Part shown: in pieces, positions 1 to 64,000 of the stretch
Layout: each line of letters starts with the position of its first letter
Numbering within the stretch: position 1 is the stretch's first letter
From: Devosia neptuniae
GTDB taxonomy: Bacteria; Pseudomonadota; Alphaproteobacteria; Rhizobiales; Devosiaceae
DNA: 64,000 nt
Direction: 5' to 3'
Assembly: GCF_025452235.1 (NCBI RefSeq)
Contig: NZ_CP104964.1
Location: 186,001 to 250,000 of the forward strand
Notes under the pieces: generated by a model
What the model was told of the DNA's origin: nothing
Database searches by the model: none
What the model saw: only the letters and a program-made list of their open reading frames with translations
Program-made: the position numbers and the translations under genes

Positions 1-593
1 TGATAGACGCCGGTATCGACGCCGGCCATCAGGATGACGGTGTCGTCGCCGCTGGTAATGTGCTCGGCAGCATAGGTCATGGCGGCAGGGCCGCCGAATT
101 CCTTGAAGCCCACCAGATTCTTGTATTTGGCGCGCAGGGAGAAGAACAGGTCGGCCTTGGTCTCGAAGCCATAATGGGGACTATTGTAGATCACGGCCGG
201 CAGATCGGGCGCTGCCGCGAGGACAGCCTCGAAATGGTGCCGCTGTGCCGTCGCCGAATTGCCGCGCGACAGCACGCGCGGAATGACCATCAGACCGGCG
301 GCGCCAACCTGCTGGGCATGACTGGCAAGTGCCACAGCCGACGCCGAATTGATGGCGCCCGTACCAACGATCACCGGCAGGCCGGCCTGGACCAGGCGCG
401 CCACGCCTTCCTGACGCTGGGCGTCAGTCAGCAGCGGCCAATCACCCATCGACCCACAATAGACCACGGCCGACATGCCCGCCGCGATCAACTCCCGGGC
501 TTTGCGAACCAGCGCCTCGAAATCAGGCGTACGGTCGACCTTGCATGGTGTCATCAGGGCCGGGATCACGCCGGTAAAGATCTCAGTGTTCAT
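1..593 (-). CDS. Dihydrodipicolinate synthase (DapA) family lyase, partial
   Basis: Class I aldolase of the DapA/N-acetylneuraminate lyase group, cut by the left edge; about 197 of roughly 300 residues are visible. The product begins MNTEIFTGVIPALMTP, the usual start of the barrel. The expected catalytic pair is present: Tyr136 in IYNSPHYG and Schiff-base Lys164 in GFKEFGG, 28 residues apart as in DapA. The start at 593 is preceded by an AAGGATA ribosome site. The substrate cannot be fixed; many relatives are 2-keto-3-deoxy-sugar or 4-hydroxyproline-pathway aldolases rather than lysine biosynthesis enzymes. Confidence 0.88.
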   Translation of the reverse strand, partial: MNTEIFTGVIPALMTPCKVDRTPDFEALVRKARELIAAGMSAVVYCGSMGDWPLLTDAQRQEGVARLVQAGLPVIVGTGAINSASAVALASHAQQVGAAGLMVIPRVLSRGNSATAQRHHFEAVLAAAPDLPAVIYNSPHYGFETKADLFFSLRAKYKNLVGFKEFGGPAAMTYAAEHITSGDDTVILMAGVDTGVY

Positions 594-984
594 CGTATCC
601 TTGTCCATGTCAGCGCCGCCAAAGCGGCCGCACGCCTAGCAATTTTTATAAAGTACAGTCTTTGTATGCTGTTTGTCGACAGTGAATCCGTCAGTCCCCT
701 ATTTGTTGGTTCTGGCCGAGCATAGGGCTGACTGTGCCGTGCTGTATGTCGGTGACGGAGATAATGAGGGACCTGGACCGAGCGGCGGCCAAAGAGCCAT
801 ACGGGTCACTGGGGTCCTCCGAGATCGATCGGCTGTGTAGTCGGGCCGTCGACTTTGCAGCGAAAAGGCGATCGTTTTCGAGCGCTACGATCTCCGCAAC
901 AAGGTGGGCGCCTGCGCATCTATTAGCATCAAAAACTCGAATTGCACCGCGTGCGAAGGAGCCATTGGCTTGCGCTCGCCTGCT
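594..984. other. Intergenic stretch, no convincing gene
   Basis: This holds the promoter side of the DapA-family gene. It has an AT-rich run near 640-680 and the short palindrome TGTCGACA at 674-681, which could be an operator half. A frame on the plus strand near 850-900 reads like coding sequence (EKAIVFERYDLRNK) but has no start and cannot be assigned, so it may be a decayed fragment. Confidence 0.4.
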
Positions 985-1959
985 TTACCGTCGCCCCTTT
1001 TGTCTTGTGGTGCTTCCACCTGGCATGGGCCGGAACACGTCCCTCTGGCGATAGGGAAAACAGTAAAAGCCTTCAAACTCACTTACCAGGAAGTCGACGA
1101 AAGCCCGGATGTGGGGATTGGCGAAGCGGTGGTCGTGGTAAAGGACGGTTACTGAAGTCGGGGCGGTGGTCCAGGCGGGCAATACCTCGATTAGGTCACC
1201 GGTTGGAACATGTTCCTGGGCGAAGAACTCTGGGAACAGCCCGATGCCATAGCCTTGCAGGACGCACACTTTGGCCACCCAATTATCGTTGGCACGCAAT
1301 GGGCCGCGCGGTTCGATCAACTGACTGGCCTGACCATTTTCTAAAGCCCATGGGACAACGCCCGACGGGCCTTCGCCGGAGATCAGGTCGTGCTGTCGCA
1401 GGTTGTCGGGATGCGTGGGCGTTCCTCTTTCTGCCAAATAGGTGGGGGCCGCATAGAGGCGGCTGACATAACGTGAGAACCCACGGGCAACCAGATTTGC
1501 TGTCCCCAGGATTGCCGGTAAACCTGAACAGATCATGCAATCCAGGTCGGTTTCACGCGACAGCAACCTGCCCAGCGGCATGACATGTAGATCAAGTGAC
1601 ACTTCCGGGTGCGACCTCGCAAACCGGAGCGATAGAGGCGCTAGTAGGTTGGTGGACAGTTCATCGGTTGCTCCCACACTCAGGCGCACGCTTTGTGCCG
1701 GCTTTTCGCTCGCCACAGAATCCAACGCGCGCGTGTAGGCGAGGTTTACCTCCTCGGCATGCCTGAGGAACGCCCAACCTGCCTTCGTGGGCGTCAGACC
1801 AGCGGCCGAGCGGATCAGCAGTGCGGTGCCGACATCATTTTCTAGACGTCTTAGCCGGTGGCTTAGTGTTGCTTTGGGTAGGTTCTGTTCGCGCGCGGTG
1901 CGGGACAGTGAGCCCGATGAAACCACCCAGGCAAAAGCCCGCACATCGTCGATCTGCAT
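985..1959 (-). CDS. LysR family transcriptional regulator
   Basis: 324-residue LysR regulator. The N-terminal winged helix-turn-helix (about residues 1-60, VRAFAWVVSSGSLSRTAREQ through LSHRLRRLE) is followed by a type 2 periplasmic-binding-like effector domain (about 90-300). It is transcribed away from the nucleoside hydrolase gene 134 bp away. The gap between them contains a perfect inverted repeat at 1969-1986, so it probably controls that gene and itself. The C-terminal extension rich in R/G/T after residue 305 is unlike the family and may be poorly conserved. Confidence 0.9.
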   Translation of the reverse strand: MQIDDVRAFAWVVSSGSLSRTAREQNLPKATLSHRLRRLENDVGTALLIRSAAGLTPTKAGWAFLRHAEEVNLAYTRALDSVASEKPAQSVRLSVGATDELSTNLLAPLSLRFARSHPEVSLDLHVMPLGRLLSRETDLDCMICSGLPAILGTANLVARGFSRYVSRLYAAPTYLAERGTPTHPDNLRQHDLISGEGPSGVVPWALENGQASQLIEPRGPLRANDNWVAKVCVLQGYGIGLFPEFFAQEHVPTGDLIEVLPAWTTAPTSVTVLYHDHRFANPHIRAFVDFLVSEFEGFYCFPYRQRDVFRPMPGGSTTRQKGRR

Positions 1960-1968
1960 GGTCTACCC

Positions 1969-1986
1969 CGTTCAATAGCTTGAACG
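1969..1986. promoter_or_regulatory. Inverted repeat, candidate LysR operator
   Basis: Perfect 7-bp arms CGTTCAA and TTGAACG separated by TAGC, 10 bp upstream of the LysR start codon. The sequence ACCCGTTCAA recurs near 2073-2082, just in front of the nucleoside hydrolase ribosome site. A regulator binding both places could autorepress and control the divergent gene. The binding is inferred. Confidence 0.5.
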
Positions 1987-2093
1987 AGCATCCACGAATA
2001 CATAGGCCTGACAAGCCTGTTTTCCTGAGGAATAGTCTTGAAGTCGTCAATCCCAGCCGTACTCGACGGACTTTACCCGTTCAAGGAATCCGC

Positions 2094-3149
2094 ATGCTCA
2101 AAATTCTTCGCTCGTGTTCGGTGCTTGCGCTCGCAACTTTCGCCCAGCCGGCATTTGCTGCCAAGTTCATCTATGATCAGGATCTCACAGGCCCCGGCGG
2201 CACTGCCGTGCAGCCCATCTTGCTGTTCCTTAATAATCCCGACGTCGAGCTGCTCGGCATTACCGGCGTCGTCGGAGACGACTGGCTGGCAAAAGGGGTG
2301 GCCCACACCTTGCGTTTTCTCGAGATCGCCGGGCATCCCGAGATCCCGGTCTATGCCGGCGCCAGTGAACCGCTCGTCAACACGCCCCAGCGCATGGCAA
2401 TCTGGGAGAACTTGTATGGTCCGATCAGCTGGAAGGGAGCCTGGAACAACTACGAGGACAAACCTGCCGACTTTGATCCAGGTCTGGCGCCCGACCTTGC
2501 CGAAGGCAATCCCAAGATTGTCGTCCAAGATTTGTCCGCAGTCCAATTCATGGTCGAACAGGTGCACAAGTACCCTGGCGAAGTGACGATCGTTGCCGCA
2601 GGGCCGCTAACCAATATAGCCTTGGCCGTGCGTCAGGATTCCGAGTTTGCAAGCTTGGTCAAAAGCGTTGTGATTTCGAACGGGCCGAAGGCCGATTTCG
2701 ACGTCGCCAGCGGCGAAGTCAAATCGATAGATGCTTTCAACACCGTTTTCGACCCCGAGGCCGCCCAGATCGTGCTGACGGCCGGCTTTGCCTCTATCGT
2801 CGTCACTGGCCTGGTCAACACTACCGTGATGGTGGATGCAGAGCTGGTCGAAGATATGACCCAACCCAACTCCGCGCTCAGCAGCTATCTCACCGAGAAC
2901 GCCTGGATGGACCTGCCGCTGTGGGATGAAGTCATCGCTGCCGTAGCGATCGACCCCAGCTTGATCGTTCGCAGCGCCACGATAAAGGCTGCGGTCGATA
3001 CTAATTTTGGTCGATCCTACGGGCAGATGCTCTCCTTCAAGGATGATGTGGAGCCGGGGATAGGCGCTGGCGAAGTCAATGTCGCTCTTGAGTTGGACGC
3101 CCCCCGCTTTCGCACTATGTTCGTCGACGCGGTTACCGCGGCGGAATAA
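2094..3149 (+). CDS. Nucleoside hydrolase family protein, secreted
   Basis: 351-residue member of the inosine-uridine nucleoside N-ribohydrolase fold, which releases base from ribosides. It starts at the ATG at 2094, six bases after AAGGA; the open frame extends upstream without support. An N-terminal signal peptide (MLKILRSCSVLALATFAQPAFA) points to the periplasm. The first motif reads DQDLTGPGGTA instead of the usual DxDxxxDD calcium-binding motif, so two metal ligands are replaced. Later motifs such as VTIVAAGPLTNIALA fit the family. This places it in a divergent subfamily whose substrate is unknown. Secretion would fit scavenging of extracellular nucleosides. Confidence 0.85.
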   Translation: MLKILRSCSVLALATFAQPAFAAKFIYDQDLTGPGGTAVQPILLFLNNPDVELLGITGVVGDDWLAKGVAHTLRFLEIAGHPEIPVYAGASEPLVNTPQRMAIWENLYGPISWKGAWNNYEDKPADFDPGLAPDLAEGNPKIVVQDLSAVQFMVEQVHKYPGEVTIVAAGPLTNIALAVRQDSEFASLVKSVVISNGPKADFDVASGEVKSIDAFNTVFDPEAAQIVLTAGFASIVVTGLVNTTVMVDAELVEDMTQPNSALSSYLTENAWMDLPLWDEVIAAVAIDPSLIVRSATIKAAVDTNFGRSYGQMLSFKDDVEPGIGAGEVNVALELDAPRFRTMFVDAVTAAE

Positions 3150-3224
3150 CCGGCTCAGGCAGGCGCGCTGAAATCGACCGCAGCCGTTGATGGCAAGGTT
3201 GCAGCGACGCTGCCAGGGTGATGA

Positions 3225-3389
3225 TATTTTCCCATTCCTGGCACCCGTCGCATCGAACGCCTGGAAGAAAATGTTGGTGCGGCCAGTCTCGTGCTGCCGG
3301 CGGATGATCTGACCCGGATCAGCGAGGTTTTGCCCGAGGGTGCATTCGGTGCCCGCTATGCCGGCAACATGGTTCCCGCCTGGATCTGA
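3225..3389 (+). pseudogene. Aldo/keto reductase C-terminal remnant
   Basis: An open frame without a start encodes about 54 residues: FPIPGTRRIERLEENV, then LVLPADDLTRISEVLP and MVPAWI before the stop. IPGTxxxxxLEEN is the cofactor-binding signature near the C-terminus of aldo/keto reductases, and the ending is typical of that family. An in-frame stop at 3222-3224 and the absence of upstream homology show that only the last sixth of the gene survives. Confidence 0.75.
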
Positions 3390-3396
3390 CTAGACG

Positions 3397-3418
3397 CGGC
3401 GGCGCTCAGGCGCCGCCG
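3397..3418 (+). terminator. GC-rich hairpin after the reductase remnant
   Basis: Perfect 9-bp stem CGGCGGCGC/GCGCCGCCG with loop TCAG, eight bases after the remnant's stop codon. The T tract is short, so termination strength is uncertain. Confidence 0.5.
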
Positions 3419-3443
3419 TTCGACGTTCGGCACGACTGAGAAA

Positions 3444-3632
3444 CTAAGACCAAACTTCATAATCCTGGCCCGCGAAGCCCTTCTCCCAGGCTTCGTCCCA
3501 GTTCGCCTCGTCCGCATTCTTTTTGCCGCGATGCGGATTGGTGCTTTTGTCCTTCTCGGAAGCTCCCGCGGTCCACCCCGCCAAGCGAACCTGCTCGACG
3601 TGACGTTTGTCATCTTGCACTTGTCTCTCCAT
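3444..3632 (-). CDS. Small hypothetical protein
   Basis: 62 residues, with an acidic and aromatic C-terminus (ANWDEAWEKGFAGQDYEVW). Spaced Trp, Gly and NPH residues recall the small ribosome-modulation-factor-like proteins of alphaproteobacteria, but the match is loose. No strong ribosome site precedes the ATG. An alternative frame starting at 3613 overlaps it and has a less protein-like composition. Confidence 0.4.
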   Translation of the reverse strand: MERQVQDDKRHVEQVRLAGWTAGASEKDKSTNPHRGKKNADEANWDEAWEKGFAGQDYEVWS

Positions 3633-3839
3633 TCTGTTTCTCAGTCGTCAAAGGCGACGACCTGCGGTGGCTTTAGGGGTGGCAGGGACCGAGGCCAACC
3701 CCTCGCCTGATTGTATGAGCCCACAGGCTGCTTTTGGCTGCAACCTCGAGCGAGATTGGCCGCGTGAAATTGATTTCCGGTCACAAGCCGAAGACGAAAA
3801 CCTTACGATTCAGTATCGTAGGTTGGCGGTCGGCGCATG

Positions 3840-4640
3840 TTAGAAGCCTGGCGTCTCATCCGGGATTGTCGGCACCGTCTCGGCTTCGTCCGTGGCCCGG
3901 CGAAGCGACACACCTTCGTTGGGATACGCAGCTTCCACTGGTTGGCCAGCCTGATCCACGGTTAGTACACCCACCAACTCGGGGTCTGCGGCGTGGATAT
4001 AGTTTTCCGCGCGATCCAGTGCGGCGGTCAGGCTGTCACGAATACCTACGGCAGTCATATCCTGGGGGAGTCCTCGCACCGATAGATAGTCCTCGGCCGG
4101 CAGTGATAGCGAGCGGCGGCGGATCTCATCGATGATCCTTTGGGGCGAGTAGTTGGGTGGCTTGCCTGATGCGGCAAGTACAAGCGGCCCCAGCGGGCAA
4201 TACCGCTCGTCGATCGTTATCAGATCGATATAGTCCCGAGCCTTGCTTCGGCTCGACGCCGCTCCGACCTTGTTAATCGCCAGGTCGGCCGTATTCAGCC
4301 GCACACCCCATTCTGGGTCACGAACGAGTGGGAAGTATCGATATCGGGTCTCGCTCATCCACTGCAGTATGGTATCGTACCCGTCCCTTGAGACAGTGCA
4401 CTCAACGACGCCATAGATGATAATGTCGACGGAGACTTTGAACCCGGCGCTCTCCAAGGCCGCAATATCCTCCTTGGCGGTCGCCACGATCTCTTCGTCG
4501 GTGTCGTGGAAAATGTCCAGGTCGTCCGACAGCCGGAACCAGTCCTTGTTGAGGACTGCGCCGCCAGCCATGTAACTGGTGTCCGAACGATTGGCGGCGA
4601 TAACCGCCATCACTTGCTTCTGCAGCGAGGTGAGTGCCAT
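3840..4640 (-). CDS. AbiEii-type nucleotidyltransferase toxin-like protein
   Basis: 266-residue protein of the AbiEii/AbiGii nucleotidyltransferase family, toxins that transfer nucleotides to RNA in phage-defence toxin-antitoxin systems. The motif GGAVLNKDWFRLSDDLDIF (26-44) holds the glycine pair and the two metal-binding aspartates of the polymerase-beta fold (SDDLDIF). NTADLAINKVGAASSRSKARD carries the family's conserved lysines and the R-D element. The gene starts 3 nt after a 111-residue small gene, so the two are surely co-transcribed. The catalytic residues look intact. A role in phage defence is inferred from the family. Confidence 0.82.
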   Translation of the reverse strand: MALTSLQKQVMAVIAANRSDTSYMAGGAVLNKDWFRLSDDLDIFHDTDEEIVATAKEDIAALESAGFKVSVDIIIYGVVECTVSRDGYDTILQWMSETRYRYFPLVRDPEWGVRLNTADLAINKVGAASSRSKARDYIDLITIDERYCPLGPLVLAASGKPPNYSPQRIIDEIRRRSLSLPAEDYLSVRGLPQDMTAVGIRDSLTAALDRAENYIHAADPELVGVLTVDQAGQPVEAAYPNEGVSLRRATDEAETVPTIPDETPGF

Positions 4641-4643
4641 GAC

Positions 4644-4979
4644 TTACGCCATAGCCGCGGAATAAAGCCTGCGCCCTGCAATGAAGGCCTTCGCGTCGCC
4701 TCGGTCCATCAATGCCTTGCCCAAAACACGGGCCTTCTCATCCACGTTCTGGAGGCGGGACAGGTCAATATTGTCCAGCACCCTGACGCCATAATCGCGG
4801 ACGGCCTGGTCAATACTCTCCTGCAGGCGATCGCGGCGAACACGGTAACTGCTTCGCATGGCTGACGCCTGAGCTAGTATTTCCTCGCGTGAGCCAGCAG
4901 GAACCAGCACCTCGACGCGAACCAGATCCGCGCCGGCACCACACTTTCGATATCGCTTGATCCGCTCCTGAACGCTCAT
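4644..4979 (-). CDS. Probable antitoxin partner of the nucleotidyltransferase
   Basis: 111 residues, immediately upstream of the AbiEii-like gene with a 3-nt gap. The segment LVRVEVLVPAGSREEILAQA (about 19-38) has the strand-then-helix look of a ribbon-helix-helix DNA-binding protein; a basic helical stretch follows. Canonical AbiEi antitoxins are larger and carry a winged helix, so this would be a non-standard partner. Antitoxin function is inferred only from gene order and size. Confidence 0.65.
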   Translation of the reverse strand: MSVQERIKRYRKCGAGADLVRVEVLVPAGSREEILAQASAMRSSYRVRRDRLQESIDQAVRDYGVRVLDNIDLSRLQNVDEKARVLGKALMDRGDAKAFIAGRRLYSAAMA

Positions 4980-5203
4980 GGCAACTCCTTATCTGACACA
5001 ATAGGCGTATCCCGGATACGTTTCAAGCTGGACGCCAGAATCCACGCGTTTTGGTCGTCGTGCTTCCCGACGGAATGGCTGAAACAACCAAACTCAAGAT
5101 TCTCTGGAGGAATGCTTATCCGGGCGTCTACGAACCCCTTACCCGCCCCCACCAGCCTTGATCCTTCATCTGCCGATATTGAGAAGCCTGTGCCGTCGCT
5201 AAT

Positions 5204-5308
5204 GTGAGTTGGGGCGAACTGTTGCCTTCCATTTTCCAAGTGAGGCGAACTGTCGAGTGCTTCGCTGCCAAATTGAGGCAAACTAAATTCTTAGCGCGCT
5301 GATTTACA
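5204..5308. repeat. Three degenerate direct repeats, possible IS21-family end
   Basis: Related copies TGGGGCGAACTGTTG (from 5210), TGAGGCGAACTGTCG (from 5241) and TGAGGCAAACTAAAT (from 5274) lie 31-33 bp apart. The block ends at 5308, read on the minus strand as TGTAAATC, exactly where hipA homology stops. IS21-family elements end in TG/CA with several such internal repeats. No transposase gene remains, so this would be a solitary end left by a deletion. Confidence 0.45.
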
Positions 5309-5801
5309 GCGCTGCCATGGAAAAGCGCGACATCCAGCGCTTTCGGCAGTTTCACCCCTGTCTGCACAAGATCTGCGGCTTCCTGCATCTGTGCAAGCGA
5401 CGCTGCCGGTTCGTCGCGCGGCACGTAAATCTTCGCCGAGCGCTGAAAGTCCAGCGGGCCGATCCGGTCGGACCCCGACTGCAGCATATAGGTCAGCTCA
5501 TCGATTTCCGCCGGGTCCGCTTGCATGCCCGCCCGGCCCAGCATGCGATTGATGATGACGCGCCGCCCCCACGCGTCAGGGGCGGCATCGCGGATCGCGC
5601 TCGGCATCATCATCCCGGCCGGAAGCGGCAGCACGCCCGCGCGCAAGGGCAGTTCCGGCGCTTACAGGGAGATCGCATCGGGCCTATCAAGATAGGAGCG
5701 GCCATAATTGAAGACGAACTGGCCGCTGGCGCGCGTGAGGAGCCTGGCAACGATGGGCTCCGTCTGCTCGGGCAGCCTGGTTTGGGATGTCGCTTGCCCT
5801 A
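5309..5801 (-). pseudogene. hipA: Decayed HipA kinase gene (N-terminal half)
   Basis: Translation gives HipA N-terminal sequence: LPEQTEPIVARLL, FNYGRSYLDRPDAISL, then APELPLRAGVLPLPAG, RDAAPDAWGRRVIINRMLG and DELTYMLQSGSDRIGPLDFQ. A TAA at 5662-5664 interrupts the frame where a Tyr codon is expected. The N-terminus lacks an in-frame start, suggesting a frameshift at the junction with hipB. The kinase C-terminal domain is absent: homology ends at FHGSA beside the repeat block. The product cannot be an active Ser/Thr kinase toxin. Confidence 0.8.
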
Positions 5802-6137
5802 GAAGTCATCATTCACCTTGCCAGTCGAGGCGCGCACGGCCTGCGGTAGCAACGTATTGACGGACCGGGCTTCGCTGGCCTTCAGGGTCATGCCGCGCGC
5901 ATCCTGGTCGAACAGGCGCAGTCCCACCACGGACGCGACCTCGAAGGCCGCGCCGATGGACGCGCCAATATCCCCTTTTTCAATGCGGTGGACCAGCCCG
6001 CGCGACATGCCCGCCCGCTCGGCCACTTCGCCAGCCGTCATCCGGTGCTCGACGCGCGCGCGCCGGATCAGAAGGCCGAGCAGTTCGGCCGCTTCTTTGG
6101 CATAACGGGAGATTGGGCGGTTTGCCGGCTTTGGCAT
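5799..6137 (-). CDS. hipB: HipB-like Xre antitoxin of the broken hipA locus
   Basis: 112-residue helix-turn-helix protein. The HTH segment AGEVAERAGMSRGLVHRIEKG (about 36-56) matches Cro/C1-type regulators such as HipB. In intact loci this protein binds HipA and represses the operon. The gene itself looks whole and abuts the hipA remnant. Two related palindromes (6141-6158 and 6222-6239) sit upstream and are likely its operators. It may survive as a free repressor or because it still neutralises another HipA. Confidence 0.8.
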   Translation of the reverse strand: MPKPANRPISRYAKEAAELLGLLIRRARVEHRMTAGEVAERAGMSRGLVHRIEKGDIGASIGAAFEVASVVGLRLFDQDARGMTLKASEARSVNTLLPQAVRASTGKVNDDF

Positions 6138-6140
6138 GCG

Positions 6141-6158
6141 TGCTCCATAAATAGATCA
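6141..6158. promoter_or_regulatory. Proximal HipB operator-like palindrome
   Basis: TGCTCCATAAATAGATCA, four bases upstream of the hipB start. It matches the distal perfect palindrome at 6222 at 15 of 18 positions, so bound repressor would block the ribosome-site and start region. Inferred from symmetry and repetition. Confidence 0.55.
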
Positions 6159-6221
6159 CGAGGCTAGCTCGTGTGCCATTTTATCGAGAAGCTATCCAGC
6201 CTGACGCTGAAACTCAATAGT

Positions 6222-6239
6222 TGTTCTATAAATAGAACA
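6222..6239. promoter_or_regulatory. Distal perfect palindrome, HipB operator candidate
   Basis: TGTTCTATAAATAGAACA has perfect 8-bp arms around a central AA. It is 81 bp from the second copy centre to centre, near eight helical turns, which would suit a looping or cooperative repressor. Confidence 0.6.
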
Positions 6240-6454
6240 TAAGGCGCGTTTGAGTTGCTTTAATAGGACAACTGAATGCCCCCCTCAAGGAGGGAGGGGG
6301 CGCGTTGACCCGTTTCAGTCGTTCATCGCCGTCCGCAGCTGCCCAAAGCTGCCACTCGAAAAGCTGCCGCTCTTGGATTGCGGCCTGATCGATTATAGAC
6401 GAAGCGTTCGACTCGATTTATAACCATCCGGACGGAAATATATGGGTAACGTAA
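6240..6454. other. Intergenic stretch with a G/C hairpin
   Basis: It carries an imperfect hairpin of a C run facing a G run near 6272-6300 (CCCCCCTC and GAGGGAGGGGG). This lies between the divergent hipB and TetR promoters and has no flanking T tract. No gene is seen. Confidence 0.35.
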
Positions 6455-7024
6455 GTGGGACGAAAGCGCGTCATTGACCAGCAGGCTATTCTCGATGCTG
6501 GCGAGGCGGTGGTTGCTCGACTGGGTGCCGCCAGTTTGACATTGGATGCCGTGGCTGCCGAGGCCGACATTAGCAAAGCCAGTGTCATTTATGACTTCAA
6601 GACCAAGCAGAACTTGATCGAGGCGATTGTGGAGCGGGCCTTTCGGCGCGACCGCGAGCATCACGCCGCTGTCGAGGCAGACCTTGCCTCATCGAATAGT
6701 CTCGCCATTCGCGGGCGCATAAAGGTCGCGGAAGAGCCGCCGCCAGAACATTTCAAGCCGGTGGCCCTGGGCCTCAGTATGGCTCTGACACTCGACCCTG
6801 CCTTGCGTGCGCGCATGCAAAAGAGCCAGGCGGAAACGATCAGTCGGATCATCGAGACCGCCTCGTCCCCACGCGGCGCCCTTCTGGCCTATCTGGCCTT
6901 AGAGGGGCTAAAGTTCCTCGAATATCTGGATTTCCACCATTTCGCCTCGAGCGATCGATCGCGGATAATTAGTGAGATCGATTGGCTGGTGACCGCAACC
7001 CCGGACGACAAAGCCGGCAGCTAG
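6455..7024 (+). CDS. TetR family transcriptional regulator
   Basis: 189 residues. The N-terminal TetR helix-turn-helix is clear (LTLDAVAAEADISKASVIYDFKTK, about 29-52), followed by an all-helical ligand domain. It lies 23 bp upstream of an NAD-dependent epimerase gene in the same direction, so the pair forms one operon and the regulator probably answers to a ligand related to that enzyme. The ligand is unknown. Confidence 0.9.
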   Translation: MGRKRVIDQQAILDAGEAVVARLGAASLTLDAVAAEADISKASVIYDFKTKQNLIEAIVERAFRRDREHHAAVEADLASSNSLAIRGRIKVAEEPPPEHFKPVALGLSMALTLDPALRARMQKSQAETISRIIETASSPRGALLAYLALEGLKFLEYLDFHHFASSDRSRIISEIDWLVTATPDDKAGS

Positions 7025-7047
7025 AACTCCAAAACGGGAAAACGAAC

Positions 7048-8088
7048 ATGACTGAACGAGACGACGCGGCCATTGCCGCGGCGACCGCCGTCGGCTGGCC
7101 AATCGCTAGGATCTTTATCACTGGTGGCAGTGGCTATGTCGGCCGCAACCTAATCCGTCATTTTGTCGGCAAGGCCATCCCCGTGACCGCACTGGCGCGA
7201 TCCGCCAAGTCGGAAAGAGTGGTCGCAGAACTCGGCGCGAGGCCCTTTTCAGGTGATCTTATCAGCGCCGATCTGGTGCCTGGCATGGAAGGATGTGACG
7301 TACTGATCCACGCGGCCGCCGATACCGATCATGGTCCGGGCACCGAAAGCCAACAGCGCGTCAATGAAGAAGGCACCAAGGCGGTGTTCAAGGCGGCGCG
7401 GGCAGGGGGCATCCAGCGGGCGATTTATCTCAGCACGGAATCCGTTCTGGCTGATGGACGCCCCCTCATCAATGTCGATGAACGCCATCCTTTGCCGCGT
7501 CGCCCCGCCGGATCGTATTCTCGCAGCAAAGCCGCCGCCGAACGCTACGCCCTGTCCAACAATGGCGGTGGCATGGATGTCATTGTGGTTCGGCCCCGCT
7601 TTGTCTGGGGGCGTGATGACACGACTGCCTTACCCCATCTGCTAGGTGCTGTTCAATCGGGGCAGTTCGCCTGGATCAGTGGCGGCGACTATCTGACGAC
7701 GACCATCCACATCGCCAATCTCTGTCATGGCATTGAACTGGCGATCGCCAGGGGCAAAGGCGGCGAGATCTACTTTCTTGGCGACGAGGGGCCCGTCCGG
7801 TTCCGCGATTTTGCAACCGCGCTGATGGCCACGCAAGGCGTCACGGCACCAGAAAAGTCGGTGCCGCGCGCACTGTTACGTTTCATCGCCGGTGTGGGCG
7901 ATCGGCTGTACGGGCTTTCGGGGGGGAAGATCACCGCTCCGTTGACCTTGCAGTCCTTCGCCACATCGGCCGTTACGATAACGCTCAACATCGGCAAGGC
8001 GCGCCGCGAACTCGGCTACGCGCCGATTATGACGCGAGAAGCAGGCCTCGCCGAAATGACCGCCAACCTGCAAAACGCCGCGCAGTGA
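7048..8088 (+). CDS. NAD-dependent epimerase/dehydratase family protein
   Basis: 346-residue extended short-chain dehydrogenase. The Rossmann nucleotide motif GGSGYVGRN is near residue 28, an active-site serine region lies in IYLSTESVLA, and the catalytic YSRSK supplies Tyr and Lys. A C-terminal domain resembles 3-beta-hydroxysteroid dehydrogenase/isomerase types. It starts at the ATG at 7048 after GGGAAAACGAAC. Substrate unknown; a sterol, sugar nucleotide or flavonoid-type substrate would all fit. Confidence 0.88.
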   Translation: MTERDDAAIAAATAVGWPIARIFITGGSGYVGRNLIRHFVGKAIPVTALARSAKSERVVAELGARPFSGDLISADLVPGMEGCDVLIHAAADTDHGPGTESQQRVNEEGTKAVFKAARAGGIQRAIYLSTESVLADGRPLINVDERHPLPRRPAGSYSRSKAAAERYALSNNGGGMDVIVVRPRFVWGRDDTTALPHLLGAVQSGQFAWISGGDYLTTTIHIANLCHGIELAIARGKGGEIYFLGDEGPVRFRDFATALMATQGVTAPEKSVPRALLRFIAGVGDRLYGLSGGKITAPLTLQSFATSAVTITLNIGKARRELGYAPIMTREAGLAEMTANLQNAAQ

Positions 8089-8440
8089 GGCAATCGAAAC
8101 GCGCTGGGGCGGATCGCGTCCACCACCCTGGCCTCACGTGCTTCTAACGCCAGTCCGCTTCCGAGGCGAAACAGGCCAGTCCGCACTCGACCCCATTCCA
8201 GTCATTGGTCGCGATCACCAGAGCGCCTGAAAGCGGTCATTCGGGCGTGCGCTACCTCAATATGAAAGACTGCGGGTCATAAACGTCGCCTCAAGGCTAT
8301 CGGCAAACATTGGGGCTATCCACACTGCGCAGTAGCAGCCCTTGAGCTGCTACTGCGCCCAGTCGAATTTCGTGTCCTTGAAGTCGAGCTGGGCATTGCC
8401 CGTGCCGAAATGCTGGGATGAAGGTCATGACCGCGGGGAG
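8089..8440. repeat. Intergenic stretch with dispersed repeat copy A
   Basis: Positions about 8180-8255 contain CTCGACCCCATT, about 40 variable bases, then AAAGCGGTCATT. The same layout recurs at 10233-10292. Related CCGCTTTC...GAAAGCGGAC modules occur near 18150 and 24550. Such palindromic modules are common between genes in alphaproteobacteria and do not code. No gene is seen here. Confidence 0.5.
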
Positions 8441-9055
8441 TCATGCCCGATCTGAAAGGAAGGCCTCGGCGCGCTTCAGCAAGTCCTTGACGGCTTTCTT
8501 AGCCGGACGGCGACCCGCGATCTTGCCGGCCAACCTCTGGACGATGGGGCGCTGCCCCATCTCGATGGCAATATCGAGCAGATGTTCCTGATGGGGGTGG
8601 ATCGTCGTAAAGTCCCGGCCGACCTTCGCCGAGCGCGAAACAGCTTCATCGAACAGGCTTACGAAACGGTCCGCTTCGCCTTTGACATTGAGCAGCAGAT
8701 GATAGAACGCCCATTCAATCATGTGCTTATCTTGCGGCAGTCCCTGCGCAACCCAATCGAAGGCGATGGCCTGGCGCAGAAGCGGTTCAGCGGTGGCGAT
8801 CTCTCCCGCACGATTGAACGCGATGCCTGCGCGCACGACGTGGTTCATCGCTTGATTTGGCTTGGATCCGTCTGCGGCATACTCGGCGTCCGCGCGTTCC
8901 GCTGCCAGGCAGAACAGCAGCGCGGCCTCATCCTCTCGGTTGAGATCGCTCCTCCGATGCGCACGGGTGGCAGTGTCAAATGCCGAGAACGGCACACCGG
9001 GTTTTTCCTTGATGAGCGCTCGCGCGCCGTCTCGGTCGTATGGCGGTAGATTCAT
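8441..9055 (-). CDS. Hypothetical TPR-like protein
   Basis: 204 residues, almost entirely helical in composition. Alternating small and large hydrophobic residues in repeated units (HVVRAGIAFNRAGEIATAEP, then LLRQAIAFDWVAQGL) suggest tetratricopeptide-like helix pairs. No signal peptide or membrane segment is visible. A single gene flanked by empty intergenic DNA; function not recognised. Confidence 0.65.
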   Translation of the reverse strand: MNLPPYDRDGARALIKEKPGVPFSAFDTATRAHRRSDLNREDEAALLFCLAAERADAEYAADGSKPNQAMNHVVRAGIAFNRAGEIATAEPLLRQAIAFDWVAQGLPQDKHMIEWAFYHLLLNVKGEADRFVSLFDEAVSRSAKVGRDFTTIHPHQEHLLDIAIEMGQRPIVQRLAGKIAGRRPAKKAVKDLLKRAEAFLSDRA

Positions 9056-9421
9056 CGCTACTTGCTGCCTTGTCGGGAAATTTTAGGAACGACGGTATGC
9101 TTATCAAGCAAAGAAACTCTGTGGCGCATTGATGACATCAGGCATGATGGGAAAGGCAGATTTATTCCCTGTTGACGGTGCTCTGAAAGCGCGGACACCG
9201 GGGCAAAGCGGGCCGGGATGGCCGCCTCCTTTCGCAAATGATATCCGTGACAGCTGCTCCCGACCCGATTTCCGTCACTTAGGCTTGCAACGCAAAATCC
9301 TAAAGATGCCGTCGTTCAATCCATTTTGTCAGGCAAGGATTGGGCCTTGGTGGCGTGGTGCCGTTTCTAGAGCGCCAGCCCGATGCCCGGAATACGGGCG
9401 GGAGCTGGCACGGTTTTCCTC
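9056..9421. other. Intergenic stretch, nothing recognised
   Basis: Short open frames here lack ribosome sites and protein-like composition. No hairpin, repeat or promoter could be supported. Confidence 0.4.
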
Positions 9422-10131
9422 CTAGAGGTCGACGACCGGCTCGAAGCCACCCATGATCGAGCGGGAGGCGTCCCAGATTTTTGGATCGGGGGCGATGCGG
9501 GGGTCCTTCATCAGAATATTCCAAGCGTCGTCGCGCACCTTCCGCGATGGCCATTCAATGAAGGAAAAGCCGATGGTTTCGTCGGCCTTGGTGGCGACGG
9601 CTCGCTGGAAGTCGGTGGTTTCGCCGGGAGGCACGTCATCGCCCCAGGTATCAACGACGCGCAGGGCACCCTGTTCAATAAGCAGTGGTGCCTGTGCCTG
9701 GGCGGCGGCGCGATAAGCCTCTTTGTTGGCGACGGGAACCGGGGAAATCATGCCATCGACATAGCCCGGCTTGGCCTTGGTGCCGGTGTCGCTCAGCACT
9801 TCGAAGCCACCATAGATCATGCGCGAGGCGTCGAACGGCATTTCGGACATCGCCTGTACGTCGGGATCGTTCATCATGTCCTCACCAGCCTTCTTGCGGG
9901 TGGCACGGTCGGGATACTCAACCCAGGAAAAGAGCGGCACTTCGCCCTCTTCCAGTTTGGTGGCGCGATAGAAATCTGTCTGCTTGCCGTGCGGCACATC
10001 TTCGGCCCAGGTTTCGACCAGGCGAGTGGCGCCAAGTTTCTTAAACAGATCGGCCCTGTGCTGGCATGCGCAATATATTTGTCTTTGTTGGCGGCCGGAA
10101 CGGCCAATACGAAGCCATCAATATAGGACAT
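9422..10131 (-). pseudogene. Two-domain DUF1428 protein with one frameshift
   Basis: The start (MSYIDGFVLAVPAANKDKYI, ribosome site AGGAGA) is the first half of a DUF1428 domain. Reading then shifts frame near 10051-10060, within the first 30 codons. It continues as DLFKKLGATRLVETWAEDVP through a first domain ending MIYGGFEVL. A second DUF1428 domain follows (YVDGMISPVPVANKEAYRAA to SIMGGFEPVVDL). The total of 710 bp is one base short of 237 codons. Function is unknown; the domain has a ferredoxin-like dimeric barrel fold. A sequencing error cannot be excluded. Confidence 0.75.
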
Positions 10132-10232
10132 AAAGGGTCTCCTATCGGGTTGCGTCTAGCTCAACGACGAATGGGGAGGCGCAGTTTCGACCGGGGGCGG
10201 ACGATTTCCCACTCCGGAAGGCATCAGTCAGC

Positions 10233-10292
10233 AGTCGACCCCATTGCGGACATCTCGACTTCCGACCACCGAGCCTAAAAGCGGTCGTCTCC
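10233..10292. repeat. Dispersed intergenic repeat copy B
   Basis: GTCGACCCCATT followed about 40 bases later by AAAAGCGGTCGTC matches the copy near 8187-8245 in order and spacing. It lies between the DUF1428 gene and the RES-domain gene. Confidence 0.5.
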
Positions 10293-10370
10293 CCTGGCGG
10301 GCTTGCTCAATTGCGCGCTCGCGCCACTATTGGGTAGGTCAAGGACAGCACATTGCTGAGAGGGAATTCA

Positions 10371-10820
10371 GTGAGTGATCTAATCCGTTTTTCCGGCCCA
10401 GTCTGGCGGCTTTTGCCAGCAACTGTCGCTGAAACTCCAGCGGTGCCTGCCTACGCCTCTGAAGGACGATTTCACCATTCAGGACAAGTTGCGGCCTATG
10501 CTTCCTTGAGTGCAGAGGGGGCCGCAGTTGCAATTAAGCGATACTTGGCTGACGGGGTGCCACGAGTTCTTGTTCCAATGTGGCTGGACGCCGAACAGGT
10601 CGCGGATGAACGAGGAAACCAGGCCGCCTCTGTAATCTGGCAGGACATCCGATCATCCGGCGCGATAGCTCCAACATGGTTAGTATCCGATGAAGCGCGA
10701 AAGCGGGGTGCTCTCGCCATGCTATATTCGTCGCGGTCTCAGCCCGACCTTTCACACGTAGTGGTTTTTGACCCAACTCGCCTGACCTACGTGGGCCCGA
10801 CCTCGGCTTTTGAACCTTAG
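10371..10820 (+). CDS. RES-domain protein, solitary
   Basis: 149 residues. IRFSGPVWR, then EGRFHHSGQVAAYASLSAEG and a late VVVFDPTRL match the RES domain, whose members degrade NAD as type II toxins. The GTG at 10371 is chosen because AGAGGGA lies six bases before it; a TTG at 10353 is the alternative. RES toxins normally follow a DUF2384 (Xre/MbcA/ParS) antitoxin gene, but none is upstream here. The helix after SAEG reads GAAVAIKRY where active members carry a glutamate (ALxE), so the enzyme may be inactive or divergent. Confidence 0.7.
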   Translation: MSDLIRFSGPVWRLLPATVAETPAVPAYASEGRFHHSGQVAAYASLSAEGAAVAIKRYLADGVPRVLVPMWLDAEQVADERGNQAASVIWQDIRSSGAIAPTWLVSDEARKRGALAMLYSSRSQPDLSHVVVFDPTRLTYVGPTSAFEP

Positions 10821-10916
10821 CACCCGACTTCGGGCGCTATTAGCAGACTGTCCGCTATCCACCCCTTGGAGACCTAACCAGCCACTGTCGGCCCATTCAT
10901 CTGGCCCATCAGGTGG

Positions 10917-11618
10917 CTAGTCGTTGAGTATCTTGGCCATGGAGGCACCGATCTGCCCACCGGCATAGGCCCGCCCATAGTTCTGTCGAGCCGTTTCGCC
11001 CAGCTTGGCGAGGGGCGGCAGCGCGGAGACGCGCCGGCAGAGCGCGGCGGTCATCGGTGCGGTTTCCTCCAATAGATCGTGGACTTTGCTGAAGCGCTCG
11101 GTCATCGTGGTCCAGAGCGTAGCGGTAATCACGTCGGCAATGCCTGGCGCCTGACCGCCAAGGATGTGGCCGGTGCCCTTACCCAGTCCATTTCGCCGGC
11201 CAGTATCTTCCCAGATGCTCATCCACTTCGCGAGCCGAGGCACAAACGCCTCCCAGCGCTTTTCGGTCCACATGTGGTCACCGCCATTGAGGGTGACTTC
11301 GTCGATGACATCGTTAGCGTCATTGACGATCTTGATCGTCATGGCCCGCAATGCAGGCGTATCCGGCATCAGCTCCAGTGTTTCACCCAGATAGAGGATG
11401 ATGGCTGGCATTTCGGCCAGGGCCGTGTCGGCCTTGTGGTCGATCAGGACAGGTGGTCCCATGAAGGGCACAGGCATGTCTCCCACCGGGCCCTCCATCA
11501 ACCGCGAGATCTTGGTGTCACCGCCCTCTGTCCATGTCTTGCCAGCAAAGGCCAGCACAGCGCGCACAAACTGGCCTCGAAAGGGTACTGACCAGTAGAG
11601 AAGTTCGTAATCAGCCAA
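10917..11618 (-). CDS. Glutathione S-transferase family protein
   Basis: 233 residues. The N-terminal thioredoxin-fold domain (YELLYWSVPFRGQFVRAVLA) carries the expected cis-proline element (PPVLID) and an acidic segment (ALAEMPAIILYLGE). An all-helical C-terminal domain follows. This class conjugates glutathione to electrophiles or reduces peroxides; substrate unknown. Single gene, with no operon partner on this strand. Confidence 0.85.
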   Translation of the reverse strand: MADYELLYWSVPFRGQFVRAVLAFAGKTWTEGGDTKISRLMEGPVGDMPVPFMGPPVLIDHKADTALAEMPAIILYLGETLELMPDTPALRAMTIKIVNDANDVIDEVTLNGGDHMWTEKRWEAFVPRLAKWMSIWEDTGRRNGLGKGTGHILGGQAPGIADVITATLWTTMTERFSKVHDLLEETAPMTAALCRRVSALPPLAKLGETARQNYGRAYAGGQIGASMAKILND

Positions 11619-11945
11619 AGTTCATCTCCATCGCTGGTGGAATGAAACGCGCCGAAGCTGGATTGGTCGCGAGGGTGTACCTATCGCAAAAGAACCGGCG
11701 AGAAGATGAGGAATGCGGCAACGACCGCGGCGCATGCTTGGTGGCGGGACCTTAAATCCGCCCATGCGAACGGCATATCTGGCGTGTTCGGCAAATAGGC
11801 ATGAAACAGCCGAAATGGGGCGCAACGCCGACTGAGTTTGCGCTGATTGCCGGCCGGCGGTCACCTGGTTTGGGCAACGCATCGTGATCGTCCGCGTTGG
11901 ACCCCAGTTTGCCGGCGCGGACTTGAGCCACTCTGACCTAGATGA

Positions 11946-12092
11946 GAAGCGCGTGCTCGCGGAACAGAACCGCGGCTTGGGGCGACGGCAAATTCGCGCT
12001 TCATGGGGGAAGCATCGGTCAATACCAGCCTGCGCCATCTAGGCGATAGCTATGCCATTAAGGACAATGTCGGGCTTGGCGTGGAGTTCTAG
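11946..12092 (+). pseudogene. Outer-membrane beta-barrel C-terminal remnant
   Basis: A start-less frame ends GEASVNTSLRHLGDSYAIKD followed by NVGLGVEF and a stop. Alternating polar and hydrophobic residues ending in Phe are typical of the last strand of autotransporter-like barrels. Two stops just upstream (11943-11945 and earlier) show the rest is lost. Confidence 0.4.
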
Positions 12093-12202
12093 CCGCGTGC
12101 GTTGGGGAACCAATGCGGGGATAACGAGGTTCAAGACCAGCGCATTGCTTGCGTCGCTCAGGCGGTGCGTGGGCCCTGACCAGAAGGTCGGGGCTTTTTG
12201 CC

Positions 12203-12400
12203 TTAATCCGCCTCAGCCGATGGCGGCGCTGGATCAATCTCGAGCATACCGGCATTGAGTAGTGCGACTATTTCAGCGGCTTCGTTCTCGGCCATGCCAT
12301 CATAGGGGTGTCCTGCAATCAGAACGACGCAGCCGGTCTTAACCTCACAGACCAGCCAAAGGTCTTCGTCATGGAGCCGCTTTTCGTATCTAGCTGGCAT
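12203..12400 (-). CDS. Small hypothetical protein
   Basis: 65 residues from the ATG at 12400 (alternative ATG at 12460). The sequence has good protein character: DLWLVCEVKTGCVVLIAGHP followed by an acidic helical tail. No recognised domain. It lies just downstream of a broken helix-turn-helix gene copy, and the open frame continues upstream into that remnant. Confidence 0.5.
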   Translation of the reverse strand: MPARYEKRLHDEDLWLVCEVKTGCVVLIAGHPYDGMAENEAAEIVALLNAGMLEIDPAPPSAEAD

Positions 12401-12480
12401 GAACGCCCAATGGCTACCTCGTTTTCGCGACCTAGAGCTTCTTCCACGGAGCGAGATCATGATCAAGGGCAGCGGGATTC

Positions 12481-12597
12481 TGCCTTGCCGTCCTCTTACC
12501 GCTGGGGGGTATTTCGGCCTAAGCCTAACGCGTCGCATGTCTGCTTTCGGTTTAAGCCCATATGCTCGCGCCACGCTCTGAAGTCTTCCTTGGTCAT
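12481..12597 (-). pseudogene. Broken copy of the helix-turn-helix gene at 45161
   Basis: Translation from 12597 gives MTKEDFRAWREHMGLNRKQ, then TCDALGLGRNTPQR, a TAA at 12496-12498, then EDGKA. The intact gene at 45161-45487 reads MTKEDFKAWREHMGFNRRQ, CDALGLGRNTPQRYEDGKA. The stop replaces the Tyr codon and homology ends soon after. Confidence 0.8.
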
Positions 12598-13342
12598 AGG
12601 GGCACCCAACGTTCTATCTGGCGCGGTTTCGGCTCGGCGGTTAACCTCGTTAGACGGGCATATGCAACTTATGAAGTGGGCCCAAGGTTTACCCTTCTCA
12701 CGTCAGGTCGCGTTATCTGGCGAACAAGGAGCGGTGGCATGATGTGTCAATTCCGCTATGTCGAGACCCAGTCGGACATTTCCGTCAATCTTCATCTTTA
12801 TAGAATGCTGAACGGCCTCCACGCGGAGACGTAAAAGGGCCGGTCAGTCCTCACGTCAGCGGCCGGGGCGATGTCTATCATTTGGATAGCTGCCTGCCAG
12901 TGGACGTGGCGTTTGCATCTGCCATCCGGGTCGCAAATACGAACGACACAGAACTCGTGGTTACTGGCGATCGCTCACTGTGGGCGCCCTCTTGGGGCAC
13001 GCTAACGGCAGATGGAAAAGGCTTTGGCCCAGCGGAAAAATAGCGAAGCCATGAACCTTCATTCCATCATGCATTGAAAATGTTGCCGCGTACTGCTGCT
13101 CAAGTTTCCCAGCGATACTGTATTGTTCTTGCATAAGGGCAAGGGCGTTGTCGGCATAACAGTCGCAGAAATCAGGACGAGTGCCGGCACCAATACCAAC
13201 GATGGCACCAACTTCGTCCGCGTTGCTGGCTCAGCGACGGGAAGCAACGACCCGGCCGGTCAATCCTGATTTCCTCGAAGTCCGCAAGGGTGAGGCCCTT
13301 CGCGAATCTGACGCGGGCTACACGCCGTAAAACTCGACCGAA
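12598..13342 (+). other. Gene-poor zone with start-less coding-like fragments
   Basis: Two plus-strand frames look like coding sequence but have no starts. 12804-13043 ends AIRVANTNDTELVVTGDRSL then GTLTADGKGFGPAEK. 13078-13269 includes GITVAEIRTSAGTNTNDGTN then RVAGSATGSNDPAG. A third short frame ends EVRKGEALRESDAGYTP before the hairpin at 13343. The Thr/Gly/Asn-rich style recalls phage structural proteins, and a phage lysozyme remnant follows. No homology can be claimed. Confidence 0.35.
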
Positions 13343-13384
13343 AACTAACCCCGGCCCTAAGGGACGGTAGTGCCGGGGTTAGTT
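13343..13384. terminator. Strong 13-bp stem-loop
   Basis: Perfect arms AACTAACCCCGGC and GCCGGGGTTAGTT with a 16-base loop. It ends in TT on both sides, as expected for a bidirectional terminator. It separates the fragment zone from the phage lysozyme remnant. Confidence 0.65.
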
Positions 13385-13605
13385 CAGACTGCTGAAGGTG
13401 CAGGAAATACCTGCCCGATCATAACGGCCACGCTTCACCGACGTTCCAGTCGCCACGGCCCGTTTTCAAAACGGGAGACCGGGAGAGGGCCGGGAGGCGG
13501 CGACGTTCCGGCCTCTCTCCCCAAGAGCTCATCGAGCCCCGCATAACGCTACACCCCCGAGGGATGAAGTCCCGCATCACGAACACATCATCAAAGGAGG
13601 CCAAC

Positions 13606-13848
13606 ATGGCCAAACCAAACGCGGAATCGACGTTCCGTGCGAAAGCGCCTGGCATCATGCCGCAGTTAATCCCCGATTTCCCCATCACGCCGGACGATGC
13701 CGCGGCGATCCTGGGCAATCTCGGCCACGAAAGCGCCGGGCTGACCACACTGCAGGAAATCAAGCCAACAGTGGCAGGTAACAGCCTGGGCACTGATATC
13801 CGCGTCATTCGTGAGATTGTGGAGCGCAGCGCCGCGCCGCCAAGGTAG
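13606..13848 (+). pseudogene. Phage tail-tip lysozyme, N-terminal remnant
   Basis: 80 residues beginning MAKPNAESTFRAKAPGIMPQ, then DFPITPDDAAAILGNLGHES and GLTTLQEIKPTV. This is the N-terminus of phage tail lysozyme domains, in which the glutamate of GHESAG is catalytic. After TVAGN the sequence no longer fits the family, which normally continues into a GWAQWTG-like segment, so the gene is truncated to under half. AAAGGAGG before the ATG is a strong ribosome site and shows an original phage or tailocin gene start. Confidence 0.7.
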
Positions 13849-13981
13849 GTGCCAGATGGTGACGATCTGGCAATGCGGAGGGTTGCGCTTTTCGCTCTGA
13901 GGCGACCGGCTCAGGGTATGGGTCCAGCACGATCACCACGGCCAGTAGCAACGCATCGTGCAACTTGTTGAATAGACGCAT
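13805..13981 (-). CDS. Possible small membrane protein
   Basis: 58 residues from the ATG at 13981, preceded by GGAGAGACCA. It has one hydrophobic segment (ALLLAVVIVL) and then a polar tail. Its 3' end overlaps the lysozyme remnant on the other strand. No family recognised; small membrane proteins near lysis genes can be holin-like, but there is no direct support. Confidence 0.35.
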   Translation of the reverse strand: MRLFNKLHDALLLAVVIVLDPYPEPVASERKAQPSALPDRHHLAPTLAARRCAPQSHE

Positions 13982-14282
13982 TGGTCTCTCCGGTTCCTGC
14001 ACCGTAAACGTGGTGCAACGGCCGAAGTTGCTTGTCGCAGCGGCGGAAAACCCTTTTGGCTATCGAGCCTGACAACGTACAAACCTGGCTTGGAAACGCT
14101 TTGGGCCACTAATCCGCAACGATTGTCTCACCCTTTCTGCGGGAGCGCCTATCTGTAGATTTGGGCCCTTCGGTAACGGCGGCTAATGCCGCTGGACCGG
14201 AGGGCTTGGAGTACATTAAGGGTTAGTTTGCCGCTCTGCAGGTAAGCATCCTGCACACGCACATGGGCGCGGGAGATTCGAC
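13982..14282. other. Intergenic stretch, nothing recognised
   Basis: No gene, clear hairpin or repeat supported. It marks the end of the degraded zone before the isochorismatase gene. Confidence 0.4.
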
Positions 14283-14825
14283 CTACTTCAGATATTCATC
14301 GGCCTTCACGACCTTGCCGTAAGCAAAGCCGAGGGCCGACATGAAAGCGGCGTGGACCTGATCTGCCGGAACCGTCATGCCGTCGAACTGCGCGTCACGG
14401 GTTGCCGCAGCATCCGCGACGACAGTCACGTTGAACCCGTAGTCGGCGGCGGCCCTGGCGGTGGCGTCGATGCACATGTGGCTCATGGCCCCGATGATGA
14501 CGACATCCTTTGTGCCCGCGGCGTCCAGATTTGCCTTCAGGTCCGTGCCGCGGAACGCGTTCGGGAAGTTCTTCACCACGACCTGCTCGCCTTCTTTGGG
14601 CGCCACTGTTGGAATGATCTCGGCTCCGCGTGTCCCGATGACAAAGAACGGCGAGCCCTCGGGGCTCTCGTGCCGGACATGGATGACGGGAATGCCCTTG
14701 GCGCGAGCGTCGTCAATTACCCTAACGGCATTCTTCACGGCGGCATCGACACCGACCAGGGGCCAGGAGCCGGACGCGAGGTAATCGTTCTGGAAATCGA
14801 CGACGATGATAGCTTGCTTACTCAT
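14283..14825 (-). CDS. Isochorismatase-like cysteine hydrolase
   Basis: 180 residues. The catalytic triad of the family is present: Asp10 in VVDFQND, Lys85 in VVVKNFPNAF and Cys118 in GAMSHMCIDATARAA, with the usual cis-peptide region before it. Members hydrolyse isochorismate, nicotinamide or other amides; this short form is usually called cysteine hydrolase. It is divergent from the GlxA-type regulator gene with an 88-bp shared promoter region, so that regulator probably controls it. Confidence 0.9.
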   Translation of the reverse strand: MSKQAIIVVDFQNDYLASGSWPLVGVDAAVKNAVRVIDDARAKGIPVIHVRHESPEGSPFFVIGTRGAEIIPTVAPKEGEQVVVKNFPNAFRGTDLKANLDAAGTKDVVIIGAMSHMCIDATARAAADYGFNVTVVADAAATRDAQFDGMTVPADQVHAAFMSALGFAYGKVVKADEYLK

Positions 14826-14913
14826 AAGTGGGTCCTTTCGATGCGTATTTATGGACGCTGGCTGAAGACTTCGCTATTGGCGGTACCGACAATTTGCGGG
14901 TTGAAAACGACAA

Positions 14914-15837
14914 ATGAGCAACAACATCGAAATTGCGCTTCTCGAGTATTACGGTGCTCAGGAAGCTGCATTGCTAGGGCTGGCAGACTTGTTCGAAATT
15001 GCAAATCAGCCTGATCGACCTCAGATCAGGGTAACAAGATGGCGGGCTATCGGCGATGAGCTAGTACCCGGCAGGAATACCGGGGCACCGCTCGTCATGG
15101 TCATACCTCCCGGCAAGCAGGGGCCGGTTACTGCCGAGGTGGCTCGACCTATCGCCTCGGCGCTGCGGCAGCTGCATGATAGCGGCACCACCTTGGCGTC
15201 CGTATGTGTTGGTGCCTTCATCTTGGGTGAAACAGGGTTGCTGGATGGGCGATCTGCGACGACGCATTGGGGAACAGCCGAGGTTTTTCGATCCCGCTTT
15301 CCGAAGGTTGACCTCGACGTCGATCGACTGGTGATCGATGACGGGGACATCATGACTGCTGGAGGCATGATGGCGTGGACGGACCTAGGCTTGAAGCTGG
15401 TTGACCGATATCTGGGCACCACGGCCATGATGAATACCGCAGGAACTCTGCTGATCGATCCTCCTGGTCGTGAACAGCGCTACTACAGCTCCTTCGTCCC
15501 AACGCTGACCCACGGCGACGCTGCTATCTTGGTGGCGCAGCATTGGCTTCATGCAGAATTTGCAGACAGCATCAGTCTCTCAGATATGGCCAGCAAGTCA
15601 GGCTTGGAGGAGAGAACCTTCCTGCGGCGGTTTCGGAAGGCGACGCACATGACTGCAACCGAGTACCTCCAACGATTTCGCGTCAACAAGGCCCGCGAGA
15701 TGCTTCAGTTCGGAGCTGATGCCGTCGAACCGATTGCGTGGGCGGTTGGCTACAGTGATGCCAGCGCCTTCCGGAAGGTCTTCCTCCAAACCGTAGGCTT
15801 GTCGCCGTCGGAGTATCGGAGACGATTTCGCGCCTAA
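14914..15837 (+). CDS. GlxA family transcriptional regulator
   Basis: 307 residues. The N-terminal half (about 5-170) is a DJ-1/PfpI amidotransferase-like domain with the Cys of ASVCVGAFILGETGLLDGR. The C-terminal half (about 205-305) is an AraC DNA-binding domain with two helix-turn-helices (SLSDMASKSGLEERTFLRRF and PIAWAVGYSDASAFRKVF). Such proteins activate catabolic genes. Divergent arrangement points to the isochorismatase-like hydrolase as its target. Confidence 0.9.
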   Translation: MSNNIEIALLEYYGAQEAALLGLADLFEIANQPDRPQIRVTRWRAIGDELVPGRNTGAPLVMVIPPGKQGPVTAEVARPIASALRQLHDSGTTLASVCVGAFILGETGLLDGRSATTHWGTAEVFRSRFPKVDLDVDRLVIDDGDIMTAGGMMAWTDLGLKLVDRYLGTTAMMNTAGTLLIDPPGREQRYYSSFVPTLTHGDAAILVAQHWLHAEFADSISLSDMASKSGLEERTFLRRFRKATHMTATEYLQRFRVNKAREMLQFGADAVEPIAWAVGYSDASAFRKVFLQTVGLSPSEYRRRFRA

Positions 15838-16062
15838 CTTATTTTGAGCTCGCGCTTTTGCTGACCGAAACTATCTTAAATCACCAATGGCTAAGGTCTG
15901 CTTTGTTTGATCTTTACCCAAAACCGGACGGACCGCATCCCACCCCGTTGCTGCCCTTCGGAGTCGGATTGCAAAACCCAAGAGATGCGCACCACCAGCG
16001 CACAATATCTGATCTGGAAAGGGCGCCAGTGTTGCCCCGGGCACGTCCTGGCGCAATGGAAG

Positions 16063-17292
16063 CTATGACAATTCGTGATATAGCGGCACCATCGGCGCGT
16101 GCGCGTCGATCATTGTCGAGACCTTCTCTGCCAGAGGCAGGTTTTTCTTCTCGACCTCCCACGCCTCACGGAATCGTTGCACTGTCTCGGTCGCAGTGTC
16201 GATGACGAGCTTCTCCGGCAGGAGCGCTTTGGCCGCCATGTAGCGGAGTTCGTCGGCAGTGAGCTCGGTCATCTTCTTGGTGCGCGAATAGTTGAGGGCA
16301 GAGGTGTCCTCGCCTGCGATGTAGGGAATAGTGGAGACGAGGTCATAGGCCGGCGACAAAGCCGCGGTGCGTCCGTCGGGATAGATGAGCGACCAGTTCT
16401 TGAGGTGCATGTCGCCGTTGCCGATCAGTGCACTGAAAATCAATCTGCGAATGTACTCGGCGGTGCCGGCGTCGCCGGTTTCCATACCGATAACGCGGCC
16501 GATATTCGCGTAGCTCGCCCGCTTGTATTTGTCTTCAGGGAAGACACCGAACACCTGGGCAAAGTCCTCCATGTGCACCGGGCCATCCGCCGTGCGGTCG
16601 AAGCGACTGACGGCGAACGCCTGGCCTTTCAGCTCTCCAATGCCTTCCGGCATCCCGGAGATAGCATCTATGTCGATGAGTTCGATGGCAGGCACGTCCA
16701 TGCCAATCATGGAGGCCAGCCGCATCATCGAGAATTCATTCTCGGGTACGCCCGCGAATTGTTGTGAAGGCAATTTCACAATCCAGGAGCCACCGACGCC
16801 CTCGGCCGGGATGGTAAGGCCCCCGCCCTTGTGGTCATTTTCCAGCGCCGAGAATTTGAGCTGAACACCTGCCAGAGAGAAGCGATAGGCGCTGGGCCGC
16901 GCGTCGGCGGGCAGTTCCTCGGTGACGCCCGGTGGCAATGGGTGGCCCTCGACCGGGTGGATAGACAAAGCGCCGGGCAGGTCCTGGCCCAGCATCCAGA
17001 GCAGGAAAAACTCGCGCTGTGGATTCACTCCGGCGCGCTCGGCTAGATAGCGGCGCAAATGGCCTTCGGGCAGCAGGTTGGAAAAGAACGGAGGCACCAC
17101 GCGTTGCGTAGGCCGTGAGTTAGTGATCAGGCCGCCAAGATTGTCCTTGTACGACAGGCTCAAAGTCGGGCGATTGGCGTCCTCAACATAGTCCTCGTTG
17201 AACGCGAAGATGGTGCGGTCGCCCTGCAGGTGGGTGAGGGTGGCAATGGCCCGCCCGTTCAGCCGGACATTGAGAACCGAGACGTCAGGCAT
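16063..17292 (-). CDS. hipA: HipA-type serine/threonine kinase toxin
   Basis: 409 residues from the ATG at 17292, which overlaps the hipB stop codon (an upstream ATG at 17304 is also possible). HipA kinases phosphorylate glutamyl-tRNA synthetase or similar targets to induce growth arrest. The HipA N-terminal subdomain is at 5-110. The phosphate-loop region GVQLKFSAL (142-150), Lys173 in SWIVKL, the catalytic loop GNGDMHLKN (291-299) and Asp317 in SPAYDL are all present. The toxin therefore looks active, unlike the copy at 5309-5801. Confidence 0.9.
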   Translation of the reverse strand: MPDVSVLNVRLNGRAIATLTHLQGDRTIFAFNEDYVEDANRPTLSLSYKDNLGGLITNSRPTQRVVPPFFSNLLPEGHLRRYLAERAGVNPQREFFLLWMLGQDLPGALSIHPVEGHPLPPGVTEELPADARPSAYRFSLAGVQLKFSALENDHKGGGLTIPAEGVGGSWIVKLPSQQFAGVPENEFSMMRLASMIGMDVPAIELIDIDAISGMPEGIGELKGQAFAVSRFDRTADGPVHMEDFAQVFGVFPEDKYKRASYANIGRVIGMETGDAGTAEYIRRLIFSALIGNGDMHLKNWSLIYPDGRTAALSPAYDLVSTIPYIAGEDTSALNYSRTKKMTELTADELRYMAAKALLPEKLVIDTATETVQRFREAWEVEKKNLPLAEKVSTMIDAHAPMVPLYHELS

Positions 17293-17875
17293 TTTCGTTA
17301 CCGTCATCAAGCGCATAGGCAGGGCGCGGCTCGCTGGGTACGCCATGGGCGACAGAGTTGCGTAGCCGTTGCAGGGTCTGCGCGATATCATGAACGACCG
17401 GATCAGCCTGCGGGCTCGCCTGGTAGCGTTCGAGGCGATCCATCTCGCCGCGCACCAGTTGCATCTCCTGATCGCTTAGGTTCACGCGGCGGAGGAAACG
17501 CAGGTACTCCTCGATGCGGTCGAGGTCGGCTGAGCTGCCATAGACTTGCTTGAGCTTCTTCACGAGACGCTCGGCGCGCGCGAAGCGCTTGTCGTTAGGC
17601 TGACCAGCATGAACATGCATGTCGGGTGTAGCCTGCGACCGCATAAGGGCTGCCACGCCTGGCACCAGCTTCTTCGGCACGAGAACAAGTTCGAGGTCGA
17701 GCGCGCGGGCCATATCGATGAAGCTCGACAGCCCCGGCTCCATCTTACCGCTTTCGATCTGAGAAATGTGGCTCTGTGTCTGGCCGGTCCGCTCGCTGAG
17801 CGCGCGCTGGCTTAGTCCGGATGCTTCCCGCACTTCCCGGACTTGGCTCACTAGATGCTCACTCTTGTACCCCAT
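17285..17875 (-). CDS. hipB: HipB-type antitoxin with C-terminal extension
   Basis: 196 residues. Helix-turn-helix at about 10-65 (LSQRALSERTGQTQSHISQI, then ESGKMEPGLSS). A long helical C-terminal part of about 110 residues has no match to classical 88-residue HipB. The gene overlaps hipA by 8 bp. The extension could serve dimerisation or HipA binding. Inverted repeats upstream at 17885-17957 are probable operators for autoregulation. Confidence 0.85.
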   Translation of the reverse strand: MGYKSEHLVSQVREVREASGLSQRALSERTGQTQSHISQIESGKMEPGLSSFIDMARALDLELVLVPKKLVPGVAALMRSQATPDMHVHAGQPNDKRFARAERLVKKLKQVYGSSADLDRIEEYLRFLRRVNLSDQEMQLVRGEMDRLERYQASPQADPVVHDIAQTLQRLRNSVAHGVPSEPRPAYALDDGNENA

Positions 17876-17884
17876 GATGCATTA

Positions 17885-17957
17885 TCCTGTATCTGCGCAG
17901 ATGTTTGATACAGGAAGCGATATCAAAAGTCACCTCTGATTTTAAAAACTGATATCG
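17885..17957. promoter_or_regulatory. Nested inverted repeats, HipB operator region
   Basis: TCCTGTATC (17885-17893) faces GATACAGGA (17907-17915) as perfect 9-bp arms. Within them lies the palindrome ATCTGCGCAGAT (17891-17902). Further out, CGATATCA (17918-17925) faces TGATATCG (17950-17957), perfect 8-bp arms. All are within 85 bp of the hipB start. TATCC at 17883 recalls the E. coli HipB half-site. Confidence 0.6.
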
Positions 17958-18399
17958 GATAGTGATCTAAATGGTTGGTTGATGTGCTATCATATATCGC
18001 AGAGCCGGCCAACGGGCGAGATCAGCTACTTCGATGGCCGATGGCTATTGCGGCCGTTCTACCTCCCCTAAAGTGCCGGAAGTTTGTCGCTTGACTGCTG
18101 TCGCTGCTAAACGCGCTCTTCCTATCGGGCGTCTTTGGGAGGGCCGTGCGGAAAGCAGCCGTTCCGCTTTCGACCTCGTTTCGGTCATTCGCGATCAACT
18201 AGTAGATTCCCCATAGCTGCCGTTCATGGGGGCTCTCGGTCCGGCGGAAAGTTATTCAACGCTGCGAACTGACCGGAGTTCATCGGCACACCGGTCGGCG
18301 GCAAATTGGTATTCTCGGTTGCCGGTCCCCTGGATGCAGCATGAGCGCCTGGCAGGAAGTCCCACCCCGGCGCCCCGTGGCGCAGGCCTGCAACTGCGA
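17958..18399. repeat. Intergenic stretch with repeat module C
   Basis: Positions about 18147-18192 hold TGCGGAAAGCAGCCGTTCCG followed by CTTTCGACCTCG and CGGTCATTCGCG. This module is related to the dispersed intergenic repeat at 8180 and 10233. No gene is supported in this interval. Confidence 0.45.
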
Positions 18400-19614
18400 T
18401 CAGCCCTTAAGCAGCGCCGCGAACTCGACAAGGTCGCCGACGAAGAATGACGGGTCCTCCCAGGCCGCGAAGTGCCCGGCGTTCTGCATATCGTGGAACT
18501 GGACGACGTTCCCCGAGGTCTGGCGATCCGCCCATTCGCGCGGCAGGCGCACGCCACCGGGAATGGGCAGTTCGGTGGCCACCGCAACTGGAATGCCGGT
18601 ATTCGTGCCCATGATGGTCGGCGGGTGCACCATGTTCTGGTTATAAATCCGGAAGGACGAGGCAGCCGTCTGGGTCAGCCAGTAGATCATAACGTTGGTG
18701 AGAAGCGCATCACGGCCGAAGCGCGCATCGGCTTTGTCTCCATGACCCATTCCGGCCATGAAGCTCATGATCCAGGCTGCGAGCCCGACCGGAGAGTCAT
18801 TCATGGCGAAGGCGATGCTTTGCGGCTTGGTGGCATGCACCAGGTTGAAGGCGCCGTGGGCGAAGAACCATTGCTGGATGGCGCCAGCATAGGCCTGTTC
18901 CGGCTGGGTCAGGACGGTGAAATCCGTGGTATGGTCGGGATAGCCTACGTCGGTCACGTGATAGCCGAGCAGCACGTTGGGATGGCGCTGAGCCAGCGAC
19001 ATCGAGATGATGGAGCCGCCATCGCCACCCGCGGCGATGAACTTTCTATACCCGAGCCTCTCGGTCATCAGGCGGGTGAAGAGATCGGCAACCTCGTCCA
19101 TTGGCAGGGCGGTCTTGCTGGAAAAGCCTGTGCCGGGGATCGACGGGACGACGACATGGAAGGTCTCGGACAACTGTTCGATTACGCGGTGGTAGCGATA
19201 GAACGAGTCCGGCCAGCCATGCAGCAGCAGGAGCGGAACCGCATCGGGGTTCTTGGAGGGCTGATGGATGAAATGCAGATCGACCGTGTCGATGTGGACC
19301 TTGAAGTTGGCAAAGGCGTTCAAGCTCGCCTCCGCCTGGCGCCAATCATAGTCGTTGAGCCAATAGTCGGTCAGCCGCTTCATGTAGTCGAGATTGGTGC
19401 CCATGGACCAACCTGCATCGGCCGGCTCGTCGGGCCAGCGGGTATGGTGGAGGCGGTATTTCAGGTCGGTGAGCTGGGCCTCGGGGATGGCGATTTCGAA
19501 CGGTGTTGGCGCGGTCATGGCAGCGGTCTCCTGTGCGAAAGGCGTTTTTGTGAAGCCGCTGAGCAAAGCTGAGGCGGCGAGAGCTTTGTTGAATTGACGG
19601 CGGGTCAGGGTCAT
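18400..19614 (-). CDS. Epoxide hydrolase, exported
   Basis: 404-residue alpha/beta hydrolase of the microsomal epoxide hydrolase type, with the EHN domain at about 38-145. The oxyanion motif HGWPDS is at 132-137, nucleophile Asp198 in GGDGGS and His381 in NAGHFAAWE. The start at 19614 follows AAAGGAACGAC. The N-terminus has twin arginines (MTLTRRQFNKALAASALLSG), a Tat-like signal that suggests export in folded form. The substrate is unknown; family members open epoxides to diols. Confidence 0.88.
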   Translation of the reverse strand: MTLTRRQFNKALAASALLSGFTKTPFAQETAAMTAPTPFEIAIPEAQLTDLKYRLHHTRWPDEPADAGWSMGTNLDYMKRLTDYWLNDYDWRQAEASLNAFANFKVHIDTVDLHFIHQPSKNPDAVPLLLLHGWPDSFYRYHRVIEQLSETFHVVVPSIPGTGFSSKTALPMDEVADLFTRLMTERLGYRKFIAAGGDGGSIISMSLAQRHPNVLLGYHVTDVGYPDHTTDFTVLTQPEQAYAGAIQQWFFAHGAFNLVHATKPQSIAFAMNDSPVGLAAWIMSFMAGMGHGDKADARFGRDALLTNVMIYWLTQTAASSFRIYNQNMVHPPTIMGTNTGIPVAVATELPIPGGVRLPREWADRQTSGNVVQFHDMQNAGHFAAWEDPSFFVGDLVEFAALLKG

Positions 19615-19727
19615 GTCGTTCCTTTCACTTGGCGATGCGCGTGCATGCGGTGCGAGGGCGCGCGGTCTGGCGTTGACGCACAACCACTGTCGCGACGCCT
19701 GGTCGATTGGTCAGCTGGTTGATTGGC

Positions 19728-20615
19728 TCAGATGGATAGCCTGCCGCGCATCACGATGATGCCGGCACCCGAAACTTCAGGCTCGGAAGCAAGGCTGACG
19801 CGCAGAATGCTCCGCCGTCCCATCTTAGTGCCCTGCTCGATCTCGATCGCGCCCGAGATCATGCTCTCACTTGCCAGATAGGCAGCAAGCGGCCCGGCGG
19901 CAGTGCCGGTGGCGGCGTCTTCCCACAAGCCCACCGAGGGGTTGAAGAATCTTGCATAGGCGCGGCTCGGTGCGGCGCCATCGAGGGCGTAGACATAGCA
20001 ACCCTCCGCCGAGGCGGCGGCGAGTACCTTCAGCAATCCCCTGGCGGATGGTTCCGCCCGATCGACGGCTGATATGTCGGCAAGGCGGACCAGCAGATGC
20101 GCCACGCCGGTATCGGCGACGCGCGCAGCAGGCTCGGATAGCACATCCTCGCAGGACAGGCCCAGGGCCGCAGTAAGCGGTGCCAGGTCGGTCAGCGCCG
20201 GTCCCAGCTTCAATGTGGACTGCTTCATGCGCCCAACAATCCGCCCGTCTACCCGGCGAAGCTCGATGGGCAGCACTTCGCCGCCAATCTCCTGCTGGAA
20301 GGTTCGCGGGGCCTCGATCGGCCCCAGCTTGCCGTCCTCAGCCAACCACAGCCACGCACCGAGCGCGTTGTGACCGGCCCCGCCCACTTCGACCCCGGCG
20401 GCCGTGAAGGAGCGGAGCTTGAGGTCGCCCCGATCGCTCTGCATGACGAAGGTGGTTTCGGCCTGATTGAACTCACCGGCGATCCGGCGCATCTGCGCGT
20501 CGGACAGGTTATCGGCACCTTCCACGACGGCCAGAGGATTGCCGCTTAATGCGGTGTCGGCGAACACGTCAATGAGGCCGGCGACCAAGGCTGCACTGCT
20601 CGATTGCGGGGACAC
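19728..20615 (-). CDS. PhzF family isomerase/epimerase-like protein
   Basis: 295 residues with two pseudo-symmetrical halves. Motifs: DVFADTALSGNPLAVVEGAD (16-35), QAETTFV with the conserved catalytic-type Glu53, AGVEVGGAGHNALGA, and in the second half EDAATGTAAGPLAAYL. PhzF acts in phenazine synthesis, but most homologues are of unknown substrate and no phenazine genes are nearby. Divergent from a LysR gene that probably regulates it. Confidence 0.88.
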   Translation of the reverse strand: MSPQSSSAALVAGLIDVFADTALSGNPLAVVEGADNLSDAQMRRIAGEFNQAETTFVMQSDRGDLKLRSFTAAGVEVGGAGHNALGAWLWLAEDGKLGPIEAPRTFQQEIGGEVLPIELRRVDGRIVGRMKQSTLKLGPALTDLAPLTAALGLSCEDVLSEPAARVADTGVAHLLVRLADISAVDRAEPSARGLLKVLAAASAEGCYVYALDGAAPSRAYARFFNPSVGLWEDAATGTAAGPLAAYLASESMISGAIEIEQGTKMGRRSILRVSLASEPEVSGAGIIVMRGRLSI

Positions 20616-20712
20616 GGCTTAACTCCTATCCTGCTGATGAGGACGAGTGTGCACCAGAGCGCTTTCGTCACAAAACGCGCATTCCTTGCCCATATGACAA
20701 GGGAATCTAATC

Positions 20713-21576
20713 ATTCGGCCTTCAGTTGAATCGCTTCGGATTTTCGAGATGTGCGTCCGCGTCGGCAGCTTTGCCGCCGCAGCGGACCGTTTGGCGCTGA
20801 CGCCCGCCGCTGTCAGCCTGCGCATTCGCACGCTTGAAGCAGAACTTGGCCAAGACTTGTTCACGCGGGTCAGCCGGCGGGTCGTGCCCACGCCAGCCGC
20901 CATGACTCTGGCAAGCCAGGTTCGGCGTGCACTGGATGGCGTCAACGATGCTCTGAACGAATTTCACGCTGCGGTTGCCCCCTTGCGTGTAACGGTGCCA
21001 GCGACATTTGCATCCCGTTGGCTGGCGCCTCGATTATCGGGCTATCGCGCGCCCGGGGGTGCTGCCATCGAACTCGACATTTCGTCAGACCTGCGTGATC
21101 CCAATGCCTTCGATGTTGCCATCCGGACGGGACGGGGAGGATGGGACCAACTTGACGAATATCCCCTCATGCCGCTCGACGTCACACCAATGGTCGCACC
21201 CAGGCTGCTTGTCTCACAGACACTGGCGGCGCCGGAGGACCTCACGAAATTTGACCTCTTGCCCCACCCCGATTGGGGCAAGTGGTTCGCAAGAACCGAG
21301 CGGCCCATGCCCAGCGGCCTGCGCTTCGCCGCCGTGGACTACTCGCTCTTTGAGCTCATCGCCAATGCCGCGGTGGCCGGCGAGGGCGTAGGATTGCTGT
21401 CGCCGACGCTCTTCCGGCCGCTACTGGACGATGGACTGCTCGTTGCGCCCTTGCCCACAGTACTGAAAGGGCCTGACTGGTATTTTGCCCTGATCCAGGA
21501 AGGTGACCAGCGCCCGGCACCTCGCGACTTCTGTGGCTGGCTCCTCGAACAGATGCGGCAGACGCCTGTTCCATGA
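20713..21576 (+). CDS. LysR family transcriptional regulator, probable non-ATG start
   Basis: LysR regulator. The first ATG in frame (20749) would begin at MCVRVGSF and cut into the first DNA-binding helix. The codons upstream read IRPSVESLRIFEMCVRVGSF, which restores the typical LysR N-terminus (LRxFxxVxxxGSF), and are open back to a stop at 20695. An ATT at 20713 or a nearby rare start is therefore likely. The effector domain follows, ending in LLEQMRQTPVP. It is divergent from the PhzF gene and 60 bp upstream of an MFS gene. Confidence 0.85.
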   Translation: MRPSVESLRIFEMCVRVGSFAAAADRLALTPAAVSLRIRTLEAELGQDLFTRVSRRVVPTPAAMTLASQVRRALDGVNDALNEFHAAVAPLRVTVPATFASRWLAPRLSGYRAPGGAAIELDISSDLRDPNAFDVAIRTGRGGWDQLDEYPLMPLDVTPMVAPRLLVSQTLAAPEDLTKFDLLPHPDWGKWFARTERPMPSGLRFAAVDYSLFELIANAAVAGEGVGLLSPTLFRPLLDDGLLVAPLPTVLKGPDWYFALIQEGDQRPAPRDFCGWLLEQMRQTPVP

Positions 21577-21636
21577 CCGGCCGATCCGAGGGCTTGACGA
21601 CGGGAACCCTCCTGCTGCCTCTGCAGTTGAAGGGCC

Positions 21637-22779
21637 ATGATTTTCGCTTCCCCCGCCGCCCGCTTATATACGGTGTTCTTCGCTGCCAGCCTAACTCTGG
21701 GCAACTGGTATCCCCGCATCGCAGACGTACAGGAACGGCTGGCTCTCGACAGTGTGTCACTAGGCCAGAGTCTTGCCGGTCTGCCATTCGGCATTATGCT
21801 CGGCTTCTCGCTCCTTGCCAGAGCGGTGCACCGTTTCGGTTTCCGTCGCACCTTTGCCATCGGTGCGCCGGTGATGGCATTTTCGCTGGTCACGGCCGCA
21901 CTGGCTCCGTCCGCCCCTGTTCTGTTCTTTTCGCTCATGGCTGCAGGGGCCGCACAAGGCGCTCTCGGCATACCTGGCAATGTCGAAGCCAACCGGATGG
22001 AGGCGGCTCTGGGTCGACCGATACTAGTGCGCGGACACGGGTTCTGGAGCCTTGCCACACTTGTTGGCGGCGCCATGGCCGCGGCATTTCGAGGGTGGGG
22101 TGTCGAACCGGTCCTGCACTTTGTGGTCGTACTGCCAGTTTCGCTCCTCCTCCTCTGGTTGGGACTAAAGGAGTTTTCGGCATCGCCGGAGCGCGACGAC
22201 GAGGAAACCGCGTCGGCACCGATCTTAGTCCTGCCAACGCGCGCGATCTTTGGCCTGTTCCTGGCTGGCGGGGTGGTGCTTTATCTTGACAGCGCGGCTT
22301 CGGATTGGTCCGGCATTTTGATGCGAGATGCTTTGGGTGCTGGCGCCATTCTCTCTGGCCTTGCGCTTGCGGCGTGGGCGCTGGGACAAACCAGCGGGCG
22401 GTTAATTCATCCAACTCTCGCCGCTCGGGTTGCCCAGACTCCTATGGCACTGGCTTTTCTTGGCACAGCAGCGATTGGCGTCGGCGTGATTGCAGTTTCC
22501 GCAAGTGTGCCGATTACTATTCTCGGCTTCGTTCTATTGGGTTTCGGCACCAGTTCGATGCTGCCTTTGGCACTCTCTGCCGCTGCACGGCTGGCAGAGC
22601 GTGCGCCCGCCGCCAGTGTCGCATCGCTATCGCAACTGGCATTCCTCGTTTCGGTGCTGTCGCCGCCCGTCATCGGTTGGGTGGTTGGAGCCACCGACAT
22701 ACGGATAGCGTTCCTGCTTGGTCTGGCGCTGCTTGCGGTTAGCGCCGCAATTGTGATCACACGCCGGCCATTTGCGTGA
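21637..22779 (+). CDS. Major facilitator superfamily transporter
   Basis: 380 residues, about 12 hydrophobic segments, with the inter-helix 2-3 motif of the MFS (LLARAVHRFGFRRTFAIGAP) and a central acidic loop (SPERDDEETA) dividing the two halves. It belongs to the short fucose permease/YbjJ-like group by style. It follows the LysR gene with a 60-bp gap and is likely co-regulated. Substrate not identifiable. Confidence 0.85.
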   Translation: MIFASPAARLYTVFFAASLTLGNWYPRIADVQERLALDSVSLGQSLAGLPFGIMLGFSLLARAVHRFGFRRTFAIGAPVMAFSLVTAALAPSAPVLFFSLMAAGAAQGALGIPGNVEANRMEAALGRPILVRGHGFWSLATLVGGAMAAAFRGWGVEPVLHFVVVLPVSLLLLWLGLKEFSASPERDDEETASAPILVLPTRAIFGLFLAGGVVLYLDSAASDWSGILMRDALGAGAILSGLALAAWALGQTSGRLIHPTLAARVAQTPMALAFLGTAAIGVGVIAVSASVPITILGFVLLGFGTSSMLPLALSAAARLAERAPAASVASLSQLAFLVSVLSPPVIGWVVGATDIRIAFLLGLALLAVSAAIVITRRPFA

Positions 22780-23008
22780 GCTCGGTGTCCATAGCGATGC
22801 CCCTAACACAGGTCATCTTGGCAGAACTGCATAGGCCGGCAGCAACCAAGCGGCCGCCGTTACGGTCTGCTTCTGAGCCGTGGCTGCTCAAGAGCAGACC
22901 GTCGTTTCCCATCCCATAAGTGCGAGCCCGTCTGTCGAACCCATGTCGGTCATTCGAGCCCTTAGCGCACGTGCCAAAGTCGTGCTGCGTCGAGCCAGGT
23001 TTCCAAAT

Positions 23009-23383
23009 TTACTGACAATTCGGATCGGTTTGCTCAATGCCGGCAAAGCCAGCACCCCAGTTGCGCATGCTGAGGAGAACCGGCTCAAGCGAACGGCCCA
23101 GATCGGTCAGCTCATATTCCACTCGCGGCGGCACTTCCGGATAGACAATGCGATTGATGACCCCATCCCGCTCCAGCTCTCGCAACTGGAGCGTCACCAT
23201 GCGCGCAGTTGCGTTGGGGACCATGCGACACAGGGCATTGAAGCGCAATTTGCCATTGAGCAGGTGAAACAAGATCACCGGCTTCCACAACCCTCCAATG
23301 ACCGAGAGCGTCACCTCCACGGCGCATCCGGTGCGTTCGGCACGTCGACGTGGGCGGGTTTGGATTGGGATGCTATCATTCAT
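23009..23383 (-). CDS. HxlR family transcriptional regulator
   Basis: 124 residues from the ATG at 23383. HxlR-type winged helix: CAVEVTLSVIGGLWKPVILF (the GGKW/ILxxL motif), LRFNALCRMVPNATARMVTL and LREL, then the wing VINRIVYPEVPPRVEYELT. These regulators often sense reactive carbonyls or redox state. It is divergent from the quinone oxidoreductase gene, with symmetric GTAC-containing sites between them. Confidence 0.9.
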   Translation of the reverse strand: MNDSIPIQTRPRRRAERTGCAVEVTLSVIGGLWKPVILFHLLNGKLRFNALCRMVPNATARMVTLQLRELERDGVINRIVYPEVPPRVEYELTDLGRSLEPVLLSMRNWGAGFAGIEQTDPNCQ

Positions 23384-23386
23384 GAT

Positions 23387-23410
23387 AGTACATGTTCTCT
23401 TTGTACGTAC
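23387..23410. promoter_or_regulatory. Candidate HxlR operator
   Basis: AGTACA (23387-23392) faces TGTAC (23402-23406) across nine bases, followed by the palindrome GTACGTAC (23403-23410). It lies between the HxlR start and the oxidoreductase gene 55 bp away. Confidence 0.5.
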
Positions 23411-23464
23411 TGTTCGTGGACGTATCAAATCCCTAACTTCGATGCGAAACAAGAGGATCGTTCC

Positions 23465-24448
23465 ATGAAAGCTGCCTGGTACTCAAAAAATGGCCCCGCT
23501 CGCGAGGTTCTTGAAATCGGCGACTTGCTGGATCCGACCCCTGGTCCCGGCGAAGTTCTGGTTCGCGTTCGTGCCTCGGGCGTCAACCCGTCCGATACCA
23601 AGAGTCGCGGTGGTCGCGGCATGGCCTTTCCGCAGATCGTTCCCAATCAGGATGGCGCTGGAGAAATTGTCGGCGTCGGCTCTCCCGAACTCGAGAGCCG
23701 TATCGGCGAACGCGTCTGGTTCTACGAATCCACGCTGGGCCGCTGGAACGGCTCGGCCGCCGAATTCACGACCTTACCGGCATACAAGGCAGTGCGCCTG
23801 CCGGATGGCGTGAGCTTTGAGGAAGGTGCCTGTTTGGGTATTCCGGCTATGACCGCCTGGCGCTGCGTGTTTGCCGACGGTCCAGTCGATGGCAAGGTTG
23901 TTCTGGTTTCGGGCGGCGCCGGGGCCGTCGGTCGGTACGCAATCCAGTTCGCCAAGCTGGGCGGCGCCAGGGTCATTGCCACGGTTGGTAATGCGGAAGC
24001 CGCGGCATCAGCATCGGGGGCGGGCGCGGACCTTGTCCTCAATCGTCATGTCGACGACTTGGCAACGGCAATAGCCGGCTTCACAGGCGACGCCAATGGC
24101 CGTGGCGTGGACCGCTTTGTTGAAGTCGCGTTCGGCGCCAATCTTGAGCTGATCGTCAAAACGATCTCGCCGAATGGTGTCGTCGCCAGCTATGCCAGCG
24201 ATGCGGTGCCCGAGCCAAAGCTTCCGTTCTGGCCCCTGGTGATGCTCGACGTCACCATACGCTTTGTGCTGGTTTACGTGATGCCCAAGCAGGCCCATCT
24301 GGAAGCGGCCGAGGCCATCAATTCGGCGCTTGAGGCAAAGCAGCTGACGCATCTGATTGGCCGAACGTTGCCGCTTGCCTCCATCGTGGAGGCACATGAA
24401 GCCGTAGAGCGCGGAGATCTGGGCAAGACGATTTTGGTCCTACCATAA
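23465..24448 (+). CDS. NADPH:quinone oxidoreductase (zeta-crystallin-like)
   Basis: 327-residue medium-chain dehydrogenase/reductase without the zinc ligands of alcohol dehydrogenases. The GroES-like N-terminal domain includes VLVRVRASGVNPSDTKSRGG, and the nucleotide motif VSGGAGAVGRYAIQFAKLGG is near 145-165. It reduces quinones or enones with NADPH. Start at 23465 after GAGGATCG. The divergent HxlR gene is its likely regulator. Confidence 0.9.
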   Translation: MKAAWYSKNGPAREVLEIGDLLDPTPGPGEVLVRVRASGVNPSDTKSRGGRGMAFPQIVPNQDGAGEIVGVGSPELESRIGERVWFYESTLGRWNGSAAEFTTLPAYKAVRLPDGVSFEEGACLGIPAMTAWRCVFADGPVDGKVVLVSGGAGAVGRYAIQFAKLGGARVIATVGNAEAAASASGAGADLVLNRHVDDLATAIAGFTGDANGRGVDRFVEVAFGANLELIVKTISPNGVVASYASDAVPEPKLPFWPLVMLDVTIRFVLVYVMPKQAHLEAAEAINSALEAKQLTHLIGRTLPLASIVEAHEAVERGDLGKTILVLP

Positions 24449-24988
24449 GCTGGAATTTGGCAGAGCCGAAGGTGGGATGGACGTTCGATCCGATCCGAAT
24501 TTCGGCTCTGCCACCGTTCATCAAGACAGGTACTGCGGAGCGTTTAATGTCCGCTTTCACGAACTACCATCGAAAAGCGGACAGGCCACATTTCCACCAT
24601 GCATCAGCGGTCGCGCGGGCAGGGGCGTCGGAAATCCTGGGACGGGAGGTGTCGCGCTGCGGGATCGGGGCACTGCGGGGCAGGGAGATGATCAATGGCC
24701 GGGCCGCGTAGGCCTACGCGGGGGCGCAGTGACGCCAGGGCGGAAAAGGACCGCTGTCAGCCACAAGGACCCCCGCAGCGCCGCGGCATAGCCCCTGCGA
24801 AGAGACCAATGCGGCCATTGAACAAATCCAGGGCCGGGCCAGAGAACCCGATCGTGTTGTTGCGATCTTTACTCTGGCCGCGCCTGTACCATCGATGATG
24901 TCGCGGCGTTGCCTAGACTTATTATGGGGTTGCGAGTTTATTAAGCCTGTTGTGCTTGGATGTTCTAAGTTGAAATAGAGTATTCGAC
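24449..24988. repeat. Intergenic stretch with repeat module D
   Basis: Around 24540-24590, AATGTCCGCTTTC and GAAAAGCGGACA face each other as an imperfect inverted repeat. This is a member of the dispersed intergenic family also seen at 8180, 10233 and 18150. Short open frames here show no protein-like sequence I can support. The last 80 bp are AT-rich and hold the promoter of the chemoreceptor. Confidence 0.45.
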
Positions 24989-26896
24989 ATGCGATTTGGA
25001 ACCATTGTTGCCGGGGTTTGCGCTACGGTTCTGCTTACGGGCTCGGTCCTTATCGGATCGAGCTTTTTTGTGGGGCGGGCTTTTGAGGCGGCGCGAGACG
25101 AGTCTAGCACGCTGATGACCTCAATGCGCCAGCAGATGTTTGCCGACATGATGCACGACACCATGCGTGGCGTGGTCTATCGCTCGCTCTATGCGGCCAA
25201 TGTCGGCGACAGCGCCATGAGCGCCGCGGCGACAGCCGAAATCGCCGAATACGGTGCCAGCTTTACAGATGCCATCGCGGCGCAGGACGCCCTGCAATTG
25301 CCTGCCGACATCAGGGCGTCGCTGGACACCGTCGCGGCACCGCTCGAGGCCTATATCGGCACTGCGAACGCCATTGTCGCCCAAGCCGCGTCTGGTGAAG
25401 CGGACGCGGCAAAGGCGGCATTGCCCGATTTTGAGGCCAGCTTCTCGGTGCTCGAAGAGGCCATGGCAGGCGTTTCCGACACGATCGAGGCCGGCAATGT
25501 GCGCAACAATGCGCAGTCGGAGGCGGCAACTATGCTGTCGCGTGTGGCCAGCCTTGGTGGTCTGGCGGTCATCATCGCACTGGCGACCGCCATGCTGTTG
25601 CTCAGCCGCCGCTTCATCGTCATGCCAATGACGGTCATGACCACAAGCATGCAGGGGCTGGCCGATGGTCAGCTCGAAGTATCGGTGCCGGAGCGCCAAC
25701 CCGTCAGCGAAATGGCGGCTATGGCTTCGACGCTGAGTGTCTTCCGCGATGCGCTCAGGAGCCGTGCCGAGCTGGCCGCCAATGCCGATGCATCGGCGCG
25801 GTTGACAGCACGCCGCGCCGAACAGTCAGCTCAACTCAATCGTAGCCTCGCCAATGTCGTCGGCGCGGCCGCGACGGGGGATTTCTCCCGCCGCGTTGAA
25901 ACCGGCTTCGATGATGATGAACTGCGTGAGGTCGCCGGAGCAGTCAATGACCTAGTGAGCGTCGTCGACAATGGCCTGACCGAGACTAGTAGTGTCTTGG
26001 GGGCCCTGGCGCATGCCGAACTCGACCAGCGCGTAACCGGCGACTATCGGGGCGCCTTTGGGCGGCTCAAGGACGATACCAATGCGGTTGCCGAACGATT
26101 GAGCGAGATCGTCATCCAGCTCCGCAGCACCTCGGCGGCCCTCAAGACAGCGACCGGCGAGATACTTGCTGGCGCCAATGATCTCAGCGAACGGACGACG
26201 CGGCAGGCGGCGACCATCGAGGAGACTTCCGCGGCGATGGAGCAGCTTGCATCCACCGTAATCGACAGCGCCGGCAGGGCGGAAATCGCCAGTCACATGG
26301 CAGCAGGCGTTTCGCGCTCGGGCGAGGAGGGCGGCGCGGTGATGAATGCGGCAAGGACCGCCATGGAGCGCATCACGGAGTCGTCCAGCAAGATTTCCAA
26401 CATTATCGGACTGATCGACGACATTGCTTTCCAGACCAATCTGCTGGCCCTCAATGCTTCTGTCGAAGCGGCGCGGGCCGGTGACGCCGGCAAGGGCTTT
26501 GCGGTGGTGGCCGTGGAAGTGCGCCGGCTGGCCCAATCAGCCGCCAACGCATCAGCCGATATCAAGAGCCTGATCGAGCAGAGCGTCGGCGAGGTGGCCG
26601 GTGGCTCCAAGCTGGTTTCCCAAGCCGCCGACAAGTTGGCCGACATGCTCAAAGCCATGATCGAGAACCACCAGGCGCTTGACGCAATCGCCAGGTCCAG
26701 TCGCGAACAGGCCTCGGCGATCGAAGAAGTCAATGTGGCGGTGCGCCAGATGGATGAAATGACCCAGCACAATGCCGCGCTGGTCGAGCAAACTAATGCG
26801 GCTATCGAGCAAACTGAGGCGCAAGCCAGAGATCTCGACCGGATCGTTGCCGTATTCAAGCTGAACACGGTGGACGGTCTGCGCCGGGCTGCCTAG
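24989..26896 (+). CDS. Methyl-accepting chemotaxis protein
   Basis: 635 residues. First membrane segment about 5-28, periplasmic helical ligand domain about 30-185, second membrane segment about 188-207, then HAMP-like segments and the signalling domain. The hairpin tip carries the conserved IDDIAFQTNLLALNASVEAA and GDAGKGFAVVAVEVRRLAQ. The helical ligand domain resembles four-helix-bundle types. Ligand unknown. It stands alone, away from any che gene cluster. Confidence 0.92.
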   Translation: MRFGTIVAGVCATVLLTGSVLIGSSFFVGRAFEAARDESSTLMTSMRQQMFADMMHDTMRGVVYRSLYAANVGDSAMSAAATAEIAEYGASFTDAIAAQDALQLPADIRASLDTVAAPLEAYIGTANAIVAQAASGEADAAKAALPDFEASFSVLEEAMAGVSDTIEAGNVRNNAQSEAATMLSRVASLGGLAVIIALATAMLLLSRRFIVMPMTVMTTSMQGLADGQLEVSVPERQPVSEMAAMASTLSVFRDALRSRAELAANADASARLTARRAEQSAQLNRSLANVVGAAATGDFSRRVETGFDDDELREVAGAVNDLVSVVDNGLTETSSVLGALAHAELDQRVTGDYRGAFGRLKDDTNAVAERLSEIVIQLRSTSAALKTATGEILAGANDLSERTTRQAATIEETSAAMEQLASTVIDSAGRAEIASHMAAGVSRSGEEGGAVMNAARTAMERITESSSKISNIIGLIDDIAFQTNLLALNASVEAARAGDAGKGFAVVAVEVRRLAQSAANASADIKSLIEQSVGEVAGGSKLVSQAADKLADMLKAMIENHQALDAIARSSREQASAIEEVNVAVRQMDEMTQHNAALVEQTNAAIEQTEAQARDLDRIVAVFKLNTVDGLRRAA

Positions 26897-26908
26897 ACAC
26901 GCCAGGCC

Positions 26909-26934
26909 AGCGCGGCCGCGACCAGCGCCGCGCT
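26909..26934 (+). terminator. Hairpin downstream of chemoreceptor
   Basis: Perfect 8-bp arms AGCGCGGC and GCCGCGCT with a 10-base loop, 13 bp after the stop codon. No T tract follows. Confidence 0.4.
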
Positions 26935-27551
26935 GTGCAGGTCCGTGGTGTCATGGACCGGGAGGTGCTGTGGCGCCATCGATAGCAGGCGATATCGGCG
27001 AAACCAGGATCACCGCCCCTGCACCGACCTAAATGCTCAGTTTTACGGCCTCAGTGAGCCATTTTTCTCTTGCTGAGTGAGATTGAAAATCTGGTGCGGC
27101 AATAGATTGCGGGAGTTTACCGCAGCGGAGCTGCAGAGAATCTGTGGTGAGATAGGCCGCTCGCCCGACTTGAGCGTTTCGGCGAGCAAACCCACCTCAG
27201 ATATTCCTGTCGCAGTGACGAATATCGGTCCGCGGATTTCGAGCAGGCGTATTGGCTGGGCGTGGCGCGAGAGTGCCTCGGTAATCGAACTGAGGCAGGG
27301 CTCGTGCTGATTATGGCACCGCCTGGCGTGGAAGCAGGATGTCGGTACGCAATTGGTTTTGCGGGACGTGGCGGGGGCGTCGAGAGAAGCCTCAAAGCCA
27401 CCGGCGCATCGCGCCGCGCCTACAAAGGAGACGAATAGCGGTGGACCCATGGCTGCCATGGAGCTTCAGCTTGACTCTGCTTGCCCTGGCCCACTAAGTC
27501 ACGACACGCGCCTAGCGTCCAAGGCGTAGACCCCCACAGCATAGGTGCCGA
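26935..27551. other. Intergenic stretch, no supported gene
   Basis: A 78-codon frame at 27077-27310 and a reverse frame at 27043-27459 exist, but neither has a ribosome site or family-like sequence. Nothing else was recognised. Confidence 0.35.
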
Positions 27552-27851
27552 ATGGACGAAAAATACGCAAACGCGCGTGAATACCTCTTCATTGCCATAC
27601 GCTCGCTCGCCGCTTCGGCCGATTCTCTAGAGAGCAGGCTGATTTCAGCGACAGCAAGCATCGTTCAGATTACCATTGATCAGTTCGACGGCGATCCTGA
27701 ACTGAAACTGCGGTTTGCCAGAATCCTGGACCACCTTGGGGTAGATCAAGATGATCTTGAAACTGTCGCCATCGAAACGGCTACGCACATTACCGAGATA
27801 GAGCGCATCAAGATTGCCGAATTGATCTGTGATCTTTTCTATGACCTTTAG
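27552..27851 (+). CDS. Hypothetical acidic protein
   Basis: 99 residues, acidic and helical, with no Cys and no signal peptide. The start at 27552 follows AGGTGCCGA. The C-terminus (ITEIERIKIAELICDLFYDL) is amphipathic. It lies 14 bp upstream of a DUF2384 antitoxin-like frame, so the two may be co-transcribed. No function recognised. Confidence 0.6.
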   Translation: MDEKYANAREYLFIAIRSLAASADSLESRLISATASIVQITIDQFDGDPELKLRFARILDHLGVDQDDLETVAIETATHITEIERIKIAELICDLFYDL

Positions 27852-27865
27852 GCCGCTGGCGGACT

Positions 27866-28240
27866 TTGTGGGTGAACAAGTTGCCACGGTGTTCGTATGT
27901 CGAGTCACAACTCGCGGAGATCGCAGGGTCAACGCGTGAGACGCTCTATCGACTAGAACGGCTGGGCGCGCCAAAAGCGCAAGTTCGTCTGCGCCAAATG
28001 CTGAAGATTACCAGCCGCGCGACCAAAAGGGCGGGTGGTGACAAGCGGGCCATTGCTTGGTTTCGCGCTCAGCCGCTGCCGGCGTTGGCTGGGGGAACGG
28101 TAGAGGCTCTGGTCAAGGACGGCAAAGCAGCAACTCTCGACCATACGGCTCTGGGCGGCTTTGCGCGAGGCTTGCTGGAATCGCCATCGCGCTCACGATC
28201 CCCGCTGGTTGCTCAGGCCCACTTCGGGAGGGGGTTGTGA
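27866..28240 (+). CDS. DUF2384 (Xre/MbcA/ParS) antitoxin-like protein, orphan
   Basis: 124 residues if started at TTG 27866. The helix-turn-helix portion reads LAEIAGSTRETLYRLERLGA. The C-terminal DUF2384 portion reads AIAWFRAQPLPALAGGTVEA then LVKDGKAATLDHTALGGFA. Family members usually stop at the GGFA ending; here 21 unrelated residues follow (from RGLLES), and the element before LDH is shorter than usual, suggesting decay. No RES-domain toxin gene lies next to it. The only RES gene in the window is 17 kb away at 10371. Confidence 0.65.
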   Translation: MWVNKLPRCSYVESQLAEIAGSTRETLYRLERLGAPKAQVRLRQMLKITSRATKRAGGDKRAIAWFRAQPLPALAGGTVEALVKDGKAATLDHTALGGFARGLLESPSRSRSPLVAQAHFGRGL

Positions 28241-28315
28241 TCCTCGGGGCTCAAGTTGAAGTGTTCGAGCCACGCGGCAGGTCGCTACGCGACCGGCTGT
28301 CTTGGAGCTAAAGGC

Positions 28316-29068
28316 ATGGCCATCCGAGCAGGAACTCGTGCGCTATTTTTTCTGGCGATCGCCCTTTCAAGCGGACTCGGCTTGGGGCGTATAACCATTG
28401 TCGGCGCCGATGTCGCCGGGCTTTCGGCTATAGGTGTGGCATTGGTGCTGATGGGAGTGTACGGACGTCTTGCCGCATCCAGCCCCGCTGACAGGCCCAG
28501 GCCTGGGGCAATTCCACACTCAAACTGGCCTATTCACCTCGCATCGGTGGCGACCGACCGTTTCGAAGTCTTTTCCGATCGGCCGGAAGGCTATGTTGGT
28601 TACACCGACTACACCGCCATGAGTGTGGATGTGAATGACGACCTCGTGGCGCGTGAGCCGCGGGAACAATATGCCCTGCTGGGTTTCGGGAATGGCTTTC
28701 TCACAGGAATTCGGAGCAAACTTGTCGATGGTGAAAGCCGCGGTCAGGTCCGGTTCCGTGTCGTCAATGCCTCCAGCAAGGACAAGGAGGCGATTGGTTG
28801 GCTGGCCTATCTCCAACAATCAGGTACGGACAATGCGGGGCCGTCCACGGAAAACCTTCATTCGGTCATCCAAGCGTACTCAAACCGGATCGTCTCGAAC
28901 GGGCCCATCATCGTAAAGTTTTGGGACAACGCGCCCAGAAACCAAAACGAAAGTCCAGACGACGGCGATGTCTCCTCCGAACTGTCAGAGGAATGGACAC
29001 ACATCTATCAAGTAGCGTTCGAGGCAGGGCGACGAACGGCGTCGGTCGCACTTATCGATCCAGTTTGA
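28316..29068 (+). CDS. Hypothetical membrane-anchored protein
   Basis: 250 residues. Two hydrophobic segments at the N-terminus (about 9-28 and 33-50) anchor a soluble domain of about 190 residues with no recognised fold. The start follows AAAGGC closely. It sits downstream of the orphan antitoxin on the same strand but with a 75-bp gap, so linkage is unclear. Confidence 0.65.
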   Translation: MAIRAGTRALFFLAIALSSGLGLGRITIVGADVAGLSAIGVALVLMGVYGRLAASSPADRPRPGAIPHSNWPIHLASVATDRFEVFSDRPEGYVGYTDYTAMSVDVNDDLVAREPREQYALLGFGNGFLTGIRSKLVDGESRGQVRFRVVNASSKDKEAIGWLAYLQQSGTDNAGPSTENLHSVIQAYSNRIVSNGPIIVKFWDNAPRNQNESPDDGDVSSELSEEWTHIYQVAFEAGRRTASVALIDPV

Positions 29069-29134
29069 TGGGGTCCGACGCCCCTTCCTCGTATGCCGTG
29101 TCAGCGCGGTGATGAAGCGGCCAAGCAGTCAGGC

Positions 29135-30010
29135 CTAGTGCCGGGCGGCGGCATCCTGGCTCGGAGCCGTACCAAACTGACGGCGATATTCACGGCTGAA
29201 CTGTGAAGCGCTTTCGTATCCCACCTTGAAACCGACGCCCGTCACGTCGTTGGGATGGCTTGCAAGCAGCAATCTGGCTTCCTGCAATCGGATCTGTTTT
29301 TGAAACTGGATCGGGCTCATCGCGGTCACCGCCTGGAAGTTGCGGTAAAAGGCCGAGGCACTCATCCCGACCAAATCCGCGACATCCTCCACTCTGAAGG
29401 ATCGCGCATAGTGTTCGCGGATCCAGCGCACCGCGCGAGAAATATGGCTGAGATGGCTGTCAGCAAGACCCAGTTGCCGTATCGCGCTGCCCTGTTCTCC
29501 GACAATCAACCGCCAGAGGATTTCTCGTTTAATCAGAGGCGCCAGAACCGGGATGTCGCGCGGGCAATCGAGCAGGCGCAATAGGCGCAACACTGCATCC
29601 ATCATGGCCGTTGGCGCATCGCTGACTAGCATACTGGATGGTGGCGGACCGTAACCGTGCCGCACGCCCTCGGAACCCGCCTGTAGTAGCAGCTCGGCAA
29701 CCATTATGGGATCAAGTGCAAAGCCAAACCCAAGCGCTGGATGATCAGGACTGGCGTCCAAAAACTGGCCCGTCACCGGCAGGTCGATAGAGGCAACTAG
29801 GTACTGACCGGGCCCGTACTCATACACCCTGTCCCCCAGGGCAATGCGCTTGGCGCCCTGCGCAACAAGGGCCATCACCGTGCCAGACATGGTTCGCTCG
29901 TGCGCCGATACATCATGTCGCGCGATCATGATTCCCGGAATAAGTGTGCTCATATCGGGGGCCGCGTGACGGTCGATCAGCGCCCGCAATTCCTCCAGGC
30001 GTTCGTTCAT
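29135..30010 (-). CDS. AraC family transcriptional regulator
   Basis: 291 residues from the ATG at 30010 (an earlier start at 30031 is possible). The N-terminal AraC_N effector domain (PGIMIARHDVSAHERTMSGT to LVASIDLPVTG) is of the type found next to oxidoreductases. The C-terminal DNA-binding domain has VEDVADLVGMSASAFYRNFQ and GVGFKVGYESASQFSREYRR. It is downstream of an SDR gene on the same strand, with 175 bp between; family members of this type often regulate such neighbours. Confidence 0.9.
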   Translation of the reverse strand: MNERLEELRALIDRHAAPDMSTLIPGIMIARHDVSAHERTMSGTVMALVAQGAKRIALGDRVYEYGPGQYLVASIDLPVTGQFLDASPDHPALGFGFALDPIMVAELLLQAGSEGVRHGYGPPPSSMLVSDAPTAMMDAVLRLLRLLDCPRDIPVLAPLIKREILWRLIVGEQGSAIRQLGLADSHLSHISRAVRWIREHYARSFRVEDVADLVGMSASAFYRNFQAVTAMSPIQFQKQIRLQEARLLLASHPNDVTGVGFKVGYESASQFSREYRRQFGTAPSQDAAARH

Positions 30011-30184
30011 GGTCGGCTCCAACTGCATCAAATGAACTTACTGCATAAGCACGGCTGCGCTACAGATTTTGCTATTCATAGGAGAATTGTGCAAGGCTTC
30101 ACATCGGATGCTTGCGAAAACGCTGAGCATCAAGACACTCGGATGGGCGCCGCCCAACCAAGTGTCTTCCGGCAAGGACTGGCG

Positions 30185-30928
30185 TTAGCTTGCCGCGGCC
30201 AGTGCGACGGCGTCCGGACCCGCAGGGAAGCGAAGTTGACCCGAAAGGTCATTGGCCGCCGCCCACACAGCTTCGGCAACGTCCGTCTCTTTTGTAGTCA
30301 GAACGGGCTTGGCGAATGCCGCAAAGATTGGCTCGGCGAAGGACTGGTAGGCCGCGGGGATCAAATCCTCGATGCTCAATTCCGTATTCTGCGAGAAGCG
30401 CGTTGTCGGCGCGTAACCAGGCTCAACAAGTTTGACACGAACGTTGAACGGCGCCAGTTCGTGTGCAAGCGAGCCGGTAAAGCCTTCAATGGCCATCTTG
30501 CTGGCCGTGTAAGCGGCAGCCAGGGGCATCGCCGCCAGTGTCACGCTCGAGGTTACATTGATCACGACGCCTGAATTCTGCTGGCGGAACAGCGGTACGA
30601 TGGCTTGCGTCATGGCCATGACCCCGAAAGTATTGGTGTCAAATACCTTGCGGATATAGCTCATCGGAGTCGCCTCGAACGCTCCCACCACGCCGATGCC
30701 GGCATTGTTGACGAGAACATCAATGGGGCCGCTCGTTTCGAGTGCCGTCGCAATACTGCTTGGATCGGTGACATCCAGCGCCACAATGCGGAGCCGATCG
30801 GAACGAGGCAAAATGTCTTCGCGCAGTGTGCGCATAGTGGCGATAACATTCCAGCCCTGGGCGTGAAAGTGGCGGGCAGTTTCGAGGCCATAGCCCGATG
30901 AACAGCCAGTGATCATGACGGTCTTCAT
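30185..30928 (-). CDS. Short-chain dehydrogenase/reductase
   Basis: 247 residues from the ATG at 30928, which follows AAGGGAAATACC. The cofactor motif TGCSSGYG is at 7-14, NNAG at 74-77, and the catalytic Tyr140 and Lys144 in YTASK. The Ser of INVTSS completes the active site. It reduces or oxidises an unknown carbonyl or alcohol with NAD(P). Likely linked to the adjacent AraC regulator. Confidence 0.92.
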   Translation of the reverse strand: MKTVMITGCSSGYGLETARHFHAQGWNVIATMRTLREDILPRSDRLRIVALDVTDPSSIATALETSGPIDVLVNNAGIGVVGAFEATPMSYIRKVFDTNTFGVMAMTQAIVPLFRQQNSGVVINVTSSVTLAAMPLAAAYTASKMAIEGFTGSLAHELAPFNVRVKLVEPGYAPTTRFSQNTELSIEDLIPAAYQSFAEPIFAAFAKPVLTTKETDVAEAVWAAANDLSGQLRFPAGPDAVALAAAS

Positions 30929-31380
30929 GGTATTTCCCTTTGTTCGGTGACGGCGATCTGCATGACCGCCTTGGGACCATCTAAGCACCCGCCCAACTTC
31001 GAGTGTTATCGTCATACTCCCACTTAGTTGCACGATCCTACCGCAGTTGGGAGATTTGGCTGTTGAAGGATGCCGCCTGGAGCGTAGCTAATCCGGCTTC
31101 CGGTCTGCCACCAGGGATGCGAGATCCAGCTGACCGGATGGTTGCCTACGCAATTTCGCGAGCCAATCTGGAGCGAAGAGTAGGCGCTTTGCAGTCGCCG
31201 CGACGTTTTTAGAGTAACCAAAGCGCCTGAGGCGCGAGGCTGAGGAGCGACGCCAAACGCACTTGCAGCTGCCCTTTGACGATCTTTCTGGACGCGGCCA
31301 TGAACGGGCCAGCCGTTCATGAGCGGAGCGTCCACGACGTGGGACCACCTTCGCCTCAATGGCGTTGGAAGACGGCGCCG
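30929..31380. other. Intergenic stretch, nothing recognised
   Basis: About 450 bp between the SDR gene and the 3' end of the LacI gene. Open frames overlap in several phases but have no family-like sequence or ribosome site. Confidence 0.4.
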
Positions 31381-32382
31381 CTAACGCGGGATCACTGCCG
31401 GGCCCGTGGTTTTGCGGATCACCAAACTTGTGTTCAGAACATAGCGCACGTCGCGGATTGCCTGATTCTGAAGGATGTCCATGAGCAGGTTTAATGCCGC
31501 CTTGCCCGCTTCCACCGACCGGTTGGACACGGTGGTCAACGAAGGGTAGGTGGCGGCACCGAGCACGTCGTCGCAACCGACTACTGCGAAATTGGCGGGT
31601 ACGGCGATTCCCTGGTCAGCGAGTTCAGCCAGCATGCCTTGGGCGGTGAGATCGTCGAAGGCGATCGCGGCGGTCGCTCCGGTGGCAAGGACGCTGGCGG
31701 TGATTTTGCGACCGGATTCAAAAGCGGCGAATTCGTTGGAAATAACCGTTACTTCAAGCCCTAATTCCCTGGCCGAGCGCCGCACTGCGCCGCGTCGCTG
31801 CTTGTTGGACCATGAGCCATGCGGGCCGCCCACATAGACCAGTTTCCGGTGCCCCAGCTCGGCAAGGTGGGCCACCGCTTCAGCAACGCCGGTAGCGCTA
31901 TCGATGAGGACGCGCGGTATGCCTTCCACGTCACGGTTGATGAGCACCAAAGGCCGGCGCGCTGCATGTTCGATGATCTGTGCGTCGCTCAGGCGCGAGG
32001 AAACCAGCACGAAGCCCTCCACCTGACCGGCGAAGCGGCCGATAAGCTTGTCTTCCTGCTGCGGATTTTCATCGGAATTGCCCAGGAACACGCAATAGTC
32101 GGAACGGTCGGCCTCCGATTGCGCGGCCCGGATGAGGGGCGGGAAGAATGGATTGGCGACATCGGGCACGATAAGGGCAATGTTGCCGTGTCGGCCCGTG
32201 CTGAGCGCGCGGGCCGTGTGATTGGGTACATAGCCCAATTGCTCAGCCGCCGCGAAGATCTTGCGCACGGTTTCCTGGCTTAGCATCTCCGGCCGGGTAA
32301 AGGCGCGAGACACGCTGGACTTGGTAACTCCGGCTGCGGCAGCGACCTGATTGATCGTGGGTCTGTTCTGGCGAGGCGTCAT
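31381..32382 (-). CDS. LacI family repressor of the amino-sugar operon
   Basis: 333 residues. LacI helix-turn-helix and hinge at 8-58 (TINQVAAAAGVTKSSVSRAF, then LGYVPNHTARALSTGR), followed by a sugar-binding domain of the periplasmic-binding type. It faces the nagB operon with a 150-bp gap that contains the perfect palindrome ATGCAACCGGTTGCAT, a classical LacI-type operator shape. The likely inducer is an amino sugar or its phosphate. The orientation and the second operator upstream of the transporter genes support control of the whole cluster. Confidence 0.9.
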   Translation of the reverse strand: MTPRQNRPTINQVAAAAGVTKSSVSRAFTRPEMLSQETVRKIFAAAEQLGYVPNHTARALSTGRHGNIALIVPDVANPFFPPLIRAAQSEADRSDYCVFLGNSDENPQQEDKLIGRFAGQVEGFVLVSSRLSDAQIIEHAARRPLVLINRDVEGIPRVLIDSATGVAEAVAHLAELGHRKLVYVGGPHGSWSNKQRRGAVRRSARELGLEVTVISNEFAAFESGRKITASVLATGATAAIAFDDLTAQGMLAELADQGIAVPANFAVVGCDDVLGAATYPSLTTVSNRSVEAGKAALNLLMDILQNQAIRDVRYVLNTSLVIRKTTGPAVIPR

Positions 32383-32450
32383 CGCAAGGGTCTCTGGCTT
32401 ACCCTGAACGTCATGGCATGGTCAGGGGCCATAAGGATAGTCATATGCGC

Positions 32451-32479
32451 TTGACATGCAACCGGTTGCATTAAATAGT
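32451..32479 (+). promoter_or_regulatory. Promoter with LacI operator before nagB
   Basis: TTGACA (32451-32456) is followed directly by the perfect palindrome ATGCAACCGGTTGCAT (32456-32471), which fills the promoter spacer, and then AATAGT as a weak -10 at 32474-32479. Repressor on this site would block polymerase. The same TTGACA-plus-palindrome arrangement recurs at 36480. Confidence 0.75.
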
Positions 32480-32532
32480 TGCCTGAAAGCCGGGTGCCTC
32501 ATTCCATCAAGGCCCGGCGTGTGGAGGTTTTT

Positions 32533-33318
32533 TTGACGCTTGATGCTTCAACCCGGGCAAACACCACCCGCAAGGCTGGCCTGATGAGCGTTCAGTCCTT
32601 TGCCACCAGAGCGCTGATGGGCGAGGCCGCAGCCCGAGATATTGCCAATGCCCTGCGTGAGGCGCTGGCGCGTCAACAGAATGTGCGCATGGTTTTCGCT
32701 GCCGCACCCAGCCAGGCCCAGATGCTGGCCTCATTGTGCGCCGCCGAGGGTATCGACTGGACGCGCGTTGCCGCTTTTCACATGGATGAATATATCGGTC
32801 TTGCTCCCGACGCGCCTGAGCGCTTCGCCAAATGGCTTGATAACAATCTGTTCGATCGCGTGCCGTTTGCCCAGGTACATCACATTGTTCCTGAGCCTGA
32901 CGCCTCGGCCGCGGCGGCGCGATATGCACAATTATTGGCTGCGGCGCCGATCGACTTTGTTTGCCTGGGGATCGGGGTCAACGGGCACATCGCCTTCAAC
33001 GATCCACCGGTTGCCGACTTTGCCGATCCTCTGGACGTCAAGGTGGTTACCCTTGATGAACAATGCCGCCAGCAACAGGTCGACGACGATTGTTTCGCCA
33101 ATTTTGATGATGTTCCTGAACAGGCGATTACCCTTACCGTGCCGCGCCTGATACGCGCCGGTCGGCTTTTTTGCGTAGTGCCTGGTCAGTTGAAGCGGGA
33201 CGCGGTGCGCGCGTCTCTTTATGGTCCGATCAGCACCGAGTGCCCGGCCAGCATCCTGCGCCAGCACCCCGATTGCAGCCTTTACCTTGATGCGGAGTCC
33301 GACCCCAATGGCCAATAA
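32533..33318 (+). CDS. nagB: Glucosamine-6-phosphate deaminase
   Basis: 261 residues. It converts glucosamine 6-phosphate to fructose 6-phosphate and ammonia. Active-site blocks are HMDEYIGL (83-90), with the enolisation Asp, and GIGVNGHIAFNDP (146-158), with the ring-opening His. The start is assigned to TTG at 32533 because GGAGG lies five bases before it; no ATG fits as well. First gene of the operon, overlapping the SIS gene by 11 bp. Confidence 0.9.
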   Translation: MTLDASTRANTTRKAGLMSVQSFATRALMGEAAARDIANALREALARQQNVRMVFAAAPSQAQMLASLCAAEGIDWTRVAAFHMDEYIGLAPDAPERFAKWLDNNLFDRVPFAQVHHIVPEPDASAAAARYAQLLAAAPIDFVCLGIGVNGHIAFNDPPVADFADPLDVKVVTLDEQCRQQQVDDDCFANFDDVPEQAITLTVPRLIRAGRLFCVVPGQLKRDAVRASLYGPISTECPASILRQHPDCSLYLDAESDPNGQ

Positions 33319-34087
33319 TTCCGTGATCGATGCCGATGCCTTGTGCGCGGGCTATCTGTCGGACGTCACCGCCTTGATGCGGTCCATTCTGGTTGAGGAG
33401 CGCGATGCCCTCGATCGAGCTGCGGCCCGGGTGGCCGACCAGGTGGAGGCCGATCGGCTGGTCTACGTTTATGGCCCGGGTGGGCATTCCAATCTGGCGG
33501 CGCAGGAAATCTTTTTCCGTGCGGGCGGGTTGATGCATGTCAGCGCCATTCTGGACGAAGGCACGCTGCTGTCCAACGGCGCGCTGCGTTCCATGGCAGT
33601 GGAGCGAATGCCGGGCTACGGCAAGGTCGTCATCGACGATCAGCGCCTCGGCGAGGGTGATCTGCTGCTTCTCACCAATGCTTATGGCATTAACGCAGCG
33701 CTGATCGATGCAGCCATAGCCGCGCGCGGGCGTGGAGCGTTCCTGATCGGCTTCAACTCACACGCCCATGCCAATGGGAGCGCGCCAACCCACCCGGCGC
33801 GGCACCCGACCCGACAGAACCTGCACGATATCGTTGATATCGCGATCGATACCAAGGTGCCGATCGGCGACGCGCTGGTGACTGTCGATGGCGTCGGCGA
33901 GAGCATCGCGGCGGTTTCCACTTTCGCCAACGCTTTTGCGCTCAACTGTCTGGTAATTCGTACCGTAGCCAAGCTGGCGGAGCGGGGCGTCGAACCGCCG
34001 ATCTGGCGCAGTGGCAACGCGCCGGGCGGCGACGAAGCCAATGGCAGGTTCCTGGCGCGGTTCCGCGATCGCGTGCGCTGGCTGTGA
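33308..34087 (+). CDS. SIS-domain sugar isomerase-like protein
   Basis: 259 residues with a single sugar-isomerase (SIS) domain. The phosphosugar-binding loop region is YVYGPGGHSNLAAQEIFFRA, and LLLLTNAYGINAALIDAAIA and VGESIAAVSTFANAFA follow. SIS proteins of this kind isomerise or sense phosphosugars. Overlapping nagB by 11 bp and nagA by 4 bp, it must act in the same pathway. It could supply a keto/aldo isomerisation or act on an N-acyl sugar phosphate; the exact reaction is unknown. Confidence 0.82.
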   Translation: MANNSVIDADALCAGYLSDVTALMRSILVEERDALDRAAARVADQVEADRLVYVYGPGGHSNLAAQEIFFRAGGLMHVSAILDEGTLLSNGALRSMAVERMPGYGKVVIDDQRLGEGDLLLLTNAYGINAALIDAAIAARGRGAFLIGFNSHAHANGSAPTHPARHPTRQNLHDIVDIAIDTKVPIGDALVTVDGVGESIAAVSTFANAFALNCLVIRTVAKLAERGVEPPIWRSGNAPGGDEANGRFLARFRDRVRWL

Positions 34088-35235
34088 GCAAAGCTGCCCG
34101 CATTGTTGGGCGCGATCCGGCAGACGGGCAGGGGATCGCCATAGAATGCAGCGAGGGACGCATCGTCTCCATGGGTCCCACCGCAGTCGATGATGCGACG
34201 CCGTTCCTGTCCGCCGGATTCGTCGATCTTCAAGTGAATGGCTATGCCGGGCATGATCTGAACGCTGGCCTACCGAGTTTGCAAACGCTTGAGCAACTGG
34301 CGCGTCACCTGCTTGGGGCGGGTGTCACCTGCTTTGCGCCGACGCTTATCACCGCAAGCGAGCAATCCTTGTGCGAAGCCCTGAGTGCCGTTGCTGCGGC
34401 CAGGCGTGAAAGCCCCCTTCTGGCCGAGATGATCGCGTTCGTGCATGTCGAAGGACCCTCGCTCGACCCGGCAGATGGTCCGCGCGGTGCGCACCCGCTC
34501 GAGCATGTGCGCCCGCCGAGCATCGATGAATTCGCCCGATGGCAGAGCGCCGCCGAGGGCATGGTCGGGCTGGTGACTTTGTCGCCGCATTATGCGGAGG
34601 CGCGAGCCTATGTCGAGGCACTGTCCGCCCAGGGCGTGCTGGTGTCGATTGGCCATACCGGCGCCACACCGGAGCAGATCACTGCGGCGGTGGACGCAGG
34701 GGCGAGCCTGTCGACCCATCTCGGCAATGGCGCTGCCAGCATGCTGCCACGTCACCCCAACTTTATCTGGACGCAACTATCAGACGATCGACTGACGGCC
34801 AGTTTCATTGCTGACGGGCATCATTTACCCGCATCAACGCTCAAGGCCATGCTGCGGGCCAAGACATTGGACAAATCGATACTGGTTTCTGACGCAGCCG
34901 CTTTGGGTGGGCAGCCGCCGGGGCGCTATCGAAGCGCCATTGGCGGGGACGTGGACGTGTCTGCGGATGGGCGGCTCAGCGTTGCCGACACGCCTTATCT
35001 GGCGGGGGCAGGGCATTTGCTGGACCGCAATATCGCCTACGCCATCAAGGCGGGGGAAATTTCGTTGGCGCAGGCGTTGAATTTGGCGACCTGCAATCCG
35101 GGACGTTTCGTGGGCGGCAGGGGTGTGCTCGCTCCGGGTCAGCGCGCCGATATCACGCTGTTTTCCTGGGCGCCGGGCGACGAAAAGTTGACGATTGAAG
35201 ACGTTTTCTTGGGCGGCGAGAGGGTTTTGGCATGA
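34084..35235 (+). CDS. nagA: N-acetylglucosamine-6-phosphate deacetylase
   Basis: 383-residue amidohydrolase-fold enzyme that removes the acetyl group from GlcNAc-6-phosphate, feeding NagB. Family marks: SAGFVDLQVNGYAGHDLN, GVTCFAPTLIT, the metal-ligand regions HVEGPSLDP, SIGHTGATPEQI and THLGNGA, and the catalytic Asp in VSDAAALGG. Start is the GTG at 34084, overlapping the SIS gene stop. It is followed by a 4-bp overlap with the ceramidase-like gene. Confidence 0.92.
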   Translation: MSKAARIVGRDPADGQGIAIECSEGRIVSMGPTAVDDATPFLSAGFVDLQVNGYAGHDLNAGLPSLQTLEQLARHLLGAGVTCFAPTLITASEQSLCEALSAVAAARRESPLLAEMIAFVHVEGPSLDPADGPRGAHPLEHVRPPSIDEFARWQSAAEGMVGLVTLSPHYAEARAYVEALSAQGVLVSIGHTGATPEQITAAVDAGASLSTHLGNGAASMLPRHPNFIWTQLSDDRLTASFIADGHHLPASTLKAMLRAKTLDKSILVSDAAALGGQPPGRYRSAIGGDVDVSADGRLSVADTPYLAGAGHLLDRNIAYAIKAGEISLAQALNLATCNPGRFVGGRGVLAPGQRADITLFSWAPGDEKLTIEDVFLGGERVLA

Positions 35236-36503
35236 TCCGTGCTGGGGCGGCGAGTGTCGACATAACGCCAGCAGCGGGGCTGCATTTGGCGGGCTTTGCG
35301 GCGCGGACGATGCCGGCGACGGGCACGCATGACCCGCTCACGGCGCGGGCAATCGTAGTCGAGGATACAGCGGTCGTGGTCCTCGACGTGATCGGCTTGC
35401 ACGAGGATATGACGGCCCGGATCCGCCAACGCAGTCCACTGCCGGACGACAGAATCATCGTGGCGGCCACGCATACCCATGGTGCGCCGGTATCCATGAA
35501 GGGGCGATTGGGCCGGACCAGCGATCCTGCATTCCTGCAGCACATCGAAGACGGTGCTGTCGAGGCGCTGCGACTGGCCTATGCAAACAGGCGACCCGCG
35601 ACAATTGCCGCGGGCATGGGCGGAGATTCCGCTGTAGCCTGGAACCGGCGCCACGTTGATGGTCCCTTAGACCGATCCGTACCAATGATCCGCATTCGCG
35701 ATGCAGACGGGCGCTACATTGCAGTGATGGCGTCCTATGCCTGCCATCCAGTGGTGCTGGCCGCGGACAATCTTCTTATGACAGCGGACTATCCATTCTA
35801 TGTTCGCCAGGCGCTGGAGACCGCGCATCCCGGGGCAGTTGCGCTGTTTCTCACCGGCTGCGCCGGCGATGCCAATACCGGCCACACGGCCCAGGCATCC
35901 TGGACTCTGGCGGCCAACAGCGCCCGCACCTTTGCCACGGCGCAGCGTCTGGGGGAGCGCATCGCCGCAGCGGCACTTGAAGCCGGCGAGCAAGCCGCGA
36001 CCGACATCGTCCGCGCTGCGCATCGTGAGTTGGAGCTGGCATTGACGCGCCTCGAAGCAGCGCCCCTGCCGGTCCTGGCTGCTCGTTGGCGCCTCGAACA
36101 ACAAACGGCCGAACCGGTGCGGGCCACTCTGCTCAGGCACTGGATCGAGTGGGCGGAACGCAATCGCGATGTGGTGCCGGGTACCTGGCGCGCCCGGGTC
36201 AGCCTGCTCGATTGGGGCGGCATTCCCATCGTGGCCATGCCAGGGGAAATCTTCAGCGAGACGGGTCTGTCGGTGCGTAGCGCCTGTGGGGGGCGGCCGG
36301 CATTCGTGCTCGCCTACGCCGAGGGCACGCCCGGCTACATCCCACCGCGCAGCGAGTTTGCGTTCGGCGGCTATGAGGTGGATGAGGCGCATCGTTTCAT
36401 CGGCATGCCAGGTACTTTTGCCCCCGGTTCAGCCGAGGCGCTGGCGGAAGCCGCGCATTCGCTGCTTCGTGAACGCCACTTGACAGCGCAACCGGTTGCA
36501 TAA
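35232..36503 (+). CDS. Neutral/alkaline ceramidase-like hydrolase
   Basis: 423 residues. The start (AGAASVDITPAAGLHLAGFA) and the putative zinc-site motifs AATHTHGAP, YACHPVVL and TGCAGDANTG match the neutral ceramidase family, zinc amidases that cut N-acyl bonds. No signal peptide is present, so it works in the cytoplasm. Members in catabolic operons are of unknown substrate. Its place directly after nagA suggests it removes an acyl group other than acetyl from an amino sugar. The last codons also contain the second LacI operator. Confidence 0.8.
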   Translation: MIRAGAASVDITPAAGLHLAGFAARTMPATGTHDPLTARAIVVEDTAVVVLDVIGLHEDMTARIRQRSPLPDDRIIVAATHTHGAPVSMKGRLGRTSDPAFLQHIEDGAVEALRLAYANRRPATIAAGMGGDSAVAWNRRHVDGPLDRSVPMIRIRDADGRYIAVMASYACHPVVLAADNLLMTADYPFYVRQALETAHPGAVALFLTGCAGDANTGHTAQASWTLAANSARTFATAQRLGERIAAAALEAGEQAATDIVRAAHRELELALTRLEAAPLPVLAARWRLEQQTAEPVRATLLRHWIEWAERNRDVVPGTWRARVSLLDWGGIPIVAMPGEIFSETGLSVRSACGGRPAFVLAYAEGTPGYIPPRSEFAFGGYEVDEAHRFIGMPGTFAPGSAEALAEAAHSLLRERHLTAQPVA

Positions 36504-36508
36504 CAAAC
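36480..36508 (+). promoter_or_regulatory. Second LacI operator, overlapping a gene end
   Basis: TTGACA (36480-36485) followed by GCAACCGGTTGC (36488-36499, perfect; the outer pair differs from the first operator by one base). The site codes for the last residues of the ceramidase-like protein (TAQPVA) and its stop codon. It probably drives and represses a separate transcript beginning before the substrate-binding protein gene. Confidence 0.7.
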
Positions 36509-36555
36509 TCTCGTCATCGCCTGTGTAGGGAACGAGCGAAACAAGGGGAACTTTC

Positions 36556-37872
36556 ATGACAAGCGTATCGAAGCTACGCCGCCATTTGCCGGCGAGTGCA
36601 CTCCGGCTAGCACTGCTCGGGTCAGTGATGGGCATTGCCGCAGTCGCTGCGGCGCCCGCCGTCAGCGCCCAGGAAATCCGCGTCTGGAGTGGCTATCCGG
36701 AATTGGCGCCGTTCTATGAGCATGTCGCCGAAGGCATGAAGGCACAACACCCCGATCTCAGCGTCAAGGTGGAAGCCATCGCGCTGCGCGAGCACGAAAA
36801 GCGCCTGGCGCTGGGACTGACATCGGGCGAGGCCGCTGAGGTCATCGAGCTCGGCACCTCCACTGCAACGCGCTATCTGGAGAATGGGCTGTTCAACGCC
36901 GCTCCCGACGATATTGCGGCTTTCGTGCAGGATCCCGCCAATTTCAACGACTTCTTCCGCGACTCCGCCAGCTATGACGGCACCGTCTATGGACTGCCGC
37001 TCTTCCGTGGTCAGAGCGCCCTCTACTACAACACCGAAATGTTCGAGGCGGCCGGTCTGACCGAACCACCGACCGACATGGCTGACTACACGAAATACGC
37101 CGAGGCGCTGACCCAACGGGACGCCAATGGTGCCCCCACCGTGTCCGGCTGGAGCCTGCGTCTGTCCGGCGGTGGCCAGGGCATTGCCGAAAAGTTCTGG
37201 ATCAATATGTTCCAGTACGGCGAGAGCTTGGTCGAGCAGGATGCCGCGGGTAAGTGGAAGGCTGACTTTGCCAACGAGCAAGGCCGCGCGGCGCTCAAGC
37301 AATATCTGGAGAATGTTCATACGCTCAAGACCGTAACGATCGAAATGCCGGCCGATGCCGAGGCATTCGAGCGTGAGCAGACCGCGATGTTCATCCGTGA
37401 ATCCTGGGTCATCGGCGATATCGCTGCCAAGGCACCGGACCTCTCCTATGCCACGGCCACGCTGCCGCGCGGCTCGATCGTGGCGCCTGTATCGCTGTGG
37501 ATCAGCGGCGAGGGCGCGGAGGCGGAAGCCGCATGGGCCTTTGCGCAGGCCGCCAACGAGCCCGACAACCTGCTGTGGCTTCTGGACAATGTGGGCTGGC
37601 TGCCGAACCGTTCCGGCCTGGACTACAGCGCGATCCTCAAGGCCAAGCCGGCTTTGGCGGCGTTCGTCGATTATCCGGACACCTACGAGTTCTTCTCATT
37701 GCCCAATATCGGTCCGGTGGAAGAAATCCTCACCCGGACCGCGGCGCGGCTGACCGAGGCATTCGCCAATCCCGCTCTGGCGAGCGATGATGCAGCGATC
37801 GACGCCGTGCTGGTCGCCATGCAGGACGAGATCAACGCCCTGCTGCAACGTGAAGGGCTGCTGGCGGAATAA
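36556..37872 (+). CDS. ABC transporter sugar-binding protein
   Basis: 438 residues, family 1 extracellular solute-binding protein. The signal peptide ends at AVSAQE (about residue 38). QEIRVWSGYPELAPFYEHVA starts the mature fold, and YGLPLFRGQSALYYNTEMFE is typical of the hinge region. Start after AAGGGGAACTTTC. It delivers a sugar, probably an N-acylated amino sugar or oligosaccharide, to the following permeases. Confidence 0.92.
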   Translation: MTSVSKLRRHLPASALRLALLGSVMGIAAVAAAPAVSAQEIRVWSGYPELAPFYEHVAEGMKAQHPDLSVKVEAIALREHEKRLALGLTSGEAAEVIELGTSTATRYLENGLFNAAPDDIAAFVQDPANFNDFFRDSASYDGTVYGLPLFRGQSALYYNTEMFEAAGLTEPPTDMADYTKYAEALTQRDANGAPTVSGWSLRLSGGGQGIAEKFWINMFQYGESLVEQDAAGKWKADFANEQGRAALKQYLENVHTLKTVTIEMPADAEAFEREQTAMFIRESWVIGDIAAKAPDLSYATATLPRGSIVAPVSLWISGEGAEAEAAWAFAQAANEPDNLLWLLDNVGWLPNRSGLDYSAILKAKPALAAFVDYPDTYEFFSLPNIGPVEEILTRTAARLTEAFANPALASDDAAIDAVLVAMQDEINALLQREGLLAE

Positions 37873-37941
37873 ACCAGAGCTCCATGTGCCAACCTGCCTG
37901 GGATGGCCTCGGCCTCCCAGGCTCCATCAGCGGAGAATGCA

Positions 37942-38829
37942 ATGCTGCGGCGCAAGAGATGGCTCTTTGCGATCCTCGCCATCCTGCCCACGCTGGCGCT
38001 CTTTGCCTGGCTGCGCATGTATCCCATTTTTGAGACCCTGCGGCTGAGCCTGCATAAATGGGACATTCTCTCCAAGAACAAGCCCTTCATCGGCCTGGCC
38101 AATTTCCAGGAGCTGATGAGCGACCGCCTGTTTCACGAAGCACTGCTGAACACCACCATCATTGCCTTCGGCGTGCTGATCATCACCATCCCCACCGCGA
38201 TGGTGCTGGCGGCGATGATCCACTACCGGACGCGTTCGCGGGCATCGGGCTTTTACGAGACGGCTATCTTCCTGCCGCATGTGGTGTCGCTGGTGCCCGC
38301 AGCCATGGCCTGGAAATGGATTTTCGACGCCCGGCTTGGGCCGCTGAACGCCGTGCTGACCTTTTTCGGTTTCGAGCCTCAGGCCTGGCTGTTTGATCCG
38401 ACCCTTTCGGTGATTAGCGTCATCGTGCTGTGTTCGTGGCAGGCGCTCGGTTATGCAGTGTTGATCTATCTCGTGGGCTTCAAGAGCCTGCCGGTATCCC
38501 TGTTCGAGGCCGCCAAGCTGGATGGCGCATCAGGTCCACAATCATTCTGGTTCCTGTCCATGCCGATGCTCAAGCCCATCACGCTATACGTGTCGGTGGT
38601 GACCCTGGTGTCCGGGTTCAACGTCTATGCCCAGGCCTTCGTGCTGGCCTCGGACGCACAGGGCGCGCCGGGCCGGCAGGTGCGCGTGCTGGTGCTCGAC
38701 ATGCTGGAAAACAGCTTCCGCAATTACCGCGTCGGCTATGCCGCGTCCGAGGCGGTGGTCCTCCTCGTTATCGTGCTGGTGCTGACGCTCATCCAGTTCT
38801 CCCTGTTGCGGGAAAGGGGGCGCGCATGA
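37942..38829 (+). CDS. ABC sugar transporter permease, first subunit
   Basis: 295 residues from the ATG at 37942 with GGAG upstream (another ATG at 37903 has no ribosome site). Six membrane segments, with the cytoplasmic EAA loop FEAAKLDGASGPQSFWFLSM that docks the ATPase. MalF/UgpA type. It overlaps the second permease gene by ATGA. Confidence 0.9.
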   Translation: MLRRKRWLFAILAILPTLALFAWLRMYPIFETLRLSLHKWDILSKNKPFIGLANFQELMSDRLFHEALLNTTIIAFGVLIITIPTAMVLAAMIHYRTRSRASGFYETAIFLPHVVSLVPAAMAWKWIFDARLGPLNAVLTFFGFEPQAWLFDPTLSVISVIVLCSWQALGYAVLIYLVGFKSLPVSLFEAAKLDGASGPQSFWFLSMPMLKPITLYVSVVTLVSGFNVYAQAFVLASDAQGAPGRQVRVLVLDMLENSFRNYRVGYAASEAVVLLVIVLVLTLIQFSLLRERGRA

Positions 38830-39692
38830 GTGCCAATCCTTCGACCCAAAGCGGCAAGCGCCGCCGCATGCGCAAGCTGCTCGTCGATCGCAGCATCGAC
38901 CTCATATTGCTGGTGTTCAGCCTGCTGATGCTGCTCCCGTTGGTGTTTCTTGTCTCCAATGGCTTCAAGACGCCCCAAGAAATGCTCGCCTGGCCGCCCA
39001 CCATTATTCCGGCCAACCCCACGATCGACAATTTCGCGGCCGTCCTGCAGGACACCCCGCTATTGCGCTGGATCTTCAACAGCATCCTGTTCGCGGTGCT
39101 GTCGACCCTGGCGATCCTGGCGACCTCCTCTATCGCCGGGTACATCCTCGCCAAGTTCCGTTATCGCTCGCTCAACGTGATCTTCGCCCTGGTGCTGGCG
39201 ACCGCCATCGTGCCGTTCGAAGTCTACATGATCCCGCTCTATTTCCAGGCCCAAAGCATGGGCATCCTCAACAGCATCTGGGGATTGCTGCTCGGCTATC
39301 TGGTCATGAGTTTTGGCATCTTTCTGATCCGGCAGAACGTCATCCATTCCATTCCCGACGAACTGCTGGAAGCCGCGCGCATCGACGGTGCGGGTGAGCT
39401 CTGGATATTCTTCCGCATCGTCTTGCCGCTGCTGCGCGGTGCCCTCGGGGCGCTTGGCGTGTTGGCGTTCTTCCAGGCCTGGACCGCCTTTGCCTGGCCG
39501 ATGATCGTCGCCACCAATCGCGAGGCCTATACGATCGAGGTGGGGCTGGCCCTGTTCCAGACCGGGTTCACCGTCGATCTGGGCCGCCTCAGCGCCGCAT
39601 CGGCACTGGTGCTCATTCCCTCGATCAGCCTCTTCGTCATCCTGCGCCGCAACTTCGTTCAGGGCGTCGCCAGTACCGGGCTCAAGGAATGA
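38826..39692 (+). CDS. ABC sugar transporter permease, second subunit
   Basis: 288 residues, six membrane segments, MalG/UgpE type. The EAA loop is LLEAARIDGAGELWIFFRIV. Start at the ATG 38826 inside the previous stop. Basic N-terminus (SGKRRRMRKLL) fits the inside-positive rule. It overlaps the epimerase-like gene by 4 bp. Confidence 0.92.
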   Translation: MSANPSTQSGKRRRMRKLLVDRSIDLILLVFSLLMLLPLVFLVSNGFKTPQEMLAWPPTIIPANPTIDNFAAVLQDTPLLRWIFNSILFAVLSTLAILATSSIAGYILAKFRYRSLNVIFALVLATAIVPFEVYMIPLYFQAQSMGILNSIWGLLLGYLVMSFGIFLIRQNVIHSIPDELLEAARIDGAGELWIFFRIVLPLLRGALGALGVLAFFQAWTAFAWPMIVATNREAYTIEVGLALFQTGFTVDLGRLSAASALVLIPSISLFVILRRNFVQGVASTGLKE

Positions 39693-40936
39693 GCGATCCG
39701 GCAAGCTTCATCGGCCAGGCAACGCAGACTTATGCCGATACCAATGCGACAAGCCTGCGCTGGCTGCTGGCCCGGCCCTTGCTGGGCCCGGGCTTTCTGA
39801 ACAGCAAGCAGAACAGCATCACCCTGGCTGACTATGGCCCGGACGATGGTCTGCGCGGCCCTCAGTTCACTTATGGCTGGATTCAGGGCCGGGGCCTCGA
39901 AGCACTGGTGACGCATGCCGCGTTCTTCGCGGCGTCTGACCCCCAATTGGCCGCGTCCATCGATGCGGCAGCACGACCGCTCTACGGCATTCTGCAACAG
40001 CTCTGGTCAGCGCATGGCCATGCCTATTTCTGTTACGACACCAACCTCGAGCCGGTTGTCGCCGGACCAGATGGCGCCACTGCGCCGCAGGCCCGGCCGG
40101 CAGAAATCTACACCTATTCCGATATCTTCGTTCTCAAGGGCCTGATTTCTGCCGCAGCCCGCTATGACAGGCCGAGCCTTGATCACTACCTCGCCCAGCT
40201 TCCCGCGCTCATCGACGCCATTGAAGGCGGGCGGTTTCAGATGGACGAGCGGCAGGCGCTCTCGGCCGACACTGCCGGCAACCAGCCCGCCGATTTCGGC
40301 CCGCGCATGATCCTGCTCGGCGCTGCCGGCATGCTCAAGCGCATCAGCCGGCCCGACACTGCCCGCTTTGCCGATCGCTTCATCGCCCACGTCCTTGAGC
40401 ACTATCTCGATCCCGCTTCGGGCCTGTTGCGCAACGTACCTGGATCGGATGCCTGCAATGTTGGGCACGGCATCGAATTTGTCGGCTTTGCCCTCGACCA
40501 TCTGCCCCCCGATGCCAATCCGGCCCTGATCGAACACCTGCAGGCTATTCTCATCGCCTCGTTTAAGGCCGGCTTCCATGGACCGGGCGTGGCACTCACG
40601 GTTTCTGTCGCGACAGGTGAGCCGACCAGTCGCTACTGCCCGTGGTGGTCACTGCCCGAAACCATCCGCAGTGCCGCCTTGTGCCATGAGCGCACCGGCA
40701 ACGCGCTCGTGCTCGATATCTGGCGCACGGCGCATGCGGCATTTTTCGATACCTATTGGCGCGGCGAGCCGGCAATCGCCTATCAAACGATGACAGGGGA
40801 GGGCCCCGTCGACTTCGTTCCGGCCACCCCCGACCTTGACCCCGGCTACCACACCGGCCTCAGCCTTCTGGCGGCCGTGGAAGCAGCCGCTCGCATGGGC
40901 GCGAACAGGGCCCCCAAAACCAGCACAGGTGCATAA
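39689..40936 (+). CDS. N-acylglucosamine 2-epimerase family protein
   Basis: 415 residues with the alpha/alpha barrel of the AGE/cellobiose-2-epimerase superfamily. Candidate catalytic positions are the His of GHGIEFVGFAL, the Glu of WSLPETIRSAA and the His of DPGYHTGLS, which correspond in order to the family's His-Glu-His set. It may epimerise an N-acyl amino sugar (for example to a mannosamine form) or isomerise a sugar before or after cleavage. It is placed between the permease and ATPase genes, so it is tied to this uptake system. Confidence 0.75.
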   Translation: MSDPASFIGQATQTYADTNATSLRWLLARPLLGPGFLNSKQNSITLADYGPDDGLRGPQFTYGWIQGRGLEALVTHAAFFAASDPQLAASIDAAARPLYGILQQLWSAHGHAYFCYDTNLEPVVAGPDGATAPQARPAEIYTYSDIFVLKGLISAAARYDRPSLDHYLAQLPALIDAIEGGRFQMDERQALSADTAGNQPADFGPRMILLGAAGMLKRISRPDTARFADRFIAHVLEHYLDPASGLLRNVPGSDACNVGHGIEFVGFALDHLPPDANPALIEHLQAILIASFKAGFHGPGVALTVSVATGEPTSRYCPWWSLPETIRSAALCHERTGNALVLDIWRTAHAAFFDTYWRGEPAIAYQTMTGEGPVDFVPATPDLDPGYHTGLSLLAAVEAAARMGANRAPKTSTGA

Positions 40937-42037
40937 ATGGCTGCCGTAGAAATCACCAACGTAGCCAAGTCCTTTGGCCCCACGGACATCATCCGCAACA
41001 TCAATGTCGAAGTGCCTGATGGCGCTTTCGTGGTGTTGGTGGGTCCCTCGGGCTGCGGAAAATCGACCCTGCTGCGCATGATTGCGGGGCTCGAAGACAT
41101 CGACAAGGGCGAAATTTCCATCGGCGGTCGGGTCATCAACGACGTCGAGCCCAAGCACCGTGACATCGCCATGGTGTTCCAGAATTATGCACTCTATCCG
41201 CACATGACCATCGCCGAGAATATGGGCTTCTCGCTACGCTTGGCTAAGCAGTCCAAGGCCGAAATCAACCAACGGGTCGGCGAGGCTGCGCGCATTCTGG
41301 GCCTCACTGATTATCTCCAGCGCTTCCCCAAGCAATTGTCCGGTGGCCAGCGCCAGCGCGTTGCCATGGGTCGCGCCATCGTGCGCCAGCCACAGGTGTT
41401 CCTGTTCGATGAACCCCTATCCAATCTCGATGCCAAGCTGCGGGTGCAGATGCGCGGCGAGCTCAAGGACATGCATGCTCGCTTCAAGACCACGACCATC
41501 TATGTGACCCACGACCAGATCGAAGCCATGACCATGGCGGACCTGATCGTGGTCATGCGCGACGGCGTCGTGGAGCAGATCGGCACGCCGCTCGATCTCT
41601 ACGACTTCCCGGCCAATATGTTCGTGGCCAGCTTCATCGGGTCGCCCGCCATGAATTTCCTCAAGGGCACCGTCCGCCAGCACCAGGGCCAGCAGATCTT
41701 CGAAACCGGCAGCGGCTTCCGTCTGCCCGTCCAGGCTGCTGCGGGAGCGCCTGAAGGCCTGACGGCAACACTGGGCATTCGGCCGGAACATCTGACGCTA
41801 TCAAACCCCGGAGAGGGGATTGGCGGCAGGATCACCACCATCGAACCGACGGGTTCGGAGACCTTTGTCGTGGTGCAATTGGGGGAGGACCGGATTTCGG
41901 CTTTGCTCCGCCAGCGGCTGACCGCGAGCGTTGGTGATGAATTGTGGCTGGCGCCACAACCAGATACGACACATTTATTCGACAGCGCCACCACCAGGCG
42001 ATTGGCCAGCACTGGCACGGTAACCGGCCGTGGCTGA
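40937..42037 (+). CDS. ABC sugar transporter ATPase (UgpC/MsmK type)
   Basis: 366 residues. Walker A GPSGCGKST (36-44), signature LSGGQRQR (134-141), Walker B VFLFDEP (154-160), and the C-terminal OB-fold TOBE domain (about 245-360) typical of sugar importers. It starts directly after the preceding stop codon. Powers the two permeases upstream. Overlaps the dehydrogenase gene by 8 bp. Confidence 0.93.
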   Translation: MAAVEITNVAKSFGPTDIIRNINVEVPDGAFVVLVGPSGCGKSTLLRMIAGLEDIDKGEISIGGRVINDVEPKHRDIAMVFQNYALYPHMTIAENMGFSLRLAKQSKAEINQRVGEAARILGLTDYLQRFPKQLSGGQRQRVAMGRAIVRQPQVFLFDEPLSNLDAKLRVQMRGELKDMHARFKTTTIYVTHDQIEAMTMADLIVVMRDGVVEQIGTPLDLYDFPANMFVASFIGSPAMNFLKGTVRQHQGQQIFETGSGFRLPVQAAAGAPEGLTATLGIRPEHLTLSNPGEGIGGRITTIEPTGSETFVVVQLGEDRISALLRQRLTASVGDELWLAPQPDTTHLFDSATTRRLASTGTVTGRG

Positions 42038-43073
42038 AAAACTCGGCATTGGCATCATTGGCCTGGGCATGGCGTCCCTGCCGCATGCACGCGCGCTATT
42101 GGCGCTACGCGATCGGATCGAAGCCCTCCACGCCTTCAGCCCTTCGCGCGAACGTCGCGACGCCTTCGCTGCGGCGCATGGTCTTCCAACAACGGACACG
42201 ATTGAAGCGATTTTCAACGATCGGCGTGTCGATGCCGTGCTGGTCCTGACCCCGCCCAATACGCATCTCGAAATCGTGCAAATGGCCGCTGCAGCCGGCA
42301 AGCATGTGCTGCTGGAAAAACCGATCGAGGTCAGCGTCGATCGAGCCGAGCAATTGGTGGATGTTGCCGATGCGGCGGGAATCATCCTTGGCATGGTGCT
42401 TCAAAACCGGTTCAGGCCCGCTGCCCTGAAACTCAAGACCATCATTGAACAGGACCGCCTCGGACAATTGGTCCAGGTGAGTGCCCGTACAAACTACTGG
42501 CGTCCTCAGAGCTATTATGACGAGCCCGGGCGCGGCACCTTGGCACGCGACGGCGGTGGCGTCCTGCTAACTCAGGCCATCCATAACCTTGACCTGATGG
42601 TCTCGCTCGTCGGCATGCCTGAAACGGTAACAGGCTTTGTTTCCACCAGCCCGGTCCACATCATGGAGGGAGAAGATGTGGCAGCGGCGACAATGCGTTT
42701 TCCCAATGGCGCCCTGGGCAGCATCACCGCCACCACCTGCGCCTTTCCTGGGCAGGCAGATGCCATAGAAATCACTGGAGTCGCAGGAAGCGCCACACTG
42801 GCGGGAACACACCTCACAGTACGGTCGCATGATGGCTCCAACATCGATTTTGAAGGCGCTGATGCTGGTTCCGGATCGGGGGCCGATCCAATGGAATTTT
42901 CCAGCCAGGCTCATCAAGCCCTAATTGAGGATTTTGCGGACGCGGTCGCCCGGTGCCGGAAACCGGTGGCCTGCGGGCGCGATGTCTTGGCGGTTCACAA
43001 TCTGATCGCCGCGATAATCGAGTCCCACGGCCTTCCGATCCAGCTCAAGCATGGTTTGTCGCCACGATCCTGA
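42030..43073 (+). CDS. Gfo/Idh/MocA family oxidoreductase
   Basis: 347 residues. The Rossmann motif GIGIIGLGMASLPHARALL is near 6-24, the conserved substrate/NAD element LEKPIEVSVDRAEQL follows near 93-108, and the C-terminal alpha/beta domain holds DGGGVLLTQAIHNLDLM. It starts at a GTG within the ATPase gene. It oxidises or reduces a sugar or aminosugar with NAD(P). As the last gene of the run, it could convert the 3- or 1-position of the imported sugar; not fixed. Confidence 0.88.
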   Translation: MAEKLGIGIIGLGMASLPHARALLALRDRIEALHAFSPSRERRDAFAAAHGLPTTDTIEAIFNDRRVDAVLVLTPPNTHLEIVQMAAAAGKHVLLEKPIEVSVDRAEQLVDVADAAGIILGMVLQNRFRPAALKLKTIIEQDRLGQLVQVSARTNYWRPQSYYDEPGRGTLARDGGGVLLTQAIHNLDLMVSLVGMPETVTGFVSTSPVHIMEGEDVAAATMRFPNGALGSITATTCAFPGQADAIEITGVAGSATLAGTHLTVRSHDGSNIDFEGADAGSGSGADPMEFSSQAHQALIEDFADAVARCRKPVACGRDVLAVHNLIAAIIESHGLPIQLKHGLSPRS

Positions 43074-43379
43074 CTATTGCGTCGCTGGCGCAAAATCGAC
43101 GGCGATTGAAAAAACCGCGTTAGGTAAGATAGCGCGAGCGCGCCATAGGTTCGGGCGACACGTTTTGTTAGTCGTAACGATTTCCGCCCGTCGCTAGCCA
43201 GACCGACAACACACGGGTGTCGGGACAGTAGCTACTCTTCTCGATCAGGTGGATGGCATGGCGGTACCCGCGGATTTCCAATTCTTCACCTCTGGAAAAG
43301 TTGCCGGCTCACGGAGATCTTGCCCTTTCGTTTATGCTTTGTTCTATGGTAGGCTGGGCGGCATAATGCGAGGATAATA
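43074..43379. other. Intergenic stretch, nothing recognised
   Basis: 306 bp between the amino-sugar operon and the DUF763 gene. No open frame with a ribosome site and no clear hairpin. The last 40 bp are AT-rich and probably contain the promoter of the next gene. Confidence 0.4.
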
Positions 43380-44645
43380 GTGACCAGTCGTTCCGGCAGT
43401 GCCGATCTTCCGCTTCATGGTGGCCGCGTGCCGCGCTGGCTGAGCGAGCGCATGGCCAAACTCGGAGCGTTGATCTGCGAGGCCGTCGTCATCGAATACG
43501 GACGCGACGAGTTGTTGCAGCGACTGGCTCATCCCTTCTGGTTCCAGTCGTTTGGTGCCGTGATGGGGATGGACTGGCATTCGTCAGGGATCACCACCAG
43601 CGTCATCGGTGCCTTGAAACGCGGGCTGGGACCGCTGGAAAAGGAGCTCGGCCTTCATGTCTGTGGTGGTCGGGGCAAACATTCACGTAACACGCCCAGC
43701 GAGTTGATGGCGGTCGGTGACCGGGTAGGTTTCGACGGCGCCGCGCTGGCGACAGCAAGCCGGCTGGTCGCCAAGGTGGATAGCGCCGCGGTCCAGGACG
43801 GTTTCGATCTCTACCTGCACGGCTTCATCGTGGCCGACGACGGCAAATGGGTGGTAGTGCAACAGGGTATGAAGGGCGATGCAGGCTATGCCCGCCGATA
43901 CCACTGGACCTCGCAGGGCCTGGGCAGTTTTGTCGAGCATCCGCACGCTGCCATCGAGGGCAAGGCCCAAGGACAGATCATCAATCTGACCGACAAGCGC
44001 GCCGATAGGGCACGGGCGGGCAGCGTTGATTTGCTGGCCTCGCTGGGCCCCGATGCAATCGTCCGCGAGGTCGGTCGCTTGCGGGGTAGTGCGAAACCGG
44101 TCGACGATGAGCCGCTGCTGCCGCACCTGGTGATGCCGGAGCACCATGACATAAGGCCACCCGATGTCCTGCTGCGGCGCCTGCACGGAAGCCTCGCCGC
44201 GGCGGCCGATCGCGGGCCGACGGATTTCGCCCAACTGCTGCTGGTGCCCGGGGTTGGGGCTCGCACGGTGGAGTCGCTGGCGATGGTCGCCGAGGTCGTT
44301 CACGGCGCGCAGCACCGTTTTTCCGATCCTGCCCGTTTCGCCATGGCGCATGGCGGCAAGGACGGGCATCCTTTTCCGGTTCCGCTAACCGTCTATGACC
44401 AGACCATCCAAGTACTGAAGAATGCCGTCGGCCGATCGCGCCTCGGCCAGGACGAGCAACTCGCCGCTCTCAAGCGCCTGGACGCGCAGGCCCGGACATT
44501 GGAAAGCACGGCTCGTGGTCCGTCGCTCAAATCCTATATTGGCAACGAACGGGCGCGCGCCCGTCAGTTTGGCGGACGCACAGTGTTCGACGACGTTCAA
44601 CCTGCTAGCCACCCGACCAGAGGGGTATCAGGTCCACCTAACTAA
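43380..44645 (+). CDS. DUF763 protein with helix-hairpin-helix-like motif
   Basis: 421 residues. The N-terminus GSADLPLHGGRVPRWLSERM and the HSSGITTSVIGALKRGL element are characteristic of DUF763, a family of unknown function shared by archaea and some bacteria. The stretch LLLVPGVGARTVESLAMVAE (near 290-309) resembles a helix-hairpin-helix, a non-specific DNA-binding element, so a DNA-related role is plausible. Start is GTG at 43380 with GAGGA upstream. It stands alone between intergenic regions. Confidence 0.82.
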   Translation: MTSRSGSADLPLHGGRVPRWLSERMAKLGALICEAVVIEYGRDELLQRLAHPFWFQSFGAVMGMDWHSSGITTSVIGALKRGLGPLEKELGLHVCGGRGKHSRNTPSELMAVGDRVGFDGAALATASRLVAKVDSAAVQDGFDLYLHGFIVADDGKWVVVQQGMKGDAGYARRYHWTSQGLGSFVEHPHAAIEGKAQGQIINLTDKRADRARAGSVDLLASLGPDAIVREVGRLRGSAKPVDDEPLLPHLVMPEHHDIRPPDVLLRRLHGSLAAAADRGPTDFAQLLLVPGVGARTVESLAMVAEVVHGAQHRFSDPARFAMAHGGKDGHPFPVPLTVYDQTIQVLKNAVGRSRLGQDEQLAALKRLDAQARTLESTARGPSLKSYIGNERARARQFGGRTVFDDVQPASHPTRGVSGPPN

Positions 44646-45160
44646 CGGTCTCTGAGGTTGCACAAGTTCTGAGGAGCCTCGATAAACCGACCTCCAAAAG
44701 TGAGAACCGGCTTGGCGCGGTGGCGACACCTCATTTAGGCGTAAGGCGGCGATTTCTTTGCGATTATCTGCCCCATTTCATAAATCGGTCGCCAACGATG
44801 TTCGCTCCTGGCCTACGGGGGGCGGGTCAGTCGACTACGACGGCTGCCGAATTCGCGAAGCAGTGGCACTGGGCGAAGTGGAAGACATAATGGTAACTCG
44901 ACAGGTCACTTCTTCGCAGCAAACCGCCGCTAAGACTCCCACGCAGTCAGACCAGGGTGGCGATAGAGGGGTTGGTCACGACCTCGGTCAGATCGATCAT
45001 CTCCGGACTTGCCACCTCGCTTCGCGCTGAAATCTCATCGCGATAGCACGATAGTCAGACCTGCATTGTCCCGGCGAGGTTATCGTATGTCTTTTTCAGC
45101 CGCTCTATGCTGAGCTTCTTCGAACTTGGTCACCCAACCAGCGCGCCCGTCTTCCTAACT
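44646..45160. other. Intergenic stretch, no supported gene
   Basis: A reverse frame ending at 44947 reads SEVASPEMIDLTEVVTNPSI, which looks like a protein end but has an interrupted frame upstream; it may be a decayed gene. The forward frame at 44758-45030 has no ribosome site. Confidence 0.35.
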
Positions 45161-45487
45161 TTACTTATTGTCGGCGTGCTCCAGCACATCAGCCATAATG
45201 GGGCGCCAGTTATCGCCTAAGGCTTTAAAGCGGGCGACGGTTGTGGGCGTCAGGCTTAGCGTGACGGTTTCCCGGTCGGCCTTTCCGGGCCGCCCGTTGT
45301 CATTCTTTGTCCAAGGCGAAAGGCCATGTGCCAGGGCGGCGCAGGCCAGAGCGACATACAGTGGGATATTTGCCTTACCATCCTCGTACCGCTGGGGAGT
45401 ATTTCGCCCAAGGCCCAGCGCGTCACAAGCCTGCCTTCGGTTGAACCCCATATGCTCGCGCCAGGCCTTAAAATCTTCCTTGGTCAT
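45161..45487 (-). CDS. Small helix-turn-helix regulator
   Basis: 108 residues. MTKEDFKAWREHMGFNRRQA then CDALGLGRNTPQRYEDGKAN is a helix-turn-helix of the Xre/Cro kind. A basic C-terminal half follows (ETVTLSLTPTTVARFKALGD). The ATG at 45487 is preferred over a TTG at 45508 because similarity with the broken copy at 12597 starts exactly there. It overlaps or abuts the stop of the gene upstream, so the two are an operon. Size and layout resemble a toxin-antitoxin or phage-derived regulator pair, but no toxin fold is recognised. Confidence 0.75.
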   Translation of the reverse strand: MTKEDFKAWREHMGFNRRQACDALGLGRNTPQRYEDGKANIPLYVALACAALAHGLSPWTKNDNGRPGKADRETVTLSLTPTTVARFKALGDNWRPIMADVLEHADNK

Positions 45488-45504
45488 GGGAACGACCTGA
45501 GTAT

Positions 45505-45756
45505 TCAATTTGCGTTGTCTCCGCTCATGTCGCGATCATAGGGCGTTGTGGATCGAGCATTGATCAGCACGTCGACAGCATAGGCTTTGTTAGGAAACCG
45601 TGTCGCGATGGCAGCCAAGGTATCCTGACCTTCATCGAGCTGGCGATACAGACCATCGCTGTCGCCCTCGGCCGTCCCGGCCACCACCTTCGCCCATTGC
45701 TTTAGCAGCACGCGATAGTTGGCAATAAACAAGTCCGCCTCGCGCTCTGTCGTCAT
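45505..45756 (-). CDS. Hypothetical protein paired with the HTH regulator
   Basis: 83 residues from the ATG at 45756 (MTTEREADLFIANYRVLLKQ). Helical and acidic, with no Cys and no membrane segment. It is upstream of the helix-turn-helix gene, and 17 bp separate its stop from that gene's ATG. Function not recognised. Confidence 0.6.
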   Translation of the reverse strand: MTTEREADLFIANYRVLLKQWAKVVAGTAEGDSDGLYRQLDEGQDTLAAIATRFPNKAYAVDVLINARSTTPYDRDMSGDNAN

Positions 45757-45932
45757 AGTCGACTTTCTCCTTACGCACCGTTTCAAAGGGCAAGGTTACC
45801 CGTTCTCCCGTTTCGCGGGAAGGTTCCGCGCGGAAGGGGAGGTAGGCGAAATCACTGCGTGTCATACGTTGCGGAGGCGATGCCGATGGCTTTGACGGCA
45901 TTAGCGCACTAGGGAATACGACCTCGCCGGAA

Positions 45933-46730
45933 TTATCTGGCTATCCTTTCGGCCATAAATCGGCCCGGAGGCTTGCCGAGCGCGCCCTTGAACATTGTTA
46001 TGAACGCGCTGACCGATTCATAACCGAGATCGTCGGAAACATTTTGCACCGTCGCTCCGGCCGACAATCTCTGCAGGGCAATGATGACATACAATTGCTG
46101 ACGCCAGCGCCCAAAACTCATCGACGTCTTCTTGCTTACGAGCCGGGCAAGCGAACGCTCGCTCATGGCAACACGTTCCGCCCATTGCGCAACAGTGCTG
46201 CGATCTCCCGGATCGCCGATCAAAGCATTCGCAATCTGGATCATCGTCGGGTCTTCTGGAATAGGCAGGTGTAGGGCGGCGACTTCCATGCGGCGAAGCT
46301 CCTCCAGGACCACGTGCGCAATCATGTGTCGATGTGAATCGGTATCTGCATGGCTGTCTGCAGGAACGGCGGCCATGTGCTTGATCATCTCGATCAGCAT
46401 GGGCGTCAGCGACAGCGTGCAACACTGCGCGGGCAGGGTGGTGACGGCCGGATCAACGAAGAGCAGGCAAATGCGGCCGTTCGCGCCCACGTGATTGGAG
46501 TGCGGGACGTTGCCGGGTATCCAAACGCCGCTCCCTGAAGGAACCATCCAAAGACCACCCTGCGCCCGACACATGACACCGCCCTGAAGCGCGATCACCA
46601 GTTGACCCTTGCTGTGCTGGTGCATGGGAAGCTCGGCTTCATGCTCCTTTACATCCACTGAAACCGCAAAGACGGGTTCCAAGGATAGATCGGGATCGAA
46701 CGATGCGAGACACGCGTGAAGGGAGTCCAT
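45933..46730 (-). CDS. AraC family regulator with cupin domain (NimR-like)
   Basis: 265 residues. The N-terminal cupin (ELPMHQHSKGQLVIALQGGV, with VPSGSGVWIPGNVPHSNHVG) senses a small ligand. The C-terminal AraC domain contains VAQWAERVAMSERSLARLVS and VQNVSDDLGYESVSAFITMF. It is divergent from an MFS gene, an arrangement and domain type matching E. coli NimR/NimT (2-nitroimidazole efflux). The functional match is inferred. Confidence 0.88.
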   Translation of the reverse strand: MDSLHACLASFDPDLSLEPVFAVSVDVKEHEAELPMHQHSKGQLVIALQGGVMCRAQGGLWMVPSGSGVWIPGNVPHSNHVGANGRICLLFVDPAVTTLPAQCCTLSLTPMLIEMIKHMAAVPADSHADTDSHRHMIAHVVLEELRRMEVAALHLPIPEDPTMIQIANALIGDPGDRSTVAQWAERVAMSERSLARLVSKKTSMSFGRWRQQLYVIIALQRLSAGATVQNVSDDLGYESVSAFITMFKGALGKPPGRFMAERIAR

Positions 46731-46814
46731 GTACGATTGGCCGCTTTTAAATACTAAATGGCCTAATATCTAAATTCAGCAGCCGACAATAGCTCTATTT
46801 GAGCAGGATCTCTC

Positions 46815-48026
46815 ATGTCGGTTTTGAGCAAAATGTCATCTCGCGCCCATCCCCTGAATCCTTTTTGGATTATCGCCGGTATCCTCGTCTTCTCCACTAC
46901 TCTGCGCGGCACCTTCACAGCCGTTGGTCCCTTACTCGACGTGCTAAGGGACACCTTCGGAATGGGTGCGAGCGAGGCAGGCCTTCTCATCACCCTGCCG
47001 TTGCTGGTCTTCTGCGTAGTGTCACCGTTCGCCGCGCTGCTGGCCCGCGAATACGGCCTTGAGCGTGCATTGCTCCTTGCACTGCTCGTCATGATCGGCG
47101 GGATCCTGGTAAGATCGGCAGGGCCCTCATGGGGATTGTTCCTTGGCACCTGCCTTTTGGGTGCCGGCATAGCGCTGGGCAACACTCTGTTGCCCAGCCT
47201 GATCAAGCGAGATTTTCCTGATCAACTCACGAAACTCACCGCGATCTACTCCATTGCTATGGGTATTGCCTCTGCGCTCGGTTCTGCAGCGGTCGTACCG
47301 CTGGCCCACAGTTTCAACTGGCAGATTTCGCTAGCTGCCTTTGTCGTCCTACCTGCTGCCAGCGTCTTGCTCTGGCTACCTCAGCTTTACAGACACACGC
47401 CTGTGTCGCCCGGCACCGCCACGCCTCCCCATGGCGGCGCGGTATGGCGTTCCCCTCTGGCTTGGCAAGTCACATTATTCTTCGGGGTCAATTCCTTCGT
47501 CTACTACGCTATCACCGCCTGGCTTCCCTCTATCCTGGTCGCCCAGGGCTTTTCATCCACCGAGGCAGGTTCACTTCATGGGATCATGCAATTGGCTACG
47601 GCTTTCCCAGCACTCGTGATTGTCCCTATTGTGCAGCGAGCAAAAGATCAGCGCGGTCTCGCCATTGGCCTTGCGGCATCAGGTCTAATTGCATTGGTCG
47701 GACTGCTCTTGATGCCTACTTTCGCGCTCCTTTGGGTGGTGCTCTTCGGCTTCGGCATCGGCGGCGCGTTCATTCTGGCCCTTGCCTTCATCGGGCTACG
47801 CACCCGGACCGCACAGCAAACCGCAAGCCTTTCGGGCATGACCCAGTCGATCGGCTATTTAATGTCAGCCACAGCACCGGTTTTGATCGGAGCATTGCGC
47901 GACAAGCTCGGGAGCTGGCAACCTACGCTTGTCGCGTGCATCGCCCTCTGCGCGGTGTTGGCGCTGCTTGCCTTAGGTGCCGGGCGGAGCCTGCAGATTG
48001 GCACCCAGTCAGCGTCTAAATCTTGA
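46815..48026 (+). CDS. MFS transporter, CynX/NimT type
   Basis: 403 residues with about 12 membrane segments. GPLLDVLRDTFGMGASEAGL and FWIIAGILVFSTTLRGTFTA are characteristic of the cyanate/nitroimidazole permease (CynX, NimT) group. Divergent from the cupin-AraC gene 84 bp away. Likely an efflux pump or importer induced by the ligand of that regulator. Confidence 0.88.
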   Translation: MSVLSKMSSRAHPLNPFWIIAGILVFSTTLRGTFTAVGPLLDVLRDTFGMGASEAGLLITLPLLVFCVVSPFAALLAREYGLERALLLALLVMIGGILVRSAGPSWGLFLGTCLLGAGIALGNTLLPSLIKRDFPDQLTKLTAIYSIAMGIASALGSAAVVPLAHSFNWQISLAAFVVLPAASVLLWLPQLYRHTPVSPGTATPPHGGAVWRSPLAWQVTLFFGVNSFVYYAITAWLPSILVAQGFSSTEAGSLHGIMQLATAFPALVIVPIVQRAKDQRGLAIGLAASGLIALVGLLLMPTFALLWVVLFGFGIGGAFILALAFIGLRTRTAQQTASLSGMTQSIGYLMSATAPVLIGALRDKLGSWQPTLVACIALCAVLALLALGAGRSLQIGTQSASKS

Positions 48027-48396
48027 GTTCGCGACCACGGCTCCTAGGTCGACCCCTTTGAGCGTTGGGCCCACGTTTGTCATTTAGGCGCGATTGTCGG
48101 TAAGTCCAAGCAACGCCTAACTCGATGGAGGGCATACCGCATCTGCACCTTCCCGATGAATCCGCTGGTCGGGAAGGTGACCGCCTCGCGCACCAGCCGA
48201 AATTGGCGTGCGATAGCAGCGATGCGTTGCAGTTCTACGCGTGGGGTTGTCCGAGCGAGCCTGGCATCAACACAGGCGAGGCCGTGAACGACAACGACAT
48301 CGCCGCTGCTGCAGTGCCATCAACCGATATCTGCCGCAATGCGCCTTTCCAGACCGAGGAGGGCGCACTCGTCACATCCGCGTCGAATAGTCGTAA
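48027..48396. other. Intergenic stretch, no supported gene
   Basis: A 93-codon forward frame (48125-48406) has no ribosome site and no recognisable sequence. No hairpin or repeat seen. Confidence 0.35.
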
Positions 48397-48813
48397 TTAC
48401 TCTTGAGCAGCGGCTGGATGGCTTTCTTCGGTTCTAGTCAATGACGAGATTAATGCCCGAAGCGCTTGATTTTGTGCGGAATGGCGCTCCTCGATTAGGA
48501 AGGCTCCCAGCTCGTAGGTTTTGCGCTGTCCCCCGGAAGCGGCATTTGGAACGTGGCGCACCGACACGACGTCTTCTCCCGCAAGAAGCAGCCACCGGTC
48601 CCCGTTCTCGCTCGTATAAAAGGCTCGTTCGCCATTTTGCATCTGACTTCTTTCAAGGCGACATGCCTCACTACCAACGCTGGAGGGTGACTTTGGAAAC
48701 ATCACTGCAGCAGCATTGGCCATAAAGGCGTCATTTCGGCGAGAATGTTGCACCGGGACGGCCCGACCGGCGCTTAACGCGGGCGTTTTGAGATAATTTG
48801 GATCGTTAGCCAC
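48397..48813 (-). CDS. Conserved hypothetical protein
   Basis: 138 residues. The centre reads RAFYTSENGDRWLLLAGEDV and VRHVPNAASGGQRKTYELGAF, a strand-rich core seen in short uncharacterised alphaproteobacterial proteins. No signal peptide. It is divergent from the response regulator gene, 46 bp away. Function unknown. Confidence 0.7.
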   Translation of the reverse strand: MANDPNYLKTPALSAGRAVPVQHSRRNDAFMANAAAVMFPKSPSSVGSEACRLERSQMQNGERAFYTSENGDRWLLLAGEDVVSVRHVPNAASGGQRKTYELGAFLIEERHSAQNQALRALISSLTRTEESHPAAAQE

Positions 48814-48859
48814 TTCCCCGCGTTGCTGTCACCCGTTTAGAGGCGAATTGGACCGATGT

Positions 48860-49225
48860 ATGACCGACCGGATAGCTGTACTAGTCGTCGACGACGAAGT
48901 CCTTGTCCGGTTAGACGTGGCTGACCAGCTTCGAGACGTCGGATATGAAGTCCTCGAAGCTTCGAACGCCGATCAGGCGATCGAAATTCTCAATATTACA
49001 CCTGGCATAAGGCTGCTGTTCACCGACATAGACATGCCCGGATCCATGGACGGCTTAAAGCTTGCTGCAGCAGTTCGAGATCGCTGGCCGCCCGTCAAAA
49101 TCATTGTCACGTCCGGTCATCGAAACGTGGACATTGCCGAAATACCGGATGGCAGCATGTTCGTCAGCAAGCCCTACGCGCATCTGGCTGTCCTGCGGTC
49201 AATGCGCGAGCTGCTCTCCGCCTGA
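48860..49225 (+). CDS. Single-domain response regulator
   Basis: 121 residues, receiver domain only. Acid pair Asp11-Asp12, phosphoacceptor Asp56 in FTDIDMPG, Thr84 in VTSGH and Lys104 in SKPY are all present, so it should be phosphorylated. No output domain, as in general-stress or cell-cycle relay regulators of alphaproteobacteria. An HWE kinase gene 1.1 kb downstream is a candidate partner. Start ATG at 48860 (TTG 48848 possible). Confidence 0.9.
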   Translation: MTDRIAVLVVDDEVLVRLDVADQLRDVGYEVLEASNADQAIEILNITPGIRLLFTDIDMPGSMDGLKLAAAVRDRWPPVKIIVTSGHRNVDIAEIPDGSMFVSKPYAHLAVLRSMRELLSA

Positions 49226-49279
49226 TTGAGATTCAGCCTAAGTGCCTCGCTTTTCTCAACCCAAACCAGGAGAACTTAC

Positions 49280-49681
49280 ATGATGCTACCCAAAGGCACG
49301 ACGGTTGCCGTCGCAGACGGCGAAAAGCTGAATCTGTTCCGCAACTCTGGCGACGAGGCCGGACTAAAACTGACACCCGCCAACCATCCCAAGGTCGATG
49401 GCGACGGCCAAGCCACCGGTTCGCGGCAGAGCAGCTCGGGCAATCCCGACGCGAGCCAATCTAATGAGGACGGCTTTTCTGCTAGCATCGTGGCGATGCT
49501 GAACAAGAGTGTCCTTGAAGGAAACGTTGAGGGTATAGTGATTGTCGCCGCACCACGGGCCCTCGGAGAAATGCGTAAGCACTACCACAAAGCCCTGGCC
49601 GCCAAGCTTCTCGGTGAGATCGCCAAGGACCTGACCGGCCACTCCGTCAGCGATGTAGAAGCAGCTATCCAATCGGTCTAG
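49280..49681 (+). CDS. Host-attachment family protein
   Basis: 133 residues from the ATG at 49280, after CCAGGAGAA. The N-terminal strand TVAVADGEKLNLFRN and the later IVIVAAPRALGEMRKHYHKA and KLLGEIAKDLTGHSVSDVEAA match the family named for a protein required for host-cell attachment in plant-associated bacteria. It resembles ribosome-rescue eRF1-like folds. It lies 54 bp after the response regulator and may share its transcript. Confidence 0.78.
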   Translation: MMLPKGTTVAVADGEKLNLFRNSGDEAGLKLTPANHPKVDGDGQATGSRQSSSGNPDASQSNEDGFSASIVAMLNKSVLEGNVEGIVIVAAPRALGEMRKHYHKALAAKLLGEIAKDLTGHSVSDVEAAIQSV

Positions 49682-49684
49682 CCA

Positions 49685-50250
49685 TTATCCAACACCAGGG
49701 AACGTGACGGTCACCTCCGGCCCAATCAGGGCCGCCAGCTCCGCAGCGTGCAGTTGGCCAGCCGGATGCAACCATGGGAGTCGGTCTTGTCGATCAAGGC
49801 CGGCTCTGGTGTGCCATGAATGCCATAGGTAGGCTTGGAAAAGGCAATCCACATGGAGCCGACGGCCCATTTGGACAGGGCGGGATTGTCAATACCTCGG
49901 TGTTGTCGCCCTGCTGGAAGTGACTGCCGGGTTGTAGGTTTAGTCGGGCATCGATATTGCCTGCTCAACCATGTAAACCTCCGTGGGGGACAGGTTGTCT
50001 TCGCTGGTGATCATTGCCGAATAGGCCGCAAGCAGTCGCCCAGCCACGTCATAAGCCCGCACCTGGCGCAAGTCTTGTCCGCCACAATCTGCGCGGCCTG
50101 CCCGAGCTGGTTCGTTCCCGTTATCGCAACGAAAACCATCGGGGCGGACATCGGCGGTGCGGGTGGTCTTTTATTGGGGACTTCTGCGTCACGGGCCCGG
50201 GTATGTCGACGCGAGCGGACGACTGCATAGCCTCTGAAGGTTGCGTTGAT
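49685..50250 (-). pseudogene. Decayed L,D-transpeptidase (ErfK/YbiS type)
   Basis: Consecutive pieces in different frames together match one enzyme. These are ITGTNQLGQAAQIVADKT; RAYDVAGRLLAAYSAMITSE; NLQPGSHFQQGDNTEVLTIP; GSMWIAFSKPTYGIHGTPEP followed by the catalytic motif SHGCIRLAN; and AAELAALIGPEVTVTF. At least three frame changes lie between them, so no functional protein is made. The intact enzyme would cross-link peptidoglycan through the Cys of SHGCIRL. Confidence 0.8.
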
Positions 50251-50319
50251 GGTTTGCACCTTACGCAGGGGATGGCGTGAACGTTCGTAACCTGCTCAAA
50301 CGGTGGCTAGGAGGCGCAT

Positions 50320-51318
50320 ATGCCGCTGTTCGACGAAAGCCATCCACTTTGGGAAGTAAAAAATCTTAAGCGGGCGCTGCATGCCGCTGGGGTAGCGCTA
50401 TGGTCGTGGACGGTTGAGACCGACGATTTCGCCATGGACGAGCGGGCCTTCGAGCTCTGGGGATTACCGGCAGAAGGCTCGGTGAGGTTTGAGGACCTCT
50501 CCTCACGAATCCACCCCGCCGACCGAGATCGGGTTCGGGCGGCATTCACCGCAACCCGCGCCCTCGTTGGCGCCTATGAAATCGATTTTCGTATCCTTCT
50601 CGGTGAGGAAATTAGGTGGATATCGGCCCGCGGACTGGGCAACGATGAGGGATTGCACAAGGGGCAAATGTCGGGCGTTTTTCTCGACGTTACCGGCCGC
50701 AAGCAGGCAGAGGAAGGTCACGAACTCCTTGCTGGCGAGATGAGCCATCGGGTCAAGAACCTTCTGGCAATTGCGGCAGGTCTCACCAATCTGACCTCGC
50801 GCTCGGCGACATCTGTTGCAGAGATGGCCAAGGAACTGACCAATCGGCTAACCGCGCTGGGGAGAGCGCATAATCTTGTTAGGCCTCTTCCGGATGAGCA
50901 AGGACGTGCCGCACTGTTGGGCGATCTAATTTCCGTACTCCTGGCGCCTTACGACGATACCGGGGCTTTCAGCGGGCGAATTCGTGTGGCCGTTCCCCGC
51001 ATGGGAATCGGTGAACAGTCCGCGACAACCCTGGCACTGGTCATCCACGAATTGGCGACCAATTCCCTGAAATATGGAGCTCTTTCCGTCGAGTCAGGCA
51101 TGCTGGATATTTCCGGGACTGCCACGGACGATGAAGTGTTTCTCGTATGGACTGAGCACAGCGGTCCGATGGTGAAGCCGCAGGCAGAAGCAGGGTATGG
51201 AAGCAAGCTACTCAACAGAATTATAACGGGGCAATTGCTCGGTTCCATAGAAACGGAATGGTCCGAGGGCGGCATCATCGTGTCCGTAAAAATGAGCGCC
51301 CAACGGTTGGCTGCCTAG
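50320..51318 (+). CDS. HWE-type sensor histidine kinase
   Basis: 332 residues. N-terminal PAS-like domain (about 15-125: LWSWTVETDDFAMDERAFEL, GVFLDVTGRKQAEE). The phospho-accepting His143 is in EMSHRVKNLLAIAAGL, and the kinase domain N-box is HELATNSLKYGAL (243-255). This is the HWE/HisKA_2 class common in Hyphomicrobiales. AGGAGG lies before the start. No membrane segment, so it senses a cytoplasmic signal. The receiver-only regulator at 48860 is a possible partner. Confidence 0.9.
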   Translation: MPLFDESHPLWEVKNLKRALHAAGVALWSWTVETDDFAMDERAFELWGLPAEGSVRFEDLSSRIHPADRDRVRAAFTATRALVGAYEIDFRILLGEEIRWISARGLGNDEGLHKGQMSGVFLDVTGRKQAEEGHELLAGEMSHRVKNLLAIAAGLTNLTSRSATSVAEMAKELTNRLTALGRAHNLVRPLPDEQGRAALLGDLISVLLAPYDDTGAFSGRIRVAVPRMGIGEQSATTLALVIHELATNSLKYGALSVESGMLDISGTATDDEVFLVWTEHSGPMVKPQAEAGYGSKLLNRIITGQLLGSIETEWSEGGIIVSVKMSAQRLAA

Positions 51319-51665
51319 GAACGTGTATTGTGCTCCTGAACGCTAGAACGATCCAAAACTGCTGAATGGCGGAAGGCGTCGCAAGCGGAATGTCGGCTTC
51401 TGGTGCCCGATCAACCACAGCTGCCGTGCCTTGTATCAGCGATCCGGCCGGAGGCAACTGGGCGCCTCCGAGGCTGACCCATCGCTTCTCGCGGCTCTGA
51501 TCACATAACGAACGAGCGGTTGGGCCTAGGAGGCGATCCGCTGACAGAATGACTTGAGCTTTAATTGTTGACTATTATATTCATGTTAAGTAGATGTCGG
51601 CCGTATAGCCAGCCACCCGCCTGACCCGGTCAAGCCAGCAAAGCGTTATTCCTTTGGGGGCCTAA
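51319..51665. promoter_or_regulatory. Promoter region of the heme-type operon
   Basis: No gene. The stretch 51560-51592 is AT-rich (TTTAATTGTTGACTATTATA, then TTCATGTTAAG), standing out from the GC-rich surroundings, and should hold the promoter. An iron-responsive box (Irr, RirA or Fur type) would be expected, but I cannot assign one with confidence. Confidence 0.4.
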
Positions 51666-53990
51666 ATGATCGGACATACCACGCGCGCCAGCTCGGCGGG
51701 CGACAGCAAAGCTGTGCGCAGACAGTCGTTGCGCGCGCTGCTCGGCAGCACAATCCTTGCTTCAGTGCTCATGTGCGGGGTCTCCGTGACCCTGGCTCAA
51801 GACAATATGAGCGGCACTCAGATAACCATGCTGCAGCGGCTAGTGATCACTTCAACGCGCACCTCTCAGCGACTGCTTGATGTACCTGCAACGATCACCG
51901 TAATCGGTCAGGATCAGATCAACGAACGGGTCGTCCGCGACATTCAAGATCTGGTGCGCAACGAGCCCGGCGTTTCCGTTGACCGGCAGACCTCGATTAC
52001 CAATCCCTGGGGCCAGCTCACCGGCTTCACCATCCGCGGCATGAGCGGCAATCGCGTACAGATGCTTGTCGATGGCAGCCGCGTGCAGGAGCGCATCACT
52101 GACGGCAGCCGCGATTTCGTCGATCCCTTCAACATGAAGGCCGTTGAAATCATGCGCGGTCCGAACTCGGTGCTGATGGGCGCCGATGCGCTTGGAGGCA
52201 CGGTAGCGTTCCGGACGCGCGATCCATCCGATCTGCTCGAAGGTTCAGACAAGCCATGGGCTGTCGAGGTGCGGACATCTTTCGACAGCTTCGATAATTC
52301 CTGGCGCAAGCAGATCACTGGCGCTTATGATTTTGGTCCCATGCAAGTGCTGGGCAGCTTTGGCCATCTCTCCGCAAATGAAGCCAAGCTGACCAATGCT
52401 GATCCTGACGGTGCGCCTTGGGCCGCGTGCCCGCGTCCGACCTACTTTCGTTGCGACCAGCTGTATCCAGCCGATACCAGTGCCTATAACGGCCTGGTGA
52501 AGCTTGTGATTGCACCCAATGCCGATCACGAGATCAAGCTGACCGGCGAACTCTTCGATCGCAATACCGTTATCCAGCAGATCTGGGATTCAGGTGCGAG
52601 GACGGGCGGCTATGTGAGCAATGCCTATCCGCGCGAGCTCGACATGACCCGCTACCGGCTCGCCGTTGAGCACAATTGGCAGGTCAATGCGCCGTGGCTC
52701 GATAGCGTCAAGTGGCAAGTTTCTTACTCGCCGCAGAAGCGCGTCACCAACAGCATCTCTTATCGCACTTATCCGACCCGCACTCAGACGGTTACCCAGT
52801 TCCGCGACTACAGCGAGCGCTTCCTTGAGGCCGATCTGCAACTGGTATCCTCGTTCGGTGTCGGTCCGACCAACCATACCCTGACCTATGGCTTCGACGG
52901 TGATATCGCCAGGAGTGACTATACTGGCACCAATACGACTTGGAGATCGGATGGCGTGATCACGCCGCCGGCCATCAATCAGGGGTTCTCGTTCCCTAAA
53001 GTGGAGACGGTGCGCGCCGACTTCTTCCTACAGGATGAGATCAAAGCCTTCGATGACCGACTGACGATAACACCCGGTCTGCGTCTGGCTAATTACACCA
53101 TCTCTCCCGATGCCAGCTACGCCAGCCTTCCGGGTTATAAGCCGGGCGAAGTAAACAGCACCGAATTGATCAAGAAACTCTCAGTGCAATATGAGCTGAC
53201 TGACAATTTCTCAGTCTACGCAGCCTATGGCGAAGGCTTCAAGATGCCGAGCGCCCAGCAATTGTTCCAGTCCAGCCTCGGCATCGGCACTACTGGTCTC
53301 GTCAACATCACGCCAAATCCCGAGCTGAAGCCGGAATCGGTCAGCAACTACGAAGCCGGTATTCGTGGCGAGTTTGATAAGGGCTGGTTCAGCGTGACCG
53401 GTTTCTATTCCAAATACGATAACTTCATTCGAGGCCTGCAGCCGCGGCCTGGCGCTCCCCTCGACCCCGCCGGCGATCCGACAGTCTACTGGTCCGACAA
53501 CGTCGAGTTGGTCGACCTCTATGGTATCGAGTTTGGTGGGGAGTATGAGTTCTACGAGAACATCTTTGCCACTGCCAATCTGACTTGGCAGCATGGTTCG
53601 CAACGCGTCAGTTCGGGGGCGGCGACGACACCATTCGACGGGACCACCCCACTGACGGCCGTTCTTGGTATTCGCTACGAAATGCCGGAAAACGGTCTGA
53701 AGTTTGAACTGCTGACCACGCTCGCCTCCGGCGTCACCGAGCGCGCCGATCCCGCTGCCTTCAAGCCCGATGGCTATGCGCTGCTCGATGGCTACGTCAC
53801 CTGGAAGCCCACGGAAAATGTGGAGATCAACTTCGGTGTCCAGAACATCTTGGACACTAGATATTTCCCCAACACGCTAACTGGCTACGCAGCCAACCAG
53901 ACCGACATCGCCGTGCAGGGCCAGAACCCACTGGCAGCCCAGGTTGGCCCCGGCCGTACGTTCAAGATCGGGACCTCGGTCAAGTTCTGA
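51666..53990 (+). CDS. TonB-dependent receptor, heme/hemoglobin type
   Basis: 774 residues. Signal peptide with VRRQSLRALLGSTILASVLM and cleavage near TLAQ. A TonB-box-like segment (QRLVITSTRT) leads to a plug domain (about 65-190, DVPATITVIGQDQINERVVR). A 22-strand barrel follows and ends in the aromatic residue of GTSVKF. GFKMPSAQQLF resembles the FRAP-PxxxQL element of heme receptors, and NPELKPESVSNYEAGIRG is typical of the hemoglobin/transferrin/lactoferrin group. First gene of the operon; followed by heme-type cytoplasmic genes, which supports heme as substrate. Confidence 0.88.
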   Translation: MIGHTTRASSAGDSKAVRRQSLRALLGSTILASVLMCGVSVTLAQDNMSGTQITMLQRLVITSTRTSQRLLDVPATITVIGQDQINERVVRDIQDLVRNEPGVSVDRQTSITNPWGQLTGFTIRGMSGNRVQMLVDGSRVQERITDGSRDFVDPFNMKAVEIMRGPNSVLMGADALGGTVAFRTRDPSDLLEGSDKPWAVEVRTSFDSFDNSWRKQITGAYDFGPMQVLGSFGHLSANEAKLTNADPDGAPWAACPRPTYFRCDQLYPADTSAYNGLVKLVIAPNADHEIKLTGELFDRNTVIQQIWDSGARTGGYVSNAYPRELDMTRYRLAVEHNWQVNAPWLDSVKWQVSYSPQKRVTNSISYRTYPTRTQTVTQFRDYSERFLEADLQLVSSFGVGPTNHTLTYGFDGDIARSDYTGTNTTWRSDGVITPPAINQGFSFPKVETVRADFFLQDEIKAFDDRLTITPGLRLANYTISPDASYASLPGYKPGEVNSTELIKKLSVQYELTDNFSVYAAYGEGFKMPSAQQLFQSSLGIGTTGLVNITPNPELKPESVSNYEAGIRGEFDKGWFSVTGFYSKYDNFIRGLQPRPGAPLDPAGDPTVYWSDNVELVDLYGIEFGGEYEFYENIFATANLTWQHGSQRVSSGAATTPFDGTTPLTAVLGIRYEMPENGLKFELLTTLASGVTERADPAAFKPDGYALLDGYVTWKPTENVEINFGVQNILDTRYFPNTLTGYAANQTDIAVQGQNPLAAQVGPGRTFKIGTSVKF

Positions 53991-54022
53991 TCAGGCGATG
54001 CCCAGAGACATTCCAAACAACA

Positions 54023-54043
54023 GAAGGGCGCCCCGCGCCCTTC
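54023..54043 (+). terminator. Intercistronic hairpin in the heme-type operon
   Basis: Perfect 9-bp arms GAAGGGCGC and GCGCCCTTC with a CCC loop, then ATTCTTG. It lies between the receptor gene and the transporter gene. It probably attenuates or protects the 3' end so that the receptor is made in excess. Confidence 0.6.
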
Positions 54044-54062
54044 ATTCTTGAAGGATTTTGTC

Positions 54063-55814
54063 GTGTTGCGCGCTCTCTCCCAGTTCTGGCGCCTGCTGAA
54101 ACTTTGCATTTCAGGTCCCCGCGGTAAGATGGGCATTGCCTTCTTTGTCGCGATCGTCGTCCTGGATTTCGTCGGCATTGCCACCTCCATTCGCCTGGTA
54201 CACTGGAACGGCGACTTCTATGGTGCGCTTGAGGCAATGAATGGGTCCGAAGCTATCAGGCAGGTCGGCGTTTTCTTCCTCATTGTGGCGGCGAACGTCT
54301 GTATTCATCTGATCGGGCTTTACCTCCGCAAGATGTTGCAGATGCGCTGGCGCCGTACGCTCACTCAGGGCGCCCTCGATATATGGCTCAACAATCGCGC
54401 CTACTGGCATCTCGCCAACAGCGCCGATAGCATGTCCAATCCCCAGAGCCAGCCGGTCGACAATCCCGACCAGCGCATTGCCGACGACTGCAAGTTCTTC
54501 ATCGAGAAAGTGCTTAGCGAGGCGCTCGATCTTATCGGTCGAGTCGCCGGCTTATTCTCATATATCGTCCTGCTTTGGAGCCTCGCCAGCTTCCCGCTGT
54601 CGCTTGCCTTCATCGGCCTGCCGTGGGACGTCCCGAACTATATGGTCTGGGCCGCCTTTCTTTATGTCGCGCTATGCAGTCTGCTTGTTCATTTTCTGGG
54701 CTACCCGCTAAAGGGGCTGCTGGTGGAGCAGCAGCGCCGCGAGGCCAATTTTCGCTTCGCCCTGGCCCGCCTGCGCCTCAATTACGATGAAGTGGCCATG
54801 TCTGCCGGTGAACGGGCAGAGCGCGGCGTTTTCAACAGCCGCTTCGACGCCATCATCGCCAACTGGCGCAGGCTGATCAACCGCGATCTGATCCTAAGCT
54901 GCTTCACCTTTCCCTATTCCAGCACCGTGTTGCGCGTGCCGCTGTTCGTTGCCTTACCCGGGTACCTCGCCGGTCATGTCGCCTTCGGTGGGCTCATGTC
55001 GCTCAGCATGGCCTTCTCCAATGTTGTGACAAGCCTTTCATGGTTCGTCTTTTCCTATCGCGATCTATCTGATCTGGTTGCGGCCTCGTCACGCCTCGAT
55101 GATTTTCTCGAGGCCGCCAAGGCAGCAGGGCGAACCGGTCGGCGCATCGCCCAGCACGACTCCTCCGATGGTGTTCTCGGCCTCAAGGGTCTTGCTTTGG
55201 AAACGCCGCAGGGGACCGTCATGCTAAACATCCCCGACTTCGCAATTACCCGCGGCGAAGCCGTGTGGCTGTCTGGTGCTTCGGGCCTTGGCAAGACTAC
55301 GCTCATCAAGACGCTGGCCGGGCTATGGCCGCATGGCTCGGGGGAAGTCTTTACCCCCAGCGCTTCAATGATCGTCTTGCCGCAACGTCCCTATTTTCCC
55401 ATCGGCGACATCCACGATGCTTTGGCTTATCCGCGTGACAAGCAGGACTTCGGTGCGGAGGACCTCGATATTGCCTTGGCCAAGGTCGGCCTTGGTGAAC
55501 TGGCTGATGTGGAATTCGGCCGCTCCGATACCATGGCGGCCCATGGCCTGTCCGGTGGCGAGCAACAGCGTCTCGCGCTGGGCCGTTTGCTGGTCCACAG
55601 ACCGCAATGGGCGCTGCTCGACGAGCCAACCTCTGGTCTCGATATTGCTGCGGAGACCGAGCTTCTCTGCATACTGCGGCGCGAACTACCCGACACCACT
55701 TTCATCATCGTTGCCCACCGGCCGCCACAGGGGCTCGGCTCCTTGCGTCACATCACACTCGACCCTGGCGCTTCGCCTGCGTCGCTTCTCCATCCTGATC
55801 TTCAACCTGCCTGA
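54063..55814 (+). CDS. SbmA/BacA-like ABC transporter with fused ATPase
   Basis: 583 residues. The GTG at 54063 is chosen: AAGGA lies seven bases before it, while the TTG at 54048 has no site. The N-terminal six-segment membrane domain is of the SbmA/BacA (YddA, Rv1819c) type (GNFYGALEAM-like segment WNGDFYGALEAM, WRRTLTQGALDIWLNNRAYW, NPDQRIADD). The C-terminal ATPase has Walker A GASGLGKTT (405-413), signature LSGGEQQ and LLDEPTSGLD. These proteins import peptides, vitamin B12 or hydrophilic solutes. In this operon it may replace HmuTUV as the inner-membrane heme or siderophore transporter. Confidence 0.85.
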   Translation: MLRALSQFWRLLKLCISGPRGKMGIAFFVAIVVLDFVGIATSIRLVHWNGDFYGALEAMNGSEAIRQVGVFFLIVAANVCIHLIGLYLRKMLQMRWRRTLTQGALDIWLNNRAYWHLANSADSMSNPQSQPVDNPDQRIADDCKFFIEKVLSEALDLIGRVAGLFSYIVLLWSLASFPLSLAFIGLPWDVPNYMVWAAFLYVALCSLLVHFLGYPLKGLLVEQQRREANFRFALARLRLNYDEVAMSAGERAERGVFNSRFDAIIANWRRLINRDLILSCFTFPYSSTVLRVPLFVALPGYLAGHVAFGGLMSLSMAFSNVVTSLSWFVFSYRDLSDLVAASSRLDDFLEAAKAAGRTGRRIAQHDSSDGVLGLKGLALETPQGTVMLNIPDFAITRGEAVWLSGASGLGKTTLIKTLAGLWPHGSGEVFTPSASMIVLPQRPYFPIGDIHDALAYPRDKQDFGAEDLDIALAKVGLGELADVEFGRSDTMAAHGLSGGEQQRLALGRLLVHRPQWALLDEPTSGLDIAAETELLCILRRELPDTTFIIVAHRPPQGLGSLRHITLDPGASPASLLHPDLQPA

Positions 55815-55823
55815 CCTGAGACC

Positions 55824-56540
55824 ATGACTGAAAACAATCCACGTGAGCGACTTCCCGTGCCGGCCGCCTCAGTAATTCGGGCACTACCCTCCATGGGCAA
55901 GCTAATGGTCACTGCAAAGCGCGCCGGCGCTACGCACGAGCGCATCGGCACGATCGAAGCTGTAACCGTTGACGATGGCTGGCTGGTTTGTTCCGGCGTC
56001 GAGCACGACAGTCGTATGGACCCATCTGCCGTTGCGACGATCATCGTTGATCGCACCAGCGTTATGGGCGAGCAGGCCTATCCGCGCATCGACTTCCTCG
56101 ATGTCGATGCTGAATGCCTGTTCAGCGTCGTCGGATTTAACGGGCTAGAGCCTTTCGACGCCGCTCTAGCACAATTCGGTGCGGGGGAAGCCCTCCCCGA
56201 AAAGCCGGTCGAGCCGCGCGGAGAGCGACCGAATGTCGACCCGGAGGAGATCGGAACGCGACCCTTTAATTTGGCGAGGGACACGAAGGCGAATATTATG
56301 ATCGCTTTTAGCCGTCCAGGCTTTGTACAGAAGTGGACGGGCATGGTGGAGAAGGTCAATCCGGCCATGGGCTTCATCAACATCATGCGCGCCGATTTCC
56401 ACCTGCATCTCAAGGCCGGTACCGTGTCGGACTGGCGAGCTTCCGGCGACGGCACCAATATGATTCACGAGGCATTGGACCAGGATGGCGTGCCAACTGG
56501 TCTAGTCGTGCGCGGTCTGCCTGCCGCTATAACAACATGA
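55824..56540 (+). CDS. HmuS/HutX-like heme utilisation protein
   Basis: 238 residues. LPSMGKLMVTAKRAGATHER and IGTIEAVTVDDG resemble the N-terminal repeat of HemS/HmuS hemin-degrading factors; GFINIMRADFHLHLKAGTVS resembles the second repeat (NVLDPxFNLHLR). The protein is shorter than the usual 340-residue HmuS, so one repeat is reduced. It probably receives heme in the cytoplasm. It starts 9 bp after the transporter gene and overlaps the next gene by ATGA. Confidence 0.75.
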   Translation: MTENNPRERLPVPAASVIRALPSMGKLMVTAKRAGATHERIGTIEAVTVDDGWLVCSGVEHDSRMDPSAVATIIVDRTSVMGEQAYPRIDFLDVDAECLFSVVGFNGLEPFDAALAQFGAGEALPEKPVEPRGERPNVDPEEIGTRPFNLARDTKANIMIAFSRPGFVQKWTGMVEKVNPAMGFINIMRADFHLHLKAGTVSDWRASGDGTNMIHEALDQDGVPTGLVVRGLPAAITT

Positions 56541-57382
56541 TCTCGCGTCCCATGCATGTCGTCGGTGGCTGGGTTGAACCAGCCAGCGGCACCGCCGCGA
56601 GGCATGGCGACCTGCTGGCGCGTGCCGCGCGCCAGCAGGTCGTGTTGCTCGGTGAGACGCATGATCGTTACGATATCCATCGCTGGCAGATGCATGTCTG
56701 CGCGGGCCTTCTAGCCTTTCGGCAAGATATAGCCGTGGGCTTTGAGATGTTCCCGCGGCGGGTGCAACCCGCGCTCGATCGCTGGGTGGCGGGTGAGCTG
56801 GACGTGCCAACGTTCCTGGCCGAAAGCGAATGGAACGCAGTCTGGCGCTTCGACCCGGCTCTCTATCTTCCCATCTTCGAATTCTGCCGCCAGTTCAAGC
56901 TTCCAATGCTGGCGCTCAACTGTGAACGCCCCCTGGTCACACGGGTGGGCAAGGAGGGCTGGGACGCAATCCCCGAGGCAGAGCGCGACGGACTGACGCC
57001 GGCAAAGCCCGCCACTCAGGCTTATCGCGACTACCTGTTCAGTCTCACTGGCGGACCACGCCCTGACCGGGAGGCCAAAAGTAGTGCCGACCCGGCCTTC
57101 GACCGTTTCGTGCGCGCACAGCAAACCTGGGACCGCGCATTCGCTTGCAATATTGCGCGCCACCTGGACCAGCCTAACCCGCCACTGGTCGTCGGCATTA
57201 TCGGACGCGGTCACCTCGAATATCGTTACGGCACGCCGTTCCAGCTTGCGGACCTTGGCATAAAGGACTGCGCCGTTCTGCTTCCCAGCGACGACGACCA
57301 GCCCATGGCACCCAGCCTTGCCGACGCCGTTTTCCGTCTCCCGGGACCGCCCGAACGGGCGGTGCGCCCAAATTCTCGTTGA
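56537..57382 (+). CDS. ChaN-like heme-binding protein
   Basis: 281 residues. VVLLGETHDRYDIHRWQMHV, AVGFEMFPRRVQPALDRWVA, and VVGIIGRGHLEYRYG are the three conserved blocks of the ChaN/haem-binding uptake (Tiki-like) family, which bind stacked hemes through His and Tyr. The family fold is related to metallo-proteases but usually non-catalytic. The start overlaps the HmuS-like gene stop. No lipoprotein signal, so it would be cytoplasmic here, unlike lipoprotein ChaN of Campylobacter. Confidence 0.8.
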   Translation: MISRPMHVVGGWVEPASGTAARHGDLLARAARQQVVLLGETHDRYDIHRWQMHVCAGLLAFRQDIAVGFEMFPRRVQPALDRWVAGELDVPTFLAESEWNAVWRFDPALYLPIFEFCRQFKLPMLALNCERPLVTRVGKEGWDAIPEAERDGLTPAKPATQAYRDYLFSLTGGPRPDREAKSSADPAFDRFVRAQQTWDRAFACNIARHLDQPNPPLVVGIIGRGHLEYRYGTPFQLADLGIKDCAVLLPSDDDQPMAPSLADAVFRLPGPPERAVRPNSR

Positions 57383-57393
57383 AAGAACCCAGT

Positions 57394-57933
57394 ATGCTCA
57401 AAAAGATCGTCCTGCCCTTCGCCTTTATGGGTGCCCTGTGTATCGGCAGCGCGCTGGCCCAGGAGGTTTCCGCACCATCGGGCCTGCCGGGAGGTGCTGC
57501 ATCGCTCAATGAGGAACACGGCGACTGGACGGTATCCTGCCGGATGGTCAACACCGAGAAACTCTGTGCCCTGTCCCAATCGCTGGCCGATACCGGCAGC
57601 GGCGAACGTGTTCTGGCCGTTGAACTAGCTACCCCCGCTCTAGACCAGATCGAAGGCATACTTTTATTGCCTTTCGGTCTGCGCCTCTCGGACGGCATTA
57701 CGCTTAAGGTCGACGCCAATCCTCTCGGCACCGCCCGTCCTTTCCTGACCTGCATTGCCAGCGGTTGCATTGTACCGTTGGTCTTTTCTGCTAGTCAGAT
57801 CAGCGCCATGCGTGCCGGCAAGGCCATGACCATATCAGGTGCAAGCGCCGACGTCGGCCAGCCAATCGAACTGACGGTGTCGCTCACCGGCTTCTTGGTC
57901 GCTTCCAACCGCTCCGTTGAGCTCAGCAACTAA
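57394..57933 (+). CDS. IalB family periplasmic protein
   Basis: 179 residues. Signal peptide MLKKIVLPFAFMGALCIGSA ending near ALAQE. The mature part has the family layout: GDWTVSCRM, ILLLPFGLRLSDGITLKVD, and the Cys pair of PFLTCIASGCIVPLVFS. The family is named for invasion-associated locus B of Bartonella; its function is unknown. It is the last gene of the heme-type operon, 11 bp after the ChaN-like gene. A TTG at 57379 is another possible start. Confidence 0.88.
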   Translation: MLKKIVLPFAFMGALCIGSALAQEVSAPSGLPGGAASLNEEHGDWTVSCRMVNTEKLCALSQSLADTGSGERVLAVELATPALDQIEGILLLPFGLRLSDGITLKVDANPLGTARPFLTCIASGCIVPLVFSASQISAMRAGKAMTISGASADVGQPIELTVSLTGFLVASNRSVELSN

Positions 57934-58096
57934 GTTCTCGAGACTGCGGTAGCATAGCCGAGTGCAGGACAATACAACTTGCTGACAGAGTCCTTGCTAT
58001 AGTCCTGCCGGGTGGCTGGCAGGAAAATCGGAGAAGGTGAGTAGCAGCGCATCCATCATATCAACTAGCGGACATGCGCTGAGCATGTTGAGCACG

Positions 58097-59185
58097 CTAC
58101 GTCCAACCTGAATAGCCGCTGATGCCTTTAAGCAGGGCGATCAATTGTCCTTGCTGCCCGGTGCCGGTCTTGCGAAATATCTGCGCCAGGTGCGTGCGCG
58201 CCGTGGCCACGGAAATGCCGCGCCGCGCAGCTATCTCCTTGACAGTGTGTCCAGCAGACAGATCGCCGGCAATGCCGGCTTCCGCCGCAGACAGATCGAA
58301 TAATCCGCGCAAGACGGTGTCCGACGGCAGGTTACTATCCACAGCGTAGCCGGTGACAGCAACCACGGCGGCGCTGCGATCGAAAATATCGCGGGAAGCC
58401 CGATGAAGCGGAATCACATGGATGACGACGGCCCGGTCATTCTCCGCCAGCCGTATGGGGAATGATCGGATCTGGGGCGCTGTGGGGCGTTCCGGCGCGG
58501 CAAGGGCCGCCTGAAGCATCCTGTCGATCACGCGATCCCGTGCCGCGAGACGCCCAAATGCGGCAGGACGCAGAACATCCCCCAATCGTTCAAACAGAGC
58601 ATTAGCTGAGATGACGACGCCCGAATCTCCGATCACGCAAGCCGGAATTTGCAGTGCATTCATGGTAGCGACGCTGGCTTCGGCGCGCTCAAGCTTAAGC
58701 CGTGAGGCCATCAGGGCCGCCCGCGCAAGATGGGGGCGAAGGCCGTCGAGCAACGCCAGTTCCTGCGGTCCGAAATCCGGTAGACCACTCTGGCGCTCGA
58801 AGGTGAAGAGCGCCATCTCGCCATCGGCCATATCCACCACCGAGCCCACCTGCCAGTCGGCACCGATCTTTTCCATATTGTGGTGATACGGATTATCTCC
58901 GTTGCGCTCATGGTCATAGAAAAAATTCGCGCGCTCAAGAAAGCCAGAATACTGCAGTTTACGCAGCCGATGAGCGGGCGGGTTTTCATACCAGAAAGGT
59001 GTTTCAGCAAATTCGGTGAGCGTATCCACCACGTTCGGCGTTGCCGCGAATAGCGGCGGTAATTTCTGGTCGATGATCAACATGGCGCCCGAGTTGGCGC
59101 CGCTGGCCCGGGCAATATCTTCCAGCACACCCGCCCATAGTTCGGGCACGAACGCAGCCTCGTAAATCCGGTCAAGAACAGTCAT
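58097..59185 (-). CDS. LuxR family regulator with N-terminal sensory domain
   Basis: 362 residues. The C-terminal LuxR helix-turn-helix (about 295-355) reads LFDLSAAEAGIAGDLSAGHT then VKEIAARRGISVATARTHLA. About 180 N-terminal residues have PAS/GAF-like style (GANSGAMLIIDQKLPPLFAA) without a clear family; a second alpha/beta domain follows. It faces the heme-type operon from downstream. A role in its control is possible but not shown. Confidence 0.88.
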   Translation of the reverse strand: MTVLDRIYEAAFVPELWAGVLEDIARASGANSGAMLIIDQKLPPLFAATPNVVDTLTEFAETPFWYENPPAHRLRKLQYSGFLERANFFYDHERNGDNPYHHNMEKIGADWQVGSVVDMADGEMALFTFERQSGLPDFGPQELALLDGLRPHLARAALMASRLKLERAEASVATMNALQIPACVIGDSGVVISANALFERLGDVLRPAAFGRLAARDRVIDRMLQAALAAPERPTAPQIRSFPIRLAENDRAVVIHVIPLHRASRDIFDRSAAVVAVTGYAVDSNLPSDTVLRGLFDLSAAEAGIAGDLSAGHTVKEIAARRGISVATARTHLAQIFRKTGTGQQGQLIALLKGISGYSGWT

Positions 59186-59764
59186 CCGATGGTGACCTCA
59201 CACCAATTTTCCATCGCGATTGCCTCATGGCCAGAGGCAGAAAAATCGCTGTCGACCATCCGTCTCCATTGTTCGGACATCGCGGAAAATCTCCTAAGGG
59301 CGGCCCCGAGTTACTGCTTTGTCGGATTATGCCCAAAAGCCGCCGGATCGCAAACGAGGTCAAAAATTGACATTGCGAGTTTAAGGGGGAATCGCAGCTT
59401 TCAGCCAATAGATGACGCTCTGCGGCTCAACCAGAGGCCCCGAAAATCTGAGCTTCGAAACACCCTCCGGTCGGCCGCAAAAGGTGTCTGCAAAATCTAA
59501 ACCACCGGGAGCGGGGGCGGTGAATGGTTTCCACCCGACAAGAGTCGGCCGTCGAGTGTCCACCCAGAACTGCCCGTCCGCAATCAGCCCTGGTCGTTGA
59601 CGTTAGCAGACCGCGCCCACGCATAGCGACCGAGGCGCTCACTGAGCCGGTCAATATCTTGGCTAAGTAGCAACCTGCGTGCAAGCCATTGGGGCGACGC
59701 ACTTTCAACGGCCTGTCCTTTAGGAGCGGAAGTCACACGCCAAGAGCGCGCAGTAGCCGGCCCT
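59186..59764. other. Intergenic stretch, no supported gene
   Basis: 579 bp. A 60-90-codon frame on each strand exists, but none has a ribosome site or family-like sequence. No tRNA fold could be built by eye. Confidence 0.35.
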
Positions 59765-60367
59765 TTAGTCAGGCGCGTCGAGAACCAGGCCACCGGGGGT
59801 AAAGTTGAAAACTTCGAGACGCATCTCGTCTTCATTCGGTTTGCTTGCAAGGATGGTCAGACTAGCCGGCCCAACAGGGATGATCCGTCTGGGTGGCAGG
59901 TCCAGGAACGTCTGCAGCAAAGCGCGGATAACACCGCCGTGGCACACGACGAGCAATCGGTTCGCATTCTCGAAAGCGGCCTTGGTCGCCGTAGCAGTGC
60001 GCGTTGCGAAGCTTTCCCAGTCTTCTCCCCCTTCTGGCGCAAAAGTGCCGGCGCGCCAGGCACGATAGGCGTCTGGCTCATCGGCAATGATCGTTTCGAT
60101 CTCACGACCCGTCCATGCGCCCACATCGACTTCACGCAGGCCTGGTTCTTTGACAGCCTCGGGAAAGCCCAACAAGTCAGCGGTCCTGCGCGCGCGACGC
60201 AGGTCGGAGGTAATAACCCGGTCGGGGGCCAGTTTTGCGATGGTCGGCGCGAGCGATACGGCCTGCGCCTCGCCCGTTTCGGACAGCCCGATATCGGCCT
60301 GTCCTTGCAATCTGCGAGCGGCATTCCATTCGGACTCGCCATGGCGCACCAGCAGCAAGCGTTTCAC
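59765..60367 (-). CDS. Histidine phosphatase family protein
   Basis: 200 residues. The catalytic RHG motif is in LLLVRHGESEWNAARRLQGQ (about 4-23), with the second His in VVCHGGVIRA and the acid residue in REVDVGAWTGREI. It belongs to the phosphoglycerate mutase-like branch. It overlaps the ABC ATPase gene by 4 bp, so it acts with the transporter: it may remove phosphate from the imported substrate. Confidence 0.9.
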   Translation of the reverse strand: MKRLLLVRHGESEWNAARRLQGQADIGLSETGEAQAVSLAPTIAKLAPDRVITSDLRRARRTADLLGFPEAVKEPGLREVDVGAWTGREIETIIADEPDAYRAWRAGTFAPEGGEDWESFATRTATATKAAFENANRLLVVCHGGVIRALLQTFLDLPPRRIIPVGPASLTILASKPNEDEMRLEVFNFTPGGLVLDAPD

Positions 60368-61398
60368 GACAGTCGCTCCCCATTTTGCGCGAATAGCGCG
60401 GCAGGGATCTTCGGCACCGTGAAATGAACCTTGTCTCCGACCTGCCGACGTGGCGCGGCATCGACCACGGCAGTGAGCCGAAGTGCTCCCTGCGTGCCAG
60501 TCAGCATAGTGCGTCCGGCCACGGGACTGGCCTCGGCAAAGTCGAAGGCCATGCTAGCCGCCGAGGGCTCGGCGCTGGCGATGAGGTCTTCGGGGCGATA
60601 CATCGCCAGCGCATCCGCCGGCAGGTCCGCGGCGCGTTCGCGTGGCAGTGACGATACCGGTATCAGATTGGCCGGCGGTGTGCCGACAAAGGTAGCGACA
60701 AAGGCAGTGGCAGGGTTGCGCACCAGATCCTCCGGTGAGCCGAACTGTTCGACTTTCCCGCCGTTGAGTACCGCGACATGGGTCGCCATGGTCATGGCCT
60801 CAACCTGGTCATGGGTGACGTAGACGGAGGTTGCTCCGGTCGCGCGGTGCACGCGCAACAATTCCGTGCGCATCTCAACGCGCAGTTTGGCGTCAAGATT
60901 GGATAAAGGTTCGTCAAACAGCAGAATGGCTGGTCGTGGGGCGATCATCCGAGCGATGGCGACACGCTGCTGCTGGCCGCCCGAGATTTCGTTGGGATAA
61001 CGGGCAGCCAGCGCCTCAATGCCTAGCATGCCGAGCACGTCGACAACCCGAGCTTTGCGCTCTGCCTTGCTGATGCCGGCGATCTTGAGCGGCCAATCGA
61101 CATTGCCGGCCACCGTCATATGCGGCCAGAGCGCGTAGGATTGAAACACCAGGCCCGCATTGCGTCTGGTTGGGTCGATCATCCAGCCGCGGTCACCATC
61201 GGACACAGTGTCCTCGCCGAATTGGACCTGTCCGCCACTGGGTAGCTCAAGCCCAGCCAGCATACGCAGCATGGTGGATTTGCCGCAGCCGGAGGGCCCG
61301 ACTAGCACGAGGAAGGAACCTTGCGGCACAGAAAGGGAAATGTGGTCGACGGCCTGAAAGGCGCCGAAGGATTTGGTGAGATTGTCGATACGGATCAT
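60364..61398 (-). CDS. ABC transporter ATPase (FbpC/PotA type)
   Basis: 344 residues. Walker A GPSGCGKST (34-42), signature ISGGQQQR (138-145), Walker B LLFDEP (159-164), then a C-terminal TOBE domain (about 240-340). Its partners are a fused double permease and a substrate-binding protein, as in ferric-iron, phosphonate or phosphosugar importers. Confidence 0.92.
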   Translation of the reverse strand: MIRIDNLTKSFGAFQAVDHISLSVPQGSFLVLVGPSGCGKSTMLRMLAGLELPSGGQVQFGEDTVSDGDRGWMIDPTRRNAGLVFQSYALWPHMTVAGNVDWPLKIAGISKAERKARVVDVLGMLGIEALAARYPNEISGGQQQRVAIARMIAPRPAILLFDEPLSNLDAKLRVEMRTELLRVHRATGATSVYVTHDQVEAMTMATHVAVLNGGKVEQFGSPEDLVRNPATAFVATFVGTPPANLIPVSSLPRERAADLPADALAMYRPEDLIASAEPSAASMAFDFAEASPVAGRTMLTGTQGALRLTAVVDAAPRRQVGDKVHFTVPKIPAALFAQNGERLS

Positions 61399-61407
61399 GT
61401 TGGTATC

Positions 61408-63153
61408 TTACGATTTGAGCCAGGGCTGCGACTTGGCCTGCAACTGGTTGGCCAGCAGGGTCGCCGCAATCGAGATCACGAGGATCACGACGGTTATGGC
61501 ATTGGCGAATTGGGTGAACCCTTCCGAGGCGTAGCGATAGGCCAGCACGGAAAGGAGCGGTGTGGTTGGCGTAAACAGCAGGACCACCAGCGATAGGTCG
61601 CGCATGATTTTAACGAAGACAATCAATCCACCCGCCGCCAGACCGCGGCTGGCCAACGGGACAGTGATCGCCGATAGGCGCCGAAGGAAACCGGCGCCGG
61701 TCATGCGGGCGCTTTCATCGAGGTCGCCCGAGACCTGCTGAATCACGGCACGACCGGTCTGCACCGAGAAGGGCAGGAGGTAAGCCGTGCCTGCAAGAAG
61801 CAGGAGCGGGAACGTGCCGTAGAGGGCGGGGAAGGGGCCTATCGGAGCACCGAACAGCGCGATATATGCCGCACCGAAGGCGATGCCAGGTACGAGCAGC
61901 GGCAGGAAGCTGATTTGGTTGATGATCCCGGCCAGCGGGCCCTTGCCATCGCGTGCCAGCACAAAAGCGACGATGAGGCCAATGATAGTGGTCGTGATCG
62001 CCACAGCTATGCCCAGCCCGATCGTTAATCCCGTTGCGGAGATGATGAACGGATTAGACCAGATGCCGGCCTGACCCTGTGCGATCGAGGGATTGGAGAG
62101 ACCGCTCCAATAGTGCAGTGTCCAGTTCGAAAACAGGGCGGACGAGGCCGGCGCGAGCGACGAGGCGATGAGAATCACGACCGGCACGACAGTGGTCACG
62201 AGACAGATCAGTCCGGCGATTGCCAGCAGCGGCAGGCGCGCGGCGCGCAGCTCGAACCGCTTGGCCCGGCCGCCCTTGCCCGTGATGGTGGCATAGGACC
62301 GACGTCCGGAAATGACCTTATTGCCCAGCCACAGGAACAAGGCGGAGACCACGATCAGCAGGATGGCGATCACATAGCCACGCGCGGTCTGGCCAACTTC
62401 GATAAGACCGTAAAGGCGCGTCGCCATGGTCTGCATGCGCACTGGCAGGCCAAGCAAAGCCGGGGCGGCGAAATTGGACACCGCGCCGGCGAAGGTCAGG
62501 GAGGCGCCGGCTACAACCGCCGGCAGGGCGACGGGCAGCACAATACCGAGCAGGATACGGCCGCGCTTAGCCCCGGCCATTTGTGCGGCTTCGACCAGGT
62601 CGGAGTTGATTGTGGCGAGCGCCGCAGCAATGACCGTGAAAGCCAACGAATAATAGTGGGCGATCAGCACGATCAGCGTTGGCACCATGCCCCAGGCCAG
62701 CCAGTCCGGAATGGTGAGACCCAGGCCCTCCAGAAACCCAGCCTGGCCACCGACGCGGGAATTACGGATCAGGGAGCCCCAGGCCAGCGAGGTGGCGAAA
62801 CTGGGGATCATGAAAGGCAAAGTGGACATCAGCCCGATGGTGCGCCGGAACGGCACGTCGGTCATCACCACAAGCCAGGCAAGAAAGCCGCCAATCAGCA
62901 CACAACCACAGGCGACGCCGACGCCCAGAATGAGCGTATTGCTGAGCGGCAGCCAGAGCAGGTTGCGCGATAGCCGTCCGCTGGTGACATCGCTCCACGC
63001 CACAATAGCGTCAGGGCCCAGTGTGTCAGCCAGGATGCGCAATAGCGGCGCCGCGACCAGCACACCTAGAATGGCAAGAACGAAGAGTTTGAGCGCCAGG
63101 CGCCCATTGATCTGGAAAGGCCGCGCCATTGAGCGGACCGGAGCGATGGACAT
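61408..63153 (-). CDS. ABC transporter permease, fused double subunit
   Basis: 581 residues from the ATG at 63153 (another ATG at 63129). Twelve membrane segments form two tandem permease domains, each with an EAA loop (LVEAAQMAGAKRGRILLGIV and LDESARMTGAGFLRRLSAIT). This FbpB-type fusion is characteristic of ferric-iron and related importers. It lies 9 bp upstream of the ATPase gene and 53 bp downstream of the substrate-binding gene. Confidence 0.9.
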   Translation of the reverse strand: MSIAPVRSMARPFQINGRLALKLFVLAILGVLVAAPLLRILADTLGPDAIVAWSDVTSGRLSRNLLWLPLSNTLILGVGVACGCVLIGGFLAWLVVMTDVPFRRTIGLMSTLPFMIPSFATSLAWGSLIRNSRVGGQAGFLEGLGLTIPDWLAWGMVPTLIVLIAHYYSLAFTVIAAALATINSDLVEAAQMAGAKRGRILLGIVLPVALPAVVAGASLTFAGAVSNFAAPALLGLPVRMQTMATRLYGLIEVGQTARGYVIAILLIVVSALFLWLGNKVISGRRSYATITGKGGRAKRFELRAARLPLLAIAGLICLVTTVVPVVILIASSLAPASSALFSNWTLHYWSGLSNPSIAQGQAGIWSNPFIISATGLTIGLGIAVAITTTIIGLIVAFVLARDGKGPLAGIINQISFLPLLVPGIAFGAAYIALFGAPIGPFPALYGTFPLLLLAGTAYLLPFSVQTGRAVIQQVSGDLDESARMTGAGFLRRLSAITVPLASRGLAAGGLIVFVKIMRDLSLVVLLFTPTTPLLSVLAYRYASEGFTQFANAITVVILVISIAATLLANQLQAKSQPWLKS

Positions 63154-63170
63154 GATGGAATGACCCCGTG

Positions 63171-63193
63171 GGCTCCCGGCCAGGCCGGGAGCC
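63171..63193 (-). terminator. Hairpin between binding-protein and permease genes
   Basis: Near-perfect palindrome with 11-bp arms GGCTCCCGGCC and GGCCGGGAGCC around one base (the loop must open further). Such stem-loops after a binding-protein gene stabilise its mRNA and reduce readthrough, giving excess binding protein. Confidence 0.65.
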
Positions 63194-63206
63194 GTTGCAA
63201 TGGGAC

Positions 63207-64000
63207 TTACTGCAGCGACAGAACCAGATCGCCAACGTCCTGGCGAATCTGAGCTGTTGCCGCCGGATTGATTGACCAAGCGGCGAAGTCCGCCAGCGGC
63301 ACGGCATCGGGATGGCTGACAATGTCGCTGCGGGTGGCGTAGTCGCCGGCCACGTAGAACGGCTTGAAACCATCGCCGCCGGTTTCACTCGCGTCGCCCA
63401 TCAAAAAGTCGATGGCAAGTCGGGCGGCGGCCGGGTGGGTCGCGGTCGCGGATACGGCAAGCACCGCCGGGAAGATGATGCCATTGGCCGGCACAACTTC
63501 ATTAGCCACCTGCAGGGCCCAGCCCTCGTCTTCATTGTCACGGCGGTCCGAATAAGAGGTGAAACCGACCGGGGGATTGTCCTGACCTTTTAGGCCAATG
63601 GCCGCATTTACGTCGTCGGTCGAGGAGACGAGGATAAGGTCGTTCTCGAACAGATCAACGATGAATTGCTGGCCGGCATTCTCGACGCCATCGTCGAGCA
63701 CGATGGGCTGGCCGAACTCCGCTTCATAGGCGCTCGCCATCTCGTCAGCGCGCAACACGATTTCCGTCATCAAGTCGAGATAGTCGCCGCGCTGAAGGGG
63801 ATCCACCATGATGACGCGGCCGGTCCAGTCGGGCGTGGTGAGTTGCCAGAGGTTGTCGACCGGGGGACCATCAGGATTGGCCTCCTCGTTATACATCAGC
63901 ACCTTGGTCGACAACCGCTGGGCCAGCAGCGGGTTCTTCTCGCTGTCGTCAAGCAGGGAGACAACGCGCGGTGGGACATATTGGGTCACAAGACCTGGTC
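63207..64000 (-). CDS. ABC transporter substrate-binding protein, partial
   Basis: Cut by the right edge: 264 residues of the C-terminal part are visible. LMYNEEANPDGPPVDNLWQL and EFGQPIVLDDGVENAGQQFI, then EVVPANGIIFPAVLAVSATA and ARLAIDFLMGD match family 1 binding proteins for ferric iron and related small ligands. The Tyr pair of iron binders is not obvious, so a phosphate-bearing organic ligand, in line with the phosphatase gene, is equally possible. Confidence 0.85.
   Translation of the reverse strand, partial: PGLVTQYVPPRVVSLLDDSEKNPLLAQRLSTKVLMYNEEANPDGPPVDNLWQLTTPDWTGRVIMVDPLQRGDYLDLMTEIVLRADEMASAYEAEFGQPIVLDDGVENAGQQFIVDLFENDLILVSSTDDVNAAIGLKGQDNPPVGFTSYSDRRDNEDEGWALQVANEVVPANGIIFPAVLAVSATATHPAAARLAIDFLMGDASETGGDGFKPFYVAGDYATRSDIVSHPDAVPLADFAAWSINPAATAQIRQDVGDLVLSLQ

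Follow-up and report, generated by a model that had tools for sequence, protein, structure and literature searches.

A ten-gene cassette of Devosia neptuniae, together with the divergent lacI gene beside it, was probably rebuilt from a GlcNAc-type operon to suit an amino sugar with an acid group in place of the phosphate. We consider it fairly likely that the cassette provides LacI-controlled uptake and kinase-free degradation of an N-acyl amino-uronic acid, the substrate most likely being of the 2-acetamido-2-deoxy-glucuronic or -mannuronic type. With evenly balanced confidence, we propose that it may encode an undescribed route that degrades N-acyl and perhaps 2,3-di-N-acyl amino-uronic acids. 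Enzymes of three types from 6-phospho-amino-sugar metabolism would have been adapted to a carboxylate at C6, giving a deaminase for 2-amino-2-deoxyuronate (the AAPSQ clade of NagB), an N-deacetylase for amino-uronates and a C3 lyase with the SIS fold; a sugar amidase of the ceramidase fold and a uronate epimerase of the AGE type would act alongside them. We infer every reaction and the substrate from sequence, whereas gene order, conservation, residue changes, the predicted operator and uxuAB linkage were observed directly.

The window, the whole 64,000-nt stretch of contig NZ_CP104964.1 that was analyzed, carries the cassette at 32584-43073 as ten plus-strand genes lacking internal stops, comprising nagB-like, SIS, nagA-like, ceramidase-like, ABC transporter, AGE-like and Gfo/Idh genes. 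The features are as follows.

31381..32382, minus strand: lacI-family repressor, the presumed cassette regulator (Pfam LacI and Peripla_BP_3)
32451..32479, plus strand: promoter-like site TTGACA-17-AATAGT before the nagB-like gene (10/12 in a consensus scan; a consensus match only)
32456..32471, no strand: operator 1, putative from conservation, a perfect palindrome ATGCAACCGGTTGCAT overlapping the promoter-like site
32584..33318, plus strand: NagB-like deaminase, AAPSQ type (PF01182, 82 bits; loop; clade 100/100)
33308..34087, plus strand: SIS-domain protein related to NagS (SIS_2, 117 bits; NF002805)
34084..35235, plus strand: NagA-like N-deacylase, GTG start (PF01979, 50 bits)
35232..36503, plus strand: neutral-ceramidase-family zinc hydrolase (Ceramidase_alk PF04734, 41 bits, cut-off 32.1)
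36486..36501, no strand: operator-like site 2, in the 3' end of the ceramidase-like gene (two mismatches against operator 1)
36556..37872, plus strand: sugar ABC transporter substrate-binding protein, SBP (SBP_bac_8)
37903..38829, plus strand: ABC permease 1 (BPD_transp_1)
38826..39692, plus strand: ABC permease 2 (BPD_transp_1)
39689..40936, plus strand: AGE-superfamily epimerase/isomerase-like protein (profile matches to AGE structures)
40937..42037, plus strand: UgpC/MsmX-type ABC ATPase (NF008653, 504 bits, cut-off 432)
42030..43073, plus strand: Gfo/Idh/MocA oxidoreductase, a variable gene (Pfam GFO_IDH_MocA)

An earlier note on this DNA had described one operon with nearly continuous gene overlap, and this description holds: adjacent genes overlap at six of the nine junctions (by 11, 4, 4, 4, 4 and 8 bases) and abut at one (0), leaving gaps before the SBP gene (52 bases) and before permease 1 (30). 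The gene-order search that it proposed was run and retrieved the same order in Devosia, Nitratireductor, an Ancalomicrobiaceae MAG, a betaproteobacterial MAG (short contig) and Granulosicoccus, as well as on RefSeq plasmids. This recurrence is not chance, and the reading of the genes as a single pathway is upheld. The family assignments of the note were confirmed by profiles for NagB, SIS, NagA, ceramidase and Gfo/Idh; that of AGE was weak from the single sequence and was recovered with a family profile. The Gfo/Idh gene, counted there as a pathway member, is present in the window but lies outside the conserved core: it ends the cassette in seven of eight Devosia-named loci with enough flank (not L023) and in L008, is absent from this place in Nitratireductor, Martelella and Granulosicoccus, and has uxuA/uxuB in its slot in Nitratireductor, G610 and G762.

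The lacI gene is the divergent neighbor in orthologous loci with enough flank, its orientation differing in L023 and L044. The operator core GCAACCGGTTGC occurs in all 17 lacI-nagB intergenic regions examined; sites with at most one mismatch number two in the 4.7 Mb genome and one in the reversed control. Operator-like site 2 lies 54 bases upstream of the SBP gene, and a copy of the core occupies this position in most cassette loci scanned, which points to two transcription units answering to a single repressor. G018 has another operator pair, left out because the inositol-like cluster around it includes a LacI gene of its own. The lacI gene and the ten-gene cassette are a conserved, mobile regulon with its own predicted operator.

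The earlier note had NagA and NagB handling GlcNAc-6-phosphate, which the protein comparisons do not sustain: both proteins miss their equivalog cut-offs (NagB-like, 112.2 bits against 236.9 for TIGR00502; NagA-like, 179 bits against 225.65 for TIGR00221), and phosphate-site residues are changed. The NagB-like protein has 244 residues from its likely ATG, its open reading frame opening at a TTG at 32479, on the promoter-like site. In E. coli NagB (EcNagB), we take Asp72 and His143 to be catalytic and the T-G-x-T loop to hold the phosphate. Of 27 readable cassette copies, 26 have A/S, A, P and S at the loop residues T41, G42, G43 and T44, and six relatives outside the cassette copies have the same loop. 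Among 32 AAPSQ-type and 32 canonical rows, sorted by the loop motif itself, D72, H143 and K208 are kept in the AAPSQ type (the first two in 32/32), whereas arginine at position R172 is found in 0/32 AAPSQ-type rows against 24/32 canonical ones. The tree provides an independent check, placing the motif-defined loop classes on separate branches, with the AAPSQ-type clade at 100/100; it omits L062, L043, L014, L096-L099, L116 and any row with X. The row comparison leaves out two of 90 NagBs, typed 'other' (L062 and L043, loop missed in the extracted frame), both of which are counted among the 35 loci of the linkage comparison below. The L062 NagB shows AAPSQ in another listing. Two further candidate features were dropped: asparagine at EcNagB D141, which 21/32 canonical rows also carry, and a new arginine at EcNagB 84 as carboxylate ligand, missing in 3/32.

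In the NagA-like protein, the residues that we take as metal-binding or catalytic (E131, H195, H216 and D273) are kept in 36/36 sequences. The same 36 carry the changes A220G (34), M221A (26), E228H (35), G230N (34) and G233W (34), and retain R227 and H251 (36/36 each) and N219 (34/36). Five of the ten group-specific changes fall at 219-233 (post hoc hypergeometric 1e-5), the phosphate-holding segment of NagA, while N219, R227 and H251 belong to the phosphate or anomeric site of known NagA (pocket from PMC6016474). Some changes, A220G and G230N, are shared with ATGASQ-group NagAs. Mycobacterial NagA also accepts GlcNAc-6-sulfate, but not GlcNAc (PMC6016474), so another C6 anion is plausible for the NagA-like protein.

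The SIS protein matches PDB NagS 9eol at E 9.7e-37 and shares the SIS family with this Streptomyces GlcNAc-6-phosphate dehydratase (PMC12680351). H53, S54, R64, E94, D179 and N228 are kept, the NagS-essential H53, R64, E94 and D179 in 22/22 rows as mapped via the NagS alignment, whereas the positions of S91, S119 and S121 are M, N and Y, the latter two changes also in 22/22 (the counts omit L026, with SIS in pieces, and the distant L027). A NAYGIN motif stands where NagS has phosphate serines. In PMC12680351, the NagS mutants S119A and S121A were little affected, and distant NagS homologs had no or negligible activity on GlcNAc-6-phosphate; the cassette SIS gene lies in a catabolic operon. A NagS-type toxicity or signaling role was considered for the SIS gene and dropped because NagS activity is reported as restricted to Streptomycetaceae.

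The ceramidase-like hydrolase shares with neutral ceramidases (2zws; 4wgk) four positions, H81, H172, E339 and Y369 (numbers that we take for the zinc ligands), which are invariant in 14/14 sequences. It differs in having 423 residues against chains of 646 and 688, matched in parts only, and in belonging to an amino-sugar operon, with no signal peptide as judged by eye, rather than a lipid context. Looser Ceramidase_alk relatives occur in varied contexts that do not settle the substrate. The AGE-like protein alone drew no hit in the general family scans and scores 16.6 bits against PF07221, below the Pfam cut-off of 23.4, but its family profile reaches solved N-acylglucosamine 2-epimerases over about 130-160 residues (8bry, E 1.3e-6; 2gz6, 1e-4; 6f04, 2e-4; against 1fp3 E is 0.14), with the stretches N-x-G-H-x-I-E and WW-x-x-x-E in common. 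RefSeq labels the Martelella ortholog an AGE family epimerase/isomerase. In the plasmid collection, AGE-like matches and the cassette ceramidase-like gene occur in one and the same set of six records. The genes for AGE, the ceramidase-like hydrolase and SIS go together from locus to locus and probably serve an extra decoration of the sugar.

The operon extends into uxuA and uxuB in six cassette loci, from Nitratireductor and two genera of Devosiaceae, the family of the window. In four Nitratireductor loci and in G610, uxuB-uxuA comes immediately 3' of the cassette in the same orientation (L016 has uxuB split in two, L074 has part of it). G762 has the order uxuA-uxuB, with Agrobacterium sequences as its best references, so more than one joining is likely. 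The Nitratireductor proteins share 56% (UxuA) and 46% (UxuB) identity with those of E. coli. Agrobacterium pAtCFBP6624 has a cluster of lacI, two Gfo/Idh genes, nagB, nagA-like, ABC, uxuA and a UxuB-like mannitol-dehydrogenase-family gene, in which SIS, ceramidase-like and AGE genes are all absent. UxuA was found within 13 kb in 6/35 loci of the AAPSQ NagB type (33 distinct) against 0/31 canonical loci, G610 being a seventh. The pair adjoins a minority of cassettes only; in D. neptuniae, genes of this kind (PF03786 and PF08125) are on the other contig, C2, unlinked to the cassette. The earlier note was correct that the cassette genes include no kinase, and a kinase or PTS occurs within 8 kb in 2/35 AAPSQ-NagB loci, as NanK-like genes on the opposite strand, against 20/31 canonical loci. 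The ROK neighbors of ATGASQ NagBs had looked like kinases, but the five examined match NagC best.

Ordinary GlcNAc-type utilization, the starting reading, lost ground once residues and kinase linkage were compared. Here, a neutral N-acyl hexosamine would be imported and phosphorylated by a BadF or ROK kinase encoded elsewhere, NagA and NagB would act on 6-phosphates, and the residue changes would be drift or fine tuning. The genome does contain BadF and ROK family genes (ROK includes regulators), and the retained R227, N219 and H251 of NagA and K208 of NagB fit this account; however, almost all cassette copies share the changes, which fall largely at the phosphate, kinase linkage is nearly absent, unlike in canonical loci, and uxuA/uxuB would have no role. 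The other large contig of the genome also already carries another NagA beside a SIS gene, which we take for a NagB-II-type deaminase. We regard this account as unlikely. A uronic acid linked to an N-acyl hexosamine, as a disaccharide or other conjugate, with uxuA/uxuB serving the uronic half and NagA/NagB the other, would explain why these genes share an operon in some relatives, but the cassette encodes no glycosidase, and an E. coli UxaC query at E 1e-7 matched none of 89 context loci, a search with no positive control for divergent UxaC. In the 18.6 kb viewed of Ancylobacter, moreover, nagB (ATGASQ) is accompanied by an ABC transporter, uxuA and a gene of the mannitol-dehydrogenase family but by no nagA; we give the idea little credence.

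A phosphate-free, neutral amino sugar, which the NagB-like protein would convert to fructose or a keto sugar for oxidation or reduction by Gfo/Idh, is a still slimmer prospect. Gfo/Idh genes are frequent neighbors, and the AAPSQ-type relatives of Spirosoma, beside GH20 hexosaminidase and Gfo/Idh genes, and of Subdoligranulum, with weaker matches (GH20 at 22%), have a differently built NagA and suit a neutral sugar better. The UxuA family, however, converts mannonate, an acid, to KDG, so an acidic operon product is to be expected in Nitratireductor, G610, G762 and Agrobacterium. Against the amino-uronic acid reading itself stand the retained NagA-like residues, the mild NagS serine mutants, the D. 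subaequoris cassette, whose NagB is replaced by an ATGASQ type that retains T-G, these neutral-sugar-like loci and the minority share of uxuAB.

For amino-uronic acid degradation, a C6 carboxylate would stand where ordinary amino-sugar catabolism has a 6-phosphate, so that no sugar kinase would be needed. The ABC transporter would import the amino-uronic acid, the AGE-like protein would epimerize C2 from manno to gluco, the NagA-like protein would remove the N-acyl group, and the NagB-like protein would turn 2-amino-2-deoxyuronate, by deamination and isomerization, into D-fructuronate plus ammonia. UxuB and UxuA, encoded in the operon in some relatives and elsewhere in D. neptuniae, would lead from fructuronate through mannonate to KDG, with no kinase step before it. 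An additional substituent, probably at C3, might be taken off by the ceramidase-like zinc hydrolase and the NagS-like SIS protein. If the substrate were a 2,3-diacetamido-2,3-dideoxyuronic acid, the second amine would be exposed by the hydrolase and exchanged for water by SIS. This C3 step is tentative, and we hold it to be rather doubtful. The suggestion in the earlier note of an unusual N-acyl amino sugar as substrate still appears sound.

Amino-uronic acids are frequent constituents of bacterial capsules, O-antigens, teichuronic acids and enterobacterial common antigen, and no catabolic route for them is described among the literature matches listed. If the proposal is true, protein groups that RefSeq labels 6-phosphogluconolactonase, ceramidase-domain protein or hypothetical protein would gain specific, assayable functions, and it would be a mistake to transfer the NagA, NagB and ceramidase names to such proteins. 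The enzymes could also serve for reading amino-uronic-acid glycans, and the proposal bears on the role of NagS-like SIS proteins outside Streptomyces.

Compared with nagA-nagB catabolism of GlcNAc-6-phosphate in E. coli and B. subtilis, the cassette would follow the same logic of deacetylation and then deamination/isomerization, with the same two folds and kept catalytic residues; it differs in its changed phosphate residues, in having no kinase or PTS in the operon, in ABC import and in the extra SIS, ceramidase-like and AGE genes. The likeness to the hexuronate pathway UxaC-UxuB-UxuA lies in the joining of uxuB/uxuA to the cassette in three genera and to the shorter Agrobacterium cluster, whereas UxaC is unmatched in the loci scanned, and the NagB-like protein would instead supply fructuronate from an amino-uronate.

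The cassette is a real, conserved, mobile regulon. All of its reading frames are open, its junctions mostly overlap, and a comparison of order across loci found the same arrangement in Nitratireductor, an Ancalomicrobiaceae MAG, a betaproteobacterial MAG and Granulosicoccus. These results bear out the earlier note's view of an operon with few-base overlaps, and the search it proposed for the same order elsewhere was successful.

32456-32471, operator 1, a perfect palindrome ATGCAACCGGTTGCAT overlapping a TTGACA-17-AATAGT promoter-like site
31381-32382 (-), lacI of the cassette
32584-43073 (+), the ten further cassette genes, in the order nagB-like, SIS, nagA-like, ceramidase-like hydrolase (CER), SBP, permease 1, permease 2, AGE-like, ATPase, Gfo/Idh
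36486-36501, operator-like site 2, 5' of the SBP gene, with two mismatches
29135-31033 (-), short-chain dehydrogenase adjoining an AraC-type regulator
43380-44645 (+), DUF763 protein (403 bits), immediately 3' of the cassette and outside it
45933-46730 (-), AraC-type regulator, divergent from an MFS transporter at 46815-48026 (+)

The window (186001-250000) lies on a 532,786-base contig, which because of its size is probably a plasmid or chromid; the companion contig has 4,182,684 bases. Named plasmids carry the cassette in Nitratireductor, Microvirga, Martelella and Ponticoccus, the last with its AGE gene on the opposite strand. A CER match was found in 6 of the 61 genomes searched, its own counted, and the cassette is therefore accessory. 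Relatives belong to Devosia, and in the closest named record, a Rhizobiales isolate, CER is 96% identical; a scan of genome contigs yielded 20 loci, and in 19 the identity was at least 48%.

The operator 1 core was present in all 17 lacI–nagB intergenic regions examined (a count without L014, L022 and L023), and most cassette loci scanned carried the core both there and on the SBP side, the exceptions being L044 and L022 with none and L014 with one. Sites 1 and 2 were the only operator sites at one mismatch or fewer in the whole genome (reversed control, 1). All 12 further genomes searched gave a match, located at the cluster in each genome whose cluster was examined; reversed controls at one mismatch scored 0 to 3 hits in each genome, and chance therefore explains some of the stray sites. 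The core also fronts a second nagB in the Devosiaceae genome G610, and a second, different type of ABC transporter in D. oryzisoli (L011 29-5797) and D. subaequoris (L023/L150; L150 6650-11585), whose loci also hold an ATGASQ-type nagB; this transporter may import the free amino acid form. A near-identical palindrome pair, a possible cross-talk site, lies inside an inositol-like cluster that has a separate LacI gene (L148 7997-12352).

The names NagA, NagB and SIS imply 6-phosphates, yet no kinase occurs among the cassette genes seen, as the earlier note had remarked. We typed 90 NagB homologues by phosphate loop (32 AAPSQ, 31 canonical TGxT, 25 ATGASQ, 2 dropped); because motif defines these classes, homology-collected cassette copies and a tree served as independent checks. 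AAPSQ occurred in 26 of 27 cassette copies with a readable loop (L043 was unreadable and L014 too short), the sole exception being L023, with ATGASQ. In the 85-row tree, the 29 AAPSQ rows and the 32 TGxT rows were each set apart by a branch with support 100/100, although the tool flagged the long branch separating them. Among the 32 AAPSQ rows, 25 have A and 7 have S at T41; A replaces G42, P replaces G43 and S replaces T44, and D72, H143 and K208 are retained. In E. coli NagB the first four positions form the phosphate loop, and D72 and H143 are catalytic. Two tandem ATGASQ-group nagB genes at L118 9133-10641 have an ALGAAQ loop and a very long branch.

Of 31 canonical loci, 20 had a kinase or PTS gene within 8 kb; of 35 AAPSQ-type loci, 2 did. 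L096 repeats L012 and L099 repeats L019, which leaves 33 distinct AAPSQ-type loci; some of these end at contig ends, and the canonical set is rich in close enterobacterial relatives. In both AAPSQ exceptions the gene is NanK-like and lies on the opposite strand. Together with the loop, these counts make the proposal that NagA and NagB handle GlcNAc-6-phosphate probably wrong.

Among 36 group NagA-like sequences compared with 20 canonical ones and 12 from ATGASQ loci, catalytic and metal positions were unaltered, and ten positions separated the groups, five of which (220, 221, 228, 230, 233) fall in the phosphate-holding segment described in PMC6016474, by our own mapping onto E. coli numbering. 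Against a changed phosphate site, R227 is retained, as N219 mostly is, and ATGASQ-locus NagAs also carry A220G and G230N. For NagS, PMC12680351 names four essential residues, H53, R64, E94 and D179, and three serines that contact the phosphate, S54, S119 and S121. Cassette SIS proteins retain the four essential residues and S54, with S119 replaced by N and S121 by Y in 22/22; since the same paper reports S119A and S121A mutants as little affected, these changes are only suggestive in pointing away from a 6-phosphate.

Of the 35 AAPSQ-type loci, 6 had UxuA within 13 kb, against 0 of 31 canonical ones; UxuA was never a criterion for choosing loci. G610 is a further case, its uxuA lying just beyond the stretch initially counted. 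In Nitratireductor rhodophyticola, uxuB begins six bases after the ATPase gene and is overlapped by uxuA; G610 has the same order, and G762, also of Devosiaceae, the reverse. The shorter cluster of Agrobacterium pAtCFBP6624 contains both genes. In an Ancylobacter locus, an ATGASQ nagB is accompanied by uxuA, a mannitol-dehydrogenase-family gene and an ABC transporter but by no nearby nagA, and uxuA occurs in two further ATGASQ loci (L109, L115). Of 8 Devosia-named loci with sufficient flanking sequence, 7 have Gfo/Idh in the place of uxuAB. An E. coli UxaC query matched 0 of 89 context loci. Because Nitratireductor UxuA is 56% identical to that of E. coli, mannonate is a likely intermediate, and fructuronate in turn; a NagB-type reaction on 2-amino-2-deoxyglucuronate would yield exactly fructuronate. 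We lean, with somewhat more confidence than doubt, towards a kinase-free amino-uronate pathway as the best-supported reading. The earlier hunch of an unusual substrate was right. Literature searches aimed at amino-uronate catabolism showed no described pathway among the matches listed (20 of 207 papers in one of them), an absence that is weak evidence; the fructuronate–mannonate–KDG steps are described for L-gulonate in PMC5788505.

The SIS, CER and AGE genes travel together. CER is present in most cassette loci by selection, having been how they were found, and SIS and AGE accompany it in all 28 of full extent (L022, the 29th, breaks off ahead of AGE); of 12 loci reached through NagB similarity, five hold all three and seven none. 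In a Clostridia MAG (L027 2699-5872), a SIS gene (motif SNSG), a gene that by eye resembles BadF-type sugar kinases, and a ceramidase-like gene are neighbours, a distant SIS–CER pairing; on a haloarchaeal plasmid (L054 6140-11293) a ceramidase-like gene adjoins a family 20 glycosylhydrolase and a sulfatase. The AGE-like protein, a profile-level match to N-acylglucosamine 2-epimerases, would suit a manno-to-gluco step. Most boldly, CER may be a second amidase acting with the NagS-like SIS C3 enzyme on 2,3-diacetamido-2,3-dideoxyuronic acid, whose breakdown would call for two such activities. Compared with neutral ceramidase, CER keeps that enzyme's zinc site.
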